Assembly (NCBI GenBank): GCA_030041545.1
Contig: JASHNQ010000091.1
Coordinates: 1 to 54,383 of the forward strand
Length of the DNA: 54,383 nucleotides
From: a candidate division FCPU426 bacterium
GTDB lineage: Bacteria > Oederibacteriota > Muellerivitia > Muellerivitales > Muellerivitaceae
Direction: 5' to 3'
Shown here: in pieces, positions 1-54,383 of the stretch
Layout of the letters: each line of letters opens with the position of its first letter
Numbering within the stretch: position 1 is the first letter of the stretch
Notes under the pieces: generated by a model
The model's database searches: none
What the model saw: the letters and a program-made list of their open reading frames with translations, nothing else
What the model was told of the DNA's origin: nothing
Position numbers and translations under genes: made by a program

Positions 1-371
1 AGTTCCACGCCCTGCTTGAGGGCCAGGAAGCCCTTGTCCTGGTCGTCCCCGGGAATGGAGCCGATGGCCCTTTCCAGGTTGTCCACCACCACGAGGAACT
101 CCTTCAGGAGCGAGGCCTGCGAGAATTTAAGGAATTCCTCCTTCTCCTTCAAGGCCCGCTTCTTATAGTTATCGAAGTCCGCGGCGACCCAGACCAGCTG
201 TTCCTTCACCTCGTCGTGTTTTTTCTTCCACTCCTCGATTTGGGCCAGGGCGTCCGCCGACAGGGTGGGTTCGGGCGGGATCTCGGCCGCGTTGCCCGCG
301 TCGTCGTAACGGTCGGGTTGGCTGGAAAGGATCTCGATTTCGGGTTCTTGGTTGGATTTCGGGTCGCTCAA
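1..371 (-). CDS. grpE: GrpE nucleotide-exchange factor, C-terminus beyond window
   Basis: Co-chaperone that releases ADP from DnaK. Only about the first 123 codons are present; the rest lies before base 1. The reading frame shows an acidic N-terminal stretch, then the helix typical of the family (ADFDNYKKRALKEKEEFL) followed by LLKEFLVVVDNLERAI, the conserved GrpE core. The start is inferred as TTG at 371, which has AGGAG seven bases upstream; another TTG at 377 overlaps the hrcA stop but sits too close to that site. It lies immediately downstream of hrcA, the usual heat-shock order, and dnaK is expected next outside the window. Confidence 0.85.
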   Translation of the reverse strand, partial: MSDPKSNQEPEIEILSSQPDRYDDAGNAAEIPPEPTLSADALAQIEEWKKKHDEVKEQLVWVAADFDNYKKRALKEKEEFLKFSQASLLKEFLVVVDNLERAIGSIPGDDQDKGFLALKQGVE

Positions 372-373
372 GT

Positions 374-1408
374 TCAAGCTCCTCTTTGGGATAGGGTGTT
401 TTCCAGGCTCTCGGCCATGTAACGCACAACGCCCGCCACGCGGTCGTAGGCCATCCGCGTGGGGCCCAGTACGCCCAGGGCCCCCACCACCTGTCCCTGG
501 TAATAATAAGGAATGTGGACGAAGGAAAAGGCCCTTAGGGTGGGTTGGGACCATTCATGCCCTATTTCCACCGCCAGGCCCGGCTTGGCCCATTGCCGTC
601 CCAACACATGGGCCAGGGGCCGTTTTTGTTCCACCAGGCGTAGAACCTGCTCCATCATTTGGTAGTTGTGGAATTCGGGCTGCTCGGCCAGGCTGGACAC
701 GCCTTCCACGTGAATTTCGTCGCCGTCGAACTGGAGGGCGCTGTCGATGAGTTTCAAAGCCGTCTCCAGGATGGTGAGCCTGGCTCTCTTGACCGACTCC
801 ACTTCCTTCAGCAGCCCCTCGCGGATCTGGGCCAGGGTGGCGCCGGCAAAACGGGAATTCAACAGCCGCGTGATCCGGTCCACCTCCCTCAGGTCCACCG
901 GCGTTTCCAGCCGCACCCATTCCTCCTTGACCAGCCCTTCCCCCAATGACAGGACCACCAGGATGCGGTGGGAATCCACGGCGATGATCTTAAAATGGTC
1001 CAGGGAGATTTCCTGGGGCACGTGGAAGACCGCCAGCCCGGCGAGGCGGGTCATGGCCGAGAGGATCTTGGCCGTGTGCCTCATCAGCACTTCCACTTCG
1101 TCCTTGGCCCGCTGGTATTCCTGCTCGACCTGTTGTTTTTCCTTGAGGTTCAGGGTCCGGGCCCTCATTAAGCGGTCCACGTAAAAGCGGTAGCCCTGGT
1201 CGAGCGGCACCCGTCCCGCCGAGGTATGGGGGTGGGTGAGGAATCCCTTTTTTTCCAGGTCCATCAATACGTTTCGGATGGTGGCTGAGGAAAGATCCAT
1301 GCCCTCGGAGATCATCTGGGAGCCCACGGGCCTGGCCGTGGCCACGTAATGGCGGATGACCGAGGACAGGACGTTTTCTTCGCGTTCGTGCAGGGGGTCG
1401 AAAACCAA
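374..1408 (-). CDS. hrcA: HrcA heat-inducible transcription repressor
   Basis: Repressor of class I heat-shock genes, normally binding CIRCE elements with help from GroEL. The 344-residue product has the family length. The N-terminal winged helix is clear: VIRHYVATARPVGS, then LSSATIRNVLMDLEKKGFL and HTSAGRVPLDQGYRFYVD at about residues 17-78, followed by the GAF-like middle and C-terminal dimerization parts (LGPTRMAYDRVAGVVRYMAE). The start is TTG at 1408. It lies between hemW and grpE on the same strand, the order known from many bacteria. I saw no CIRCE inverted repeat upstream. Confidence 0.93.
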   Translation of the reverse strand: MVFDPLHEREENVLSSVIRHYVATARPVGSQMISEGMDLSSATIRNVLMDLEKKGFLTHPHTSAGRVPLDQGYRFYVDRLMRARTLNLKEKQQVEQEYQRAKDEVEVLMRHTAKILSAMTRLAGLAVFHVPQEISLDHFKIIAVDSHRILVVLSLGEGLVKEEWVRLETPVDLREVDRITRLLNSRFAGATLAQIREGLLKEVESVKRARLTILETALKLIDSALQFDGDEIHVEGVSSLAEQPEFHNYQMMEQVLRLVEQKRPLAHVLGRQWAKPGLAVEIGHEWSQPTLRAFSFVHIPYYYQGQVVGALGVLGPTRMAYDRVAGVVRYMAESLENTLSQRGA

Positions 1409-1444
1409 GGTTTGTCGCTCCGAGTAACGGGTTTAGGGCTTCTT

Positions 1445-1472
1445 ATAATAAGGAGGGGGAAGGCAATGTCAA
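1445..1472 (-). promoter_or_regulatory. Putative sigma-70 promoter of hrcA-grpE
   Basis: On the minus strand a perfect TTGACA (1467-1472) is followed after 16 bases by TATTAT (1445-1450), about 37 bases before the hrcA start. This suggests that hrcA-grpE is transcribed from a housekeeping promoter of its own, in addition to any read-through from hemW. The consensus CIRCE repeat (TTAGCACTC/GAGTGCTAA) is absent here. Confidence 0.5.
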
Positions 1473-1521
1473 CGCCGGGGAGGCCTTAAGCAGGGGGTGA
1501 AAAGGCATTTTCAGCACCCTG

Positions 1522-2628
1522 TTAAGCGTCCAAAACTTCCAAAATTCCGTTTAAAACGAAATATCCCTTGGAAGTAACCCGGTACCGGCCTCCATTTAAG
1601 GATAAGAACCCTTCCTGGAGCAGCCGGTTGAATCGGGCCCGGGTACGGCCGGCGGTTTGGATAAACCGGTCGGCTTCGGCCTTTTCCACCCCGTCTTGGG
1701 TGCGCAGGCCCAGCATCAACTTTTCCCAGGCGCGGGTGTCCTCCGTCAGGTATTCCTCCGCAAGCACATCCTGGCGGGCGTTCACTTGCCGGATATATTC
1801 CATTAAATCGTCCCCATGACTGTGCCGGACGCTTCCCACGGTGCCCACCGCCGAAACCCCAAAACCCCAGTAGTCCTCCCCCCGCCACACGTTCCAATTG
1901 TGCCGGCAGGCCTTGCCCTCGCGGGCGAAATTGGAGACTTCGTACTGTGGGAACCCTCGCCGGGCCAGGAAACCCTGGGCCCAGGCGTATTCGTCCGCGA
2001 TCAAATCCTCGGAAGGAAGGGCCAGGCCCTCAGCCACCTGCCGGGCCAGCGGCGTTCCCTCCTCCACTTGCAGGGCATAAAGCGAAAGATGTTCGGGGCT
2101 CAAGCCCACGGCCTTCTCAAGGGATTCCCGGAACATCTCCAAGGTCTGCCCCGGCAGGCCGAACATAAGGTCGAGGTTGAGGTTGTCCAAACCGGCCTTC
2201 CGGGCGTCGTGGAAAGCCTTTTCCACGCGCTCCCATTCATGGCCGCGGCCCAGTCGTCTTAATATTTCCTTTTGGGCCGCCTGGGCGCCGAAGCTGAGGC
2301 GGTTGATGCCCAGGGAGCGGTAAGCGCGCAGTCTTTCACCCTCCACGGTTTCAGGATTGGCCTCCATGGAAATCTCAACGTCTTCAGCAAAGCCCGCCTT
2401 CTTTTGGAGCGTTCCAAGGACTTGTCCCAGCCTCTCCGGCGCCAGGAGGGAAGGCGTTCCGCCGCCGAAGTAAACGGTTTGGAGGGGCCCCCTCAAGGAG
2501 GAATCCCGGATTTCAACGCAAAGCGCGTCCACATAGGCGGCCATTTGGGATTCCCGCCCCGCGAAGGACGTGAAATCGCAATAGCTGCAGATGGAGGCGC
2601 AGAAGGGGATGTGGAGGTAGGCGTTCAT
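1522..2628 (-). CDS. hemW: HemW-like radical SAM heme chaperone
   Basis: Radical SAM protein of the HemN/HemW family, 368 residues. The cluster motif is CxxxCxxC at Cys10, Cys14 and Cys17 (PFCASICSYCDF), the HemW spacing. YFGGGTPS at about residues 52-59 and EANPE at about 90-94 are the conserved SAM-binding segments, and the C-terminal HemN domain is present (LMLGLRTQDGV). The product is short like HemW rather than the roughly 450-residue coproporphyrinogen dehydrogenase HemN. HemW is thought to deliver heme to respiratory proteins, which fits the heme A genes at the far end of the window. The lepA-hemW-hrcA-grpE order is a known arrangement; here lepB is inserted. Confidence 0.9.
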   Translation of the reverse strand: MNAYLHIPFCASICSYCDFTSFAGRESQMAAYVDALCVEIRDSSLRGPLQTVYFGGGTPSLLAPERLGQVLGTLQKKAGFAEDVEISMEANPETVEGERLRAYRSLGINRLSFGAQAAQKEILRRLGRGHEWERVEKAFHDARKAGLDNLNLDLMFGLPGQTLEMFRESLEKAVGLSPEHLSLYALQVEEGTPLARQVAEGLALPSEDLIADEYAWAQGFLARRGFPQYEVSNFAREGKACRHNWNVWRGEDYWGFGVSAVGTVGSVRHSHGDDLMEYIRQVNARQDVLAEEYLTEDTRAWEKLMLGLRTQDGVEKAEADRFIQTAGRTRARFNRLLQEGFLSLNGGRYRVTSKGYFVLNGILEVLDA

Positions 2629-2734
2629 ACCGCAAGCCCCGCGGAATTTTCAATTCTTAATTTTAAGTTTTTAATTAAAAAAATCACTTCTCACCACAAT
2701 TCAAAATTCAAAATTTAGAATTCATAATTGCTTT
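2629..2734. repeat. AT-rich intergenic repeat, AATTCAAAATT family
   Basis: The gap between lepB and hemW is strikingly AT-rich in a GC-rich neighbourhood. It contains CAATTCTTAATTTTAAG on one side and AATTCAAAATTCAAAATTTA on the other, which can pair imperfectly. Similar tracts recur near 28545-28630, 33530-33610 and 44812-44925, so this looks like one of several short intergenic repeat families. Confidence 0.45.
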
Positions 2735-3670
2735 CTAACGGATCACCTTGAACATGCGCTGCTGGAGCGCCTGCACGTTGTCCCTGAAATTCGGGACCCC
2801 CATGGCCCCGATGATGCCCGCCGCCAGGACGCAGCACACCACGATGGTCCAAAGGTGGTTTTTCAAAAGCTCGGCCTTGGCCTGGGAATCCGCCGCTTCC
2901 GCCGGGCTGGCGGAGCGCTGGGTGGCCAGGGCCCAAACCAAGGCCGCCAGCGTGAAGGCGGCCACGGCCAGGGCCGCCAGGGCCGCGAACCCGGCGTAGC
3001 CCACGCTGTGCCAATAGATGAACCAGGCCCGGCCCTTGATGAGTTTCTCGTCCAGCTGCCCCCAATAGCGCGAGTCATAGCTGTTGTCCCGGTTGTCCCC
3101 CATCATGAAGTAATGGCCGGGCTCGACCGTGACGGGCCCGAAATTGACCTTCACCGAGTCCACGCCGTCCTCGGAAATCGCCGTCATGGGGGTCATCACG
3201 TGTTTCACGTAGGGCTCCACCTGCAGCTGCCCGTTCACGTAAAGCTGGCTGTCCTTCAATTCCACCACGTCGCCCGGGATGCCGATGCAGCGTTTGATGA
3301 AGTCCTTGGAGCGGTCCTCGGGGAACACGAAGACCACCACGTCCCTGCGCTGGGGCTTTTGGAACTCGAGGAACCGAGGCGTCTGGTTGAGGAAGGAATA
3401 GCCGTACTCGTATTTCTTCACCAGGATGTAGTCCCCCACCTGCAGGGTGTCCTCCATGGAGCCCGAGGGGATGGTGAAGGGCTGGACCCAGACGGCCTTG
3501 AGGGACAGGGCCACGGCCATGGCGATCCAGAAGGAATCCAGGGTTTCCATCATGCCCGCGACGAAGGGGTTGGCGCGGAGCCTGGGCACCCCCCGGAGGA
3601 CGGCCTCCACCACCGTGAGCACCCCGAAAAGCACCCAAAGGATCGAATTCAAGTTTTCAATAATGTTCAT
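2735..3670 (-). CDS. lepB: Signal peptidase I with extended membrane C-terminus
   Basis: Membrane serine protease that removes signal peptides from exported proteins. The catalytic serine is Ser71 in PFTIPSGSMEDTL and the general-base lysine is Lys126 in KDFIKRCIGIPGD; the MGDNRDNSYDSR box follows at about residues 190-201. The N-terminus has two hydrophobic segments (about 8-22 and 45-62). Unusually, after the catalytic domain there are about 90 more residues with two predicted membrane spans (about 220-250 and 272-293). It lies between lepA and hemW in the same direction. Confidence 0.92.
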   Translation of the reverse strand: MNIIENLNSILWVLFGVLTVVEAVLRGVPRLRANPFVAGMMETLDSFWIAMAVALSLKAVWVQPFTIPSGSMEDTLQVGDYILVKKYEYGYSFLNQTPRFLEFQKPQRRDVVVFVFPEDRSKDFIKRCIGIPGDVVELKDSQLYVNGQLQVEPYVKHVMTPMTAISEDGVDSVKVNFGPVTVEPGHYFMMGDNRDNSYDSRYWGQLDEKLIKGRAWFIYWHSVGYAGFAALAALAVAAFTLAALVWALATQRSASPAEAADSQAKAELLKNHLWTIVVCCVLAAGIIGAMGVPNFRDNVQALQQRMFKVIR

Positions 3671-3693
3671 TCGTTTCTCCCAAAACCAGTTTG

Positions 3694-3777
3694 AACCACA
3701 GGGTACACGGAGGACACAGAGTAAGGCTAAATTAAATTACAAATCTTTCTCTGTGTACTCTGTGACCTCTGTGGTAA
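3694..3777. repeat. ACCACAGAGG-type inverted repeat, copy 1
   Basis: Left arm AACCACAGGGTACACGGAGG (from 3694) and right arm CTCTGTGTACTCTGTGACC running into TCTGTGGT (about 3749-3775) are imperfect reverse complements around an AT-rich loop. Related pairs lie at 52098-52187 and 53056-53142, and half copies lie near 14216 and 35945. It sits between lepA and lepB. Confidence 0.6.
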
Positions 3778-3784
3778 AAACACC

Positions 3785-5584
3785 TTACTCTTCGACTTTC
3801 AACACCGCCATGAAGGCCTCCTGCGGTATTTCGACGCTGCCGATGGCCTTCATGCGCTTCTTCCCTTCCTTTTGTTTCTCCAAAAGCTTCCGCTTGCGCG
3901 TGATGTCGCCCCCGTAGCACTTGGCCAGGACGTCCTTGCGGCGCGCCCGCACCGTTTCCCGGGCGATGATCTTGCCGCCGATGGCGGCCTGGATGGGCAC
4001 CTCGAAGAGCTGCTGGGGGATGATCTCCTTGAGCTTCTCCGCGATCAGGCGGCCCCGGACCTCGGCCTTGTCCCTATGCACCATGAAGGAAAGCGCGTCC
4101 ACCGGCTCCCCGTTCAAGAGGATGTCCACCTTCACCACCTCGCCCGCCTTGTATCCGATGGGCTCGTAGTCCAGGGAGGCGTAACCCTTGGTGAGGCTCT
4201 TCAGGCGGTCGAAGAAGTCCATGACCACCTCGGCCAAGGGGAGCTCGTAGGTGACCAGGGCGCGCTGGGTGTCCAGGAAATGGGTGTTTTTATGCATCCC
4301 CCGGCGCTCCTGGCAGAGCGTCATGACCGCGCCGATGTAGTCGGCGGGCACGATGATCTTGGCGTCGATGTAAGGCTCCTCAATCTCCTCCACCTCCGAA
4401 AGGTTGGGCAATTTGGAGGGATTGTCGATGGTGAGGGTCTCACCGTTCGTCTTTTTGACCTTGTAAACGACGCTGGGGGCGGTGGCGATGAGGTTCAGGT
4501 TGTACTCCCGCTCCAGCCTTTCCTGCACGATTTCCATGTGAAGCAACCCCAGGAAGCCGCAGCGGAACCCGAAGGACAGGGCCACCGAGGTTTCGGGCTC
4601 GTAGGACAGGGCCGCGTCGGAAAGTTTCAGCTTGGCCAGGGCCTCCTTCAGGTCGTCGTAGTCCTCCGAGGCGACCGGGTAAAGGCCGCAGAAGACCATG
4701 GGCAGCACGTCCTTGAAGCCCGGTAGCGGCGAGGGTGTGGGGCGGCCTTCCTCCGTGACCGTGTCGCCCACCTTGGCGTCGCGCACTTCCTTGATGTTGG
4801 CGGCCACGTAGCCCACCTCGCCCGCCGAGAGGCTTCCGGTCTTCTCCATCTTGGGCTTGAACACGCCCACTTCCTCCACCTCGAAGACCTTGGCCGTGGA
4901 CATGAGCTTCATCCGGGTGCCTTTGGCGATGGCGCCGTTCATAAGCCGCACGAACACGATCACGCCCCGGTAGATGTCGTACATGGAATCGAAAATCAGG
5001 GCCTTCAGGGGTTCGCAACTTTCGCCCTGGGGGGGCGGGATGCGCTTCACCACCGCCTCCAGGATGTCCTGGATGCCGAGGCCCTCCTTGGCCGAGGCCA
5101 GGATGGCCTCCTCGCCCGGCAGGGCCAGGGATTCCTCCATTTGTTTCTTGCAGCGCTCCGGGTCGGCCGCGGGCAGGTCGATCTTGTTGATGACGGGCAC
5201 GATGGAGAGCTTCTGGTCGAAGGCCAGGTAGGCGTTGGCGAGCGTTTGGGCCTCCACGCCTTGGGAGGCGTCGATCAAAAGCAGCGCCCCCTCGCAGGCC
5301 TTGAGGCTGCGGGAGACTTCATAGTTGAAGTCCACGTGGCCGGGCGTGTCGATGAGGTTCATCTCGTACCTTTGGCCGTCCTGGGCCTGGTAGAAGAACC
5401 GGACCGCCTTGGCCTTGATGGTGATGCCCCTCTCGCGCTCCAGGTCCATCTGGTCCATCAGCTGGTCGCGCATCTCGCGCGGCGGGATGGCGCCCGTGAA
5501 TTCCAGCAGGCGGTCCGCCAGGGTGCTCTTGCCGTGGTCGATGTGGGCGATGATGCAGAAATTGCGGATGTGGGAAAGCGACAA
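3785..5584 (-). CDS. lepA: Elongation factor 4 (LepA)
   Basis: Ribosome-associated GTPase that back-translocates or remodels stalled ribosomes. The 599-residue length is the family norm. The GTPase motifs are AHIDHGKST (13-21), [18 protein letters not shown] (about 79-86) and NKIDLP; the LepA-specific C-terminal domain is present ([20 protein letters not shown]). The start is TTG at 5584 with GGAG seven bases upstream; an ATG at 5591 is in another frame. It is the first gene of the minus-strand lepA-lepB-hemW-hrcA-grpE group. Confidence 0.96.
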
Positions 5585-5729
5585 CTTTCAACTCCCGACT
5601 TTTTTGGAGCCGTAGTATAGGGCAGGCATCGGGTAAAAAGAAGGACGGAAAAACACGCGGCGGGCCTTGGGATGGCCCGCGGGGAACCCGAACGGGCGTT
5701 TCGCCTTATTCCTCTTTTGTGCTTTCGGC

Positions 5730-5778
5730 TTGCCAAAAAAACCGAAGGATACGTATAATTAAAAGTTGGAATACGTAT
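5730..5778 (+). promoter_or_regulatory. vapBC promoter with paired ATACGTAT operators
   Basis: TTGCCA (5730-5735) and a perfect TATAAT (5754-5759) are separated by 18 bases. The 8-bp palindrome ATACGTAT occurs twice, at 5749-5756 (overlapping the -10 box) and 5771-5778. The two are offset by 22 bases, about two helical turns. This is what one expects of an autoregulated toxin-antitoxin promoter; operator function is inference. Confidence 0.5.
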
Positions 5779-5798
5779 TATTTTGAGGGAGAAAAGTT

Positions 5799-6050
5799 TT
5801 GCGCACCACCAAATTAACCCTTAGCGCGGACAAAACATTGATTGAAGAAGCCAAAAAACTGGCCCAACGGGAGGGGACTTCGCTTTCCTCCATGTTTTCC
5901 CGTTTCCTTCGTTCGGCGCTTAAGGACCGGCGGAAGGAACAATTGCCGGGTCCCCTGACCCGTAAAGCCACCGGTTTGGCGAAACTTCCTTCCGGGAAAA
6001 GCGACCGCCGGCTTTTGGAGGAATCCCTATCCCACAAGCACGGATGGTAA
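5799..6050 (+). CDS. vapB: VapB-type antitoxin (ribbon-helix-helix-like)
   Basis: An 83-residue protein directly upstream of a PIN-domain gene. The first half (KLTLSADKTLIEEAKKLAQR then TSLSSMFSRFL) has the beta-strand plus two-helix pattern of ribbon-helix-helix DNA-binding antitoxins (DUF6364-like); the basic tail probably wraps the toxin. The start is TTG at 5799 with GAGGGAGA upstream. Three bases separate its stop from the toxin start, so the two are translationally linked. Family assignment is from pattern and context. Confidence 0.75.
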   Translation: MRTTKLTLSADKTLIEEAKKLAQREGTSLSSMFSRFLRSALKDRRKEQLPGPLTRKATGLAKLPSGKSDRRLLEESLSHKHGW

Positions 6051-6053
6051 GAG

Positions 6054-6470
6054 GTGAGGGTTTTCGTTGACACCAATGTTCTTTTGGATGTCTTGGCGGA
6101 GCGAAAAGATTTTTATCCCGAAGCCATGAAAATCTGGACCTTAGCCGAATCCGGTCGCCTCCAGGCCTTTGTGTCGGCCATCAGTTTCAACAATTGCTAT
6201 TATATCATCCGGCGTTTCTCCGGGCGCAGAAGCGCCGAAAAAGCGGTCTTACTATTGCGGGACATCTTCACGCCGGTCGATCTCACTTCGAAAATCCTGA
6301 ACCAGGCGGTCGACGCGGGTTTCTCCGATTTCGAGGATGCCGTCCAGTTCCACTCCGCCGTATCCGCCCAAGCCCAATGCGTCATCACCTGCAATCCCGA
6401 TCATTTTCCGCGGGTCCCCTTGTCCATCCTAACCCCGGCGGAATTTTTATCGGCCTATCCTTTCGACTAA
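6054..6470 (+). CDS. vapC: PIN-domain ribonuclease toxin (VapC-like)
   Basis: A 138-residue PIN-domain protein, probably an RNase toxin neutralised by the upstream antitoxin. The acidic metal-site residues are visible: Asp6 and Asp12 in VFVDTNVLLDVL, Glu94/Asp95 in FSDFEDAVQ, and Asp116 in TCNPDHF. The second position, usually Glu, is in a SFNNCYY segment, as in a PIN subgroup with asparagines there. The start is GTG at 6054. The VapC symbol denotes family only; the target RNA is unknown. Confidence 0.82.
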   Translation: MRVFVDTNVLLDVLAERKDFYPEAMKIWTLAESGRLQAFVSAISFNNCYYIIRRFSGRRSAEKAVLLLRDIFTPVDLTSKILNQAVDAGFSDFEDAVQFHSAVSAQAQCVITCNPDHFPRVPLSILTPAEFLSAYPFD

Positions 6471-6483
6471 ACCGGGAGACACA

Positions 6484-7502
6484 TAGGGGTCAGGCCTATA
6501 GTATATACTTAAAGACCTCCCGGGCGAACGCCTTATCCTCCGTCAGCCGTCTCTTGGCACTCAACCAAAGGTGGCTGACCGCTCCCAAACTGACCCCCAT
6601 CCTTCTGGCGATTTCCTTCAGGCTCAATCCCGATTCTTTCTTCAGCAAGTAGACCGCCATCTCCTTGGCTTCCCGCCGCCGGGCCCTCGCCACCAACACT
6701 TCTTCCGGCTTGATCCCATGGTTTTTTGCCACTTTTCGAAGTATCTGCTCCGGGTCTTGTTTCACGACATGGACTTGGTATTTTGGCACATCCAGGTTTT
6801 GGTGCTTCTTTCCTATTTCATGGACTTGCTTCAAAAATTTTTCGCTTCCCAAATAAACCCTCGAATACAAGTTATCCCACGGGGTTACCTTGTTTCCCAT
6901 CCCCTCTTCCACAAATCGCCTATAGGCCTCCTGGGCTTTCTTGCGCTCTTTGGCGAATTGTCCCAAAACCCAATCCACTTCCAGCCAGGGTTCCTGTTTC
7001 TCCTGCCCTGCTGTTGCCCGATAGCTGCTCCATTTCCAATCTCTTGGGCGTTTCACCATATGGGCCCTGACCGGGTTTAAGACCACATAACGGCAAAGTT
7101 CCTTTAGGTGAGCGTCCTTTTCCACTACCAAAGCCTTATACCGGCCCTGGAAAAGATGCCCCACCCGATGGTATTTTCGATTGAACCGCTGGGTATAAAT
7201 ACTGTTTAAATGTTTCATGGCCGCCGGCAGGTTGGCTAACGGAGTTTCCAACAACAAATGATAATGATTGTCCATCAAAACCCAGGCATGGCACACCACC
7301 CGGTTTTCTTCGATCATTTCCCCCAATAAACGCGCAAACATCCATCGATCGGCGTCGTCCATCACGATCTTCCGCCGCTCATTTCCGCGGGAGGTCACAT
7401 GGTAGACCGCTCCTTCATAATGGATCCTTTTGGGGCGGGGCATAGGTCCATCATACCCAATCCAGGCCCCTTGTAAAGTATATTCTAATGGCCTGACCCC
7501 TA
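6484..7502. mobile_element. REP-associated transposase element with 27-bp inverted ends
   Basis: The left end at 6484-6510 begins TAGGGGTCAGGCC and ends TATATACTT. The right end at 7476-7502, read on the other strand, matches it at 24 of 27 positions. The ends enclose one Y1 transposase gene, whose stop codon lies inside the left end. No target duplication is evident, as expected for single-strand HUH transposition. The element separates vapBC from the envelope locus. Confidence 0.8.
6496..7443 (-). CDS. REP-associated tyrosine transposase (RAYT, Y1_Tnp)
   Basis: Single-strand DNA transposase of the IS200/IS605-like Y1 family, 315 residues. The HUH pair is His60 and His62 in LMDNHYHLLLETP; the likely nucleophile is Tyr119 in CRYVVLNPVRA. 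The N-terminal MPRPKRIHYEGAVYHVTSRG is typical of the RAYT branch. The C-terminal third carries a helix-turn-helix (GLSLKEIARRMGVSLGAVSH), which some RAYTs have. The start is the ATG at 7443; further upstream codons in frame belong to the element end. No frameshift is visible, so it may still be active. Confidence 0.88.
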   Translation of the reverse strand: MPRPKRIHYEGAVYHVTSRGNERRKIVMDDADRWMFARLLGEMIEENRVVCHAWVLMDNHYHLLLETPLANLPAAMKHLNSIYTQRFNRKYHRVGHLFQGRYKALVVEKDAHLKELCRYVVLNPVRAHMVKRPRDWKWSSYRATAGQEKQEPWLEVDWVLGQFAKERKKAQEAYRRFVEEGMGNKVTPWDNLYSRVYLGSEKFLKQVHEIGKKHQNLDVPKYQVHVVKQDPEQILRKVAKNHGIKPEEVLVARARRREAKEMAVYLLKKESGLSLKEIARRMGVSLGAVSHLWLSAKRRLTEDKAFAREVFKYIL

Positions 7503-7533
7503 AAACTCGGACCACCTTTGAGAAGGGAGGTTT

Positions 7534-8361
7534 TCAGGGCAAAAACTGGAAAGCATCCACGTAATAATCCGCCACGAAAACGTGCCCAGGATTCGTGTCG
7601 TTGCCGTCGGATTTGAACGTCAATACCATCATTTGCTCTTCCTCCGGCGTACAGTTGGATAAGGTGCAAGTTTGGCACGCGGCAGGACCACAAGTATTAA
7701 GGTCAACTCCCCACCCTTCCCGGCTCATCTGGTTCCAGGTGTAACTATAGGTTTGCCACCCCTGGCCTTGCTTGCCCTCAAAGGGGATTCCAATGTAGTC
7801 ATTCGACCCCGAGATCCAAAAATCGTTGCCGCACAGGCTGGCGGGGGCGCAGTTGCCTCCGGGTAAGGCATTGACCGTGGACGCGGTCCCGACCCCGAAA
7901 AGCCTCTGGGCGCAGGTATCGTCGCCCATGATGTTCAATTCGAATTGGATGCCGCTGAAGTTACACCCCGTCGCGGTCGCGTTGATATAGGGGCTTGAGG
8001 GGCTGCTCAGGAGGATATCCAGGATGAGGGCCGGATAGGCGCTGGAATCAGTGACCGAGCCGCTGAAGTGGAAGGCGTAGTCGCTGGGGTAGGCTGCCGA
8101 GATAGCAGGGTTGGCCACGAGCTGGAAGATGGAAACCGAGCTGGCCCCATAGGAGCCGTTCAAGAGTTCACCGCCTTGGGACTCGCAAAGGGATGGGTTG
8201 ACGTTCTCGCCGTTGGAAAAGTTGTCGATGACGTCCGTGGGCATGGGTGTCGCAACAACTTGGGCCACGGAGGGAACTTTCCCCGTGCAGCCCTGCGTCA
8301 GCCATCCGATGTTGACGATCAGGCCCACCCCTAAGGCCAGGAAAACAATCGTTTTTTTCAT
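7534..8361 (-). CDS. Secreted beta-sandwich lipoprotein A (paralog family)
   Basis: A 275-residue exported protein of unknown function. MKKTIVFLALGVGLIVNIGW is a signal peptide and LTQGC (Cys about 24) a plausible though imperfect lipobox. The mature part has features shared with the products at 8646-9473 and 17023-17793: a V-DNF/ANF-like opening, SAYPALILDILL, SGIQFELN, a DD pair, GGNCAP...C, GWQTYSY and a closing VADYYVDAF. This pattern resembles carbohydrate-binding or CIA30-like beta-sandwich domains, which is inference. The start is the ATG at 8361; a longer in-frame extension lacks a signal peptide. It is the last gene of the envelope operon. Confidence 0.7.
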   Translation of the reverse strand: MKKTIVFLALGVGLIVNIGWLTQGCTGKVPSVAQVVATPMPTDVIDNFSNGENVNPSLCESQGGELLNGSYGASSVSIFQLVANPAISAAYPSDYAFHFSGSVTDSSAYPALILDILLSSPSSPYINATATGCNFSGIQFELNIMGDDTCAQRLFGVGTASTVNALPGGNCAPASLCGNDFWISGSNDYIGIPFEGKQGQGWQTYSYTWNQMSREGWGVDLNTCGPAACQTCTLSNCTPEEEQMMVLTFKSDGNDTNPGHVFVADYYVDAFQFLP

Positions 8362-8528
8362 GTCTTCACTCCTTGTCTGCAACCCAAGACTCTTCAAGCC
8401 CTCGGGAAAAACCCGGGTTCCGGGGAAATCCCGGTGACGCCGTGTTTCCCGGGAGGCCTTGGAACCTTTCATCGTTTTTTATAAATACAAGCCGCCCGGC
8501 GGCCTTGTTACCTTTCCTTCGGTGTGAC

Positions 8529-8630
8529 TCAGTTTGAAATCGGGAAACCTAAAGGCACCCCTCACCCGACCCTCTCCCTTGAGGGGAGAGGGTCGGGTGA
8601 GGGGTGCAGTGGATTTTCCCATCAAACTGA
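8529..8630. repeat. Large perfect hairpin with CCCTCTCCC core
   Basis: Two 24-base arms (8555-8578 and 8584-8607) are perfectly complementary around a 5-base loop; the sequence begins GCACCCCTCACCCG. The outer arms TCAGTTTGA (8529-8537) and TCAAACTGA (8622-8630) are also complementary. The core belongs to the same CCCTCACCC/CCCTCTCCC family as the miniature transposons at 39891-49217 but has different ends. It lies between two lipoprotein genes and could also attenuate transcription or protect mRNA. Confidence 0.7.
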
Positions 8631-8645
8631 TGCGTTACCTTCCCT

Positions 8646-9473
8646 TCAATAAAAATATATATCATCCACGCCAAAATCAACGTTGACGGACTTGCCCCCG
8701 TTGGCGTCCCCTTCCTCAAACAGCAAGGCCATGACCTCCTCCAGGTTGACCCCCGTGAGGGTGGGCGGGGTGGGGATGAAACCGTAGCTGGTGGTCAGGT
8801 CCGCGAAGGTCGAGCTGAATTGGACCCAGCCGTTGGTGGTGCTGGTGAAAGTGTAGCCGAAATAGTTGTAACACCCGGTCGTGGCGGTGCAGGTGCCGCC
8901 CGAGCTGAGCTCGGCTTCCTGGGTGGTGGCCACGTAAAAATACCGGGCGGCGGCCGTGTCGTCCGGCTTGATGTTGTAGTAAAACTGGACGCCGGTGAAA
9001 AAGGACATGTTGTAGCCGCTGACTTGGCCCGCCGGCACGGAAAAATGGGGGGGGGTGACGTCCAAGATCCCCTGCAATTCGATCGAGGGATAGGTGCCAT
9101 CGGCGGTGTCGTTGACGTAGCCCGCGACGAAGCAGGCGTTGTCCCCGGAGCCGTCGGGCCCGCCGCCGGCGATGGTCATGTTTCCAAATTCATACGTGAC
9201 GCCGTGCTCGTTCGTTTGGGTGAAGTTGTTAACCACGCTCCACAAGCCGGGGGAAACGACGACGTTGCCGGGAGCCCCGATCTCGTAAAGGTGGGAATTG
9301 GTTTGGTTCGTGGGATCGGGCGTGGGGTTGAGGTTGCCCTTGAAATTGGCCACTAGGCCGTAGTCGGGGCTGGTGCCAGGGGCCGGGTAGGCGCTGGTGG
9401 GCGCCGTCTTACCCTGGCACCCCAGCCAAACCAGGGACACCGCCGGCAACAACAGCATCACTAGGAAGCTCAT
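8646..9473 (-). CDS. Secreted beta-sandwich lipoprotein B (paralog family)
   Basis: A 275-residue exported protein of unknown function. The ATG at 9473 has GAGGG five bases upstream and opens a signal peptide (MSFLVMLLLPAVSLVWLGC, Cys19 the likely lipid-modified residue). It shares with its two paralogs a YPSIELQGIL segment, FTGVQFYYN, a DD pair, GGTCTATTGCYNYFG, a GW-phenylalanine segment and a terminal VDDIYFY. The two cysteines after GG are conserved among the three. It lies 103 bases downstream of a beta-barrel gene on the same strand. A sugar-binding role is inference. Confidence 0.72.
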   Translation of the reverse strand: MSFLVMLLLPAVSLVWLGCQGKTAPTSAYPAPGTSPDYGLVANFKGNLNPTPDPTNQTNSHLYEIGAPGNVVVSPGLWSVVNNFTQTNEHGVTYEFGNMTIAGGGPDGSGDNACFVAGYVNDTADGTYPSIELQGILDVTPPHFSVPAGQVSGYNMSFFTGVQFYYNIKPDDTAAARYFYVATTQEAELSSGGTCTATTGCYNYFGYTFTSTTNGWVQFSSTFADLTTSYGFIPTPPTLTGVNLEEVMALLFEEGDANGGKSVNVDFGVDDIYFY

Positions 9474-9481
9474 AACAACCC

Positions 9482-9571
9482 TCGGTCGACGGTTGGCGGC
9501 CGGCGGCAAAACCGCTTGCGTTGCGGCCTCACGCTTCCCCCGTGGACCGTGAACTGTAAGCTGCCGGCTGC
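9482..9571. repeat. GTCGACGGTTGG-type intergenic inverted repeat
   Basis: TCGGTCGACGGTTGGCGGCC at the left and GGACCGTGAACTGTAAGCTG at the right form imperfect complementary arms. Comparable pairs lie at 16935-17022, 22590-22670, 24412-24491, 25396-25535, 31166-31240 and 43262-43360, always next to gene ends. Confidence 0.5.
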
Positions 9572-9576
9572 TTTTT

Positions 9577-11958
9577 TTAAAATTCGATCTCATAGGTCAA
9601 TCCGATGAATTGGTTGTGCAACGTTCCCGCCACCTGCCCCACCGTGGGAAGGTCGTTCCCCCAGGCCAGGTCGTAATCCAAATCCACGCTCGAGTTGCGG
9701 TCGAACCGGAAGGTCGTGGAGAGCATCCAGTCCTCTTCCGAGCCGTTCACCGTGAAGACCTGGTAGCTGCCCAGGTCCGTGTTGTCGAACTCGTAGCTGG
9801 CCTGGGCCATGGTGGTCCCGTCGATGCCTTCCTCCGACCCGTTGGCGCTGCGCACGCCGTAGGCCGCGGCCACCTGCCATTCCTTGAAAAGGCCCACCCG
9901 GATCCCCCCCAGGATATCCGAGGAGGTCAGGGTCCCCACCTGGCTGGTGGTCTGCTCGTACCGCACGTTGATCCCGGCCTCCAGGGGCGTGGTGAGCCCG
10001 ATGTTGGGGCCGAGGTCGAAGGAGGGGCCGAAGTTCACGTAGGTGAACTTCCGCATGGGGGCTTCCCCGTCGGGCGCAGGGTCCAGGATCTGGAAGCCGG
10101 TGGCCGTGTCGTTCACCACAATATTAGCACTGATCTCCTGCACCAGGTAGGCGGCCCCCTTGATTTTAAGGGATTTCTGCTGGAGCGTTTCAACATCCAC
10201 ATCCAGGCCCACTCCCTCGCGGTTGGGCGTGGCCAGGCCGTAAGGGAAGGTGTTGTCCTCGGTGCGGTCATAGTAGCTGAAGATGCCGCTGGGCCGGGGC
10301 ACGGAGGTGAGGAAAAACTGGGTCCGGTTGAGGGGCGCCTCGAAAAGCCCCCCCCCGGCCAGGGAAAGATAGCCCGTATTGGGCAGGAAGCTGGGGGTGA
10401 GCGAGTAGTTGTCCTGCCGGGTCTGGGCCAGGGGGGTGTAGAAGTTGGGGCCCACGTTCAGGTAATGCAGCGAGATCTTGGAATCCCCCATTTGGAGGAA
10501 GGGCTGGATATTGAGGGCGTAATCGCTGACGGTGGTGCCGCCGGGGTCCTGTTCGTTGTCCACGTAGGAGGAAAAAGCGCCCTCATATTCCAACCCCGCG
10601 TAGACGTCGTCCCCCAGCCCGACCCTCAAGGTGGGCCGGAAGCTGCTGATCAGGTACTGGTGGGCCCAGGTGGAGGGGTTGTAGGGCGCGTAGGCGGAAC
10701 CCGGTTCCTCGCTGTCCAAGGGTTCCCAAATGTAGACCTCGTACTCCTCAAGGTCCAGCTGCCAGGAAGTGTCGTCCACGTACCATTTCTTGGATTTCAG
10801 GTCGGCCTGCCCCGCGAAAATCCATCCGCTGAAGTCGTCCGGGTCGATGTACCATTTTTCGGCCTCGCTGAAGGAGTTGTTGATCATATTGGCGAAGCCC
10901 GAAACCTGGAAGGACTGCAGCAGGTCCGAGTCCGGCCAGCCCAGGGCCGTGCCGATTTCCAGGCCCCGGAAGGGCCAGGCCGGTTCCTGGTCGAAAAAGC
11001 TCTCGTACTTGAGCGTCTCGTCCCCCCGTGCCATCATTTCGGGCACGTAATAAAGATCCAGGTCGTTGCGGTTCCAGATGGTGAAGGGCGTGTAGGCCTC
11101 GTAAAAATCCCCCACCTTGGCCGACATGAAGTCCGGGTTGAAATCCGCCTCGATGCGGCGCAGCGCGATGAAGTCCTGGGTGGCGCTGGGGGTGTCGACG
11201 GTGATGTTGTAGTCCAGGCCCTCGATGGGCAGGCCGAAGGTGCCCAGGCGGACGATCCCGCTCCAGCGGACTTGGGTGCCGACGCTTCCGGTGGGTTCCA
11301 GGTCCAGGTAGCCGAGCATATAGCGGTCGCCCGCGTTGGGGAAATCCAGGTTCGGGTCCCCGTAATATTGCTGGCTGTTGGCGAACATGCGGCCAAGGCC
11401 GTGGATGGACATGCTGGGATACTCGGTGAGCCCGTTGACGCTCTTCCACAGGTCGAACTGGGCGGCCTCGGCCTTGGACACCTGGTCCTCCAGGTCCGCC
11501 TTTTGGTCCCTCACCAGTTTCAGCTCGAAATCATAGGCCGCCTGGAGGGAATCAATGTTTTTCTCGGCCTCGGCGATCTTCTGGGGATCCTTCCAAAGGG
11601 GGCCGGCCTCGGTGGAGGGGGCCGCCGTTTCCCCGGCCGCCGGCGCCTGCGCGGAGGCGTTGGCGCCTTCCTCGGGCGGCGGGGGCGGCAGTTCCATGTC
11701 CGCCTGGGCCAGCAGGATTTCCTTGAGCTTCTGCTGGGCGCCGTAAACCCTTTGGGCGACCTCGAAGCGGGTCAAGGGCCCCTGGGAGGCCCCGGGGGGT
11801 AGCAGCCCCGTGTCCTCCAATTGTTGCAGTTGGGCGTAGGTGGGGTCGCCCGCGGGCACGAGGTCGAATACGTGGCTGTCCGTGAGGGCGCAAGCGCCTC
11901 CCCAAGCTCCCAGGAAGGCGGCCACGCCAAGGGCCGCGATTTTAGAAATGCGCGTCAT
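9577..11958 (-). CDS. Outer-membrane beta-barrel protein with SLH-like N-terminus (1)
   Basis: A 793-residue exported protein. A signal peptide (about 1-24, ending GGACA) is followed by an SLH-like segment (YAQLQQLEDTGLLPPG, PLTRFEVAQRVYGA), a Pro/Ala-rich stretch and a coiled coil (about 125-170). The rest alternates like transmembrane strands and ends in YEIEF, the C-terminal Phe of outer-membrane barrels. It is paralogous to the next gene: both share GDF.(E/Q).YTP.T.WN, RG...T..GWP, a P.FY(T/S)P.AQT box and PYG.ATPNREG. The start overlaps the end of that upstream gene by 17 bases, so they are translationally coupled. Substrate is unknown. Confidence 0.8.
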   Translation of the reverse strand: MTRISKIAALGVAAFLGAWGGACALTDSHVFDLVPAGDPTYAQLQQLEDTGLLPPGASQGPLTRFEVAQRVYGAQQKLKEILLAQADMELPPPPPEEGANASAQAPAAGETAAPSTEAGPLWKDPQKIAEAEKNIDSLQAAYDFELKLVRDQKADLEDQVSKAEAAQFDLWKSVNGLTEYPSMSIHGLGRMFANSQQYYGDPNLDFPNAGDRYMLGYLDLEPTGSVGTQVRWSGIVRLGTFGLPIEGLDYNITVDTPSATQDFIALRRIEADFNPDFMSAKVGDFYEAYTPFTIWNRNDLDLYYVPEMMARGDETLKYESFFDQEPAWPFRGLEIGTALGWPDSDLLQSFQVSGFANMINNSFSEAEKWYIDPDDFSGWIFAGQADLKSKKWYVDDTSWQLDLEEYEVYIWEPLDSEEPGSAYAPYNPSTWAHQYLISSFRPTLRVGLGDDVYAGLEYEGAFSSYVDNEQDPGGTTVSDYALNIQPFLQMGDSKISLHYLNVGPNFYTPLAQTRQDNYSLTPSFLPNTGYLSLAGGGLFEAPLNRTQFFLTSVPRPSGIFSYYDRTEDNTFPYGLATPNREGVGLDVDVETLQQKSLKIKGAAYLVQEISANIVVNDTATGFQILDPAPDGEAPMRKFTYVNFGPSFDLGPNIGLTTPLEAGINVRYEQTTSQVGTLTSSDILGGIRVGLFKEWQVAAAYGVRSANGSEEGIDGTTMAQASYEFDNTDLGSYQVFTVNGSEEDWMLSTTFRFDRNSSVDLDYDLAWGNDLPTVGQVAGTLHNQFIGLTYEIEF

Positions 11959-14206
11959 AGGTGAATCTCCAAATTTGGTCGACCCGGTCGAAGTTTTGGT
12001 CCGTGCCGATATTGCCCGTGTATTGGTTGAGGAACACGTCCATCCGGATGTCGAAGGTCTTGCCGAAGGGGCAAAGGATACCGAAGGCCCAGGCGGTCTT
12101 GGTGAGGTTCAGGGTCGTATAGTCGAAGGCGGGGGCGGAGGAAGTGTCGATAAAGACGTATTGGGCCAGGGTGGGCGGGTCCCCCTCCCCGGAGAGCATG
12201 TACTCGCCCCCGCTGGCCTGGGCCTGCTCGTAGGCCACGGAGAGCACCACCGTGTCGAACCCCGCAACGGGCACGGTAAAGTCGGCCGCGCCGATCAGGG
12301 TATTGACCGTGAAGTTGGGCAGTCCCCCGCCCAGGTCCGTCACCTGGTCCTTGTAATCGAAGGCGATCCGGTAGGTCTTCGCCTTCAAATCAAAGGCCTT
12401 GGCGAAATCCACGACCAGGCCGGCCTCATAGCCGCTGAAGGTGCGGGCGATGGAATCCCCGTCCGCGGGGGTGAACCCCGTGCCCGGGCTGTTGATGACG
12501 TAATTGGGCTGGATTTCCTGCATCTGGATCGTATAGCTGCCCAGGGGGTCAAGCCAGCCGTTGTGGCCGATTTGGAAGTCCCATCCGCCCACCAGCCCCT
12601 CCCGGTTGGGGGTGGCGTCCCCGTAAGGCAGCATGTTTTCCTCCATGCGGTCGTAGGGGGCGAAGCTGGGTTCCCCGGCGCTTTGGATGGGATAGGTGTT
12701 GAGCACGCCGATGAGGTCCTCATCCTCCCCGAAGTCGTCCGTGGCCAGGTAGTCGCTGCCGCCGCTGCCGGGCGTGTAGGCGTTGGTTTGCGCGCCGGGC
12801 GAGTAGAAGTAAGGGCCGATGTTGTAATACTTGGCCGTCAAGTGGAGCCCCTCCACGTTCAAGGCCCCCGTCCCCAGGACCGCCCAATCCTGGGATTCCC
12901 GCTGGGGATCGTTGATGTCGTCCTGGAACTCGCTTCCGGCGCATTCCAGGGTGCCGCCCAGGGAGACGTCCGTGTCCAAGGGGATGGTCAGGCGGCCGTC
13001 CAGGCTTCCGATCTGGTACTGGCGCGCCCAGGTGAGGTTGTCGTTGGGGTCATAGGGGGTGTCGGCGCTGTCCGGGTCGTCCCAGATCAAAAGGCCCGTG
13101 CCGCCGATTTCCAGGTTGTTGTTGAGGAAGCTCATCGTGGCGCGGGAGCCGGCGTAATAATCGCCGAAGCGGTATTCGGTGGCCTGCTTCACCGGGCCCG
13201 CCATGGCCTGGAAGTTGAGGATGCTCAGGAAGGGGTCGTTCGGCCAGCCCACCTCGGTGGAAACTTGGAAGCCCCTCAGTTTCCAGTCGGGCTCATGGTC
13301 CAGGAACTCCAGTTCCTCCACGTCCTTTCGGTTGCGGTAATAGGAAAGGGGTTTGATCAGGGTATAAACCGGGATGCCGTTGTTCCAAAGCGTGAGCGGG
13401 GTGTAATGCTGGAAGAAATCCCCGGCCGTGAGCGTGCAATACTCGTTGTAGTCGCTGAGGGAAATCCACCGCAGGTCGTACTTGGGGTGGGGGTCGGCGT
13501 AATAGAAGCCCACGGTCCTCCAAAAGCGGATGTCGCCGTTGAAAAGCACCATGGGCACGGGAATGCTCCTCAAGTCCATGTCCATGAAGATCATGGAATC
13601 GTAATCCGCGGCCGGATAATAGGCGTTGGGGCCGAAACCCCTGAAATCATAGAAATAACCCCGGGAAAACCCCGACACCGTGGTTCCCGTGCGCTTGAGG
13701 AATTCCTGTTGCTGCTGGGCCAGGGAGTCGTTGCGGTGCTCCAAGGCGTAAATGCGGTCCTCCAATTGGGGCAGATCCACCCCCAGGGCCGCCAGTTCCT
13801 GCTTGAACTCCTCCACCAGTTCGCTGACGCTCTTGGCGGCCGCGGGCGAGGGCAGGCCCGCTCCGGGGGCGCCCGGCAGGGTCGGCGAAGCCGGTGGCGG
13901 AAGCGCGGAAGGCAAGGTATTGTCCCCCCCACTGGGCAGGGGCGGCGGCAGCTCGGCTTGGGCCAGGATGATCTCCCCGGCCTGGGCGGTCAATTGGGCC
14001 ACTTGGAGGTTGGTGAGCTCGGCCACCGGTTGGGAAGGCGTGGGGATGAGGCCGTCGGCCACCAACTCCCCCACGTCCGCGTTGATCCAGTTGTCCCGCA
14101 CGGTGGAGGAAAGCGTGCCATGCGCGGCCCAAGCGGGGGCAACCGCCGCCAAAACGGCCGCGAACAAGGCCAGGAAGGTTAAGGTTTTAAAGTCGTACCG
14201 TTTCAT
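11942..14206 (-). CDS. Outer-membrane beta-barrel protein with SLH-like N-terminus (2)
   Basis: A 754-residue exported protein. The signal peptide MKRYDFKTLTFLALFAAVLA ends in APAWA at about residue 27. It is followed by an SLH-like stretch (VGELVADGLIPTPSQ, LTNLQVAQLTAQAGEI), a Pro-rich linker, a coiled coil (about 115-160) and a long strand-rich region ending FTYDAHF. It is a paralog of the 793-residue product (YYNIGPYFYSPGAQT; LPYGDATPNREGL). Of two adjacent ATGs, the one at 14206 has better spacing from AAAGG; an upstream in-frame extension is unlikely. SLH-like segments may tie the porin to peptidoglycan or cell-wall polymers, by analogy with cyanobacterial porins. Confidence 0.8.
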   Translation of the reverse strand: MKRYDFKTLTFLALFAAVLAAVAPAWAAHGTLSSTVRDNWINADVGELVADGLIPTPSQPVAELTNLQVAQLTAQAGEIILAQAELPPPLPSGGDNTLPSALPPPASPTLPGAPGAGLPSPAAAKSVSELVEEFKQELAALGVDLPQLEDRIYALEHRNDSLAQQQQEFLKRTGTTVSGFSRGYFYDFRGFGPNAYYPAADYDSMIFMDMDLRSIPVPMVLFNGDIRFWRTVGFYYADPHPKYDLRWISLSDYNEYCTLTAGDFFQHYTPLTLWNNGIPVYTLIKPLSYYRNRKDVEELEFLDHEPDWKLRGFQVSTEVGWPNDPFLSILNFQAMAGPVKQATEYRFGDYYAGSRATMSFLNNNLEIGGTGLLIWDDPDSADTPYDPNDNLTWARQYQIGSLDGRLTIPLDTDVSLGGTLECAGSEFQDDINDPQRESQDWAVLGTGALNVEGLHLTAKYYNIGPYFYSPGAQTNAYTPGSGGSDYLATDDFGEDEDLIGVLNTYPIQSAGEPSFAPYDRMEENMLPYGDATPNREGLVGGWDFQIGHNGWLDPLGSYTIQMQEIQPNYVINSPGTGFTPADGDSIARTFSGYEAGLVVDFAKAFDLKAKTYRIAFDYKDQVTDLGGGLPNFTVNTLIGAADFTVPVAGFDTVVLSVAYEQAQASGGEYMLSGEGDPPTLAQYVFIDTSSAPAFDYTTLNLTKTAWAFGILCPFGKTFDIRMDVFLNQYTGNIGTDQNFDRVDQIWRFTYDAHF

Positions 14207-14306
14207 CATGCCTTTCTCTGCGCCTCGGTGGTTCAAAAAGCCCTTCACCTGGCGGAGCCCCATGGGCTTGCCCGTGGCTCCGCGAAGACCAAGCTTCGCT
14301 TGGTCT

Positions 14307-16895
14307 TTAAAACAAGAAATAAAGCTCCGAAATCCACTGTCCCGTGTGGTAACTGTTGGCCGGCACGTAAGTGTCGTGGAACGTCACGTCCTTGTACCGC
14401 AGCTCGAACTTGCCGCTGCCCCAGGGGATATCGTAGGACATGCCGCAGCCCACCACGGTCGTGAGGTAGTCCACCAGGGGGTAGGTGTAGGAGGAATTCC
14501 AGGTTTCCCAGCCGTACTCGCCCATGATGTCCACGTGGCGGAAGATCTGGTACATGCCCGTGAAGTCGTAGACCCTCTGCTCGAAGAGGTTGGGGATGGT
14601 GGTGGAAAAAGTGGAGGGGTTGGTCGAAGTCGAGGCCTGGCCCGTCAGGTTGGTGGCCGCGTTGCTGGCCGTGCCCGACACCACGTTGTCGGTGTAGAAA
14701 ACCGAGCCGTAGAGGGGCTGTTCGATCCCCAGTATCTTGTTGAACTGGAACTTGGTGGTCCACGTGACGTAGTTGTAGGTCTTCAGGTCCGTCAGGGTGG
14801 CGTACTGGTTTTGGCCGTTGGAGAAGGTGGCCGGCGCCTGGCCCGGGGCACCGGGCGTCAGGCTTAAAGTACCGCCGTTGTTGTAAATAGGCAGGATGAT
14901 GGGGATGATCTCCGAGCTCAAAGTGAACTGGTAGCGGGTCTCGTCGCCCAGGGTATCGCCGTCGTTGCGGATGTCCTCGATGTTGTTGTCGTACTGCTGC
15001 CGCGCCGGTTCCCAGGGCGGCGTGGCGTAGCCGCCCCACAGGTCAAGGCCCCAGATGCCCTCATCCTCCTGGTAGAAGGGCTGGAGGATGTTGTAGGCCT
15101 CCACCACGTTGTAGCCTTCCGCGTCGTCGAAGGCCCGGTATTCGCTCTTGCTGGCCACGTTGAGATTGACCACGATGTCGTCCAAAAAGGAAGGCCAGCT
15201 TTTCATCCAATCCTGCTGGCGGCCGTCCCAGCCCAGGTTGAGGCGCCAACCGTAGCGGTCGCTCTCCAGGGTGTCCGCCTCGCCCACCAGGCCGTACATG
15301 TTCAGGTCCGCGTTGGGAACCGCGCTGGGGCCGGGATAAACGCCGTATTGCGAGAAATTCACGCCCGACATGGCCACTTTGCTGGAATAATCGGCGAAAC
15401 CGTCGCTGATGGCCGTGTAGAAGAAATTGAGGGGGTAATAGGAGAGCTCCACCTGGCCCGCGGGCGCTTCCAGGGCGGTGTTGGTGGGGATGCCGGTGGG
15501 GCTGCCGGGCGCGCCGATGTCGTAAACGCCGGAAAGCAGGCTGGACAGGCCGACCTCCGCGTTGAGGGTGACGGGCGACAGGTTCGCGGTGAAATCGGCC
15601 TGGTAGGTTTTCAAGTCCAATTGGGGCGTCTCGTTGACGCCGAAGTCGTCGTTGATCCACTCGGTGGAGAAATCCGCCTGTACGGGCCCCAGGGGTTTGC
15701 TGATCTTTAAGCCCTCCTCGAAGCGGTCCGGCTGGGGCGGGGCGTTGGAGGTGCCCATCCTTCCCAAGAGGTAGATCATGCGCGCGTCGGACCCCAAAAG
15801 GGGCAGGTTGGTGCCGATTCCGTACACGCCGTCGAAAACCGGGTCGAAGCTGGAAATAATGGCGCCCCCCGCGCTCGTGGGCGGCACGGCGCTGATGTTG
15901 TCCATGTAATCGTCCCAGGTCTTCTGGTCCTCGTCGTCGGAGAAGTGCTTGATGTCGGCCGGATCCTGGAACAGGCGCAAGGCGGTGGGCCCGATGCCCC
16001 GCGTGAAATCCCCGAAGGTCAGGGCCCCCGGATAGTCTTCCACGTCGAAATGGGTTTCCCAATGGCCCAGGGGGCCGTCAAAATTGTAGGTCACGTCGGG
16101 GTTATAGATGTAAAAGGAAACGGGCGAGGAGGCGTCGGAAGCGTTGCCCCCGTAGTAAATGCCGGCGAGCCCAATGTCAATGGCGCCCTTGCCGCCCAGG
16201 TCGCTGTACATGCTGAAGTCCATTTCGTTTTCCGTTTTGAGGAAATTGGCCACCGTGACCCCCGACATGCCCAGGTCCTCGAAGCGGAAGCGGGTTTTCC
16301 CGCTGAAGTTCGGTATTCCCCCGCTTTTATTGGCGGTTTTCCAGATGGAATTCACCTCGTCCTGGGCGTCCTGGAGCGCCTCCAATTCCTTTTCCTGTTC
16401 GTTGATCCTCTCGTCATAGAGGTTGAGGCGGGACATGAGCAGGGCCGCCTCATCCTTGAGTTCCTTCAAGAGATCGTCGATCTCCTTGCGGGCTTCGGCG
16501 TTGATGGGCATGGGCGCGGGGGCGGGCGCCGCCGGGGCGGTTTGGGGAGGCGGCAGGGCCGGGGCGGGCGCCGGGACCTCGGGAACGGGCGTTTCGGTGG
16601 GGACGGGCGTGGAGGTGGCCGCAGGCTGCAACAACTCGGGGGACGTGATGCGGGCCTTGGCTTTTTCGGTGTAAAAGGCCAGTTCCAGGCGGGTGACGAT
16701 CTTGCCTTCGTCCAGGACCTTTTGGTCCTGGGGGTCCAGGAGGCCGTAAACCTCCAAATGCTTGACCCTCTGGTAAAGGGGCTCGTCCGGGTTCACGTCA
16801 TCGTAAGGGTTGGCGGAAACCGGCGCGGCCAGCCCCAGTGAAAAAAGGGCCGACAAGCCAAGCGCCGCGATGAAGGTTTTCGGCCGGAGGATCAA
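14307..16895 (-). CDS. Outer-membrane beta-barrel protein with SLH-like N-terminus (3)
   Basis: An 862-residue exported protein. The TTG at 16895, preceded by GAAGGGG, gives a normal signal peptide (ILRPKTFIAALGLSALFSLG to PVSA); the frame stays open upstream through a repeat but without a signal. The SLH-like segment (EPLYQRVKHLEVYGLLDPQD, IVTRLELAFYTEKAKA) precedes a Pro/Thr linker, a coiled coil (about 135-190) and a barrel ending in ELYFLF. GDFTRGIGPTALRLFQDPAD resembles ligand-protein barrels with a central passage. It is more distant from the two downstream barrels. It is followed after 100 bases by the second barrel gene. Confidence 0.78.
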   Translation of the reverse strand: MILRPKTFIAALGLSALFSLGLAAPVSANPYDDVNPDEPLYQRVKHLEVYGLLDPQDQKVLDEGKIVTRLELAFYTEKAKARITSPELLQPAATSTPVPTETPVPEVPAPAPALPPPQTAPAAPAPAPMPINAEARKEIDDLLKELKDEAALLMSRLNLYDERINEQEKELEALQDAQDEVNSIWKTANKSGGIPNFSGKTRFRFEDLGMSGVTVANFLKTENEMDFSMYSDLGGKGAIDIGLAGIYYGGNASDASSPVSFYIYNPDVTYNFDGPLGHWETHFDVEDYPGALTFGDFTRGIGPTALRLFQDPADIKHFSDDEDQKTWDDYMDNISAVPPTSAGGAIISSFDPVFDGVYGIGTNLPLLGSDARMIYLLGRMGTSNAPPQPDRFEEGLKISKPLGPVQADFSTEWINDDFGVNETPQLDLKTYQADFTANLSPVTLNAEVGLSSLLSGVYDIGAPGSPTGIPTNTALEAPAGQVELSYYPLNFFYTAISDGFADYSSKVAMSGVNFSQYGVYPGPSAVPNADLNMYGLVGEADTLESDRYGWRLNLGWDGRQQDWMKSWPSFLDDIVVNLNVASKSEYRAFDDAEGYNVVEAYNILQPFYQEDEGIWGLDLWGGYATPPWEPARQQYDNNIEDIRNDGDTLGDETRYQFTLSSEIIPIILPIYNNGGTLSLTPGAPGQAPATFSNGQNQYATLTDLKTYNYVTWTTKFQFNKILGIEQPLYGSVFYTDNVVSGTASNAATNLTGQASTSTNPSTFSTTIPNLFEQRVYDFTGMYQIFRHVDIMGEYGWETWNSSYTYPLVDYLTTVVGCGMSYDIPWGSGKFELRYKDVTFHDTYVPANSYHTGQWISELYFLF

Positions 16896-16934
16896 AAAAA
16901 ACCCCTTCAACAGCAGATTGCGGTCGGCGGCCCC

Positions 16935-17022
16935 CAGTCGACGGTCGACAGCAACTTCGAAAAAAGCCTTTGCTGTGAACTGTGGACTATCAGCTGCGAA
17001 CCGCCGACTGTGGACTGGTTTA
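16935..17022. repeat. GTCGACGGTCGACAG-type intergenic inverted repeat
   Basis: CCAGTCGACGGTCGACAGC at the left can pair imperfectly with GCGAACCGCCGACTGTGGAC at the right, with GTGAACTGTGGACT between. It fills the gap between lipoprotein C and the third barrel gene. It belongs to the same family as 9482-9571. Confidence 0.55.
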
Positions 17023-17793
17023 TTAGTAGAACTCGACTTCATCCACCCAAAAATCGATGTTATAGGTCCCGGCCACGTTGTTGGCGCTGTTGGCCCACCG
17101 CAGGTCGATGAATTCCTTCAAGTGGTCGGTCAGGTCCGGCGGCGTGACGGGCGAACCCCATCCCGATTCCCTTTTGATGTCGGCGAAAGCGTAGCTTTTT
17201 TGGGCCCAATCGGGGGTCGTGGACAAATCCTCGCCGAAGTTGTTAAAACACCCGTCGGTGCAGGTGCCCCCGTTGGCCGAGGGGAGGGTGGGCGCCGTGC
17301 CGATGCCGAAGCGCCGCTTGAGGGCTTGGTCGTCGGAGGGGCATTTGTAATAAAACCGGATTCCCGTGAAGGCGCTGGCGTCGAAATAGCCGCTGGGCTT
17401 TAAATTCCCCTGGAGGGTGAAGGCGGGATAACTGGAATCCCCCTTGTCGGTCAGGCTGCCCGCGATATGGGCGGCCATGGCCGTTCCGTTGGCGCCGGGG
17501 GAGGCGATGAAGTCCCCGCTCAAGGTGTTGCCGCCGAAGGCGTAGCCCAGCCATTGGCCCCCGCCCCCGCCGTAGAGCTTGGCGCTGGTCGTTTTCGAGC
17601 CGTCGTCGAAATTGCAGATGACGCATTGGTCCTTGGGGACGTTGACTTTCTTCTGGTTGGCGTCGGGGTTGGCGAGGCCTTGGGCCAGGGAAGCGTTCTT
17701 GGACCCTTCGTTGAGGAAGACCGCGCCGCAGCCGGACAAGAGGCAAAAAGCGGACGCGCCCAGCCAAACGGAAACACCGCGGAAGCGAGCCAT
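17023..17793 (-). CDS. Secreted beta-sandwich lipoprotein C (paralog family)
   Basis: A 256-residue lipoprotein. MARFRGVSVWLGASAFCLLS runs into a perfect lipobox LLSGC with Cys22. The mature domain has CNFDDGSKTT, SSYPAFTLQGNL, FTGIRFYYK, DD, RRFGIGTA, GGTCTDGCFNNFGED, SGWG and the ending NIDFWVDEVEFY, shared with products A and B. The opening FDDG and the VD.VEFY ending resemble CIA30 or family-11-like carbohydrate-binding folds; this is inference. The ATG at 17793 has AAAGG at good spacing. It is the first gene of the minus-strand operon that includes the three barrels, and an operator-like palindrome lies 182 bases upstream. Confidence 0.77.
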   Translation of the reverse strand: MARFRGVSVWLGASAFCLLSGCGAVFLNEGSKNASLAQGLANPDANQKKVNVPKDQCVICNFDDGSKTTSAKLYGGGGGQWLGYAFGGNTLSGDFIASPGANGTAMAAHIAGSLTDKGDSSYPAFTLQGNLKPSGYFDASAFTGIRFYYKCPSDDQALKRRFGIGTAPTLPSANGGTCTDGCFNNFGEDLSTTPDWAQKSYAFADIKRESGWGSPVTPPDLTDHLKEFIDLRWANSANNVAGTYNIDFWVDEVEFY

Positions 17794-17974
17794 AGCCACC
17801 CTTTCTTTGAGGAAACAAATCGTCGGAAGTTTTTGAAACGGATTCAAAAACTTTTAAAGCGCCACAAAAAGAGCCGAATCTTTATAGTGTCTGGAAGGTT
17901 TTGAAGCGGGGGGTATTCTACTAAAAAGGGTTAAAAACCGGCTATCTTTTTTTACGCAAGATGAAGGGGGGACC

Positions 17975-17986
17975 GGAAGCGCTTCC
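17975..17986. promoter_or_regulatory. LacI-type operator palindrome upstream of envelope operon
   Basis: GGAAGCGCTTCC is a perfect 12-bp palindrome with the AGCGCT core typical of LacI-family operators. It lies 182 bases before the lipoprotein C start. A similar GCAAGCGCTTCT lies upstream of the LacI-family gene at 26599-26610. Function is inferred. Confidence 0.4.
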
Positions 17987-18044
17987 TTAAAAGTTCGCTG
18001 TTTAACACGTTCAACAGTCGGCCTGCGGTGGGGTTTCAAAGATT

Positions 18045-21000
18045 TCAGTCGTCTTTTTTCGGGGAATCGCCGTCCTGGTCCATGTCCATTCCCTTGAGGG
18101 CGGGCGCGTTGGATTTTTTCAGGTAAGCGAAATCAAAGGCCTTTAAATCCTCCCCCGGCTTCTCCACCATGACGGCCGTCATAAAGCGGTTGTCCCGCTC
18201 GGGGCGGTCCTCCTTGGGAATGTTGATGAAAAGGCCCTTCACGCGCAGGATTTCGCCCGCCGGGAGGTCAAAGGGCCCCACGCGGGCCAAGTCCGTGTCA
18301 TAATCCTTGGACGCGTCGATCTGGTGCAGCACCAGCCCCTTTAAGTCCACCGCCGAAGTATTGTGGATTTCAACGCGAAAAGGCACGGGCACCCCGGCTG
18401 GGACCCGCTTGGGGGCGAGGATGGACACTTCGAGGGGCTCCAGGCCCTCCACCTGCCGAAGGGTGGTAAAGGCCTTGCCGCCCGCCACCAGCCATTCCAT
18501 GGAGCTGTAGGGCCCCTTGACGCCGTACACGATGCGGTAAAGGTCGTGCCAGAACATTCCCAGGCTCGAATTGACGGGGAACCAGTTGCGCAGCGTCTCC
18601 ACTTCGCGGTCGTAAAGCTCCTCGGGACCCGGGGGGTCCAGCGATTTCTGGACCCAGTTGAAATCCACCATTTCGCCCATGGCGTACATGCCGCTGCCGT
18701 GGGAAAGGTATTCGGGCCATTGTTTTTCCATGGACTTCAGCGTGCCCCGGTCGCCCTGGTACAGCATGATCTGGTTGAAATTGACCCCCGCGTCCACGTC
18801 CATGGCGGGATCCTGCCCGTGCTCATGGCCCATCTGCCAGCCCAGGGTAAAGGTGAAAACGGGTTTGGTCATCTTCGCCTCCTCCAGGATGTTCCTCAAG
18901 GTCAGCGCCACTTTGTGGGCCCGCCACCAATCGAACAGGGCCAGTACCTGGCGGTCCTCTTTCCTTTCCACGGTCTTGGCCAGCCAGTGGATGCGGTCCT
19001 GGCGGGAAAAGGACCCGTAACCCTCGGGCACCGGGGGAGCCATGTCGTTGACGAACTCGTCCACCATTTCATAGCCCGCGTCGCCGGTGCGCACGTAATC
19101 CAGGCCCACCATGTCCACGTCGGGATCGCCGTTCATTTGTTCCAGGAAGTCGAGGATGTCCTGCCGGCGCTTGGGGTCTTCCAGGGAGATGAACCGGCTT
19201 TGCACCACCTCGTCCGTGTCCGGATCGTAGCCCAGGGAAAAATTGTAAGGGGCCTGGTTCCAGGCGTCGCCCACGACCTTGAAGGTGGTCATGTAGGCGG
19301 CGAACTTAAGTCCCGCGGCATGGGCGGCCTTGGCGTATTTTCGGCCCACTTCCATGTCGGTGCGGCTGAAGGGGAAGTCCTTGGCGTTCAAGCGGTCCCA
19401 AACGGAGGTTTGCCCCATCAGGTAGGCGTAAACGTTGGCGCCCATGAACTTGGCCCAGTCAATGGCGTTGGCGGCCCTCAAGGAGTCGCTTCCATCCAAG
19501 GCCGGCACCGCCCCGCCGATGAGCTGCTTGCCCCCCTCCATGGTCAGGGCCGCGTAACCGGGGATCATGCCGCTGGGTTTCAAGGGCGCAATGGTGAAGG
19601 CGGATTCGAAAACCTTGGGTTTATCCCAGGAGGGCGAGGATATCTCAACCTCGGCCACATAGGTTCCGGGCGACGGGTTGTAAGGAATGGGCCAATTCCC
19701 GGTGAACCGTCCGTGAGCCGTATCTTTGGAAAGGCCGATTTTGGTCCTATCGTCAACGATAGAGACCGGTTTCCCCTCTTGGAACACTTCCACCGTGGCG
19801 TGCATGTCGGGGAAGGAACCCATCTGCTCGTGGTTGATCCTCACCTCAAAGGGCACCAGCTCATACCTTAAAAAGTTACGGGTGGGCATGACCGCGATCA
19901 CATCGGGGATCATCTGGGCCACATTGGGCGCCAGCACCCCCAACTTGGGGGATTCGGAGGAAAGGGTGGCCTTGGCGATCAGAACCCCGCCTGCGAGAAA
20001 ACCCGCGGCCAGGGCCCAGCGGATCGCCTTGGGGCCCAAAAACCATTGCAGCAGGGGCAGGAAGGAAATACGGAACCGGGGAATCTTCCAGCTCCACCGG
20101 GGTTGGTGGCCGGGCGCGGGGATTTCCAGTGGCGTCTCCAGGGTAGCCTGCGGTGAGCTTGTCGAACCCGCCTGCGGCGCGCCTGGCGTAGCTTGAGCGG
20201 AGCCAGGTGAGCTTGTCGAACCCGCCTGCGGCGCGGGAGCAGGGGGAACCGCAGCCGCCAAAGGCGGTTTAAGGGCGGGGGGAGAAGCTCCGGATAGCCT
20301 TTCGGGGGCTCCTTCCAGAACGGACGAACCTGGGACTTCGACGGGGGGGGCGGAGGCTTCGGGAGATTCGGGAAGGGGGTGAGGTGAAACAGCCGTGGGG
20401 GATTCCTTATCCGGAACCGCCGGCGGGGGTTCGGTGCCCCCGTGCTCCATGGGTTTTTCTTCAAGTTCGGGGACCGTCTCCGCCAGGGCTTCCGGCGCCT
20501 GCGTTAAGGAAGGCGGCATGGATTCGGAAATCGTGGGTTCGGGAAAAGAAACGGGGGGGACGGGAGGCACCGCTCCCTGGGCGGGAAGGGAGGCGCCCAA
20601 AGCCTCCTCGATTTTCTCCACTGAGGCTTCCATGGGATCCGCGGTTTCTTCTTCCACAAGGGAAGCCTGTGGGGCCATGGGGAAACTCCCATCCACAGGC
20701 TTGCCGGGCTCATCCTTGGACCAAGCCGTGGCCCGGTTCCCTTCCCCGGCGTCAGGCCATGCCGGCGGGTTGAACCAAGCCGGGGACGATCCGGGGGCTT
20801 CTTGCGGGGGGGCGGTAAGGGACGACCGGGCGGCTCCGGGGTTTTCCGGCGCCGTCCCTGGGGCCTTGGGCCTGGGCTTCCAAACCGACCCGGCGGCCTT
20901 GGCCGCGGCATTGAAGGCGCGGCCCACGCCCCCGGCGGCGGCCATCAAAACCGAACCCGCCAATGCCCCCGCCGCCCACGCGCCCCCCGCCCCCGCCCTC

Positions 21001-22574
21001 AACAGTTCGGCGGTTTTTTCCTTGAGGGTGTTGAAGTTGGCGGAAATGTTGAGGGACGCCGGTTCCACGGGTTTGGGCAGGCGGAAGGGTTCCAATTCCA
21101 AGCGGCCCTCTTGGGCCAGGAGCTCGGTGGGAAGGGGCGTCTCGCGCGTGAGCTTAACCACGGTTTCCACGTGGTAGGTTTGGGGGAACATGTCCAGCGG
21201 TTGGGCCCAGTCCACCGAATAGCCGTGCTTTACCAAAAGGGCCAGGTCCCGCGCCAGTGTGGCGGGATCGCAGGAAACGTACACCAGCCGCTCGGGATGG
21301 AAGGCGGTCACCCGCGCCAAAACCTCCGGCAGCACGCCCTTCCTCGGCGGATCCAAGATGGCGGCGTCGATCTGGCCGAGGCCCTTGTCCTTAAGCCCCA
21401 GGAGGATGGGAGGCACGTCGCCTTCCAGGTAGTCGATGTTTCCCTTGTGGTTGAGCTCCGCGTTGAACCGCGCGTCGTCCACGGCGGCGCCCACTTCCTC
21501 CACGCCCACGATGTAATCGGCCTGGTCCGAGACCGCCAGCGCCAGGGTGCCGATGCCGCTGTAAAGGTCCAGCACCGTGCCCCACTTTTTCTGGTGCTTC
21601 GGCTCGCCCAGGGCCTCGCGCACCAAGGCGTGCAGGATGTCGGCTTGGGCCGTGTTCACCTGCAGGAAGGAATGGAGGGATACCTTCAGCCTCAGGCCGT
21701 CGATCACCTCGAAATAATGGTCCCGGCCCGCCAGCACGCGGGTGGAGGGGCCGAAGACGATGTTGGTGCGGGAGGAGTTGATGTTCTGCAGCACGCCCAC
21801 CAAGCCGGGCACTTCCGCCGCGAGTTCCCGGGCGATGCGGGGCAGGATGTCGCCCAGGCCCTCCGGCGGCAACAGGGGTTTTTGCACGCGCTCCTCGGGG
21901 ACCTCGGTGCGCGTCACGAAAGCCAGGAGCGTCTCACCGGTCTTCATGCCGCGCCGCACGGCCAGGTGGCGCAGGAAGCCCTCGTGCTTTTTTTCCTGGT
22001 AGGGCGTCAGGCCCGAACGCTCGATTTTCCCGATCACCTTCTGCAGGAGGGCGTTGATCTCCTCCGCCTGGATGGGGCAGGTATGGTAGGGCACCAGGTG
22101 GTGGGAGCGGGGCTCATAAATGCCGGTGACGAAATGGCCGTCCCGCATGGAAACCACCGGCATGGCCTTGTTGCGGTAGGCGTAGGGAGCGGGGGAAGGC
22201 AGGCAAGGCTGGACCGTCACGTGGGGCAGGCGCCCGATGCGCGAAAGGGCGTCCACCACGAATTGGCGCTTGGTCTTGAGCTGGGAGGAGTAGTGGAGGT
22301 GCTGCCACTGGCAACCGCCGCATTCCTCGAAAATGCCGCAGGCGGGCGTGACGCGTTCGGGCGAGGGCCTCAGGATGGAAAGGATTTCGGCGGTGGCGTA
22401 ATGTTCTTTCACGCCGGTGACCTTGACGCGCACCCGCTCTCCCGGAAGCCCGCCGGGAATGAAAAGGGCGAAATCCTGGTAACGCCCGACCGAATCCCCG
22501 CCGAAAGCCAGGGAGCTGATCTCCAGTTCGATTTGGTCCCCGTATCGGACGGGTTGGGTGGTTTTCGTGCTCAT
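18045..22574 (-). CDS. Fusion: TrmA/RlmD-type rRNA uracil methyltransferase, linker, membrane span, glycosidase-like domain
   Basis: An uninterrupted 1509-codon frame. Residues 8-65 are a TRAM domain; Cys79, Cys85, Cys88 and Cys166 fit the [4Fe-4S] site of RlmD; DLYSGIGTLAL (336-346) binds SAM; DPPRKG follows; and Cys435 in YVSCDPATLARDL is the catalytic nucleophile. The methyltransferase ends near 480, the usual length. Then come an Ala/Gly-rich stretch (526-550), a Pro-rich acidic linker (570-825), a basic segment and a membrane span (about 851-870), a beta-sandwich (about 900-995) and a TIM-barrel-like region (about 1000-1370) with VDMVGLDYVRTG resembling the catalytic GHL10-type D-Y-R motif. 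An Ig-like tail ends at 1509. Positive charges before the span suggest the tail is outside. Joining an rRNA enzyme to a glycosidase-like domain is highly unusual. Confidence 0.8.
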   Translation of the reverse strand: MSTKTTQPVRYGDQIELEISSLAFGGDSVGRYQDFALFIPGGLPGERVRVKVTGVKEHYATAEILSILRPSPERVTPACGIFEECGGCQWQHLHYSSQLKTKRQFVVDALSRIGRLPHVTVQPCLPSPAPYAYRNKAMPVVSMRDGHFVTGIYEPRSHHLVPYHTCPIQAEEINALLQKVIGKIERSGLTPYQEKKHEGFLRHLAVRRGMKTGETLLAFVTRTEVPEERVQKPLLPPEGLGDILPRIARELAAEVPGLVGVLQNINSSRTNIVFGPSTRVLAGRDHYFEVIDGLRLKVSLHSFLQVNTAQADILHALVREALGEPKHQKKWGTVLDLYSGIGTLALAVSDQADYIVGVEEVGAAVDDARFNAELNHKGNIDYLEGDVPPILLGLKDKGLGQIDAAILDPPRKGVLPEVLARVTAFHPERLVYVSCDPATLARDLALLVKHGYSVDWAQPLDMFPQTYHVETVVKLTRETPLPTELLAQEGRLELEPFRLPKPVEPASLNISANFNTLKEKTAELLRAGAGGAWAAGALAGSVLMAAAGGVGRAFNAAAKAAGSVWKPRPKAPGTAPENPGAARSSLTAPPQEAPGSSPAWFNPPAWPDAGEGNRATAWSKDEPGKPVDGSFPMAPQASLVEEETADPMEASVEKIEEALGASLPAQGAVPPVPPVSFPEPTISESMPPSLTQAPEALAETVPELEEKPMEHGGTEPPPAVPDKESPTAVSPHPLPESPEASAPPVEVPGSSVLEGAPERLSGASPPALKPPLAAAVPPAPAPQAGSTSSPGSAQATPGAPQAGSTSSPQATLETPLEIPAPGHQPRWSWKIPRFRISFLPLLQWFLGPKAIRWALAAGFLAGGVLIAKATLSSESPKLGVLAPNVAQMIPDVIAVMPTRNFLRYELVPFEVRINHEQMGSFPDMHATVEVFQEGKPVSIVDDRTKIGLSKDTAHGRFTGNWPIPYNPSPGTYVAEVEISSPSWDKPKVFESAFTIAPLKPSGMIPGYAALTMEGGKQLIGGAVPALDGSDSLRAANAIDWAKFMGANVYAYLMGQTSVWDRLNAKDFPFSRTDMEVGRKYAKAAHAAGLKFAAYMTTFKVVGDAWNQAPYNFSLGYDPDTDEVVQSRFISLEDPKRRQDILDFLEQMNGDPDVDMVGLDYVRTGDAGYEMVDEFVNDMAPPVPEGYGSFSRQDRIHWLAKTVERKEDRQVLALFDWWRAHKVALTLRNILEEAKMTKPVFTFTLGWQMGHEHGQDPAMDVDAGVNFNQIMLYQGDRGTLKSMEKQWPEYLSHGSGMYAMGEMVDFNWVQKSLDPPGPEELYDREVETLRNWFPVNSSLGMFWHDLYRIVYGVKGPYSSMEWLVAGGKAFTTLRQVEGLEPLEVSILAPKRVPAGVPVPFRVEIHNTSAVDLKGLVLHQIDASKDYDTDLARVGPFDLPAGEILRVKGLFINIPKEDRPERDNRFMTAVMVEKPGEDLKAFDFAYLKKSNAPALKGMDMDQDGDSPKKDD
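20152..20235. repeat. In-frame TTCGACAAGCTCACC repeat within coding linker
   Basis: An identical 30-base unit occurs twice (20152-20181 and 20206-20235), beginning GGTGAGCTTGTCGAACCC on the plus strand. The 54-base period keeps the frame, giving APQAGSTSSP twice in the linker of the methyltransferase fusion. A related copy lies in another gene at 24952-24974. The unit resembles widespread bacterial TTCGACAAGCTCA repeats that normally sit between genes. Confidence 0.75.
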
Positions 22575-22915
22575 GGTTGCCTCAAAACGGTAGTCGTTGG
22601 TCGTCCGTCCTTAGTCGTCAGCAAACTTGAAGATTTTTTATGGCTGAGGACCAACGACGGACGACAGATAGCTGGTTTTAGCGTTTTTCGGAAGGCATTC
22701 CAAAATGACGCGTTGGAAATTTATCAAGGAAAAAAAGACGGTGGCTGGTACTTGCTTCCATCCCGACGAAAGACGATCCCGCCTTTATCGCGGGCCGGGC
22801 CCGCGGTTATTCTTTCCTTTATTTTAACGGTTTTCCGGGGCGTAGCAAATGAGTTTCCCATGTTATACTGGCGCCCGCCGTCGGGGTCCAACCCCTCCTT
22901 CACGCCCGGGGTCCA
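22575..22915. other. Divergent intergenic region, repeat and possible promoter
   Basis: This gap separates the divergent methyltransferase-fusion gene and a barrel gene. It holds a repeat pair at about 22590-22670 (GTAGTCGTTGGTCGTCCGTC and CCAACGACGGACGAC). TGTTATACT at 22861-22869 could be an extended -10 element for the plus-strand gene; no good -35 box is visible. No coding signal was seen. Confidence 0.4.
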
Positions 22916-24394
22916 ATGAAGACCTTTTCCCTCATGCTAATCAGGCTGCTACTACTCTTGGTAGGATGGGTCCTTATCCCCACCGTCGGTTCGGCCTCCG
23001 AAACCCGGGTGGATGCCACCGGCGGCCTGACCACGATCCTGGACGATGAAACCGACAACCTGGACCTTTTTTTGGACGGTAATCCGGCGGGACTCCTGCT
23101 TTTGAACACCCGCGACCGTTTCGACCTGGCCGGGGAATGGTCTTACACGGACCAGGAGGGTCCCTGGGGCTCCAACAAACAGCAGATTTTCACCACCATC
23201 CCCCGCTATACCGACAACCCCATCGATTACGAGGGCCTGATGCTTTTCCCCGACCCCCATTGGGCCGTGCAGGTTTTAGGGGACGTTTTCATCGACCAGG
23301 GGGTGACGGTGGCCAACCCCGCGGCCGACACCGAAACCACCTCCCAATACCGGGAGCTGGTGCGGGCCGCCTATGCCCTGCCCTTCGCCGCCCTGGGTTT
23401 GGAGCTCCTGGACGTGGAGCAGGACAAGGCCTTTGACCCGGGCCTTTATAACCCCACCGTGGGCATTGTCTCGGGGTCGGGCAGCGAGGACCAGTGGTTC
23501 GCCAAATTCGGCTTTATCACGACTTTCCCCGGTCCCGCTTCGCCGGAGGACCCCCGCTGGCAGGCCGGCGGCTATTTTGAGACCCAGTTGGGCCCCTCCC
23601 CCTACGGGCAGGACCTGAATGTTTACTACCTGAACTCCCCTTCCTTCCTTTTGGGCCAAACCACGACCACCACCGACTATACCGATTGGGGCGCCGAATT
23701 GCTGTACGACCTGCCCTCGGTGGCCAGGGTCCGCTTCACCGTGGGCATGGTCAACTCCGACTCGGATTTCCAGCAGACCGTTCCCTATGCCTCGTCCGAT
23801 TTCAGCGACCTCGCCAAGTACCACCTCGCCCAATTCCAATCCATGACCGTATCGGGGGCCTTCAAGCTTTCCCTCCCCTTCACGGAGTCGGAAAACGTGA
23901 AGTTGGGAGGGTCCGTGACGGGGTATTTCACCAACCAGGACGACATCCGGCCGGATGGGACGGTGATGGACAACAAGGAGAAGCAGCAGGTCGCCACCAC
24001 CTTGGGCATCGGGCTGGAGGATCCCAAGGACTACACCATGGGCCTGCAGTGGAAGAGCCTGAGCTACACCAACGGCAGCGACGTCATCGACAATCCCGGC
24101 ACCATTTCGGCCCTGGGGGGGGTGGATTACGCTTATTACCAACTGGTTTTCGGCGGCGAAAAATGGATTTTCCCCGTCTGGGCCCTCCGGTTGGGTTTGG
24201 TGGGGGAGGTGGACGACTATACGGCCCTTTCCACCAGCGCCCTGACCACCACCCTCAACGCGGGGACGGGCTTGGAGGAGGCCTTCGGCCGGTTGGATTT
24301 CCGCTTTTGGGTGGGAAGCGTCACCGGCCTGGACAACTCGGCCGACACCCTGGGGCTGGTGGGCGCCGAGCTTTCCACCACTCTCTTCCTTTAA
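22916..24394 (+). CDS. Exported beta-barrel protein
   Basis: A 492-residue protein with a signal peptide (MKTFSLMLIRLLLLLVGWVL to VGSAS, about 1-27). The rest is rich in alternating aromatic/hydrophobic segments with Asp/Asn/Gly/Thr turns, as in outer-membrane barrels, and ends AELSTTLFL. There is no SLH-like segment or coiled coil, unlike the barrels across the divergent gap. It stands alone on the plus strand in the middle of the envelope locus. No family is recognised; the barrel assignment rests on composition, signal peptide and ending. Confidence 0.68.
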   Translation: MKTFSLMLIRLLLLLVGWVLIPTVGSASETRVDATGGLTTILDDETDNLDLFLDGNPAGLLLLNTRDRFDLAGEWSYTDQEGPWGSNKQQIFTTIPRYTDNPIDYEGLMLFPDPHWAVQVLGDVFIDQGVTVANPAADTETTSQYRELVRAAYALPFAALGLELLDVEQDKAFDPGLYNPTVGIVSGSGSEDQWFAKFGFITTFPGPASPEDPRWQAGGYFETQLGPSPYGQDLNVYYLNSPSFLLGQTTTTTDYTDWGAELLYDLPSVARVRFTVGMVNSDSDFQQTVPYASSDFSDLAKYHLAQFQSMTVSGAFKLSLPFTESENVKLGGSVTGYFTNQDDIRPDGTVMDNKEKQQVATTLGIGLEDPKDYTMGLQWKSLSYTNGSDVIDNPGTISALGGVDYAYYQLVFGGEKWIFPVWALRLGLVGEVDDYTALSTSALTTTLNAGTGLEEAFGRLDFRFWVGSVTGLDNSADTLGLVGAELSTTLFL

Positions 24395-24411
24395 CCCCAA
24401 GGTCACAACTC

Positions 24412-24491
24412 AAAGTCGACAGTTCACGGTAAAAACCCGGAATTTAAACAACGGTCTTGCTGTCACCTGTGAGCTGTCAGCTATGAACTGC
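24412..24491. repeat. GTCGACAGTTCACGG-type inverted repeat
   Basis: AAGTCGACAGTTCACGG and CTGTGAGCTGTCAGCTATGA are imperfect complementary arms between the convergent ends of the barrel gene and the next minus-strand gene. It belongs to the family at 9482-9571. Confidence 0.55.
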
Positions 24492-24493
24492 CT

Positions 24494-25318
24494 TTAGCGG
24501 CGGGGCGTGGGGCTCGCGGCGGGATTGGGTTTGGGTGCCGAGGCGTCGCCTTCCAAGCGCATGTAGTCCAGGTAAACCACCACCGGCTGGGCGGCGCCCG
24601 CTGTGTCCACCCAGAACCTTAAGGAACGGATGTTGCTTAAATCCAGCCGGTCCTTGGCCAAGTCCTCCAGGGGAATGGAGATGTTGGTGACCTTTTTGGG
24701 CGTCAACGGCCCGGCAGTGTCGAATAAATAGGCGTGGCTGTCGCCCACTTCCACGTGGTAGGTCACCGGTTGGGCCTGGTCGTTAAAAACGTCCATCTTC
24801 AAATCCGCGTAGTCCTGCCACTCAAAGACCTTCAGGGGCGTCACCGAATTGACGTCCAACACCATCTCTGGCTGCCAGGGCGTGGACGGCGTGGGCTCGG
24901 ATTCGGGCATGAACTGGACGGCCTGCGGCGCGCCTGCCTGCCCCGCGCTGCCCTGCGGTGAGCTTGTCGAGCCCGTTGAGGGGGCCGAACCCGCCTGCCC
25001 CGGGTTTGCGGAAGGGGTCGAGTCCGCCGCATCGGGAGCCGCGGGCGTGGCATCGGGCAGGAATTGGTCGGCCAGGAGGAAGGTGGCCTTGGCGCAATAC
25101 TTCCCGTGGGTCTTGTTTTGCGTGGAGGGCTCGATCTTCACGTAACCGCCGGTGGTCCAGTCGAAATCGTCGTTGGGGTCCTCAAAGTCATCGATGACCT
25201 GGATCTTGGCGGCGGCTTTGTGGCGTTTGAAGCCTTGGGTCAGTCCCAGGCCGGCCATCACGGCGTAAAGGAGTCCCAGGGCCAGCAGGATGCCGAGGAT
25301 TTGCATGAATCTGCCCAT
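24494..25318 (-). CDS. Membrane-anchored CIA30/CBM-like beta-sandwich protein
   Basis: About 274 residues. A single N-terminal membrane span (MQILGILLALGLLYAVMAGL) precedes an exposed domain that opens with IQVIDDFEDPNDDFDWTTGG and closes with RSLRFWVDTAG...VVVYLDYMRLEG. This is the opening and closing pattern of CIA30-like or CBM11-like galactose-binding folds. The middle carries a Gly/Ser/Pro insertion encoded by a TTCGACAAGCTCACC repeat in frame. The ATG at 25318 has GGA upstream; a TTG at 25336 is possible. It is the only gene directly downstream of the LacI-type regulator on its strand. Confidence 0.65.
   Translation of the reverse strand: MGRFMQILGILLALGLLYAVMAGLGLTQGFKRHKAAAKIQVIDDFEDPNDDFDWTTGGYVKIEPSTQNKTHGKYCAKATFLLADQFLPDATPAAPDAADSTPSANPGQAGSAPSTGSTSSPQGSAGQAGAPQAVQFMPESEPTPSTPWQPEMVLDVNSVTPLKVFEWQDYADLKMDVFNDQAQPVTYHVEVGDSHAYLFDTAGPLTPKKVTNISIPLEDLAKDRLDLSNIRSLRFWVDTAGAAQPVVVYLDYMRLEGDASAPKPNPAASPTPRR
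24921..24980. repeat. In-frame TTCGACAAGCTCACC repeat, second gene
   Basis: GCCTGCGGCGCGCCTG (24921-24936) and CCTGCGGTGAGCTTGTCGA (24952-24970) are the same two modules found in the methyltransferase-fusion linker. Here they encode GSTSSPQG in the middle of the beta-sandwich protein. The reading phase is the same in both genes. Confidence 0.7.
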
Positions 25319-25395
25319 ATCGTATCCGGGGAACAAGGATGATGAAGAGGCAAAGCGAGGGGCATTCTACCAGCCGGGGGATGGCCCCGCAACTT

Positions 25396-25535
25396 TTAAC
25401 CACAGTTGTCAGGTGTCAGTTCTCGGTTGTCAGCAAAACCTTTTAACACGGAAAATAACCTAGCGAATCGGCTTAAACTCGCTGTTTTGGTTTCAAAGCC
25501 TTTGCTGGAACCTGACGACGGACGCTGACCGCTTC
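25396..25535. repeat. GTTGTCAGGTGTCAG-type intergenic repeat
   Basis: CCACAGTTGTCAGGTGTCAG and CCTGACGACGGACGCTGACC flank a less GC-rich spacer between the LacI-type gene and the next minus-strand gene. It is related to the other CTGTCAACTGTC-type pairs. Nothing coding was seen here. Confidence 0.4.
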
Positions 25536-25537
25536 CG

Positions 25538-26572
25538 TTAGGACTCCTTTTCCCTCGAACCGCTCGACAGGCGCACGATCAACTGGGTGGGCACCAGCAC
25601 GTGCCGGGGCTTCCAATGGTCGGGGTGGCTGATCTTCTCGATGAGCATGCGGGCGGCCTCGACGCTGATGGTGCGGTAGTCCTGCCCCATGGTGGTCAGG
25701 GAATAGGGGGGCGTGGAGGCTTCCGGGATATCGTCGAACCCCGCCAAGGCGATGTCTTCCCCCACCTGCAATCCCGCCGCGGAAACCGCGTCCCAGGCCC
25801 CCAGGGCCATGAGGTCGTTGGAGGCGAATACCGCCGTGGGCCGCTCCGGCAAGGCCAGCAGTTGTTTCATGGCCTCCACGCCCGATTCCCTCAGGAAATT
25901 GCCCTCCACGACGTATTCGGCGGGTACGGCAAGGCCGTTCTTTTTCATCCCTTCCTGGAAACCTTGGAACCGGTCGGCGGCGTTGCGGGAGGTCTTGACC
26001 TGGCCGGAAACGCAGGCGATTTTCCGGTGCCCTTGGGACACGAAATGATCCACCACTTGTTCCACCGCGTTCGCGTTGTCGCTATCCACGTAATCGATTC
26101 GCGGATCCTCGGTGCGGTAGCCGATCAAGACAATGGGGGACCTTCCTTGGAAGACTTGGTGGAGCTCCGCCTCCGGCAGGTAAGGGGAAACCATCAAAAC
26201 GCCGTCCACGGCGTTGTTATAGACCTTCCGGTAAACCGCCTGGGGGGCGAACACCCCCGCGATGGTGTTGATCAAAAGCCCGTAATGTTCCTGTTCCACG
26301 ACTTCATTGATCCCATCCAGTAATTTCATGTACCAGTCGCTTTGGATGGAGAATTGGGGGCCGGCCCAGGAAAAGAACACCTCGATGAGGTTGGTTTGTT
26401 TCACCACCAAACCCCGCGCGATGGGATTGGGCTTGAACTGCATTTCCTGGATAACCTTGAGCACTTTCTGGCGGGTGTCCTCCAGGACGTTGGGATTGTT
26501 GTTCAGGACCCGGGAAACGGTGGAAATGGAAACGCCGGCCTTGTGGGCCACGTCGTAGATGGTGATGGTCAT
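25538..26572 (-). CDS. LacI-family transcriptional regulator
   Basis: A 344-residue sugar-responsive repressor or activator. The N-terminal helix-turn-helix and hinge are textbook: TITIYDVAHKAGVSISTVSR, VLNNNPNVLEDTRQKVL and FKPNPIARGLV. The periplasmic-binding-protein-like effector domain follows (VDGVLMVSPYL, FASNDLMALGAWDAV, IALAGFDDIPEAS). The ATG at 26572 has AAGGG eight bases upstream; in-frame codons before it are non-conserved and overlap operator-like palindromes. The effector is unknown. Its position beside the envelope locus and a matching palindrome at 17975-17986 suggest it controls that locus. Confidence 0.92.
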   Translation of the reverse strand: MTITIYDVAHKAGVSISTVSRVLNNNPNVLEDTRQKVLKVIQEMQFKPNPIARGLVVKQTNLIEVFFSWAGPQFSIQSDWYMKLLDGINEVVEQEHYGLLINTIAGVFAPQAVYRKVYNNAVDGVLMVSPYLPEAELHQVFQGRSPIVLIGYRTEDPRIDYVDSDNANAVEQVVDHFVSQGHRKIACVSGQVKTSRNAADRFQGFQEGMKKNGLAVPAEYVVEGNFLRESGVEAMKQLLALPERPTAVFASNDLMALGAWDAVSAAGLQVGEDIALAGFDDIPEASTPPYSLTTMGQDYRTISVEAARMLIEKISHPDHWKPRHVLVPTQLIVRLSSGSREKES

Positions 26573-26598
26573 GGTTTTGTCCCTTGAATCCTTTCCAT

Positions 26599-26641
26599 GC
26601 AAGCGCTTCTTTAAGCGGGTTTCCGCTTTCAAACGCTTTCA
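26599..26641. promoter_or_regulatory. Two LacI-type operators upstream of the regulator gene
   Basis: GCAAGCGCTTCT (26599-26610) and TCAAACGCTTTCA (26629-26641) match the LacI-family pattern; the latter read on the minus strand is TGAAAGCGTTTGA. Both lie within 70 bases of the regulator start, suggesting autoregulation. A TATAAT on the minus strand at 26724-26729 is a possible -10 box further upstream. Confidence 0.45.
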
Positions 26642-26867
26642 TACCGCCGCAGAAAAATTCCCTTGCGATTTTTGGGGAATTTCAGGCGGACTGCTGAAAG
26701 GAAACCTTAAAAACGATAGAAGTATTATACTCGGGCAGCCCTCGAAACGCACCCCAACCGGAAAAATAAAAGTCCGGGGCTGCCATTTTGGAAATTTCGC
26801 CCTTAAAACTTTGGATCTTCGCGTCCTTTTACATAGTTACTGATGTTCACTTTTCAAGGATCTTTTC

Positions 26868-27680
26868 ATGAGCCTTTTCCTTAAAATCGCCATCCAAGCC
26901 GCCCGGGAAGCGGGCCGGATCCAGAAAAACCACTATGGCCGTGTCCGGCATATCCAGTTCAAGTCCAAGGACAAGCTGAACCTAGTGACGGAAGTGGACC
27001 GGCAATGCGAGAAAGCCATCCTTTCCTTACTCCAAAAGCGTTTCCCCACCCATGGTTTGTGGGGTGAGGAAAGCGGCCGGGATAAAAGCCGCTCCGACCT
27101 TACCTGGGTGGTGGACCCCCTGGACGGCACCACTAATTACGCCCATTCCTATCCCTTCTTTTGTTGTTCGGTGGCTTTGGTCCAAGGGGGCACCCCCCTT
27201 GTCGGCGTGATTTACGACCCCCTCCGCGAAGAATGCTTCACCGCCGAAAAGGGAAAAGGCGCCTTCTTGAACGGCCGCCGCCTCCGGGTTTCCTCCACCC
27301 GAAGCCTGGGGGAAAGCCTGGTCTGCACGGGATTCGCCTACGCCGTGCGGGAAACCCATTACAACCTGGACAATTTCCGGCGATTCGTCCTCAAGGCCCA
27401 AGGCGTGCGGCGGGACGGCTCGGCCGCCATGAACCTAGCCTACGTGGCCGCCGGGCGCTTCGACGGTTTTTGGGAAAGGGGCGTCCAGGCCTGGGATATG
27501 GCCGCCGGGGTCTTGATGGTGCGGGAGGCGGGCGGCAAGGTGACGGACATCACCGGAGGGCCCTTTAACCTCTTGGGCGAGAACGCCTTGGCCAGCAACG
27601 GAAAAATTCACGGGCAAGTATTTAAGATTTTGAAAACCGGCGGGGACGAAAAAAACTGGCTCCGGAAACACAAATCTTAG
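26868..27680 (+). CDS. suhB: Inositol-1-monophosphatase family protein (SuhB-like)
   Basis: Mg-dependent sugar/inositol phosphatase, 270 residues. Metal-binding motifs are intact: GEES (66-69), WVVDPLDGTTNYAHSYPFF (80-98, Asp83 and Asp86) and QAWDMAAGVLMVREAGG near 210-226. The DGSAAMNLAYVAAGRFDGF segment fits the family. AAGGA precedes the ATG. It is divergent from the LacI-type gene. The substrate could be myo-inositol-1-phosphate, another sugar phosphate or PAP; the sequence does not decide. Confidence 0.92.
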   Translation: MSLFLKIAIQAAREAGRIQKNHYGRVRHIQFKSKDKLNLVTEVDRQCEKAILSLLQKRFPTHGLWGEESGRDKSRSDLTWVVDPLDGTTNYAHSYPFFCCSVALVQGGTPLVGVIYDPLREECFTAEKGKGAFLNGRRLRVSSTRSLGESLVCTGFAYAVRETHYNLDNFRRFVLKAQGVRRDGSAAMNLAYVAAGRFDGFWERGVQAWDMAAGVLMVREAGGKVTDITGGPFNLLGENALASNGKIHGQVFKILKTGGDEKNWLRKHKS

Positions 27681-27697
27681 CCGCGGATAAATGTTTT

Positions 27698-28528
27698 TTA
27701 GTAAAGAAAAACCGGCGCGCCGATGCCTACGCCTAATTTTTGGGCGGCGTTGCCGCCGTTGATGGAGATTTCCAGGTTCCCCGAAGAGCCGATCAAGGCC
27801 ATGACGGTTCCCTTCTTGGCTTCCACGTAATGGGTGGCCAGGCGCAAAATGACCGTCTTGCCGACTTTGAGGCGGAAAGTCCTGGGAAGGCCTGCCTGCC
27901 GAAGCTGATGGTTCTCGAGAGACTTTGCGTTGGAAAATGGCGCGGGCAGGTGTTTCGCTTCCAGGTTGGTGATGAGGTTGCCGAAGTGGTCCACCCAAAG
28001 CGCTTGGCCCGTCCATCCTTGCGCGGTTTTAAAGGGTTTTGGAATTTCCCGCCAAATCCAATTGTTTTGTTGGACCCCTAAGCGGGCCATGGGAACGCCC
28101 TTGGCCAAATAAGCGGCCGCGGGCGCGAAAAGGTCCCGCCCATGGAAGGTGGAACCGGGGTTGGGCAGCTGGTATTTCTTCTCCGTCAACTCCACGACCT
28201 GTTCGATTCCCCGATCCTTCAAAGCCCCGGAAAAAAGGCCGTTGTCGGGCCCCACGAAGAAATGCCCTTTGCTTTTAAGCGCGATGGCTTTCCGCGCGCT
28301 CCCCACGCCGGGATCCACCACGGCCAAGTGAATGGTTCCCCTTGGGAAATAACCGATGGAGGATTTCAAAAGGAAGGCGCCCGCCGTGATCGCCTGGGGC
28401 GGCACTTCGTGGGAGAGGTCCACTAACCGGGCGTTGGAACAAATGGAAAGGATGACGCCTTTCATGACGCCGACGAAGGAATCGCAATTGCCGAAATCGG
28501 TTAACAGGGTGATGATAGGCGCTTTCAA
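27698..28528 (-). CDS. SAM hydroxide adenosyltransferase / SAM hydrolase (DUF62)
   Basis: A 276-residue member of the DUF62 family, which includes fluorinase and chlorinase relatives; ordinary members use hydroxide or water to split S-adenosylmethionine into adenosine and methionine. Conserved segments are ITLLTDFGNCDSFVGVMKGV (6-25), HLAVVDPGVGS, FFVGPDNGLFS, STFHGRDLFAPAAA, VDHFGNLITN and a terminal GSSGNLEISINGGNAA. Arg and His of the TFHGRD segment fit the hydrolase branch rather than halogenases. It converges with suhB, 17 bases apart. Confidence 0.88.
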   Translation of the reverse strand: MKAPIITLLTDFGNCDSFVGVMKGVILSICSNARLVDLSHEVPPQAITAGAFLLKSSIGYFPRGTIHLAVVDPGVGSARKAIALKSKGHFFVGPDNGLFSGALKDRGIEQVVELTEKKYQLPNPGSTFHGRDLFAPAAAYLAKGVPMARLGVQQNNWIWREIPKPFKTAQGWTGQALWVDHFGNLITNLEAKHLPAPFSNAKSLENHQLRQAGLPRTFRLKVGKTVILRLATHYVEAKKGTVMALIGSSGNLEISINGGNAAQKLGVGIGAPVFLY

Positions 28529-28694
28529 GGCTTGATCCTTTTCGTCAAGTTTTGAGTGTTGAGTTTTAAGTTAATGAGATTTCTGGTGGCTTCGCCCATC
28601 AAAAATCATCCACCATTCAAAATTTGTAACTGTTCAGGTCACTTGGTAACGTTCTTGTTAAAGGGGATTGTTTTAAACAGTTTTTGAATTTTTA

Positions 28695-28910
28695 GTGTCA
28701 GGAAATCCAGTTATTGAAGAAACTGGTCGTCGTAAAGTTAAACATCATCAATTTTTGACAGAAGATATTGGTCACCCTGCACTTCAGCAACATATCCATG
28801 CCGTCTTAGGTTTGATGAGGGCGGCCTCTACTTGGGATCAATTCCATAGGATGTTAGAAAGGGCTTTTCCAAAACTGGGAGAAACTATTCCTTTGGCTTT
28901 GGATGATTAA
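28695..28910 (+). pseudogene. C-terminal fragment of a P63C-domain protein
   Basis: The 71-codon frame (KVKHHQFLTEDIGHPALQQH, then LGLMRAASTWDQFHRMLERA, FPKLGETIPLAL) matches the C-terminal part of P63C-domain proteins, which are normally over 200 residues and occur in mobile DNA. An in-frame stop at 28674 precludes extension upstream. The fragment lies in an AT-rich island. It could be expressed from the GTG at 28695, but truncation is the simpler reading. Confidence 0.6.
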
Positions 28911-29347
28911 AAAGCAAGTGTGAAAATACCCGATTGTCCGTCGAACACCAAAAGGCATTGATTCAAAATGTCCCGACCTACAAGAACATGAATCCCTTGA
29001 TTTTGGATATTACTTTCCGAAACATTAAGGGGATCGAAAATCTTAAAAGTGCCGCCAGGATGAGGAATACTTAAAAAAACATCATAAAACGGAACAGAAA
29101 TAGGTGCTTGGCTTGCCGGAGTTACTATATTGCCATTGCTACGAGAAGGTATTTGAAGGTTTTGAATAATGGAAGGATCAACTCCTGTAATGCTCGCCCC
29201 TGTATCCACTAATGCTCTAACAGGTACTGGAGGCGGAACGGTTTGACCACTTGCTTGCAATTGTTCGCGTCTTGGCCTACTAACGCCAACAAAAACATCC
29301 ATTAAAAGACTTCCGCTAGGACTTACTTCGAGGGTGAAGTGGGGCAA
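28907..29347 (-). CDS. Retropepsin-like aspartic protease domain protein
   Basis: A 146-residue protein with the single-lobe aspartic protease pattern: VRALVDTGASITGV (catalytic Asp-Thr-Gly) and a later VLVGRDILNQCLLVFDG, typical of retropepsin-like bacterial proteins. Such proteins dimerize to form an active site. It overlaps the end of the upstream small gene by 25 bases, indicating one unit. The region is much more AT-rich than its surroundings, which suggests acquisition by transfer. No signal peptide is visible; activity and substrate are unknown. Confidence 0.75.
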   Translation of the reverse strand: MPHFTLEVSPSGSLLMDVFVGVSRPRREQLQASGQTVPPPVPVRALVDTGASITGVDPSIIQNLQIPSRSNGNIVTPASQAPISVPFYDVFLSIPHPGGTFKIFDPLNVSESNIQNQGIHVLVGRDILNQCLLVFDGQSGIFTLAF

Positions 29348-29571
29348 GGTTCAAAACTTCTCGTAAAGAAAAAAACAGTTTCGTTTTTTTCAATTTTTTT
29401 GACCAAAAATGGATCTAGTTTGAATTTTTCGTAACCCACCTGAAGAGCATCCTGATAACTGGTGTATGTTGAAACAACGTCATCACCATGAATCAAAACG
29501 AATTTGCCCTCATCCTGAAGGAGTTTGGGAAGTTCTCTTTTGTAAGTTTCTAATTCTTTTTCAAGGGCCAT
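29323..29571 (-). CDS. Small DUF5678-like protein paired with retropepsin
   Basis: An 82-residue protein with ELETYKRELPKLLQDEGKFV followed by LIHGDDVVSTYTSYQDALQV and FKLDPFLVKKI. This is the pattern of small proteins that commonly precede retropepsin-like genes; I recognise the pairing, not a biochemical function. A TATAAT on the minus strand (29605-29610) lies about 35 bases upstream. It shares the low GC content of the island. Confidence 0.7.
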   Translation of the reverse strand: MALEKELETYKRELPKLLQDEGKFVLIHGDDVVSTYTSYQDALQVGYEKFKLDPFLVKKIEKNETVFFFTRSFEPCPTSPSK

Positions 29572-29718
29572 TTAAACACCGCCGTTTGTTTAATTAATAG
29601 GGCTATTATATACCTATGGTCAATCCACTGAATCAAGCCATTAAATCAACTCTACTACCAGAGGTTGTGTGCATAAAGTTACTACCTCAAAATGGGACAG
29701 CCCGTTTAAAATTCGCCT

Positions 29719-30594
29719 CTATGACGTCCATCCTGCGAGGAATTCCTCGATTAAAAAGGGCAAATCATCGTGGTAGCCGCCCTCCAGGAGCGCGAACATC
29801 GGCAGCCCGGATTCCCCCAGCCATTGGCCTATTCTTTGGTAGTCCTTCTTTTTCAGGCCGAACTGGGTCAAGGGATCCTTCTCGTAGGTGTCGAACCCCA
29901 TGGAAACCCCGACCAGGTCCGGCTTGAAATCCCTCGCGCGCCGGAGCGCCCCTTCCAGCGCTGGAAAATAATCCCCTTCCTCGGTGCCCGGGGGCAAGGG
30001 GTAGTTCACGCAATTGGCCCGGGATTGCCGGCCCGTGCCCGGATAGGCCGGGAACTGGTGCAGGGAGACGTAAAGGAATTCCTCCTTGCCCAGGCAGAAC
30101 TCCTCCGTGCCGTTGCCGTGGTGGCAGTCCAAGTCCAAAACCGCGACCCTTTGCGCCAGTTCACGCCGCACCGCGTCCTGGATGGCCACGGCCATGGAAT
30201 TGAAATAACAGAACCCCATGCCGCCTTCCGGGGTGGCGTGGTGGCCGGGCGGCCGCATGAGGGAGAAAACCTTGGCGCCCCCGAGGCTTTCCGAAGCCGC
30301 CTTAAGGGCCGCGCCCGCCGAAAGCAGGCTGCATCCCCAAACGCCAGGGGCGCCGGGCGTGTCGGGGTCGAAATAGCCCTCCCTTCGCACCACCTGGATG
30401 GCCCCGTCCGAATGGACGGCCTGGATTTTCTCCAAGGGGGCTTCCATGGGTTCCTCAAAGGCATGGGCGGGCAGCAAGGACTTCAGGTGTTCCAGGGAAC
30501 GTAGGACCCGCAAAGGGTGCTCCGGATGGCCGGGAATGTCGTATTGCCCAACCTTGGGGGTCGATATGACTTTGAGGCCGATTTTAGGTGTCAA
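29719..30594 (-). CDS. Histone-deacetylase-family amidohydrolase
   Basis: A zinc deacetylase of the HDAC/acetylpolyamine amidohydrolase superfamily, 291 residues. Active-site residues are visible: His118-His119 in RPPGHHA, zinc ligands Asp156 and His158 in DLDCHHGNG, Asp235 in MGFDTYEKDPL and the catalytic tyrosine in LEGGYHDDLP. The likely start is TTG at 30594. Bacterial relatives deacetylate polyamines, acetoin-related substrates or lysine; the substrate cannot be told here. It is followed downstream by the AT-rich island. Confidence 0.9.
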   Translation of the reverse strand: MTPKIGLKVISTPKVGQYDIPGHPEHPLRVLRSLEHLKSLLPAHAFEEPMEAPLEKIQAVHSDGAIQVVRREGYFDPDTPGAPGVWGCSLLSAGAALKAASESLGGAKVFSLMRPPGHHATPEGGMGFCYFNSMAVAIQDAVRRELAQRVAVLDLDCHHGNGTEEFCLGKEEFLYVSLHQFPAYPGTGRQSRANCVNYPLPPGTEEGDYFPALEGALRRARDFKPDLVGVSMGFDTYEKDPLTQFGLKKKDYQRIGQWLGESGLPMFALLEGGYHDDLPFLIEEFLAGWTS

Positions 30595-30701
30595 GCGGTT
30601 CTCGCTGCTGGAAGTGAAGTTCCTGGTCCGCGCTCGGCGGTTCGAAGTAAAGTCTTTGAATCCGTCCCCGTCAGCCGCGGACGGTCGACGGTGGGCTGTG
30701 G

Positions 30702-31154
30702 TTATTTGCGTTGGCGGATTTTCTCGGCCAAAAGGTACTTGTCGAGGCGCATCACGTCCTGGCGGTTGATGGCCAGGATTTTAATGCCCGCCCGGTAGGT
30801 GTTGCCCCCGAAGGAGGAGTTTTCGGACTGGATGCGGAGCACCTCGGCGATCAGCGTGATGGGGGCGGGGTAGCCGGGAAGGTAGAGGTGGATTTCCAGG
30901 GCCGCATCGCCGGGGAATTCCCCTTGCCCCACCAGGGACATGCCGCCCATGGAGATGTCCCGGGTGACGGCGTGCACGGTGGCGGACCTTTTGGAAAGCT
31001 CGGGCAGGCGGTCGGCCGAGGATTCCCGGTAGGAAGGCTCGGAAAGGACCTTCACCAGGTCGGCCTTGGGGACGAGGCAGTAGGTCACCTTGATGGTGGC
31101 GTCGATGCGCTCGAACTGCCGTTTTTCCATCCACCCCGAGTGGATTGATGACAT
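30702..31154 (-). CDS. PilZ domain protein
   Basis: A 150-residue probable cyclic-di-GMP receptor. The two binding motifs are present: RQFER (RxxxR) near residues 12-16, and DISMGG (DxSxxG) at about 66-71, followed by the PilZ beta barrel (LEIHLYLPGYPAPITLIAEV) and a C-terminal helix. GGGAG lies five bases before the ATG. It is upstream of the deacetylase gene on the same strand. A second, degenerate relative lies at 43361-43867. Confidence 0.88.
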   Translation of the reverse strand: MSSIHSGWMEKRQFERIDATIKVTYCLVPKADLVKVLSEPSYRESSADRLPELSKRSATVHAVTRDISMGGMSLVGQGEFPGDAALEIHLYLPGYPAPITLIAEVLRIQSENSSFGGNTYRAGIKILAINRQDVMRLDKYLLAEKIRQRK

Positions 31155-31165
31155 AAAAACTCCCT

Positions 31166-31240
31166 AAACCAGTCGGCGGTTGACAGTCGGCGGTCGGCGG
31201 TTTTTGGCGGACTTTAAAGCCGTTGCTGCCGACTGCCGGT
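31166..31240. repeat. GTCGGCGGTTGACAG-type inverted repeat
   Basis: CAGTCGGCGGTTGACAGTCG and TGCCGACTGCCGGTTCAC are complementary arms between the PilZ and ferredoxin genes. It belongs to the same family as 9482-9571. Confidence 0.55.
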
Positions 31241-31450
31241 TCACTTTTTCCAATGAATACAGCTGACCGGGCAGCTGTCCATGGCCGCCTGGATTTTTTC
31301 TTCCGTGTCCCCCTGGGGGTTGTACACTTCCGAAAGCCCGTCCGCGGTCATGCGGAAGACCCGGGGGGTTTCCACCACGCAGGCTTCGCAACCCGTGCAC
31401 TCGTTCGGGTCGACGAAGGAAGTCCGGTTGGGTTTCTTTGTGTCTTCCAT
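31241..31450 (-). CDS. Single-cluster [4Fe-4S] ferredoxin
   Basis: A 69-residue electron carrier. Cys18, Cys21 and Cys24 (ECTGCEAC) plus Cys60 (SCPVSC) are the expected ligands of one [4Fe-4S] cluster; Cys64 is extra and could form a disulfide or be free. The lone second half lacks a second CxxCxxC, as in Thermotoga-type monocluster ferredoxins. Its partner enzyme is not evident nearby. Confidence 0.9.
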   Translation of the reverse strand: MEDTKKPNRTSFVDPNECTGCEACVVETPRVFRMTADGLSEVYNPQGDTEEKIQAAMDSCPVSCIHWKK

Positions 31451-31505
31451 CGGGGTTTAGCCTTGGCCTTTGCTGTTGCCTGACGACGTGAACGGTCAAC
31501 TGAAT

Positions 31506-32489
31506 TTAGAACTGTATTCGGAAGCTGGTTTCGCCCGCGATATCGGTGCCGTTGGACTCGCCCACGATGGCCCAATGAAGCCCCTGGCCGAAATCCAACC
31601 CCGCCACGTACTTGGGCTCGAAATAAACCGGCGGCGCGTTGCTCGTGGCCAGGAGGTTGATCGGCTGGCTGGCCCCTCCATTGATCGAATAGGTCCCGGT
31701 TCCGTTCATGATGGAGGAGATAGTCCCCGAATTCCTCTGGAATCCCACGGCCACGAAGGGATAGAGGATGTTCAAGTCCTTTCCCACTTGGACCTGGGCG
31801 CCGAAGCTTTGCGTGTCCCAGTTGAGGGTGTAGTTGTTGGTCCCGGTAAAGGAAACGGCGTTCGCGCTGGGCGGGGGCCCTGGATCGTTGTAAGTGGATA
31901 TTTGGTCGATGGCCGTGGATAGGCTGAAACTTCCCTTCATCGTGTCCCAACTCACGCCAACGGTGACCGTGGGCAGGGTGGTGCCGTCCAGGATCTTGTA
32001 GCGCAGGTCCAATCCCCACCCGAAGTAATTGGCGGTGAAACCCAAGTCCGAAAGGCTGACGAGGGGAAGGTAAAGGAACTTGACGCCCAGGTCCAAGCCG
32101 TTGGCCAATCCCACCCTTCCGGTGATGACCGGGAAGGGGAAAGGCACGCTGGAAGGGAGGTTGAAATTGGAGCCTAAGTTGATGGCGCCCAGGGTGAGGT
32201 TGTTGAGGTTGGGAAGGCCCATCAAGTCCGCCCCGGCGCCGATCCCCACTTCCAGGCGGGGGCCGCTCAAGAGATCGAAGACCCCGGGCGGGGTATTCCA
32301 GCCCAGCGTGGTGATGAACCCCATGCTCTTGGCGAATTGGGTGTTGACGTAATTGGCGATGGTCTGGTAATCCGTTTGGGCTTGGTTGGCGAAATCCTGG
32401 CTGGGGGTTTGGGCCCAGGCTCCCCCGCATCCCAAGAAGCTCAGGCCCAGCGCCAGCAGGATTCGTCGCGGCAAAGGTTGGATGGTCAT
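31506..32489 (-). CDS. Exported outer-membrane beta-barrel protein
   Basis: A 327-residue protein with a cleavable signal peptide (RRILLALGLSFLG to GGAWA, about 1-26). Strand-like segments (GRVGLANGLDLGVKFLYLPL, GWGLDLRYKI) alternate with Gly/Asn turns, ending in ETSFRIQF, a C-terminal Phe sorting signal. GLDFGQGLHWAIVGESNGT recalls transporters or autotransporter-type barrels, but no specific family is recognised. Confidence 0.72.
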   Translation of the reverse strand: MTIQPLPRRILLALGLSFLGCGGAWAQTPSQDFANQAQTDYQTIANYVNTQFAKSMGFITTLGWNTPPGVFDLLSGPRLEVGIGAGADLMGLPNLNNLTLGAINLGSNFNLPSSVPFPFPVITGRVGLANGLDLGVKFLYLPLVSLSDLGFTANYFGWGLDLRYKILDGTTLPTVTVGVSWDTMKGSFSLSTAIDQISTYNDPGPPPSANAVSFTGTNNYTLNWDTQSFGAQVQVGKDLNILYPFVAVGFQRNSGTISSIMNGTGTYSINGGASQPINLLATSNAPPVYFEPKYVAGLDFGQGLHWAIVGESNGTDIAGETSFRIQF

Positions 32490-32610
32490 TATTTTCCTAT
32501 CCCCAAGTTTATCAACGTTTAAATCGGCGCTTCACTTTAAGGTTAAGGCAAAACCCTTCGTGGGTAACATTTTACCTTAAAATGGTTTAATTTTGACTTT
32601 GGAGGACCCT

Positions 32611-33327
32611 GTGCTTTGGCCTGATAGCCCCCTTGTTCCAGGCGTTTTTAGGGAGCGCCTTCACCGGTTTGGGGCCTTTGTCCAGGTCCGGGGCCGGCGG
32701 GAATACTGCCATGTCACTAATTCCGGCCGCCTCAAGGAACTTTTGGCGCCCGGCGCCAGGGTGGCCCTGGTGGACCATTTACCGCGCGGCCAAACCTTCC
32801 GTAAGACACGGTACTCGGTCCGGCTCGCGTTTTATCGCGGCCAATGGGTTTGCATCGAAGCCAACGTGGCGCCCAAACTTCTGGCGGAGGTCTGGCGCGA
32901 GGGGCGTATCAAGGAACTGAAGGCTTACGACCGCCTGAGGGCAGAGGTTCCGCTGAATGCCCATACCCGTTTTGACTTCCTGGCGGAAAACTCCAGGACC
33001 GGGGAGAAGGCCTGGATCGAGGTGAAATGCGTCACCTTGGTGGATGATAAGGGGGTGGGGCGTTTCCCCGACGCCCCTTCCCAGCGGGCATCCAAGCACC
33101 TGAGGGAGTTGACGGCCTTGGCGCGGAAGCCCAAGACGAAGTGCTTCGTTTTTTTCGTGCTTCAAAACCCCTTGGGCGCCTCGGTCGGCCCCCAGGACGG
33201 CACGGACCCCGTTTTCGGGAAGACCCTCCGGCGGGCGGCGCGCCGGAAAGTGGTTTTAAGGGCCCTTCGGGCGCGGGTGGGGTTAAAGTCCGCCCGCGTC
33301 GAGAAACCGGTGCCTGTTTTGTTGTGA
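32611..33327 (+). CDS. sfsA: SfsA family protein
   Basis: A 238-residue SfsA homolog, a family of uncertain role first linked to maltose metabolism in E. coli and proposed to act on nucleic acid. Conserved features are the OB-like N-terminus (RFGAFVQVRGRREYCHVTNS), GRLKELL, and the nuclease-like core RFDFLA...AWIEVKCVTL followed by FPDAPSQRASKHL. GGAGG sits five bases before the GTG at 32611, so that start is preferred over the TTG at 32593, and it gives the usual family length. Confidence 0.9.
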   Translation: MLWPDSPLVPGVFRERLHRFGAFVQVRGRREYCHVTNSGRLKELLAPGARVALVDHLPRGQTFRKTRYSVRLAFYRGQWVCIEANVAPKLLAEVWREGRIKELKAYDRLRAEVPLNAHTRFDFLAENSRTGEKAWIEVKCVTLVDDKGVGRFPDAPSQRASKHLRELTALARKPKTKCFVFFVLQNPLGASVGPQDGTDPVFGKTLRRAARRKVVLRALRARVGLKSARVEKPVPVLL

Positions 33328-33334
33328 GCGAATT

Positions 33335-33520
33335 TTAAGAAGAAGGGGGTTCGCCGGATTTCCCCAGGGCCTCCTTGAGGAAGAGCTTCCTCACGTCCTG
33401 GTCCAAAAGACGGCAGTCCGGGCAATCCTGGATGTGCTGGGCGATCCACTCCCTTTGGGTGGGAGGGAGTTTGCCTTGGAGATAAACACTGTAGGCTTGG
33501 TGAACCTGCCGGCAATCCAT
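33335..33520 (-). CDS. Small zinc-finger protein (anti-sigma-like zf-HC2)
   Basis: A 61-residue protein with Cys3 and HxxxCxxC (QHIQDCPDC), the zinc motif of anti-sigma ZAS domains. There is no membrane segment and no sigma-factor gene beside it, so it may be a stand-alone regulator or a remnant. It is convergent with sfsA and ends eight bases away. It could share a transcript with the upstream hypothetical gene. Confidence 0.6.
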   Translation of the reverse strand: MDCRQVHQAYSVYLQGKLPPTQREWIAQHIQDCPDCRLLDQDVRKLFLKEALGKSGEPPSS

Positions 33521-33590
33521 AAACCCTCGTCAAAATAATTTTGAATGTTAAATTTTAGTTTTAAATCGAAAATATTCCTCAACCCAAAAC

Positions 33591-34079
33591 TTAAAACTTG
33601 GAACTCAAAACTGCCTCTTGGGAGGGGTCGTAAACCAGCCGGCCCATCTGCACGCCCAATAAGTCGAAGAATTGTTGGGCCTCGTCGTTACGGAGGCTTT
33701 TAAGGTAGGTTCCGTTTTGGGTGCGGATCAGGAAATTGGATGACTTCATCAGGTAAAGCTCGAACAAAACGCCGTCCGAACCGTAAAAATCGGCCATGAC
33801 CACCGGCTGGGTGGGGGGATAAAGCAGGGGCTCCCATCCCTTTTTGCGACTGTCGATGAAGTCGTAGATTTTCTGGATCTTGGGTTCTTCCTCGATATAG
33901 GTGATCTGCTGGGCGCGCTGCTTGAAATCGTTCTGGCATACCTGGATTTTGCGGATGGAATCGACGTTGGGCAGTGAAATGTTGCGGTCCAGGCCGAAAT
34001 GCCACACGCCAGCCAAAAGGAGCAGAAAAGTCCCTGTCGCTAAAATAACATTTCGGAGTTTTAACACCAACCCGGCCAT
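33591..34079 (-). CDS. Membrane-anchored protein of unknown function
   Basis: A 162-residue product with one N-terminal span (VILATGTFLLLLAGVWHFGL) and a soluble exported part of mixed alpha/beta character (VVMADFYGSDGVLFELYLMK). I recognise no family. The ATG at 34079 is preferred over an adjacent GTG at 34082. It precedes the zinc-finger gene on the same strand. Confidence 0.6.
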   Translation of the reverse strand: MAGLVLKLRNVILATGTFLLLLAGVWHFGLDRNISLPNVDSIRKIQVCQNDFKQRAQQITYIEEEPKIQKIYDFIDSRKKGWEPLLYPPTQPVVMADFYGSDGVLFELYLMKSSNFLIRTQNGTYLKSLRNDEAQQFFDLLGVQMGRLVYDPSQEAVLSSKF

Positions 34080-34227
34080 CACTCTTTACCGCCCCGCTGG
34101 GATGAAGCTTCAAACCTATTTTATTACGGATTCCTTCCGTCTCCTAGTGGCTCAAGGAACTTTGGGGGACAATCCCCCCGGGTCCGCCGGAAGGGTCCCT
34201 GGGAAATCGATAAAACCCGCGCCCGCC

Positions 34228-34830
34228 CTAGGAATTTCTTTTGGGGGCGACTTGGGCCCCTATGGCCGTGCCCAGGAAAGTAAGCCCCAGCCAAAGCAAC
34301 AGCCAATGGCTGTGCTCGGTTTGGATGGCGGGAAACCTGCGGCTGAGGAACCAACCCGTTTCATAGCCGAAGAAGCCCCCCAGGGCGGAGTAAAGGAAGA
34401 GCCCTAAGAGCCCCCCCAGGGTCTGGTACTTCGGGCCCACCCCCAGGATGGGCTGGATCAGGGGGAAATAAATGAAGGCGAACAGGACCCCCAGTGGGAC
34501 GTAGTGGAGCTTCATGGCGTAAAAATAAGGGCTATTGCCCAAAAGAAGGAGGTAGGCGATCCAGAGATAGCAGGAGACCCCCAGCCCCCAACTTAAAACG
34601 AAGCTGACCGGCCAGAGGACCGCCGCCAGGCAGCCCTCCGCCATTGTCCAGCGGTAGACGTAAAGGATCGGGTAGGCCAGGAGGAAAAAAAGGGCGTTAT
34701 AGAAGAAATTCAGGTTCCAAAGGGGATCGGCATAGGGGTGGAGGCGGGCATAAACCAGTCCCGCGGCCGCCAGCCCTTCCCCAATAAGCAGTCGTAGGAT
34801 GGACCTGGAATGATCGGAGCCGTTAGCCAT
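34228..34830 (-). CDS. Multi-pass membrane protein (paralog pair, second)
   Basis: A 200-residue protein with about six hydrophobic segments. It shares the shape and a NAL-F-YP-LY-Y segment (YNALFFLLAYPILYVYRW) with the product of the gene just upstream (NALVFAILYPVLYFYSQ), so the two look like a tandem duplication that has diverged. The ATG at 34830 has AAGG upstream. No family or function is recognised. Confidence 0.7.
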   Translation of the reverse strand: MANGSDHSRSILRLLIGEGLAAAGLVYARLHPYADPLWNLNFFYNALFFLLAYPILYVYRWTMAEGCLAAVLWPVSFVLSWGLGVSCYLWIAYLLLLGNSPYFYAMKLHYVPLGVLFAFIYFPLIQPILGVGPKYQTLGGLLGLFLYSALGGFFGYETGWFLSRRFPAIQTEHSHWLLLWLGLTFLGTAIGAQVAPKRNS

Positions 34831-34896
34831 GATGTGCCTTGTTGTTAAGGGCTTTGAAGCTCTCAACCGTCGACCGCGGACGGCGAGCCGCCTTTT

Positions 34897-35535
34897 TCAT
34901 CCTTTTCGCGTCTTGTTGTCGAACCAAACCACCGCGGCCACGGCGGTCAGAATGAAGATACTCCAAATAAGTCCCTGCACTTCCGGGTCCCCGAAAAACA
35001 TCCCCCACTTCGTCACGAGGATCTGTCCCAGTTTGTAGCCAAGCACCGCTCCCGAGACCAAATCCGAAATCATGCCGGCCGAAGCCCAGAAGGTGAAATT
35101 CATCCGGCTTAGGCCCCAGAGGTGCTCAAAGAACAAGAAGTAATCCACGACGTAAAAAGGCACGAGGAACATCCAATAATCCCTCACTATCTGGAAGCAC
35201 GAAGCCAGCCCCAGGGAAAGCTGCGCCACGTAAAGGATATAGCTAATCCAAAAGAAACTGCTGGCCATCAGCAAAATCCGCAGGGTAATGCCCAGTGGCA
35301 TGACGAGGAACTTCAACACGGTTGGCAATTTCAACTGGCTGTAGAAGTAAAGGACGGGGTAAAGGATCGCGAAGACAAGGGCGTTGCCCAGGAATAAAAG
35401 GGGCGTGGAAACCTTTTCCGGGGCGTAGTAAAGGATGTGAAGGAATCCCACCACCCCCAGGATTTCCCAAAGGATGAACCGGGCGAAGGATGGGGACTGT
35501 TTCATGGAGGAGGCGATGTTGGTTTCCTTAGCCAT
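34897..35535 (-). CDS. Multi-pass membrane protein (paralog pair, first)
   Basis: A 212-residue protein with about six membrane spans. It is paralogous to the next gene. Its start overlaps the end of the preceding zinc-ribbon membrane gene by eight bases, so at least three small membrane-protein genes form one unit. Function is unknown. Confidence 0.7.
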   Translation of the reverse strand: MAKETNIASSMKQSPSFARFILWEILGVVGFLHILYYAPEKVSTPLLFLGNALVFAILYPVLYFYSQLKLPTVLKFLVMPLGITLRILLMASSFFWISYILYVAQLSLGLASCFQIVRDYWMFLVPFYVVDYFLFFEHLWGLSRMNFTFWASAGMISDLVSGAVLGYKLGQILVTKWGMFFGDPEVQGLIWSIFILTAVAAVVWFDNKTRKG

Positions 35536-36001
35536 TCTTTCCGCCTTTTCCTTTTATATCTTTATACCCATGCGGTGGGCGACCGAAGGGAGTCGTATCC
35601 GTTTCACTTTTCAACTTTTCGGTTATTTGCCCGCACTTCCCGCAACGATAGACCATGACCCAGTTTTTCCGGACCTCGTCGAACCTCGTGGCATGCGCCT
35701 TGACCCGGTTGCCGCACCAGGCGCAATGGGCTTTCTGCCAACGGGGCCGGGTGGTGCCCCATAAAAGCCCCAGGGCCGAGGCCAGAACCAAGATTTCCAC
35801 CGGCCCTAATATCTTCGGGGTGAATCCGTAGTGCAACCATAAAAGACTGGTGCCCATCAACACGGCCAGGAACCAAAGGAGCAGGAACTTTCCCCAAGGC
35901 ACGCGTTGAAACAGAACTGGAAATATTTTCAATTTTTCATTTGTCTTTCTTGGTGACCTTGGTGCCCTTGGTGGTTCAAATGGCGGTTGCTTTTCCGTCA
36001 T
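35528..36001 (-). CDS. Two-span membrane protein with zinc ribbon
   Basis: A 157-residue protein. Two membrane spans (about 39-56 and 65-80) are followed by two CxxC pairs (HCAWCGNRV and YRCGKCGQI), a probable zinc ribbon in the cytoplasm. The ATG at 36001 overlaps the VOC gene stop as ATGA, which fixes the start; a longer upstream frame is a shadow. No named family is recognised. Confidence 0.68.
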   Translation of the reverse strand: MTEKQPPFEPPRAPRSPRKTNEKLKIFPVLFQRVPWGKFLLLWFLAVLMGTSLLWLHYGFTPKILGPVEILVLASALGLLWGTTRPRWQKAHCAWCGNRVKAHATRFDEVRKNWVMVYRCGKCGQITEKLKSETDTTPFGRPPHGYKDIKGKGGKNG

Positions 36002-36351
36002 TTCCATTTGCAGAATTCCACTAAATTTCCGTCCGGGTCGTACATCCGACCCACATTTCCCCAATCGAAGGAACGGAACTCCGCTTCCACGCCCTTGGCG
36101 CGGACGAGCCAGATGGCCTGGTTCACTTCCTGGACGTTGAGCCGCAGGACCAGCGGCGGGTATTCCACATGGCGGATGGCTTCCGGCATGGGATCTCCCT
36201 TTTCGATCACCAGGTAGGCGGAGCCGAATTGGAAATTGGTCAGGCCCTCTTTTTGGTAACGTATTTTTAATTCCAAGATTTTGGCGTAAAAATCCAGGCA
36301 AGCCTCGTAATTCTTGACCCTCAAGACAATTCCTGATTCTTCGATCTTCAT
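35998..36351 (-). CDS. Glyoxalase/bleomycin-resistance (VOC) family protein
   Basis: A 117-residue single-domain VOC protein. The paired beta-alpha-beta modules appear as VLRVKNYEACLDFYAKILEL and VNQAIWLVRAKGVE, and the family ending RMYDPDGNLVEFCKW is clear. The glutamate in LVEF is a usual metal ligand. The ATG at 36351 has AGGAG eight bases upstream. Its substrate is unknown; it overlaps the next membrane gene by four bases. Confidence 0.85.
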   Translation of the reverse strand: MKIEESGIVLRVKNYEACLDFYAKILELKIRYQKEGLTNFQFGSAYLVIEKGDPMPEAIRHVEYPPLVLRLNVQEVNQAIWLVRAKGVEAEFRSFDWGNVGRMYDPDGNLVEFCKWK

Positions 36352-36389
36352 GTGTTCCACTCCTAAAACCGCTCCGGAAATTTTCAGGT

Positions 36390-36641
36390 TTATTTTTTCG
36401 TCAAACCCAACCGATCCCTCATTTCATTTAACGAAATGGTCTTTTGTTTTCTTCGTTTCTGGATCAGGTCCCAAAAGGCGGCGTTCGTCTCCAAGACGAC
36501 CGTTTCCCAGTCTTCCCCCTCCACGCCCACCAAAACCGCGGAGGGCCTGCCATGCCGGGTTAAAACCACGCGGTCCTTCTGGGATACATCGATATATTCT
36601 TTGATCTTTTTTTGTAGCTCCCGGACATTGACTGTTTTCAT
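36390..36641 (-). CDS. Phd/YefM-family antitoxin
   Basis: An 83-residue antitoxin. MKTVNVRELQKKIKEYID and VVLTRHGRPSAVLVGV are the N-terminal DNA-binding pattern of Phd/YefM; the C-terminal region would cover the toxin. It starts inside the toxin stop (ATGA). Toxin-first order is less common for this family but known. Confidence 0.85.
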   Translation of the reverse strand: MKTVNVRELQKKIKEYIDVSQKDRVVLTRHGRPSAVLVGVEGEDWETVVLETNAAFWDLIQKRRKQKTISLNEMRDRLGLTKK

Positions 36642-36937
36642 AAAATTTCCTCCGTTCTTGAATGGGGCGGTTTATGGCGGACCGCCCTTACGTAAACCCT
36701 TCTTGCGCCTGAATCCACGTCGTAAAAAACCCTATAATCCCCCACCCTGAGTTCCCACACCGGTGGAATATGTTCCCAAGGAGGAATAAGCTTAAGCAGG
36801 ATTTTACGGTTCCTGGTTTGTTCTTCCGGCTGGCGCGCCAGATGCTTTTCGATCGCGTCCAATACGATGCGCTGGTCCCTTGCCTTCAAACCCCTCAAAT
36901 CCCTTTGCACGTCGGCCGCAAAATAAATTTTATACAT
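36638..36937 (-). CDS. RelE/ParE-family toxin
   Basis: A 99-residue protein with the RelE-fold pattern: YFAADVQRDLRGLKARDQ, WELRVGDYRVFYDVD and the ending VYVRAVRHKPP. RelE members cut mRNA on the ribosome and ParE members poison gyrase; the sequence does not decide. It is the first gene of the pair and overlaps its antitoxin by four bases. Confidence 0.85.
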   Translation of the reverse strand: MYKIYFAADVQRDLRGLKARDQRIVLDAIEKHLARQPEEQTRNRKILLKLIPPWEHIPPVWELRVGDYRVFYDVDSGARRVYVRAVRHKPPHSRTEEIL

Positions 36938-36946
36938 GTATATATA

Positions 36947-36960
36947 TTTGCATATGCAAA
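36947..36960. promoter_or_regulatory. Palindrome upstream of toxin-antitoxin pair
   Basis: TTTGCATATGCAAA is a perfect 14-bp palindrome 10 bases before the toxin start, in an AT-rich stretch. It is a plausible autoregulatory operator of the toxin-antitoxin pair. Confidence 0.4.
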
Positions 36961-36979
36961 ATAACTTGGGAAGCTTTTT

Positions 36980-38242
36980 CTATTTTATTTTAGGTTTCTC
37001 AAAAGAAGACGGCCCTTCCCTCTCCTCATCCCGCTTCTCACTCGGGTCCAGGGAAGACGCCTTTTCCAGCTTGTGGAAGCCGTATTTACGTTTGATGGCG
37101 TCCACGCTTTTAAAGAGGGCTTCCTTTTTCTTGGAACTCATCTCCGGAAAAAGCCACTGGTTCACCTCCTCCCCCTTCTCGAACTTGGAAAGGGACACCC
37201 CTAAAAGCCGGATCTTGCGCTTTCGAACGTGGGATTCCTGGAATAATTGATAGACGGTCTTCATGACCACCGCGTCGTCGTCGGTTTCGGGGATGGTCTT
37301 GGCGCGGGTGGTAGTTTGGAAATCGTCATAACGCAGCTTCAAGGTGACGGTGCGGGCCTTTTTGCCGGTCCGCCGCAAGCGGTAACAGCCCTTTTCCGAG
37401 AGCCAGGCTAAGGTCTGGTGGATCTGTTGGAGGTTGTCCGTATCCTTTTCGAATGTCGTCTCATGCCCCACGCTCTTGGCGTCGTGGAAGGCGTGGACTT
37501 CCGTGTCCCCCAAGCCCCGTGCCGCCTGGTAAAGCCACTCCCCGGCCGAGGGACCGAAGGCCTTTTGCAGCTTGGGCAGGGGGATGGACAGGATGTCGCC
37601 GATCCGGTGGATACGCATTTCCTTCAGCCGGGGCTGGGTCTTCTCCCCGGCGCCGTGCAGGCGCTCGATAGGCAAGGGCGCCAGGAACTTCTGTTCCTCC
37701 CCCTCCGGCACCACGATGACCCCGGTGTTTTCCCCCACCTTCTTCCCCAGCGTGGCGGGATCGGGCTTGACGGTCTTGCCCGCGATCTTCGCCACGTATT
37801 TGTTGGAGGCGATGGCCACCGTGCAGGAAAGCTTCGTGCGGTCAAAGACCGAATCCCGCGCCTTGCGGGCCATGGCCCAGGGATCGTTGCCGTAAAGGGC
37901 CTCGCAGCCCGTGAAATCCAGGTAGAATTCGTCAATGGAGGCGTATTCCACCAGGGGCGCGATGCGGCGAAGAAGCGCGTAAACCTTGCGGGAATATTTG
38001 GAGTAAAGCTTGTGCCGGCCCGGCACGAAGAGGGCCTTAGGGCAGAGCCTTTCGGCGGTTAAAAGCGGCATGCCGCTCTTGATGCCGTACTTGCGGGCCT
38101 CATAGGAGGCCGAAGCCACAACCCCCCGGTCCCCCTTGTGCCCTCCCACGATGACCGGCTTGCCGTTCAAAGAAGGGTCCAAAAGCCTTTCGCAGGACAC
38201 GAAGAAGGAGTTCATGTCGATATGGGCGATGATGTGGTTCAT
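36980..38242 (-). CDS. dinB: DNA polymerase IV (Y-family)
   Basis: Translesion polymerase, 420 residues. Catalytic acids are Asp9 (IDMNSFFVSCERL) and Asp104-Glu105 (YASIDEFYLDF); the GVVASASYEARKYGIKSGMP nucleotide-binding segment is intact. The little-finger domain spans about 240-350. NQWLFPE near 373-379 resembles a beta-clamp-binding motif. The charged C-terminal tail is unconserved. No convincing LexA site was seen upstream. Confidence 0.95.
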   Translation of the reverse strand: MNHIIAHIDMNSFFVSCERLLDPSLNGKPVIVGGHKGDRGVVASASYEARKYGIKSGMPLLTAERLCPKALFVPGRHKLYSKYSRKVYALLRRIAPLVEYASIDEFYLDFTGCEALYGNDPWAMARKARDSVFDRTKLSCTVAIASNKYVAKIAGKTVKPDPATLGKKVGENTGVIVVPEGEEQKFLAPLPIERLHGAGEKTQPRLKEMRIHRIGDILSIPLPKLQKAFGPSAGEWLYQAARGLGDTEVHAFHDAKSVGHETTFEKDTDNLQQIHQTLAWLSEKGCYRLRRTGKKARTVTLKLRYDDFQTTTRAKTIPETDDDAVVMKTVYQLFQESHVRKRKIRLLGVSLSKFEKGEEVNQWLFPEMSSKKKEALFKSVDAIKRKYGFHKLEKASSLDPSEKRDEEREGPSSFEKPKIK

Positions 38243-38493
38243 TCATCCAGTTTAAATATAATTACACATAGTATACAAGCGTATTCCATTAATAATGGGG
38301 ACTTATATACTTTAGTCCCCTTCTAAAAAAGTGATTAAAAGCTGAAACAACAGGTCATCCAAAGGCAAAACGAGCCCATGGATGGGGAATGTTAAAGGGG
38401 GGACAGAAAACGAAGTTTTCAACTGTCTTGGGGATTATGCCGGTATTAATTGCCCAAACTGTCCGAAATTTACATCGCCAGTAAGGCCATAAA

Positions 38494-38979
38494 TCAATAT
38501 TCGCCAGCCATGGCGCAAACCGGATTTGTAAATAACCTTAAAGGGCTAATTAACATTTGAATGCTTTTGGTAGCAAAGGCAAAAATTACAAGAACCAATA
38601 CAAGCATCAAAAGCAAAACAAAAAGCAAAAAATACCAATGAGGGGCCCTGAGAAAGTTAATTATAAAAAAATGTTCATTCACTAATTTTTCTAAGAGTTT
38701 TTGATGTTCACTAGAAAAACTCAAATGAACATTTTTATAACGCTTTCTGATCAATCCCCAAAAAATTTTTGGGACAGCGTTTTGATCCAATGAATTGTGG
38801 AAAACGGCCAAACATGCCTTTTTTAATTCAACCGGAAGAGATGAATCATTTTGAATTGTTTCTAAAAGGTCTGCCAGCTTTTCTCTTTTAAGCAAAGCCA
38901 GTTCATACGTCCTTGCTGAATAGAGAGCAAAAAGAGCCAACCCAATAGTTCCAATAATTGCAAATTCAATTGGATTCAT
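38494..38979 (-). CDS. AT-rich membrane protein, unknown
   Basis: A 161-residue protein with an N-terminal span (FAIIGTIGLALFALYSA) and a C-terminal one (WYFLLFVLLLMLVLVLVIF), enclosing a helical soluble part. Base composition is much more AT-rich than neighbours. It overlaps the preceding small gene by four bases. No family is recognised; acquisition by transfer is likely. Confidence 0.65.
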   Translation of the reverse strand: MNPIEFAIIGTIGLALFALYSARTYELALLKREKLADLLETIQNDSSLPVELKKACLAVFHNSLDQNAVPKIFWGLIRKRYKNVHLSFSSEHQKLLEKLVNEHFFIINFLRAPHWYFLLFVLLLMLVLVLVIFAFATKSIQMLISPLRLFTNPVCAMAGEY

Positions 38980-39173
38980 TTTTTCTCTCCTAACGCCTTT
39001 GCGGCTTGTCTTACCCTAATTTCTTCCATCTTTTGAACGTGTTGATAAGTCATCCAAATGATAACAACAGCTGCGCCAATTACAAAGCACATCCCCAAAA
39101 CACATGGATTTAGGCCCAATTTGTCAATTAATCTTAGGGCCACCTCTTGCCAAGTTGGGTTTTTAGGGTCCAT
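38976..39173 (-). CDS. Small membrane protein upstream partner, unknown
   Basis: A 65-residue protein with one span (VLGMCFVIGAAVVIIWMTY) and a charged tail ending in KALGEKK. The ATG at 39173 is chosen; a TTG at 39236 in frame is possible. TATACT on the minus strand (39182-39187) is a candidate -10 box close to the ATG. Its stop overlaps the next gene as ATGA. Confidence 0.55.
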   Translation of the reverse strand: MDPKNPTWQEVALRLIDKLGLNPCVLGMCFVIGAAVVIIWMTYQHVQKMEEIRVRQAAKALGEKK

Positions 39174-39264
39174 GGCCCGAAAGTATAATCTCAAGCTAAG
39201 GGCAGAAAAAATAAAAATCGAGCCCTCGTTTGCCAAACCTTTAAAACCTTCAAAAATAGGCTAC

Positions 39265-39306
39265 TCATCTCGTCACAATAAACTTCCCCCTCGTCGCCAT
39301 ATTCCC
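39265..39306 (-). pseudogene. Relic of a C-terminal sorting domain end
   Basis: Read on the minus strand this encodes GNMATRGKFIVTR then a stop, closely matching the last residues (NTAARGKFILVRN) of the protein at 40112-41776. No open frame continues upstream. It appears to be the end of a decayed paralog. Confidence 0.5.
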
Positions 39307-39497
39307 ATGGCCTAGCGGGGGACTCCTCTCCCTACCATCAAGCCTCCTACTGGTTGGCCAGGCTGGGGGGCCGGTCAGCCTTTATTCTCCCCTTTATCCT
39401 GAATCCAACCGGGGAAGAGGCCGTCTTATCACCCACAGGGACAGTGGCATCCTGGATAGGGGGTGGTTTGCGGGCTACAATCCCAAGACCGGGACTT

Positions 39498-39884
39498 AAT
39501 TATTCGGATTCCGAATAATTATAATAAGGGAATTCGGGGTGTTTCAGGGGCAGCCGTCCTCCGGCTGGCTGATTGGGGCCCCTGGAAGGTGATTTCCGGC
39601 AAAAGGCGGAGGGAGGCCCACCCAACAGGCCTTAAAGAACCAAATCGGCCGTAAAATTACCTGGAAATTTCAGGCCTCGAAATTTCAAGGTACTTTTGAA
39701 GAAGAACCTCCCGCGGAAAACCACCTTGAACGTTCCAGCCTTGAATGTTCAAGGTGGTTTTGAGGCACAAACGACGGAATGTCATTATTCCCCTTATTTA
39801 AATTTCCCGGATTCCGGGAAATTAATGTACCCAGACCGGCCAATTTTGCCCCACCGCCTTTGAAATACCCGGAATTCCCTTATT
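39498..39884. repeat. Nested array of palindromes without genes
   Basis: This gene-free stretch contains AATTATTCGGA-T-TCCGAATAATT (39498-39520), a 13-bp-arm hairpin (39659-39691, GAAATTTC arms), a 21-bp-arm hairpin with two mismatches (39717-39761, AAAACCACCTTGAAC) and AATTTCCCGGA-T-TCCGGGAAATT (39801-39823). The outer arms AATAAGGGAATTC (39523-39535) and its exact complement (39872-39884) enclose most of it. No coding potential was seen. Confidence 0.65.
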
Positions 39885-39890
39885 TTGAAT

Positions 39891-40062
39891 CGGAACTATG
39901 CACTTGGCATAACTTACCAAAAACCCTCGCCCCTTGCGGGAGAGGGTAGGGTGAGGGGGGCTTAAATTCCCGAAAATCACCCTCACCCCGGCCCTCTCCC
40001 CTCAAGGGAGAGGGGGAAAAGCAAAGGCTTAACATCCAAGGTGTGCCAAGTGCATAGTTCCG
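39891..40062. mobile_element. Miniature inverted-repeat element, copy A
   Basis: A 172-bp element bounded by CGGAACTATGCACTTGGC and its complement, with a core of two CCCTC-rich hairpins. It is flanked by the exact direct repeat TTTTGAAT (39883-39890 and 40063-40070), an 8-bp target duplication. It has no coding capacity, and its orientation is opposite to copies B and C. Confidence 0.88.
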
Positions 40063-40111
40063 TTTTGAATTGTAGAATTTCGACTAATGAAGGCCCCGGC
40101 TAAGGCCCTTC

Positions 40112-41776
40112 CTAGTTTCTCACCAAAATAAACTTCCCCCTGGCCGCCGTATTCCCGTTCCGCACAACCGCGTAGAAATAAAGCCCCGGTGTCACGGGCA
40201 CACCCTGTGTATTAGCCCCGTTCCAATCGAACTCCCCCCCCGAGGAGGTCGCTTGAAAGACCACCTCCCCGGACAGGGTGTAATAAGAAACCTGGTCGCC
40301 CGGCTGCAGGCAGTCCATCTTCAGCACCCCTCCCACGGCGTATTTGGGGTTGAAAGGTACCGGCCAAACCTTGATTTCGCAAACCGGCGTGGGAGTGAAG
40401 GTGGTGGTCGGCGTAGGGGTGATGGTGGGGGTGAGGGTGGGGGTTAAAGTGGGCAGGTTGGTGAAAACCAATCCACCCGGATATCCATAAGCGTCAAACG
40501 AGGCAAAGCCGTAGGATTCCACTCCGAAGGGTTGGGGCCCGGAGAGTTGGTGGTAGCCGGTGCCGATGGATACCTGGGCGGATGAATAACCGCTGCCTCC
40601 CACGGCCGTGAAACTGGCGGCCGGGATGGGCGCGCCATCCAGCAGGATGGCCCCCGCCTCCGCGCTGGGCGCGGCCACGTTCAAATAATTGGCGGGAAAA
40701 CCGGTGGCAGGGGCCGCCAACTGGTAGGTCGTGCCGTAATCCGGAACCGGCGGCACGGTGATCTCACATGGGTCCCCTAGGGACGCGTTGTCGTAGGAAT
40801 CGCTATTTGAGAATTGCATCACCAGGATGGGGGCCGTGGAGGTGATGTAGGAAGCGGTTGAAAGTTCCTGTTGGAAGAATTGCCCCTGGTTCAGGGTGGC
40901 TACGGCGCCGCCGTTGACGCTGACCACCGTCCCGTTCGCCGAGGAAAGGTAGCGGAAGGTGTCCGCGCTGCGGGTGGCCAGGGGCACGGTGACAAAGGAG
41001 GACCCCCAGGTCGCCAGGGGAATCTCTTCTTCCAGGAGCATATTGCATCTCATGTAACTCACCGGCACGTCGGCGCAGGCGTTGGCCCCGAAGAGCGCCA
41101 CGGGCACGTTGGAAACCACTTGGGTTCCGGTGAGGTCGCTGCCCAATACGTCCCCCTGCAATTGGTAGGTTTCCCATTGGTTCAAGGACACCGTATAGGG
41201 CACCCCCGCGGGGTGGGAGCCCACGGCCTGGGAAGGCGTGATGGTGACGCTGGTGGCATCCTGGGAAGCCACCACCGCGAATTCCGTGTCGCTGATCGTG
41301 GTTGTGGCGCCTTGGTTCACATCCGCGGTAAAGCTGGCCACCCAATACTGCGTGCCGATGGCGCCCACGGGAAGGCCCAGGTAGCCGTCCGTGGCACGCT
41401 GCTCATATTCCAGCCCGAAGACGGTGATGTTATTGTTGGCCGTGACGTGGATGGCCATTTCCTGGACGCCGTCGGCGGCGGAGAGCATGGCCGTTTCCGG
41501 AACCACCACGGTGACGGCCGAATTGGGCCCAACTGAAAAGGCCTGCGCGAAGGAAAGCCCCGCGATGGAGACTTCACCCGAGGCGCCGCTTTGGGAAAGA
41601 ATGAAAAGGTCCAGCGCGGTGGGGAGGGAGGGGTTTGTTTGGAGATACTGCGCCGGGAAGGTCAGCCAGAACTCCGTGCCTTGGTTGGAGACGGGCCCGG
41701 CCAGGACTGCGGCGGGAAGAAGGAGGGAGGAGGCCAAACCCAGGGCTAAGGCGCGAGCTCGAATGACCATCCGCAT
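40112..41776 (-). CDS. Secreted IgGFc-binding-like protein with C-terminal sorting-type domain
   Basis: A 554-residue exported protein. A signal peptide (about 1-26, ending VLAG) is followed by an IgGFc-binding N-terminal-like domain (GTEFWLTFPAQY opening; VPVALFGANACADVP; YGTTYQLAAPATGFP). A Thr/Pro linker (TPTLTPTITPTPTTTFTPTP) leads to a roughly 85-residue C-terminal beta domain (VWPVPFNPKYAVGG, GEFDWNGANTQG, PGLYFYAVVRNG, KFILVRN) that resembles FlgD-like or type IX sorting domains. It probably ends up on the cell surface or is released. Host antibody binding should not be assumed from the domain name. A remnant of a second copy lies downstream. Confidence 0.78.
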   Translation of the reverse strand: MRMVIRARALALGLASSLLLPAAVLAGPVSNQGTEFWLTFPAQYLQTNPSLPTALDLFILSQSGASGEVSIAGLSFAQAFSVGPNSAVTVVVPETAMLSAADGVQEMAIHVTANNNITVFGLEYEQRATDGYLGLPVGAIGTQYWVASFTADVNQGATTTISDTEFAVVASQDATSVTITPSQAVGSHPAGVPYTVSLNQWETYQLQGDVLGSDLTGTQVVSNVPVALFGANACADVPVSYMRCNMLLEEEIPLATWGSSFVTVPLATRSADTFRYLSSANGTVVSVNGGAVATLNQGQFFQQELSTASYITSTAPILVMQFSNSDSYDNASLGDPCEITVPPVPDYGTTYQLAAPATGFPANYLNVAAPSAEAGAILLDGAPIPAASFTAVGGSGYSSAQVSIGTGYHQLSGPQPFGVESYGFASFDAYGYPGGLVFTNLPTLTPTLTPTITPTPTTTFTPTPVCEIKVWPVPFNPKYAVGGVLKMDCLQPGDQVSYYTLSGEVVFQATSSGGEFDWNGANTQGVPVTPGLYFYAVVRNGNTAARGKFILVRN

Positions 41777-41818
41777 CGGGTTCCGTCCGGCTGTCCGCCC
41801 TTTCGGGCGCGGAAATTA

Positions 41819-41972
41819 AGAGCCGGTAACAAAATTCGTTTTTAACGCCTATCCCCCTCTCCCTCGAGGGGAGAGGGCCGGGGTGAGGGTGGATTTTACT
41901 TGGCGAAAACACCCCTCACCCTACCCTCTCCCGCAAGGGACGAGGGTTTAGGTTAATTTTGTTACCGGCTCT
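41819..41972. mobile_element. Miniature element E, same core with different ends
   Basis: A 154-bp element with perfect 18-bp terminal inverted repeats AGAGCCGGTAACAAAATT. Its interior has the same two CCCTCTCCC/CCCTCACCC hairpins as copies A-D, but the ends are unrelated to CGGAACTATG. I found no flanking target duplication. Confidence 0.7.
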
Positions 41973-41973
41973 A

Positions 41974-42003
41974 AAAAGGACCGCCTCCTTTCGGTGGTCC
42001 TTT
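41974..42003 (-). terminator. Putative terminator of the glycosyltransferase gene
   Basis: On the minus strand, GGACCACC, a short loop and GGCGGTCC pair with one mismatch and are followed by TTTTTAG. It is about 47 bases downstream of the glycosyltransferase stop, next to element E. Confidence 0.6.
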
Positions 42004-42049
42004 CGTGGTGAAACTTTACCCTCACCCCGCCTGGTTTTCCAGGCCCGGT

Positions 42050-43057
42050 TTACTTCAGGCTGGACAATCCCTTTTCCTGGATGAGCTTATCGGCGATGCC
42101 GGCGTTGAACTTGCGGGCGTTTTCCACGCACATCTTGGCCAGGCCCTGCTCGTTCTCGCGGAACATGGTGACCGCTTCCTTCACGTAGAACTTCGCCCGG
42201 ATGTCGTTGGCCTTCTTCTCGTCCAAGGCGCCCCGCTTTTTCGCCAGCTCGATGGCCTTCTCGACCCCCGCGGCGTCCACGCGGCACTTGGTCTCGTAAA
42301 ATTTCGACTTGCCCCCCTCCCGGCTGCGGGAGGCCGACCCTTGCGTGTGCTGGGGGATGCGGTAGTTGGTGGGGGTCAAGGGCGTGAAGGCGAACTCCGC
42401 GCCGCTGGCCGAGTAGCAAAGCCAGGCGTAGTAGTCCTCGCTGGCCTTCTCCCCGGGGAAGGGAATGTCCCGGGCGATGCCCGTCAAGACCGAGGTGGTG
42501 GAGGTCAGGTTGGTGTAGCCCGCCTCGGTGCAGATCTCGATCCAGGCGTCCTTGCCCTGGGGCGGATGGCTGTGGGATTCCAGGATCTCCACGATGGACT
42601 GGGAACACTTGGAATAGGGAGTCGGCTTGCCGTTTTCGTCGATCACGTTGAAGGTGCTGTAAACCACGCCGGCCTTGGGGTTGTTCTTGAAGATGCCGCG
42701 CGCCACTTCCACGCGCCAGGGGTGGGTCAAGTCGTCGGCGTCGATGAAGACGATGAAGGGGTATTTCTGCTCGTAGGCGTATTTGATGCACTCGTTGCGG
42801 GCGTGGCCGGGGCCGTCCGAATGGGCCATGTAGATGACCTTGAGCTTGCCGCCGAAATCCGTCTCTAATTTCTTGAGGTAATCCTTGGCTTCGGCCGAGG
42901 GGGAATTCCCGTCCCCGATCAGGATCACCCAGTTGGGGTCGGTTTGGAGCTTGATCCTTTCCAGGGTTTCATCCAGCCATTTGCGCTCCATTTCCGAACC
43001 CTGGCTCCAATGGGGGATGACGAAAGCCGCCGGACCGTCGAGGTTGAACTTTTCCAT
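42050..43057 (-). CDS. Family 2 glycosyltransferase
   Basis: A 335-residue GT-A fold enzyme. AAFVIPHWSQG opens the nucleotide-binding domain, GHARNECIKYAYE is the family middle motif, and IDADD (Asp106, Asp108, Asp109) supplies the metal-binding DxD. The distal acidic SEDYYAW segment near 213 could be the catalytic ED. The lysine-rich helical C-terminus is unassigned. Donor and acceptor are unknown, and no polysaccharide cluster surrounds it. Confidence 0.85.
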   Translation of the reverse strand: MEKFNLDGPAAFVIPHWSQGSEMERKWLDETLERIKLQTDPNWVILIGDGNSPSAEAKDYLKKLETDFGGKLKVIYMAHSDGPGHARNECIKYAYEQKYPFIVFIDADDLTHPWRVEVARGIFKNNPKAGVVYSTFNVIDENGKPTPYSKCSQSIVEILESHSHPPQGKDAWIEICTEAGYTNLTSTTSVLTGIARDIPFPGEKASEDYYAWLCYSASGAEFAFTPLTPTNYRIPQHTQGSASRSREGGKSKFYETKCRVDAAGVEKAIELAKKRGALDEKKANDIRAKFYVKEAVTMFRENEQGLAKMCVENARKFNAGIADKLIQEKGLSSLK

Positions 43058-43145
43058 TTTCCACCTTTTCCTAACCCGGTCTGGCCGGAACCCAGGGGGA
43101 AACTATCCCCAAAGATTTACCGGCGAAGCCAGGGTAATAGTGCCC

Positions 43146-43199
43146 GGTCCCTTAGCTCAAAAATCTTCCCTTTTTAGAAGATTTTATGAGTAAGGGATC
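43146..43199. repeat. Long stem-loop between PilZ-like and glycosyltransferase genes
   Basis: Arms at 43146-43168 (starting GGTCCCTTAGCTC) and 43177-43199 (ending GAGTAAGGGATC) pair with few mismatches around a short loop; the central arms are AAAATCTTC and GAAGATTTT. It may act as a transcription or mRNA-end signal. The rest of the gap 43058-43360 holds repeat 43262-43360. Confidence 0.55.
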
Positions 43200-43261
43200 G
43201 AAGGGTGATTGACAAGGGAAGGATTTTACCGGTTGGAAAGGCGGGAGGCCACATTAAAAAA

Positions 43262-43360
43262 ACAGCTCACCGTTGACAGTTCACAATCGACAGCCAGGCC
43301 GACAAGGCCAAGGTTTTAAGCCTTCCCGTGAACTGTCAGCTGTCAGCTGCGACCTGAAGT
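43262..43360. repeat. GTTGACAGTTCACAATCGAC-type inverted repeat
   Basis: ACCGTTGACAGTTCACAATC and GTGAACTGTCAGCTGTCAGC form complementary arms with a purine-rich loop. It is one of the clearest copies of the CTGTCAACTGTC-type intergenic family. Confidence 0.6.
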
Positions 43361-43867
43361 TCAGCCTTTTTTGAAGGTGAGCCGCATGGAATTCTTAGGG
43401 GGGGCGGAATCTTTTTTAACCCTGTTGGGAAAGGCGGCCTTGAAGGCGGCTTCCTTTTGGAGCCTTTCTTCCTCCAAGGCTTTGATCTTCTCGAAGTCGT
43501 ACTTATTCACCGCTGAGAATTTGAGGTCGCCGCGGAACATGGGCCGCTTGAGTTCCGTGAAGGTTTCCAGTTTGAGCACCTTGGCCAAAAGACGGAGCTT
43601 GGCCTGGTGCCGGGGCACGAAAAGATCCAACTCGATGAACTCCTTGGACGCGAAAACGCTGTTGGCCGTCAGGCACATTTCCCCGTAATTGACCTTCTTG
43701 TCCAGCACGTAATAAAGGCTCTCGTCGCGGTAGGAGCTATCCTGGACCGGCGCCTTTTTCTTTTTGCGGGGGGTTTTCTTGATCTTCACGCGGTGATACC
43801 TCACTTCCACCATGGAAATGACACGCCCGCCCTTGTGTTTTTCCAGCCAGCCGACTCGATCAACCAC
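43361..43867 (-). CDS. PilZ-like protein lacking c-di-GMP motifs
   Basis: A 168-residue basic protein. The central part (EFIELDLFVPRHQAKLRLLA, FRGDLKFSAVNKYDFEKI) aligns by eye with the PilZ protein at 30702-31154 (LEIHLYLPGYPAPITLIAEV; RAGIKILAINRQDVMRL). It lacks the RxxxR and DxSxxG ligand motifs, so it may be a non-binding PilZ relative. GTG at 43867 has GAAAGGG upstream. It has a very basic N-terminal stretch (KIKKTPRKKKK). Confidence 0.6.
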   Translation of the reverse strand: MVDRVGWLEKHKGGRVISMVEVRYHRVKIKKTPRKKKKAPVQDSSYRDESLYYVLDKKVNYGEMCLTANSVFASKEFIELDLFVPRHQAKLRLLAKVLKLETFTELKRPMFRGDLKFSAVNKYDFEKIKALEEERLQKEAAFKAAFPNRVKKDSAPPKNSMRLTFKKG

Positions 43868-43982
43868 GGGAACCCTTTCTTTGAGGAACCTGGATGCTGG
43901 TTAAAGATACCACTGAATTAACCTAACGTTAACTTCTGAAATGAATGAAGGGGGAAATCCAGTTTAACGGTTTAATATTTTA

Positions 43983-44154
43983 CGGAACTATACACTTGGC
44001 ATAACTTGGATGTTAAGCCTTTGCTTTTCCCCCTCTCCCTTGAGGGGAGAGGGCCGGGGTGAGGGTGATTTTCGGGAATTTAAGCCCCCCTCACCCTACC
44101 CTCTCCCGCAAGGGGCGAGGGTTTTTTGTAAGTTATGCCAAGTGCATAGTTCCG
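43983..44154. mobile_element. Miniature inverted-repeat element, copy B
   Basis: A 172-bp element with CGGAACTATACACTTGGC at the left end and the family end on the right. The flanks are the exact 8-bp duplication ATATTTTA (43975-43982 and 44155-44162). By eye the sequence is identical to copy C, so one of them moved recently. It occupies most of the gene-free gap 43868-44170; the rest shows nothing. Confidence 0.9.
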
Positions 44155-44170
44155 ATATTTTAATTTAATC

Positions 44171-44797
44171 CTAGGAAAAAATCTTGGAAAAGCTTGGGAG
44201 AATATTTTCCCTCGTCAATTCGCGCGCCTTCACGCCCTTTTCCTCCCAGGCTTTCAACCGCCGTTGGTGTTCCTCCACGATGGGCCTCACCGAGCTTTCC
44301 GCGAATACCGCCTTCAAATGCAGGGACATCTGTTCCTCCGTGGGCCGGTTGGCGCCGGTCAGGAGTTTGGCCGCCCCGTCCTGGGCGCAGGCGGTCACGA
44401 GGAAGGAATGGCCGGTGAAGGAATAAATCTCCAAATTGCTGATGACCACCTTTCCGCCTTCCTTGCCCTCGACCCAGTTGACCAGTAAAAGGGCGGATTT
44501 GCGGTCGGGCGCGAGGAAGGTGCGGGCCCAAAAGAAGAGGGTCGAGGCGTAGGAGTAATCCCCCAGGAGGTCGTAGCCTTCCTCCCGCAGTTTTTGGGTG
44601 AGGTCCGCCTGCCACTTGGGGGTGAGCCGTTCGGTCATTGCCTCCGGCGCCTTCACGAGTTGGACGGAAATCTTGGGCAGCCCCCCCCAAGGGCCGCCGG
44701 GAACGGGGGTTGGGGGGGAAAAAGGCCTTTCCGTGAAAAGGATATAGCCCACGATGGCCGCCAAAAGGACGAGGATAATGATGCCGCCAGGACCCAT
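44171..44797 (-). CDS. Membrane-anchored protein, unknown
   Basis: A 208-residue product. MGPGGIIILVLLAAIVGYIL is an N-terminal anchor, followed by a Pro-rich spacer and an exported mixed alpha/beta domain (LLVNWVEGKEGGKVVISNLE). The ATG at 44797 puts the span at the very N-terminus; an in-frame extension upstream runs through an AT-rich repeat. I recognise no family. It follows lemA on the same strand. Confidence 0.65.
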   Translation of the reverse strand: MGPGGIIILVLLAAIVGYILFTERPFSPPTPVPGGPWGGLPKISVQLVKAPEAMTERLTPKWQADLTQKLREEGYDLLGDYSYASTLFFWARTFLAPDRKSALLLVNWVEGKEGGKVVISNLEIYSFTGHSFLVTACAQDGAAKLLTGANRPTEEQMSLHLKAVFAESSVRPIVEEHQRRLKAWEEKGVKARELTRENILPSFSKIFS

Positions 44798-44916
44798 GAA
44801 AACCCTTGGAATAAAGTTAAGAGTTAGGAGTGAGGAATTGGGAGTTGTGGGAATTTTCTCGCCACGGTTAACCGCGGCGGGAAAATCACCACAATTCAAA
44901 ATTTAAAATTCATAAT

Positions 44917-45480
44917 TCAAAATTCGACTTTAGGCGCTTCCTGCGCTTCCTGCTCGGCCTTGAAGTAGGCGTCCCTGGCCTTGAAACCACCGATGGAGGC
45001 CATCAGGTTGGAGGGGAAACTCTGGACCTTCACGTTGTAGTCCTGCACGGCCTGGTTGTAGCGCATGCGCGCCACCGCGATGCGGTTTTCCGTGCCGGCC
45101 AGCTCGTCCTGCAGCCTCAGGAAATTCTCGTTGGCCTTCAGGTCCGGGTATTTCTCCACCACCACCATCAGGCGCCCCAAGGCGTCCTCCAGGTGGTTGG
45201 CGGCCTCGACTTGCTCGTCGGTCGTGCGGGCCTCCCCCCATTGGCTGCGAAGCCGGGTGACTTCCTCCAACACGCCGCTTTCGTGCTTGGCGTAACCCTT
45301 GACGGTGTTGACTAGGTTGGGGATGAGATCGTAACGCCGCTGTAGGTCGGCCTGGATGTTGCCCCAGGCGGTGTCCACGGCCTGGTTGGAGGACACCAGC
45401 CCGTTGTAGGACCCCACCAGCGCCAATCCAAACAACACGATGAAGCCCAGGATCGCCCACAGCCAAACCTTCGAAGACAT
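44917..45480 (-). CDS. lemA: LemA family protein
   Basis: A 187-residue protein with an N-terminal span (VWLWAILGFIVLFGLALVGS) and the LemA helical bundle: NQAVDTAWGNIQADLQRRYD, LIPNLVNTVKGYAKHE, ENRIAVARMRYNQAVQDYN and a terminal PSNLMASIGGFKARDAYF. The role of LemA is unsettled; it usually sits beside a TPM-domain gene, which here lies 1.8 kb upstream at 47267-47989. Confidence 0.93.
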   Translation of the reverse strand: MSSKVWLWAILGFIVLFGLALVGSYNGLVSSNQAVDTAWGNIQADLQRRYDLIPNLVNTVKGYAKHESGVLEEVTRLRSQWGEARTTDEQVEAANHLEDALGRLMVVVEKYPDLKANENFLRLQDELAGTENRIAVARMRYNQAVQDYNVKVQSFPSNLMASIGGFKARDAYFKAEQEAQEAPKVEF

Positions 45481-45626
45481 TTCAACCTCCGTATAAGTTC
45501 GCCTTTAAACTCTTAACCCGGACGAGCCGGAGCCAAACAGGGTCGCATCCGCTGCTTTCACGGGTGAATCCTTTTGTATAAAATTTCACGACGAAGGGAC
45601 TAACTTCTAACTCCTCGCTCCTAACT

Positions 45627-46196
45627 TTATTCCCCATACTGTCCCATGATCTGCGTTTGCGCCAGGATATGCCCTATCATCGCCTTCTCCACCTGGCTCT
45701 TCAAGGCGCCGCCGCCCAAGGGCAGCAGGCTGTCCAGGGCGTAAAGTTTGAAGTAATAGCGGTGGACTCCGCTGGGCGGGCAGGGCCCGTCATAGCCGAT
45801 TTTTTGGAAGTCATTGGCCCCCTGCGTGATCCCCTTGTCCGTTTTCCCGTCCCGGGGGAATCCCTCGGTCATCTCAAAACCGTTGGTTTTGGGGTCGGCG
45901 ATGGCCGGGATGTTGAAAACGACCCAATGGGTGAAATTCATGGTGGGGGCGTCCGGGTCCTCCACGATCAGGGCGAAGGACTTGGTCTTGCCCGGGGCGC
46001 CCCGCCAGCTCAACTCCGGCGAAATGTCCTGCCCGTGGCAGGTGTACTTGTCGTCCATCATCTTGCCGTCCATGAAGGACGCGCTTTGGAGCCTCAAGTT
46101 GGACTTCTTCTTTCCCCCCGCCGCCCCCGCCGTTGTGCCAAAGGCGAGTGCGAGGAGAACAAGCATTACCATCCTAGTCCAATGGATTTTTTTCAT
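45627..46196 (-). CDS. Exported PEBP (YbhB/YbcL) family protein
   Basis: A 189-residue phosphatidylethanolamine-binding-like protein with a signal peptide (MVMLVLLALAFGTTAGAAG). Family motifs are ISPELSW, LIVEDPDAPTMNFTHWVVFN and GPCPPSGVHRYYFKLYALD. Bacterial members have no settled function. It is between a nucleotidyltransferase gene and lemA, all on the same strand. Confidence 0.9.
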   Translation of the reverse strand: MKKIHWTRMVMLVLLALAFGTTAGAAGGKKKSNLRLQSASFMDGKMMDDKYTCHGQDISPELSWRGAPGKTKSFALIVEDPDAPTMNFTHWVVFNIPAIADPKTNGFEMTEGFPRDGKTDKGITQGANDFQKIGYDGPCPPSGVHRYYFKLYALDSLLPLGGGALKSQVEKAMIGHILAQTQIMGQYGE

Positions 46197-46249
46197 AGTG
46201 CCTCCTTTGCCTTAGCTAACGATTGACGACTGATACCTGACAACTGGTT

Positions 46250-46948
46250 TTACCGGTAGACATTATCCACGATCGTTTCGATGGAACCCAGGTACTTCTC
46301 AAAAAGGGCTGGCACGTTCAAGTCCTGGATTTTTTCCCCTTTTTTGAGGCGGGCGATGGTCTCGAAGGGCTCCAGGTCGAAACTGATGAATTCCTTCAAC
46401 TTCCTCAAGGCTTCCAGTTTGGGCGCGGGCGGCGTGGTCTTGTAAAGCCAAAGGGCGCTTTTGAACAGGACCAAAAAGGTGGAAAGGGATTCCAGCATGA
46501 GCTTTTCCACCCGAGAAGGCCTGGCTTCGGTGAGCATGAAGCGGGTCTTCAACCTAAAGAGCTTTCCCCGGAGTTCGTGTTCCAATTCCGCCCGCATGTG
46601 GTCGCGTGAAACCGACAGCCCTTTCACCGGGTCGGGACCGAAAAGGACCCTGTGGTTGTGCTGGATGTCCTGGATCTCCACCGGAAAGACGTCCTCCGCG
46701 ACCTTCAATTGTTTCCGGGTGAGGATGAGGGGCGGATGGTTTCCCTGCCGGACCCATGGCACGACGGCCTTGGAAAGGGCCAACAGTTCCTTGGGAAAAA
46801 GGGCCCGCGTGACCACCAAAAGGTTGATGTCGGAGTTTTTTCCCGTATGGTCCCCTCCCGCCGCCGAACCGTAGAGCACCACCGACACCAGCTGGCCGCC
46901 CAGCAGCGCCTCGAGTTCCTCCACCATTTTTTCCGTTGTCCACCTCAT
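46250..46948 (-). CDS. Nucleotidyltransferase-domain protein
   Basis: A 232-residue protein. The N-terminal minimal-nucleotidyltransferase fold has LYGSAAGGDHTGKNSDINLL (25-44): the GS motif is intact but the usual D-x-D is Asp40-Ile-Asn42, so metal binding may be altered. A helical HEPN-like part follows (LESLSTFLVLFKSALWLYK). AAAGGAG lies at ideal distance from the ATG. No antitoxin partner gene adjoins it; function is unknown. Confidence 0.75.
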   Translation of the reverse strand: MRWTTEKMVEELEALLGGQLVSVVLYGSAAGGDHTGKNSDINLLVVTRALFPKELLALSKAVVPWVRQGNHPPLILTRKQLKVAEDVFPVEIQDIQHNHRVLFGPDPVKGLSVSRDHMRAELEHELRGKLFRLKTRFMLTEARPSRVEKLMLESLSTFLVLFKSALWLYKTTPPAPKLEALRKLKEFISFDLEPFETIARLKKGEKIQDLNVPALFEKYLGSIETIVDNVYR

Positions 46949-46984
46949 ATCCGTCTCCTTTAAGGATTAATCATAAATTTAAAA

Positions 46985-47156
46985 CGGAACTATACACTTG
47001 GCATAACTTGGATGTTAAGCCTTTGCTTTTCCCCCTCTCCCTTGAGGGGAGAGGGCCGGGGTGAGGGTGATTTTCGGGAATTTAAGCCCCCCTCACCCTA
47101 CCCTCTCCCGCAAGGGGCGAGGGTTTTTTGTAAGTTATGCCAAGTGCATAGTTCCG
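46985..47156. mobile_element. Miniature inverted-repeat element, copy C
   Basis: A 172-bp element, by eye identical to copy B, with the exact 8-bp target duplication ATTTAAAA (46977-46984 and 47157-47164). It lies in the gap between the TPM and nucleotidyltransferase genes. Confidence 0.9.
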
Positions 47157-47174
47157 ATTTAAAATTCCATAATC

Positions 47175-47224
47175 TTTTTGCCCCACAAAACCATTAACAC
47201 CCTTAGTGAGTTGTGGGACAAAAA
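47175..47224. repeat. Stem-loop downstream of TPM gene
   Basis: TTTTTGCCCCACAA (47175-47188) pairs with TTGTGGGACAAAAA (47211-47224) with one mismatch. It lies 43 bases after the TPM stop codon. It lacks a 3-prime U run on the minus strand, so a standard terminator is doubtful. Confidence 0.45.
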
Positions 47225-47266
47225 CTTCCGAAACTAAACACTCAGAACTCAAAACTTTGTGGTGGG

Positions 47267-47989
47267 TTACCATCCCCCGCTGGCCCCGCCGCCCCCGGAG
47301 CCGCCGCCGCCGAAACCGCCAAAACCCCCGCCACCGCCGCCTCCAAAACCACCCCCACCCCAGCCGCCGCCATAATATCCGCCGCCGCCCCACCACCACC
47401 CTCCAAAACGGATACGGACGAACAAATAAAAAACAATAATGGCGAGGATGAGAATAATTTTAATGACCTCGACGGGGTTTTCTCCCTCCGCGGGGCCGGG
47501 TGACCGCCCTTTTTGCCGTTGGAGGATGAGTTCGGCCAAAGCGTGGGCGGCGTTGCTGAGCCCTTGGCCGTATTGTTGTTGCTTAAAGAAAGGGTAAACT
47601 TCGCCGCGCAGGATGTCACCTGCGTCCCCGTCCGTGACGACGTCTTCCAACCCATAACCCACTTCGATGCGCGCCCGGCGGTCACGGATGGACGCCAGGA
47701 TAAGGATGCCGTTGTCCTTTCCCTTTTGCCCGATGCCCCAAGCCTGGAAAAGGTCCACGGCGGCCTTGTCCACGTCCGCGCCTTCCACCGAAGGGAAGGT
47801 GGCCACCGCGATGGCATTGCCGGTCTTTTGCTGGAATTCGTCGAGGAAGTCCTCAAGTTCCTGGGCTTGGCCGGCGGGAATGACATGGGCGAAGTCGTTG
47901 ACTGCCCCGGCTGGCGAAGGCCATTTCGCCGGCAAGGCGGGTGTGGCTAACAGGATCAGCGCATAAAGAAAAACAAGTGGCTTTTTCAA
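47267..47989 (-). CDS. TPM-domain protein (YgcG-like) with glycine-rich tail
   Basis: A 240-residue exported membrane protein. The signal peptide is about 1-20; the TPM domain spans about 30-165 (VNDFAHVIPAGQAQELEDFL, GILILASIRDRRARIEVGYG); a span (VIKIILILAIIVFYLFV) precedes a Gly/Trp/Tyr-rich tail ending in GASGGW. These are the features of YgcG-type proteins. It normally pairs with LemA, which here is separated by the PEBP and nucleotidyltransferase genes and a transposon copy. Confidence 0.9.
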   Translation of the reverse strand: MKKPLVFLYALILLATPALPAKWPSPAGAVNDFAHVIPAGQAQELEDFLDEFQQKTGNAIAVATFPSVEGADVDKAAVDLFQAWGIGQKGKDNGILILASIRDRRARIEVGYGLEDVVTDGDAGDILRGEVYPFFKQQQYGQGLSNAAHALAELILQRQKGRSPGPAEGENPVEVIKIILILAIIVFYLFVRIRFGGWWWGGGGYYGGGWGGGGFGGGGGGGFGGFGGGGSGGGGASGGW

Positions 47990-48039
47990 AGATCGGCTTT
48001 CAAAGAGAATTCACGGCGGCATTGCGGGGGACAAGGCCC

Positions 48040-48558
48040 TCATTGTAATCCAAAGGCTTCCTGGTAAGCCTTAAACGTTTGGGCGTCAAAACAAACCATC
48101 CGTACCTTTTCAATTTGTCGGTCTTGGGCCAGGAAATCCTTGATCTCGGCCGAGGCGATTTGGGCGGCCTGTCGCACGGGGAACCCGTAGGCACCGGTGC
48201 TGATGGAGGGAAAAGCGATGGTCTTGATTCCTTTTTTCGCGGCCGTTTCCAGGCAGTTACGGTAACAGGAGGCCAGCGATTCGGGCTCCCGGTGGGTGCC
48301 GCCGCGCCAGATGGGTCCCACCGTATGGATCACCCATTGGGCCGGGAGACGGTAACCCTTGCTGATCTTGCATCGGCCGGTCGGACAGCCTCCCAGGTTG
48401 CGGCATTCTTCCAGCAACTGGGGCCCGGCCGCCCGGTGGATGGCGCCGTCCACCCCGCCGCCGCCCAAGAGGGATTCATTGGCGGCGTTGACGATGGCCC
48501 CTGTTCTTTGCCGTGTTATGTCTCCAAGGATAATTTCAACGCGGGAAGTAATTTCCAT
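48040..48558 (-). CDS. Macro-domain O-acetyl-ADP-ribose deacetylase
   Basis: A 172-residue MacroD-type hydrolase that removes acetyl or ADP-ribose adducts. The ADP-ribose-binding sequence is canonical: [20 protein letters not shown], and the substrate loop [17 protein letters not shown]. The N-terminal [17 protein letters not shown] is the family start. It starts 19 bases downstream of the CoA-binding gene, so the two are probably co-transcribed. Confidence 0.92.
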
Positions 48559-48577
48559 TGTTTGGCGTCCAACAATT

Positions 48578-49015
48578 TTAAATTTTGGCCGGAGGCCGGA
48601 CCCGCGCGGCGAAGACGCCCAGGCAGGCGTCGGAAACCACCTTGAACCCAGCCTTTTCCAGCTTGGCCTCGGCTTCCGGATGGGTGATGCCGCTCTGGAG
48701 CCAAACCACCTTGGGGCGTTTTTCAGGGGACAAGGCCACCAACTCCTCCGCCAAGGCCGGAATCACATCAGGCCGGCGGAACACGTCCAGGATATCGACT
48801 TTCACCGGAACGTCCTGGATGGTGGCGTAGGCTTTTTCCCCCAGGGACGATTGAATATGGGGGTTCACGGGATAAACCTTCATGCCCCGCTCCTTGAGCA
48901 TGGCGGGAATTTGGTAGGCCGGCCGGTCCATCTTGCTTTCGTCCTGCATTCCCTCCACCGCCACGGTTTGGGCTGCGCGGGCGATTTCCAGGGCCTCGGT
49001 TTCGGTGACGTTCAT
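48578..49015 (-). CDS. CoA-binding domain protein (YccU-like)
   Basis: A 145-residue Rossmann-fold protein of the CoA_binding_2 family. Characteristic segments are [60 protein letters not shown] and a terminal [10 protein letters not shown]. The ATG at 49015 has AAGGAG six bases upstream; an extension in frame runs into transposon copy D. The N-terminal glycine-rich loop seems replaced by [20 protein letters not shown]. Confidence 0.88.
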
Positions 49016-49044
49016 GCCGGACTCCTTCAACAGGGGTAAAGAGA

Positions 49045-49217
49045 GGGAACTATGCACTTGGCGTCAGTTCGCAGTTGATTTGACTCTATCCCCCCTCTCC
49101 CTCGAGGGGAGAGGGCCGGGGTGAGGGTGATTTCATAGGTTTCACTACACCCCTCACCCTACCCTCTCCCCCAAGGGGCGAGGGTTTTTGGAAACTGACG
49201 CCAAGTACATAGTTCCG
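49045..49217. mobile_element. Miniature inverted-repeat element, copy D
   Basis: A 173-bp divergent copy; the ends are GGGAACTATGCACTTGGCGT and its near complement. An exact 8-bp duplication TAAAGAGA flanks it (49037-49044 and 49218-49225). The core hairpins are nearer to those of element E than to copies B and C. Confidence 0.88.
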
Positions 49218-49276
49218 TAAAGAGATATTAGGGCGGCGCGCCGGAAAAACCAATGAGATGAAATATTCGGAAAGGA

Positions 49277-49699
49277 TTACTGGAGAAAACCCTGGTAAAG
49301 CATGAAATAAACGATGACGCCCGTGACCGAAACATAGAGCCAGATGGGAAAAGTGACCCGGGCGATCTTCCGGTGTTTTTCGAAATCGCCTCGGAGGGCC
49401 CGCCTGAGGGTGAGGATGGCCAGGACCGGTACGGTGACGGCCAGGATCGTGTGCGTGGTGAGGATGGTCTCATAGAGGATTTTGGACCATCCATGGCCCG
49501 GGTAGTAAATGATCCCCGCCAGCGCGTGATGGACGAGGTAGGAAACGAGGAACACGATGGAAACGATGAAGGCCGTAACCATGCAAAACCGGTGGGCTTC
49601 CCGGTTGCCGCGCCGGATGAAGGAATACCCCACTAGGAGAAGAACGGCGCTCAGGCCGTTCAGCCCGGCGTTGATCATCGGAAGAATATTTAGGTTCAT
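49277..49699 (-). CDS. DUF420 membrane protein (oxidase assembly-linked)
   Basis: A 140-residue four-span protein. Conserved histidines lie in SYLVHHALAG and TILTTHTILAV, with REAHRFCM and FEKHRKIAR, the DUF420/CtaM-like pattern. CtaM is needed for maturation of a heme-copper oxidase in Staphylococcus. The ATG at 49699 has AAGGAG five bases upstream. It is the last gene of the oxidase assembly group, 40 bases after the SCO gene. Confidence 0.88.
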   Translation of the reverse strand: MNLNILPMINAGLNGLSAVLLLVGYSFIRRGNREAHRFCMVTAFIVSIVFLVSYLVHHALAGIIYYPGHGWSKILYETILTTHTILAVTVPVLAILTLRRALRGDFEKHRKIARVTFPIWLYVSVTGVIVYFMLYQGFLQ

Positions 49700-49739
49700 G
49701 GGGTCTCCTTGGACCATGTTGTAATAACAGCGTTTTTAT

Positions 49740-50378
49740 TCAGCAATGATTCCAGGAACTCATAAGGTATTTTATGTCCTGCTGAAGTTTCAAAACGTCC
49801 TTGTCGTCCTCGCCGTCGTAAAGCCCCCGGATGTCCCCGTCCCCGTCCACCAGGACCATCCGGGTGGTATGGATGAAATCGAATCCGGGCCCGGCCTGTT
49901 CATCGCGGGCGGCGATTTCCCGGAATCCATTGCGGATCGTTTGGTAGATGTCGTCCTTTTTCCCCGTCAGGAACACCCACTGGCGGGTGTCGGCCCGGTA
50001 ATCCTCGGCGTATTGCTTCAGGACCGGAACCGTATCCCTATCCGGGTCCACGGTGAAGGTGACCAGCCGGAAGTCCGGGTTGCCTTTCCACGCCTCCTGC
50101 AGGGTGCGCATCTTCTGGCTTAACAAGGGGCAGGAGCCCGCGCAGTGGCTGAAAATAAAGTCCACCACCCAGACCTTTCCTCTCAGTTCATCGCTGGAAA
50201 AAACCTTCCCATCGCTGTCCATAAAGGAAAACGGGGGGGCCGCAAATAGGGGTTCCTGGAACTTGTTGGAGGGCCGGGTGCTCCAGACCCGCCAACCCAA
50301 AAAGGCCAGCATTCCCAGGGCCGAGAGGATGAGAATTGTTTTTGTGAAAGACGACGAAGTTTTGCTTTTTCGGCTCAT
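49740..50378 (-). CDS. SCO1/SenC copper chaperone
   Basis: A 212-residue membrane-anchored thioredoxin-like protein. It has an N-terminal span (about 12-30), the copper ligands Cys79 and Cys83 (FSHCAGSCPLL) and His170 (FDFIHTTRMVLVDGDG). SCO proteins deliver copper to the CuA site of cytochrome c oxidase. It lies directly after the ABC transporter genes on the same strand. Confidence 0.94.
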   Translation of the reverse strand: MSRKSKTSSSFTKTILILSALGMLAFLGWRVWSTRPSNKFQEPLFAAPPFSFMDSDGKVFSSDELRGKVWVVDFIFSHCAGSCPLLSQKMRTLQEAWKGNPDFRLVTFTVDPDRDTVPVLKQYAEDYRADTRQWVFLTGKKDDIYQTIRNGFREIAARDEQAGPGFDFIHTTRMVLVDGDGDIRGLYDGEDDKDVLKLQQDIKYLMSSWNHC

Positions 50379-50412
50379 CTTTTAATGGTTGTCTCCGCGG
50401 TGAAAAGCTTTT

Positions 50413-51159
50413 TTATCTCGTTTCGTTCGTCTTTTCCACGGCCCAGGAGGAAAGGGCGTAAAAAAACAGTGAGAATCCCGTCAGCACGGCCAGGCAGACG
50501 GATAACTCCGGTACCGCCGATAAATCCGGTCCCGTGAAAAGCCCGCGCCTCACCCCCGCCACCCCGTAGGTGAAGGGGTTGATTTTCATGAAAGCTGACA
50601 TCCACGACGACCCGCTTCCGGCGAAGACCGCCCCCGAGGCCATCCAAAGGGGGAGCAGGACCATGTTCATAAGGGTATGGAATCCCGGCCGGGATTCGAT
50701 TTTCCAAGCCAGCCAAAATCCCATGGCGTTGATGACGAAGGAAAGGAGGAAGAGCGAAAGTACCAGGCCCAGGAAGGGAAAAAACCGGATATCCGCGCCC
50801 ACCGAAAGGGCCGCTGGCACGAGGATGAGCCCCTGCAGCGCGGAAAGGGTGGCCCCGCCCATGATCTTCCCCATGACGATGGCCGCCCGCGGCACTGGCG
50901 CCACCATGACGGACTGAAGGAAGCCCGCCTGCCGGTCCTCGATGACCGAGGCGTTGGTGAAGATGCAGGAAAACAGCACGCTCATCACGATGGCGCCCGG
51001 GAGGAAATAGGCCCGGTAATTGGCGACCGGGATGCCCGTGCCGAGCACCACCCAAAAGAGAAGCGCGGTGCCGATGGAGCCCACCACCCAGCTGGGTTGG
51101 CGGTAGAACCGCACCAGTTCCCTTTTCCAGAGGGTATAAACGGCCATCCAAAAGTTCAT
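50413..51159 (-). CDS. ABC-2 type permease
   Basis: A 248-residue integral membrane protein with about six spans and the ABC-2 signature regions (WVVGSIGTALLFWVVLGTGI; SVIEDRQAGFLQSVMVAPVP; HTLMNMVLLPLWMASGAVFA; INPFTYGVAGVRRGLF). It overlaps the ATPase gene by four bases, so the pair forms one exporter. Its position between ctaB and SCO suggests a role in oxidase or heme maturation, but such exporters also handle drugs and lipids. Confidence 0.9.
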   Translation of the reverse strand: MNFWMAVYTLWKRELVRFYRQPSWVVGSIGTALLFWVVLGTGIPVANYRAYFLPGAIVMSVLFSCIFTNASVIEDRQAGFLQSVMVAPVPRAAIVMGKIMGGATLSALQGLILVPAALSVGADIRFFPFLGLVLSLFLLSFVINAMGFWLAWKIESRPGFHTLMNMVLLPLWMASGAVFAGSGSSWMSAFMKINPFTYGVAGVRRGLFTGPDLSAVPELSVCLAVLTGFSLFFYALSSWAVEKTNETR

Positions 51160-52088
51160 TCTCTTTCCTCCATCAACCGTCGTCCCGTCTTATGGATAAA
51201 GACGTCCTCCAAAGTCGGCAACCCAATGGTGAGGGACAAAATTTCATTCGGGAAGGTTTCCAATAAGGGCGCCACTAGGTTATGAGCCTTGGGCTGCTCG
51301 ATCTGGATGAACCCGCTTAACAGCTGGGCCTTTACCTTGAGTTTTTCCCCGACCGCCTTCATCAATTCTTCCGGATTCTTGGCCCTCATCCTTAATACTT
51401 CCCCGCCGATTTCGGCCTTGAGTTGGTCGGGGTTCCCCAAAGCCACCTTTTGCCCCTTGTCCAGGATCAGGAGGCGATCGCATCGGTCCGCTTCCTCCAG
51501 GTAATGGGTGGTCACCAGGACTGTCATCCCCTGTTCTTTCCGGAGGGATTCTAAATGATTCCAAAACTCCCTGCGGGCCGCGGGGTCCAATCCCGTGGAA
51601 GGCTCGTCCAGGATCATCAATTCGGGGTTGTTCAACAACGCCTTGGCCAGCTCCACCCGGCGCTGCAGCCCGCCCGACAGGGTCTTCACCTTGTCCCTGG
51701 AGCGGTCCTTCAAGCCCAACCGATCCAGATCCCGGTCCATGCGCTTTTGGAGTTCAACCCCGCCGATGCCGTAGAGGTGGCCTTGGTGTTCCAGGTTCTC
51801 ACGGACGGTCAATTGCTTGTCCAGGGCCGGCATCTGGAACACGATGCCCATACGGCGGCGGATGGCGATCTTGTCTTTGGAAAGATCCAATCCGAACATC
51901 TTCACTTGGCCCGGCTTGCAGGAAAAAAGCGTGGAGAGCACCTTGAACGTGGTGGTCTTGCCGCCGCCGTTGGGGCCGAGGAAGCCAAAGATCTCGCCCT
52001 TGCCCACCGAAAAGCTCAACCCCTCCAAGGCGGCCTTGGAGCCATAGTGGTAGGCGAGGTTGTCCACTTCGATCAAGTCATCCATCAA
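51156..52088 (-). CDS. ABC transporter ATP-binding protein
   Basis: A 310-residue ATPase. Walker A is GPNGGGKTT (38-46), signature LSGGLQRRVELAKALL, Walker B LMILDEPSTGLDP, and the switch His is in VLVTTHYLEEADRCDR. The second half carries the C-terminal extension common in DrrA/NatA-like exporters. It works with the permease encoded immediately downstream. Confidence 0.93.
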   Translation of the reverse strand: MMDDLIEVDNLAYHYGSKAALEGLSFSVGKGEIFGFLGPNGGGKTTTFKVLSTLFSCKPGQVKMFGLDLSKDKIAIRRRMGIVFQMPALDKQLTVRENLEHQGHLYGIGGVELQKRMDRDLDRLGLKDRSRDKVKTLSGGLQRRVELAKALLNNPELMILDEPSTGLDPAARREFWNHLESLRKEQGMTVLVTTHYLEEADRCDRLLILDKGQKVALGNPDQLKAEIGGEVLRMRAKNPEELMKAVGEKLKVKAQLLSGFIQIEQPKAHNLVAPLLETFPNEILSLTIGLPTLEDVFIHKTGRRLMEERE

Positions 52089-52097
52089 AACCCGTTT

Positions 52098-52187
52098 TCA
52101 CCACAGGGACACGGAGGCACAGTTAGAGGATTTGAAAGTCCGAGAATTTTGGCTTTTAGCCGCGTCTTTGTGCCTCTGTGGTTAAAA
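52098..52187. repeat. ACCACAGAGG-type inverted repeat, copy 2
   Basis: TTCACCACAGGGACACGGAG at the left and CTTTGTGCCTCTGTGGTTAA at the right are complementary arms between ctaB and the ATPase gene. It is the same family as 3694-3777. Confidence 0.6.
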
Positions 52188-52190
52188 ATT

Positions 52191-53045
52191 TTATGTCTTA
52201 TCCAAAACCATCACCAGGAAAAGAATCGGCAGGTAGGTGATGGAATACCAAAAAAGCCCTCGGGCGTTGTAGAGCGTCCTTTGCCGGGCCATGCGGAAAC
52301 TGTAAAAGAGAAAGAGCGAACTTAGCACAAGCGCCACCCAAAAATAAACCTTTCCGGTGATGTGGAAATAGGCCGGTAAAAGGGAAACCGGCAGCAGGGC
52401 CACCGCGTAAACCACGGACATGAGGCCGGTGGACTCCCCCTGGGGATCGATAACCGCCAGCATGGGAAACCCGGCCCGGGCGTAATCATCCCGGTACATC
52501 CAGCCGATGGCCAAAAAATGCGGCATCTGCCAGAGGAAGAGGATGGCGAAAAGGGTCCAGCCCCCGGGCCCGATATGGTTTTGCGCCGCGGCCCAGCCCA
52601 TCAAGGGCGGGATGGCCCCCGGCACCGCGCCCACCACCGTGCAAAGCGAGGTGATCTTTTTGAGGGGCGTGTAAAAAACAATGTAGCTCACCAGGGCCGC
52701 GACGCCGAGAAAAGCCGCCAGGTCGTTGACGAAGAAAAAAAGGACCGCGACCCCCATGACGGAAAGACCCATACCGAACCAGAAAGCCTGTTCCTTTTTA
52801 AGCCGGCCCGAGGGCAGCGGCCTTTTACGGGTGCGTGTCATTTGGCTGTCGGCCTCCGCCTCCAGCCACTGGTTCAATGTGCCGCAGCCGCCCGCCACCG
52901 CCGTGGTCCCTAAAAGGGACCACAACAAAAGAGCCCAGTGGAGGGGCCCGTTGCCGCCCAGGTAAAAGCCCGCCAAGGCCGTCACGATGGCCAGGGAGTT
53001 CAGGCGCGGCTTGGTGAGCGTGATGTAGTCCCGGAAATTCTTCAT
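52191..53045 (-). CDS. ctaB: Protoheme IX farnesyltransferase
   Basis: Converts heme B to heme O, the first step to heme A. The 284-residue UbiA-family protein has about eight to nine spans and the conserved prenyl-diphosphate motif NQWLEAEADSQMTRTRKRPL, and a later KKITSLCTVVGAVPGAIPPL. The ATG at 53045 is preferred; the preceding in-frame codons come from an ACCACAAAG repeat. It follows ctaA on the same strand. Confidence 0.94.
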   Translation of the reverse strand: MKNFRDYITLTKPRLNSLAIVTALAGFYLGGNGPLHWALLLWSLLGTTAVAGGCGTLNQWLEAEADSQMTRTRKRPLPSGRLKKEQAFWFGMGLSVMGVAVLFFFVNDLAAFLGVAALVSYIVFYTPLKKITSLCTVVGAVPGAIPPLMGWAAAQNHIGPGGWTLFAILFLWQMPHFLAIGWMYRDDYARAGFPMLAVIDPQGESTGLMSVVYAVALLPVSLLPAYFHITGKVYFWVALVLSSLFLFYSFRMARQRTLYNARGLFWYSITYLPILFLVMVLDKT

Positions 53046-53055
53046 AGGTCTTTCC

Positions 53056-53142
53056 CACCACAAAGTACACAAAGTTCACGAAGTAAAACCCATTTTTTCA
53101 ATTCTAAAGCCAAACTTTGTGCCCTTCGTGTCCTTTGTGGTA
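53056..53142. repeat. ACCACAGAGG-type inverted repeat, copy 3
   Basis: CACCACAAAGTACACAAAG at the left and GCCCTTCGTGTCCTTTGTGG at the right are complementary arms between ctaA and ctaB. Three copies of this family all separate co-directional genes. Confidence 0.6.
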
Positions 53143-53152
53143 AGAGTTTGTT

Positions 53153-54091
53153 TTAAGCTTTTTTCATCAAATGGAAACAGTTGAGGGTCAGGACCAGCAT
53201 GGAAGCCAGGGTGGCCGCGCCCACGATGACGTGGAGGGAGGTCGGCACGATGGCTTTGGAGGTGGCGATGAGGATGACGCCCAGGAAACATTGGAGCCAC
53301 ACCAGGAGCCCCGCCGTGGCTGCGGGCCAGGACAAGGCTCCTTCTTCCGTGTAATGGGTGCAAACGCGGTAGGCCGTATGGTTGACGAAATAGAGAACCA
53401 CCAAGGCTCCCACTCGCGTATGGCTGAATTGCAGGGCAATGGAAGCCGTCCAATCCGGCGGAAGCAAGTGGCCGAAGGAAAGGGGCCAGTCCGGAATGGC
53501 CAGGCCGGCTCCGCTGTGCCGTGTCACCGCCCCCACGAGGATTTGAAAATAGATGATGCCCGTGGTCAATGCGGTCCAAAACTTAAGGGACGCGGGCCGG
53601 TCCGCCACCCGGTAGGGCGTGTCCTCCATCCATGTTTTGGAAGTGACCAAGGCCAGGCTCACGATCAGGCAGAAAAAGATCTCGGCCAGGCCGGCGTGCG
53701 CCACGGAAACGGGCGTGGGGAGGCCGAACTTAACGGTGATCCCGCCTAAAACGGCCTGCAACACGACCGCGCCCAGCGCGGCCCAGGCCAGGCGCTTGAC
53801 CCACCGCCTGCTTTCCACCCATTGCGTGGCGAAGGCCAGGCCCAGCATCAGGAAAGCCGTGGTGCCCGCCACCGCCCGGTGGCTGTATTCGAAAACCACT
53901 CCCCCCTTGAACCGGGAGAGGGGCGGCGCCAGGCCGCCGTAGGAGGTGGGCCAATCCGGCACCGAAAGGCTGGAGCCCGTGCTGGTCACCAGGGCTCCGG
54001 CCAAAAGCAGGAGGAAGGTGAATCCCGCCGTTACCAGGGCGTAACGGTGCAATGCGGGGTGGTAACGGGGCTCGGTTGGGTTGGAGGCCAT
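53153..54091 (-). CDS. ctaA: Heme A synthase (COX15/CtaA)
   Basis: A 312-residue eight-span membrane enzyme that oxidises heme O to heme A. The four heme-related histidines appear in YSHRAVAG, VAHAGLAE, FSHTRVGA and SLHVIVGA, and PDWPTSYGG/PDWPLSFGH are the paired loop motifs of the two homologous halves. The ATG at 54091 with AGGGA upstream gives a normal N-terminus; longer starts run into repeats. It is the first gene of the oxidase-assembly group visible here. Confidence 0.94.
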   Translation of the reverse strand: MASNPTEPRYHPALHRYALVTAGFTFLLLLAGALVTSTGSSLSVPDWPTSYGGLAPPLSRFKGGVVFEYSHRAVAGTTAFLMLGLAFATQWVESRRWVKRLAWAALGAVVLQAVLGGITVKFGLPTPVSVAHAGLAEIFFCLIVSLALVTSKTWMEDTPYRVADRPASLKFWTALTTGIIYFQILVGAVTRHSGAGLAIPDWPLSFGHLLPPDWTASIALQFSHTRVGALVVLYFVNHTAYRVCTHYTEEGALSWPAATAGLLVWLQCFLGVILIATSKAIVPTSLHVIVGAATLASMLVLTLNCFHLMKKA

Positions 54092-54383
54092 GTCAATCCC
54101 TAAGGGTTTGCTGAATGCCGGCGCCCGACCACGGACGACCGCCTTAAAAAAATATGCAACCATCCGGTTGGCAAAGCTAATTTCATAAAACCCTCGCCCC
54201 TTGGGGGAGAGGGTAAGGAGATGATAACGAAGACCCCTCCTGGAGGGGGTTAGAATCGAGATTAGCAAAGTCATACGGGAAGAGAGGGAAGGCCGACACC
54301 CTACTGGGGCGACGAAGACCCCGCTTGGTAAGTGGCCTCCCGCGATCAACTTTTTTGGGCCTAAGAGCCCGAATAGATAGTTG
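54092..54383. other. Terminal gene-free stretch with hairpins
   Basis: After ctaA there is a short GACCACGGACGACC repeat (about 54127-54140) and another CCCTCGCCCCTTGGGGGAGA hairpin with GACCCCTCCTGGAGGGGG next to it. It is bounded by loosely complementary GCTAATTTC (54176) and GAGATTAGC (54258). No gene is visible up to the window end. Confidence 0.4.

Follow-up and report, generated by a model that had tools for sequence, protein, structure and literature searches.

Several well-described systems resemble parts of the protein reported here. Methyltransferases of the RlmD/RumA type (TIGR00479; PDB 1uwv and 2bh2) and RlmCD (5xj1) share a TRAM domain, four Fe–S cysteines, a SAM domain and a nucleophilic cysteine, and the known RlmD proteins stop after the methyltransferase domain. 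FbcH, the cytochrome b/c1 precursor of Bradyrhizobium, is processed at an internal signal sequence to give two functional proteins, both of which belong to one membrane complex. The GH66 dextranase 5axg (Ig–TIM–beta) and the C-terminal domain of PgaB (4p7n and 4f9j) are exported TIM barrels that have conserved acids and are flanked by beta domains. RsgI anti-sigma factors, finally, consist of a cytoplasmic N domain, one membrane segment and an outer sugar-binding or glycosidase domain (PMC12203970).

The fused gene analysed here lies on a contig of a candidate division FCPU426 bacterium, of which the whole stretch of 54,383 nucleotides is referred to as the window (features in table 1). Its product has the methyltransferase architecture of RlmD, but in contrast to the known RlmD proteins it carries approximately 1030 extra residues with a predicted export signal and exported domain. 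The order inside domain, segment, outside domain is that of RsgI (PMC12203970), but the inner part is a complete rRNA methyltransferase instead of a sigma-binding domain, the segment appears to be cleavable, and Pfam and NCBIfam searches gave no family match to the RsgI anti-sigma N domain. Unlike those of FbcH, its halves are of unrelated function and compartment. The C half shares the barrel with conserved acids, the flanking beta domains and the predicted export with GH66 dextranase and PgaB, at an identity of about 10% and whole-chain TM-scores of 0.3–0.6. No description of an RlmD fusion of this sort was found in the literature searched.

Table 1. Position of the features in the window; residues are numbered in the fused protein.
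Feature	Position	Strand	Basis
Whole fused gene, 1509 aa	18045..22574	(-)	ATG start; 0 internal stops
RlmD half, aa 1-477	21144..22574	(-)	TIGR00479, 394.7 bits; motif alignment
Gly/Ala-rich, partly hydrophobic helix region, aa 518-566	20877..21023	(-)	alignment; hydropathy
Pro-rich linker, aa 567-845	20040..20876	(-)	dN/dS 0.37-0.55 where measurable
Signal-peptide-like segment, aa 846-869	19968..20039	(-)	core length, hydropathy; A-x-A in 9/9
N-terminal Ig-like domain of the putatively exported part, ~aa 889-1010	19545..19910	(-)	AlphaFold2, pLDDT mostly 75-96
TIM barrel, ~aa 1011-1376	18447..19544	(-)	AlphaFold2, Foldseek; invariants D1159, R1162, E1169, H1252, D1255, D1344
C-terminal Ig-like domain, ~aa 1377-1490	18105..18446	(-)	AlphaFold2 model
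lepA (EF4)	3785..5584	(-)	PF06421 + PF00009; 12.5 kb downstream, same strand
lepB-type signal peptidase I, proposed processing enzyme	2735..3670	(-)	Peptidase_S26, 170 bits

An old fusion under purifying selection

The initial annotation had described a single stop-free frame of 1509 codons, which is indeed present, and had suggested, as one of two possibilities, that a stop between two genes had recently been lost, which is not borne out: two families carry the fusion and a third contains a relative of it. The whole protein was searched against 59 related genomes and a profile of the C half against 45 genomes of the phylum, and the joint frame was found in each of the nine searched genomes that belong to the window's FCPU426 order, i.e. 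in eight of the window's family (its own genome included) and in one of a second family (G008). In G002 and G004 the fused gene ends at a contig end, yet it reads through the joint. In none of the nine was another RlmD-type gene or a further copy of the C domain found. Since the fusion is kept across at least two families, it is not a sequencing error, and the question of an indel is answered by this recurrence. At a larger scale, a genome scan in which each of 84,980 species was represented by one genome yielded 48 C-domain loci, most of them in candidate division FCPU426 (JASHQZ01, PLZG01, JAHFCG01, DAIDGV01 and DAHXKG01, all separate MAGs); fusions among these 48 were seen only in L078, which corresponds to genome G013, and in those FCPU426 loci that belong to this order.

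When the window was compared with three to four relatives, dN/dS amounted to 0.10–0.13 for the RlmD half, 0.10–0.23 for the C domain and, where measurable, 0.37–0.55 for the linker. Purifying selection thus acts on both halves, which represent two constrained parts with a loosely constrained spacer between them. The fusion is old and maintained, neither an artefact nor recent.

The relative in G013, which belongs to another family of the phylum, is a frame of 1148 aa with the same order of parts (L038 120-3527; G013:C161). Its N half scores 77.8 bits against TIGR00479, below the cut-off, and retains the Fe–S cysteines, with a degenerate SAM motif and without DPPRKG or the catalytic cysteine, so it is possibly a pseudoenzyme. 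A model of this half (pLDDT 74.5) matched RlmCD and RumA best, with TM-scores up to 0.72 by target, although the predictor's alignment contained RlmD relatives and the fold match is hence not independent evidence. No other RlmD was found in this genome, which is 89% complete. In the tree, the branches leading to G013 and to the clade of the window's order are long and arise close to the base of the FCPU426 clade, and the fusion may go back to one event common to both or to two.

A complete RlmD and a putative glycan-acting domain

Family score and motifs identify the N half as a complete RlmD: it matches TIGR00479 over aa 24–470 far above the curated cut-off of 183.55 bits, has its TRAM domain at aa 12–65 and, when aligned with unfused RlmD, contains the SAM motif, DPPRKG and the catalytic cysteine. 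Cys79, Cys85, Cys88 and Cys166, the Fe–S ligands, are invariant among the aligned RlmD relatives, and Cys435 is kept in every one of them but the decayed G013 copy; the motifs and positions originally assigned to a complete TrmA/RlmD-type enzyme are therefore correct. Homology suggests that this half methylates U1939 of 23S rRNA. In E. coli, loss of rlmD reduces the yield of a reporter protein mildly, at most twofold (PMC7056703), and the fusion thus need not have been costly.

The RlmD half is followed by the helix region, which is poorly conserved among the fused relatives and absent in G008, and then by the Pro-rich linker that had already been recognized. A dispersed repeat around GGTTCGACAAGCTCACC (window 20152-20235 and 24957-24986) is inserted in-frame, with two copies in this linker and one in a gene close by. 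The 17-mer of this repeat has eight exact copies in the genome, compared to none for the reversed control, and the linker of the close relative L010 is without it.

Sequence searches of Pfam, NCBIfam and PDB assigned the C half to no family, a named GH family included; weak matches to FixG_C, TRAPPC13_C and MG2 probably concern the Ig-like ends only. An AlphaFold2 model based on 22 homologues predicts with high confidence (pLDDT 88.5, pTM 0.88) a TIM barrel flanked on either side by an Ig-like domain, for which the best PDB matches found by Foldseek were GH66 dextranase (E 2e-14), GH2 enzymes, GH156 and the C-terminal domain of PgaB (TM-score 0.59 by target). The TIM-barrel-like domain postulated around VDMVGLDYVRTG is thereby corroborated, as this stretch falls within the predicted barrel and its Asp1159 and Arg1162 are invariant in 49 homologues. 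The same holds for R1136, E1169, W1216, W1217, W1246, H1252, D1255, Y1272, R1323, D1344 and R1347, a pattern expected of an active site, with the acids D1159, D1255 and D1344 located at strand ends as judged from secondary structure, not from coordinates. The structure prediction thus places the C half nearest to glycosidases, and we infer that it is an enzyme acting on a glycan.

Export signal or membrane anchor

An important question is how the two halves are distributed across the inner membrane. Throughout its relatives the C domain is exported, as far as N-terminal signals can predict: the unfused FCPU426 copies bear ordinary signal peptides, those of Zixibacteria and of one Coatesbacteria genome have a lipobox-like cysteine at the N terminus, and those of Elusimicrobia combine a basic tail with a single strong helix at their start. 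In the fused protein the hydrophobic span that had been placed near 851–870 is found at approximately aa 853–869. The fused segments have uncharged cores of 15–17 residues in seven of the nine sequences, with 21 and 26 in the other two, and peak 19-residue hydropathies of 1.46–2.18. The signal peptides of unfused FCPU426 proteins are similar (cores of 11–20, peaks of 1.55–2.21), whereas the Elusimicrobia anchors have cores of 18–25 and peaks of 1.84–2.94, with most reaching 2.3–2.9. Basic residues stand ahead of the fused segment, and in all nine sequences an A-x-A motif (AKA, AMA, AAA, ATA or ARA) closes a stretch that is otherwise variable, although these nine are kin and do not represent nine independent events. 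With a basic n-region, a short hydrophobic core and A-x-A, the features of a signal peptidase I substrate are present. Thus, of the 'membrane-anchored glycosidase-like domain' of the initial annotation, the exported glycosidase-like TIM barrel has stood, but the anchor is doubtful, and the segment bears more resemblance to a cleavable signal peptide in an internal position.

The short core, the unfused-like hydropathy, the conserved A-x-A and the preceding basic residues favour a cut by signal peptidase I. On balance, we consider it probable that the protein is a precursor cleaved after Ala869, which would leave RlmD inside and export the glycosidase-like domain. Here we infer topology, cleavage and both enzyme activities, as follows. 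The RlmD half would fold in the cytoplasm and methylate 23S rRNA, and the short hydrophobic segment would act as an internal Sec signal oriented with its N side inside and its C side outside, such that the Ig–TIM–Ig domain is sent across the inner membrane to act on a glycan there. Signal peptidase I would most likely cut after the conserved A-x-A, which in the window is A-K-A (867–869), i.e. before Thr870. RlmD and the linker would then stay at the membrane via a C-terminal helix, while the periplasmic domain would be released as in the unfused relatives. The precursor reading is in line with the intact RlmD motifs in what is the sole RlmD seen in each of the nine genomes, with the purifying selection on both halves, and with the signal peptidase I genes to which the domain gene is linked, both in the window and in G013. 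Against it stand the two long cores, and G013 has a weak site, AFG, in place of A-x-A. In addition, the first helix (aa 518–566) is in some relatives hydrophobic enough to span the membrane and, if it did so, would alter the topology.

A permanent anchor, i.e. an uncleaved type II membrane protein with RlmD tethered by the long linker and the TIM domain on the outer face, is the main alternative, though an unlikely one. The Elusimicrobia relatives, with their single N-terminal helix, appear to be anchored in this manner, in several relatives the fused segment reaches hydropathies (up to 2.18) that are borderline to good for a membrane span, and a long linker would allow RlmD to reach pre-ribosomes; A-x-A could even reflect helix packing within such an anchor. 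However, the core is short, its end is Gly-rich, A-x-A is conserved and the FCPU426 relatives bear signal peptides of the ordinary type. That rRNA modification would be tethered to the envelope, as the initial annotation had envisaged, is conceivable. That a membrane-spanning RlmD, or the non-catalytic fold of G013, would be coupled to an outer glycan-acting domain and thus relay the state of the envelope to ribosome maturation is improbable. More improbable still is an envelope sensor proper, in which glycan binding outside would change the activity or availability of RlmD through the segment, as RsgI does for sigma factors; such a sensor would fit the RsgI-like layout (PMC12203970) and the hint, from the G013 fold without catalytic residues, at a non-catalytic use of this half, but most unfused relatives seem to be soluble or lipid-anchored, and the domain thus works without an inner partner, and the linker is poorly conserved.

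It is very improbable that one frame yields two proteins by means of a second start codon just before the segment: Met codons do occur 20–35 residues ahead of it in L030, L032, L033 and L034, but their position is not conserved among other relatives, and no start led by a Shine–Dalgarno match of at least four bases lies within 160 codons upstream in the window, L010 or L034, so an internal start of the SD-led type, which the search covered, is not supported. An artefact or a recent stop loss can be dismissed, since the two genes, although separate in other families of the phylum, are not neighbours there (34 kb apart in G019, for example), and separate MAG projects recovered the same joint frame from nine genomes that belong to two families.

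Gene neighbourhood and biological meaning

In 18 loci of the genome scan, the unfused FCPU426 domain gene lies directly before lepA, with a spacing of 0–3 bases or an overlap except in L074 (approx. 240 bases). In L035 and L037, the unfused loci checked, lepA is in turn followed by a signal peptidase I gene, and the same is seen in the window. In the six fused genomes that have both genes on one contig, lepA is located 10–14 kb downstream on the same strand, i.e. the old linkage between domain gene and lepA is still visible, with envelope-like genes situated between the fusion and lepA. In the window these form a conserved set at 8646-17847, comprising a lipoprotein-like protein of 274 aa, one of 911 aa, paralogues of 793 and 773 aa and one of 315 aa, for which no Pfam match was found. 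Between this set and lepA, the stretch 6496-7515 encodes a protein that combines an IS200-like transposase domain with a DnaA-type helix-turn-helix. At the end of a contig (G000:C96:5-520), the same assembly also contains part of another lepA (63% to the query), which may be a contamination or a paralogue.

Elsewhere, the unfused domain gene of Elusimicrobia is found directly downstream of alaS (L064, L070, L071, L077, L089, L090 and L096), a Zixibacteria genome has glyS two genes upstream of the domain gene, and in G013 a signal peptidase I gene lies two genes upstream of the fused gene; in several other lineages a translation gene was not seen near the domain gene. These links to translation genes and signal peptidase I are suggestive only.

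Overall, a ribosome-modifying enzyme joined to an exported domain represents a conserved, single-copy combination in these bacteria, and its C half belongs to an unnamed family of putatively exported TIM-barrel proteins that is distributed across several candidate phyla and often encoded beside translation genes such as lepA and alaS. Cleavage by signal peptidase I would make the fused protein a bacterial precursor for two compartments, whereas an uncut product would place rRNA modification at the membrane.
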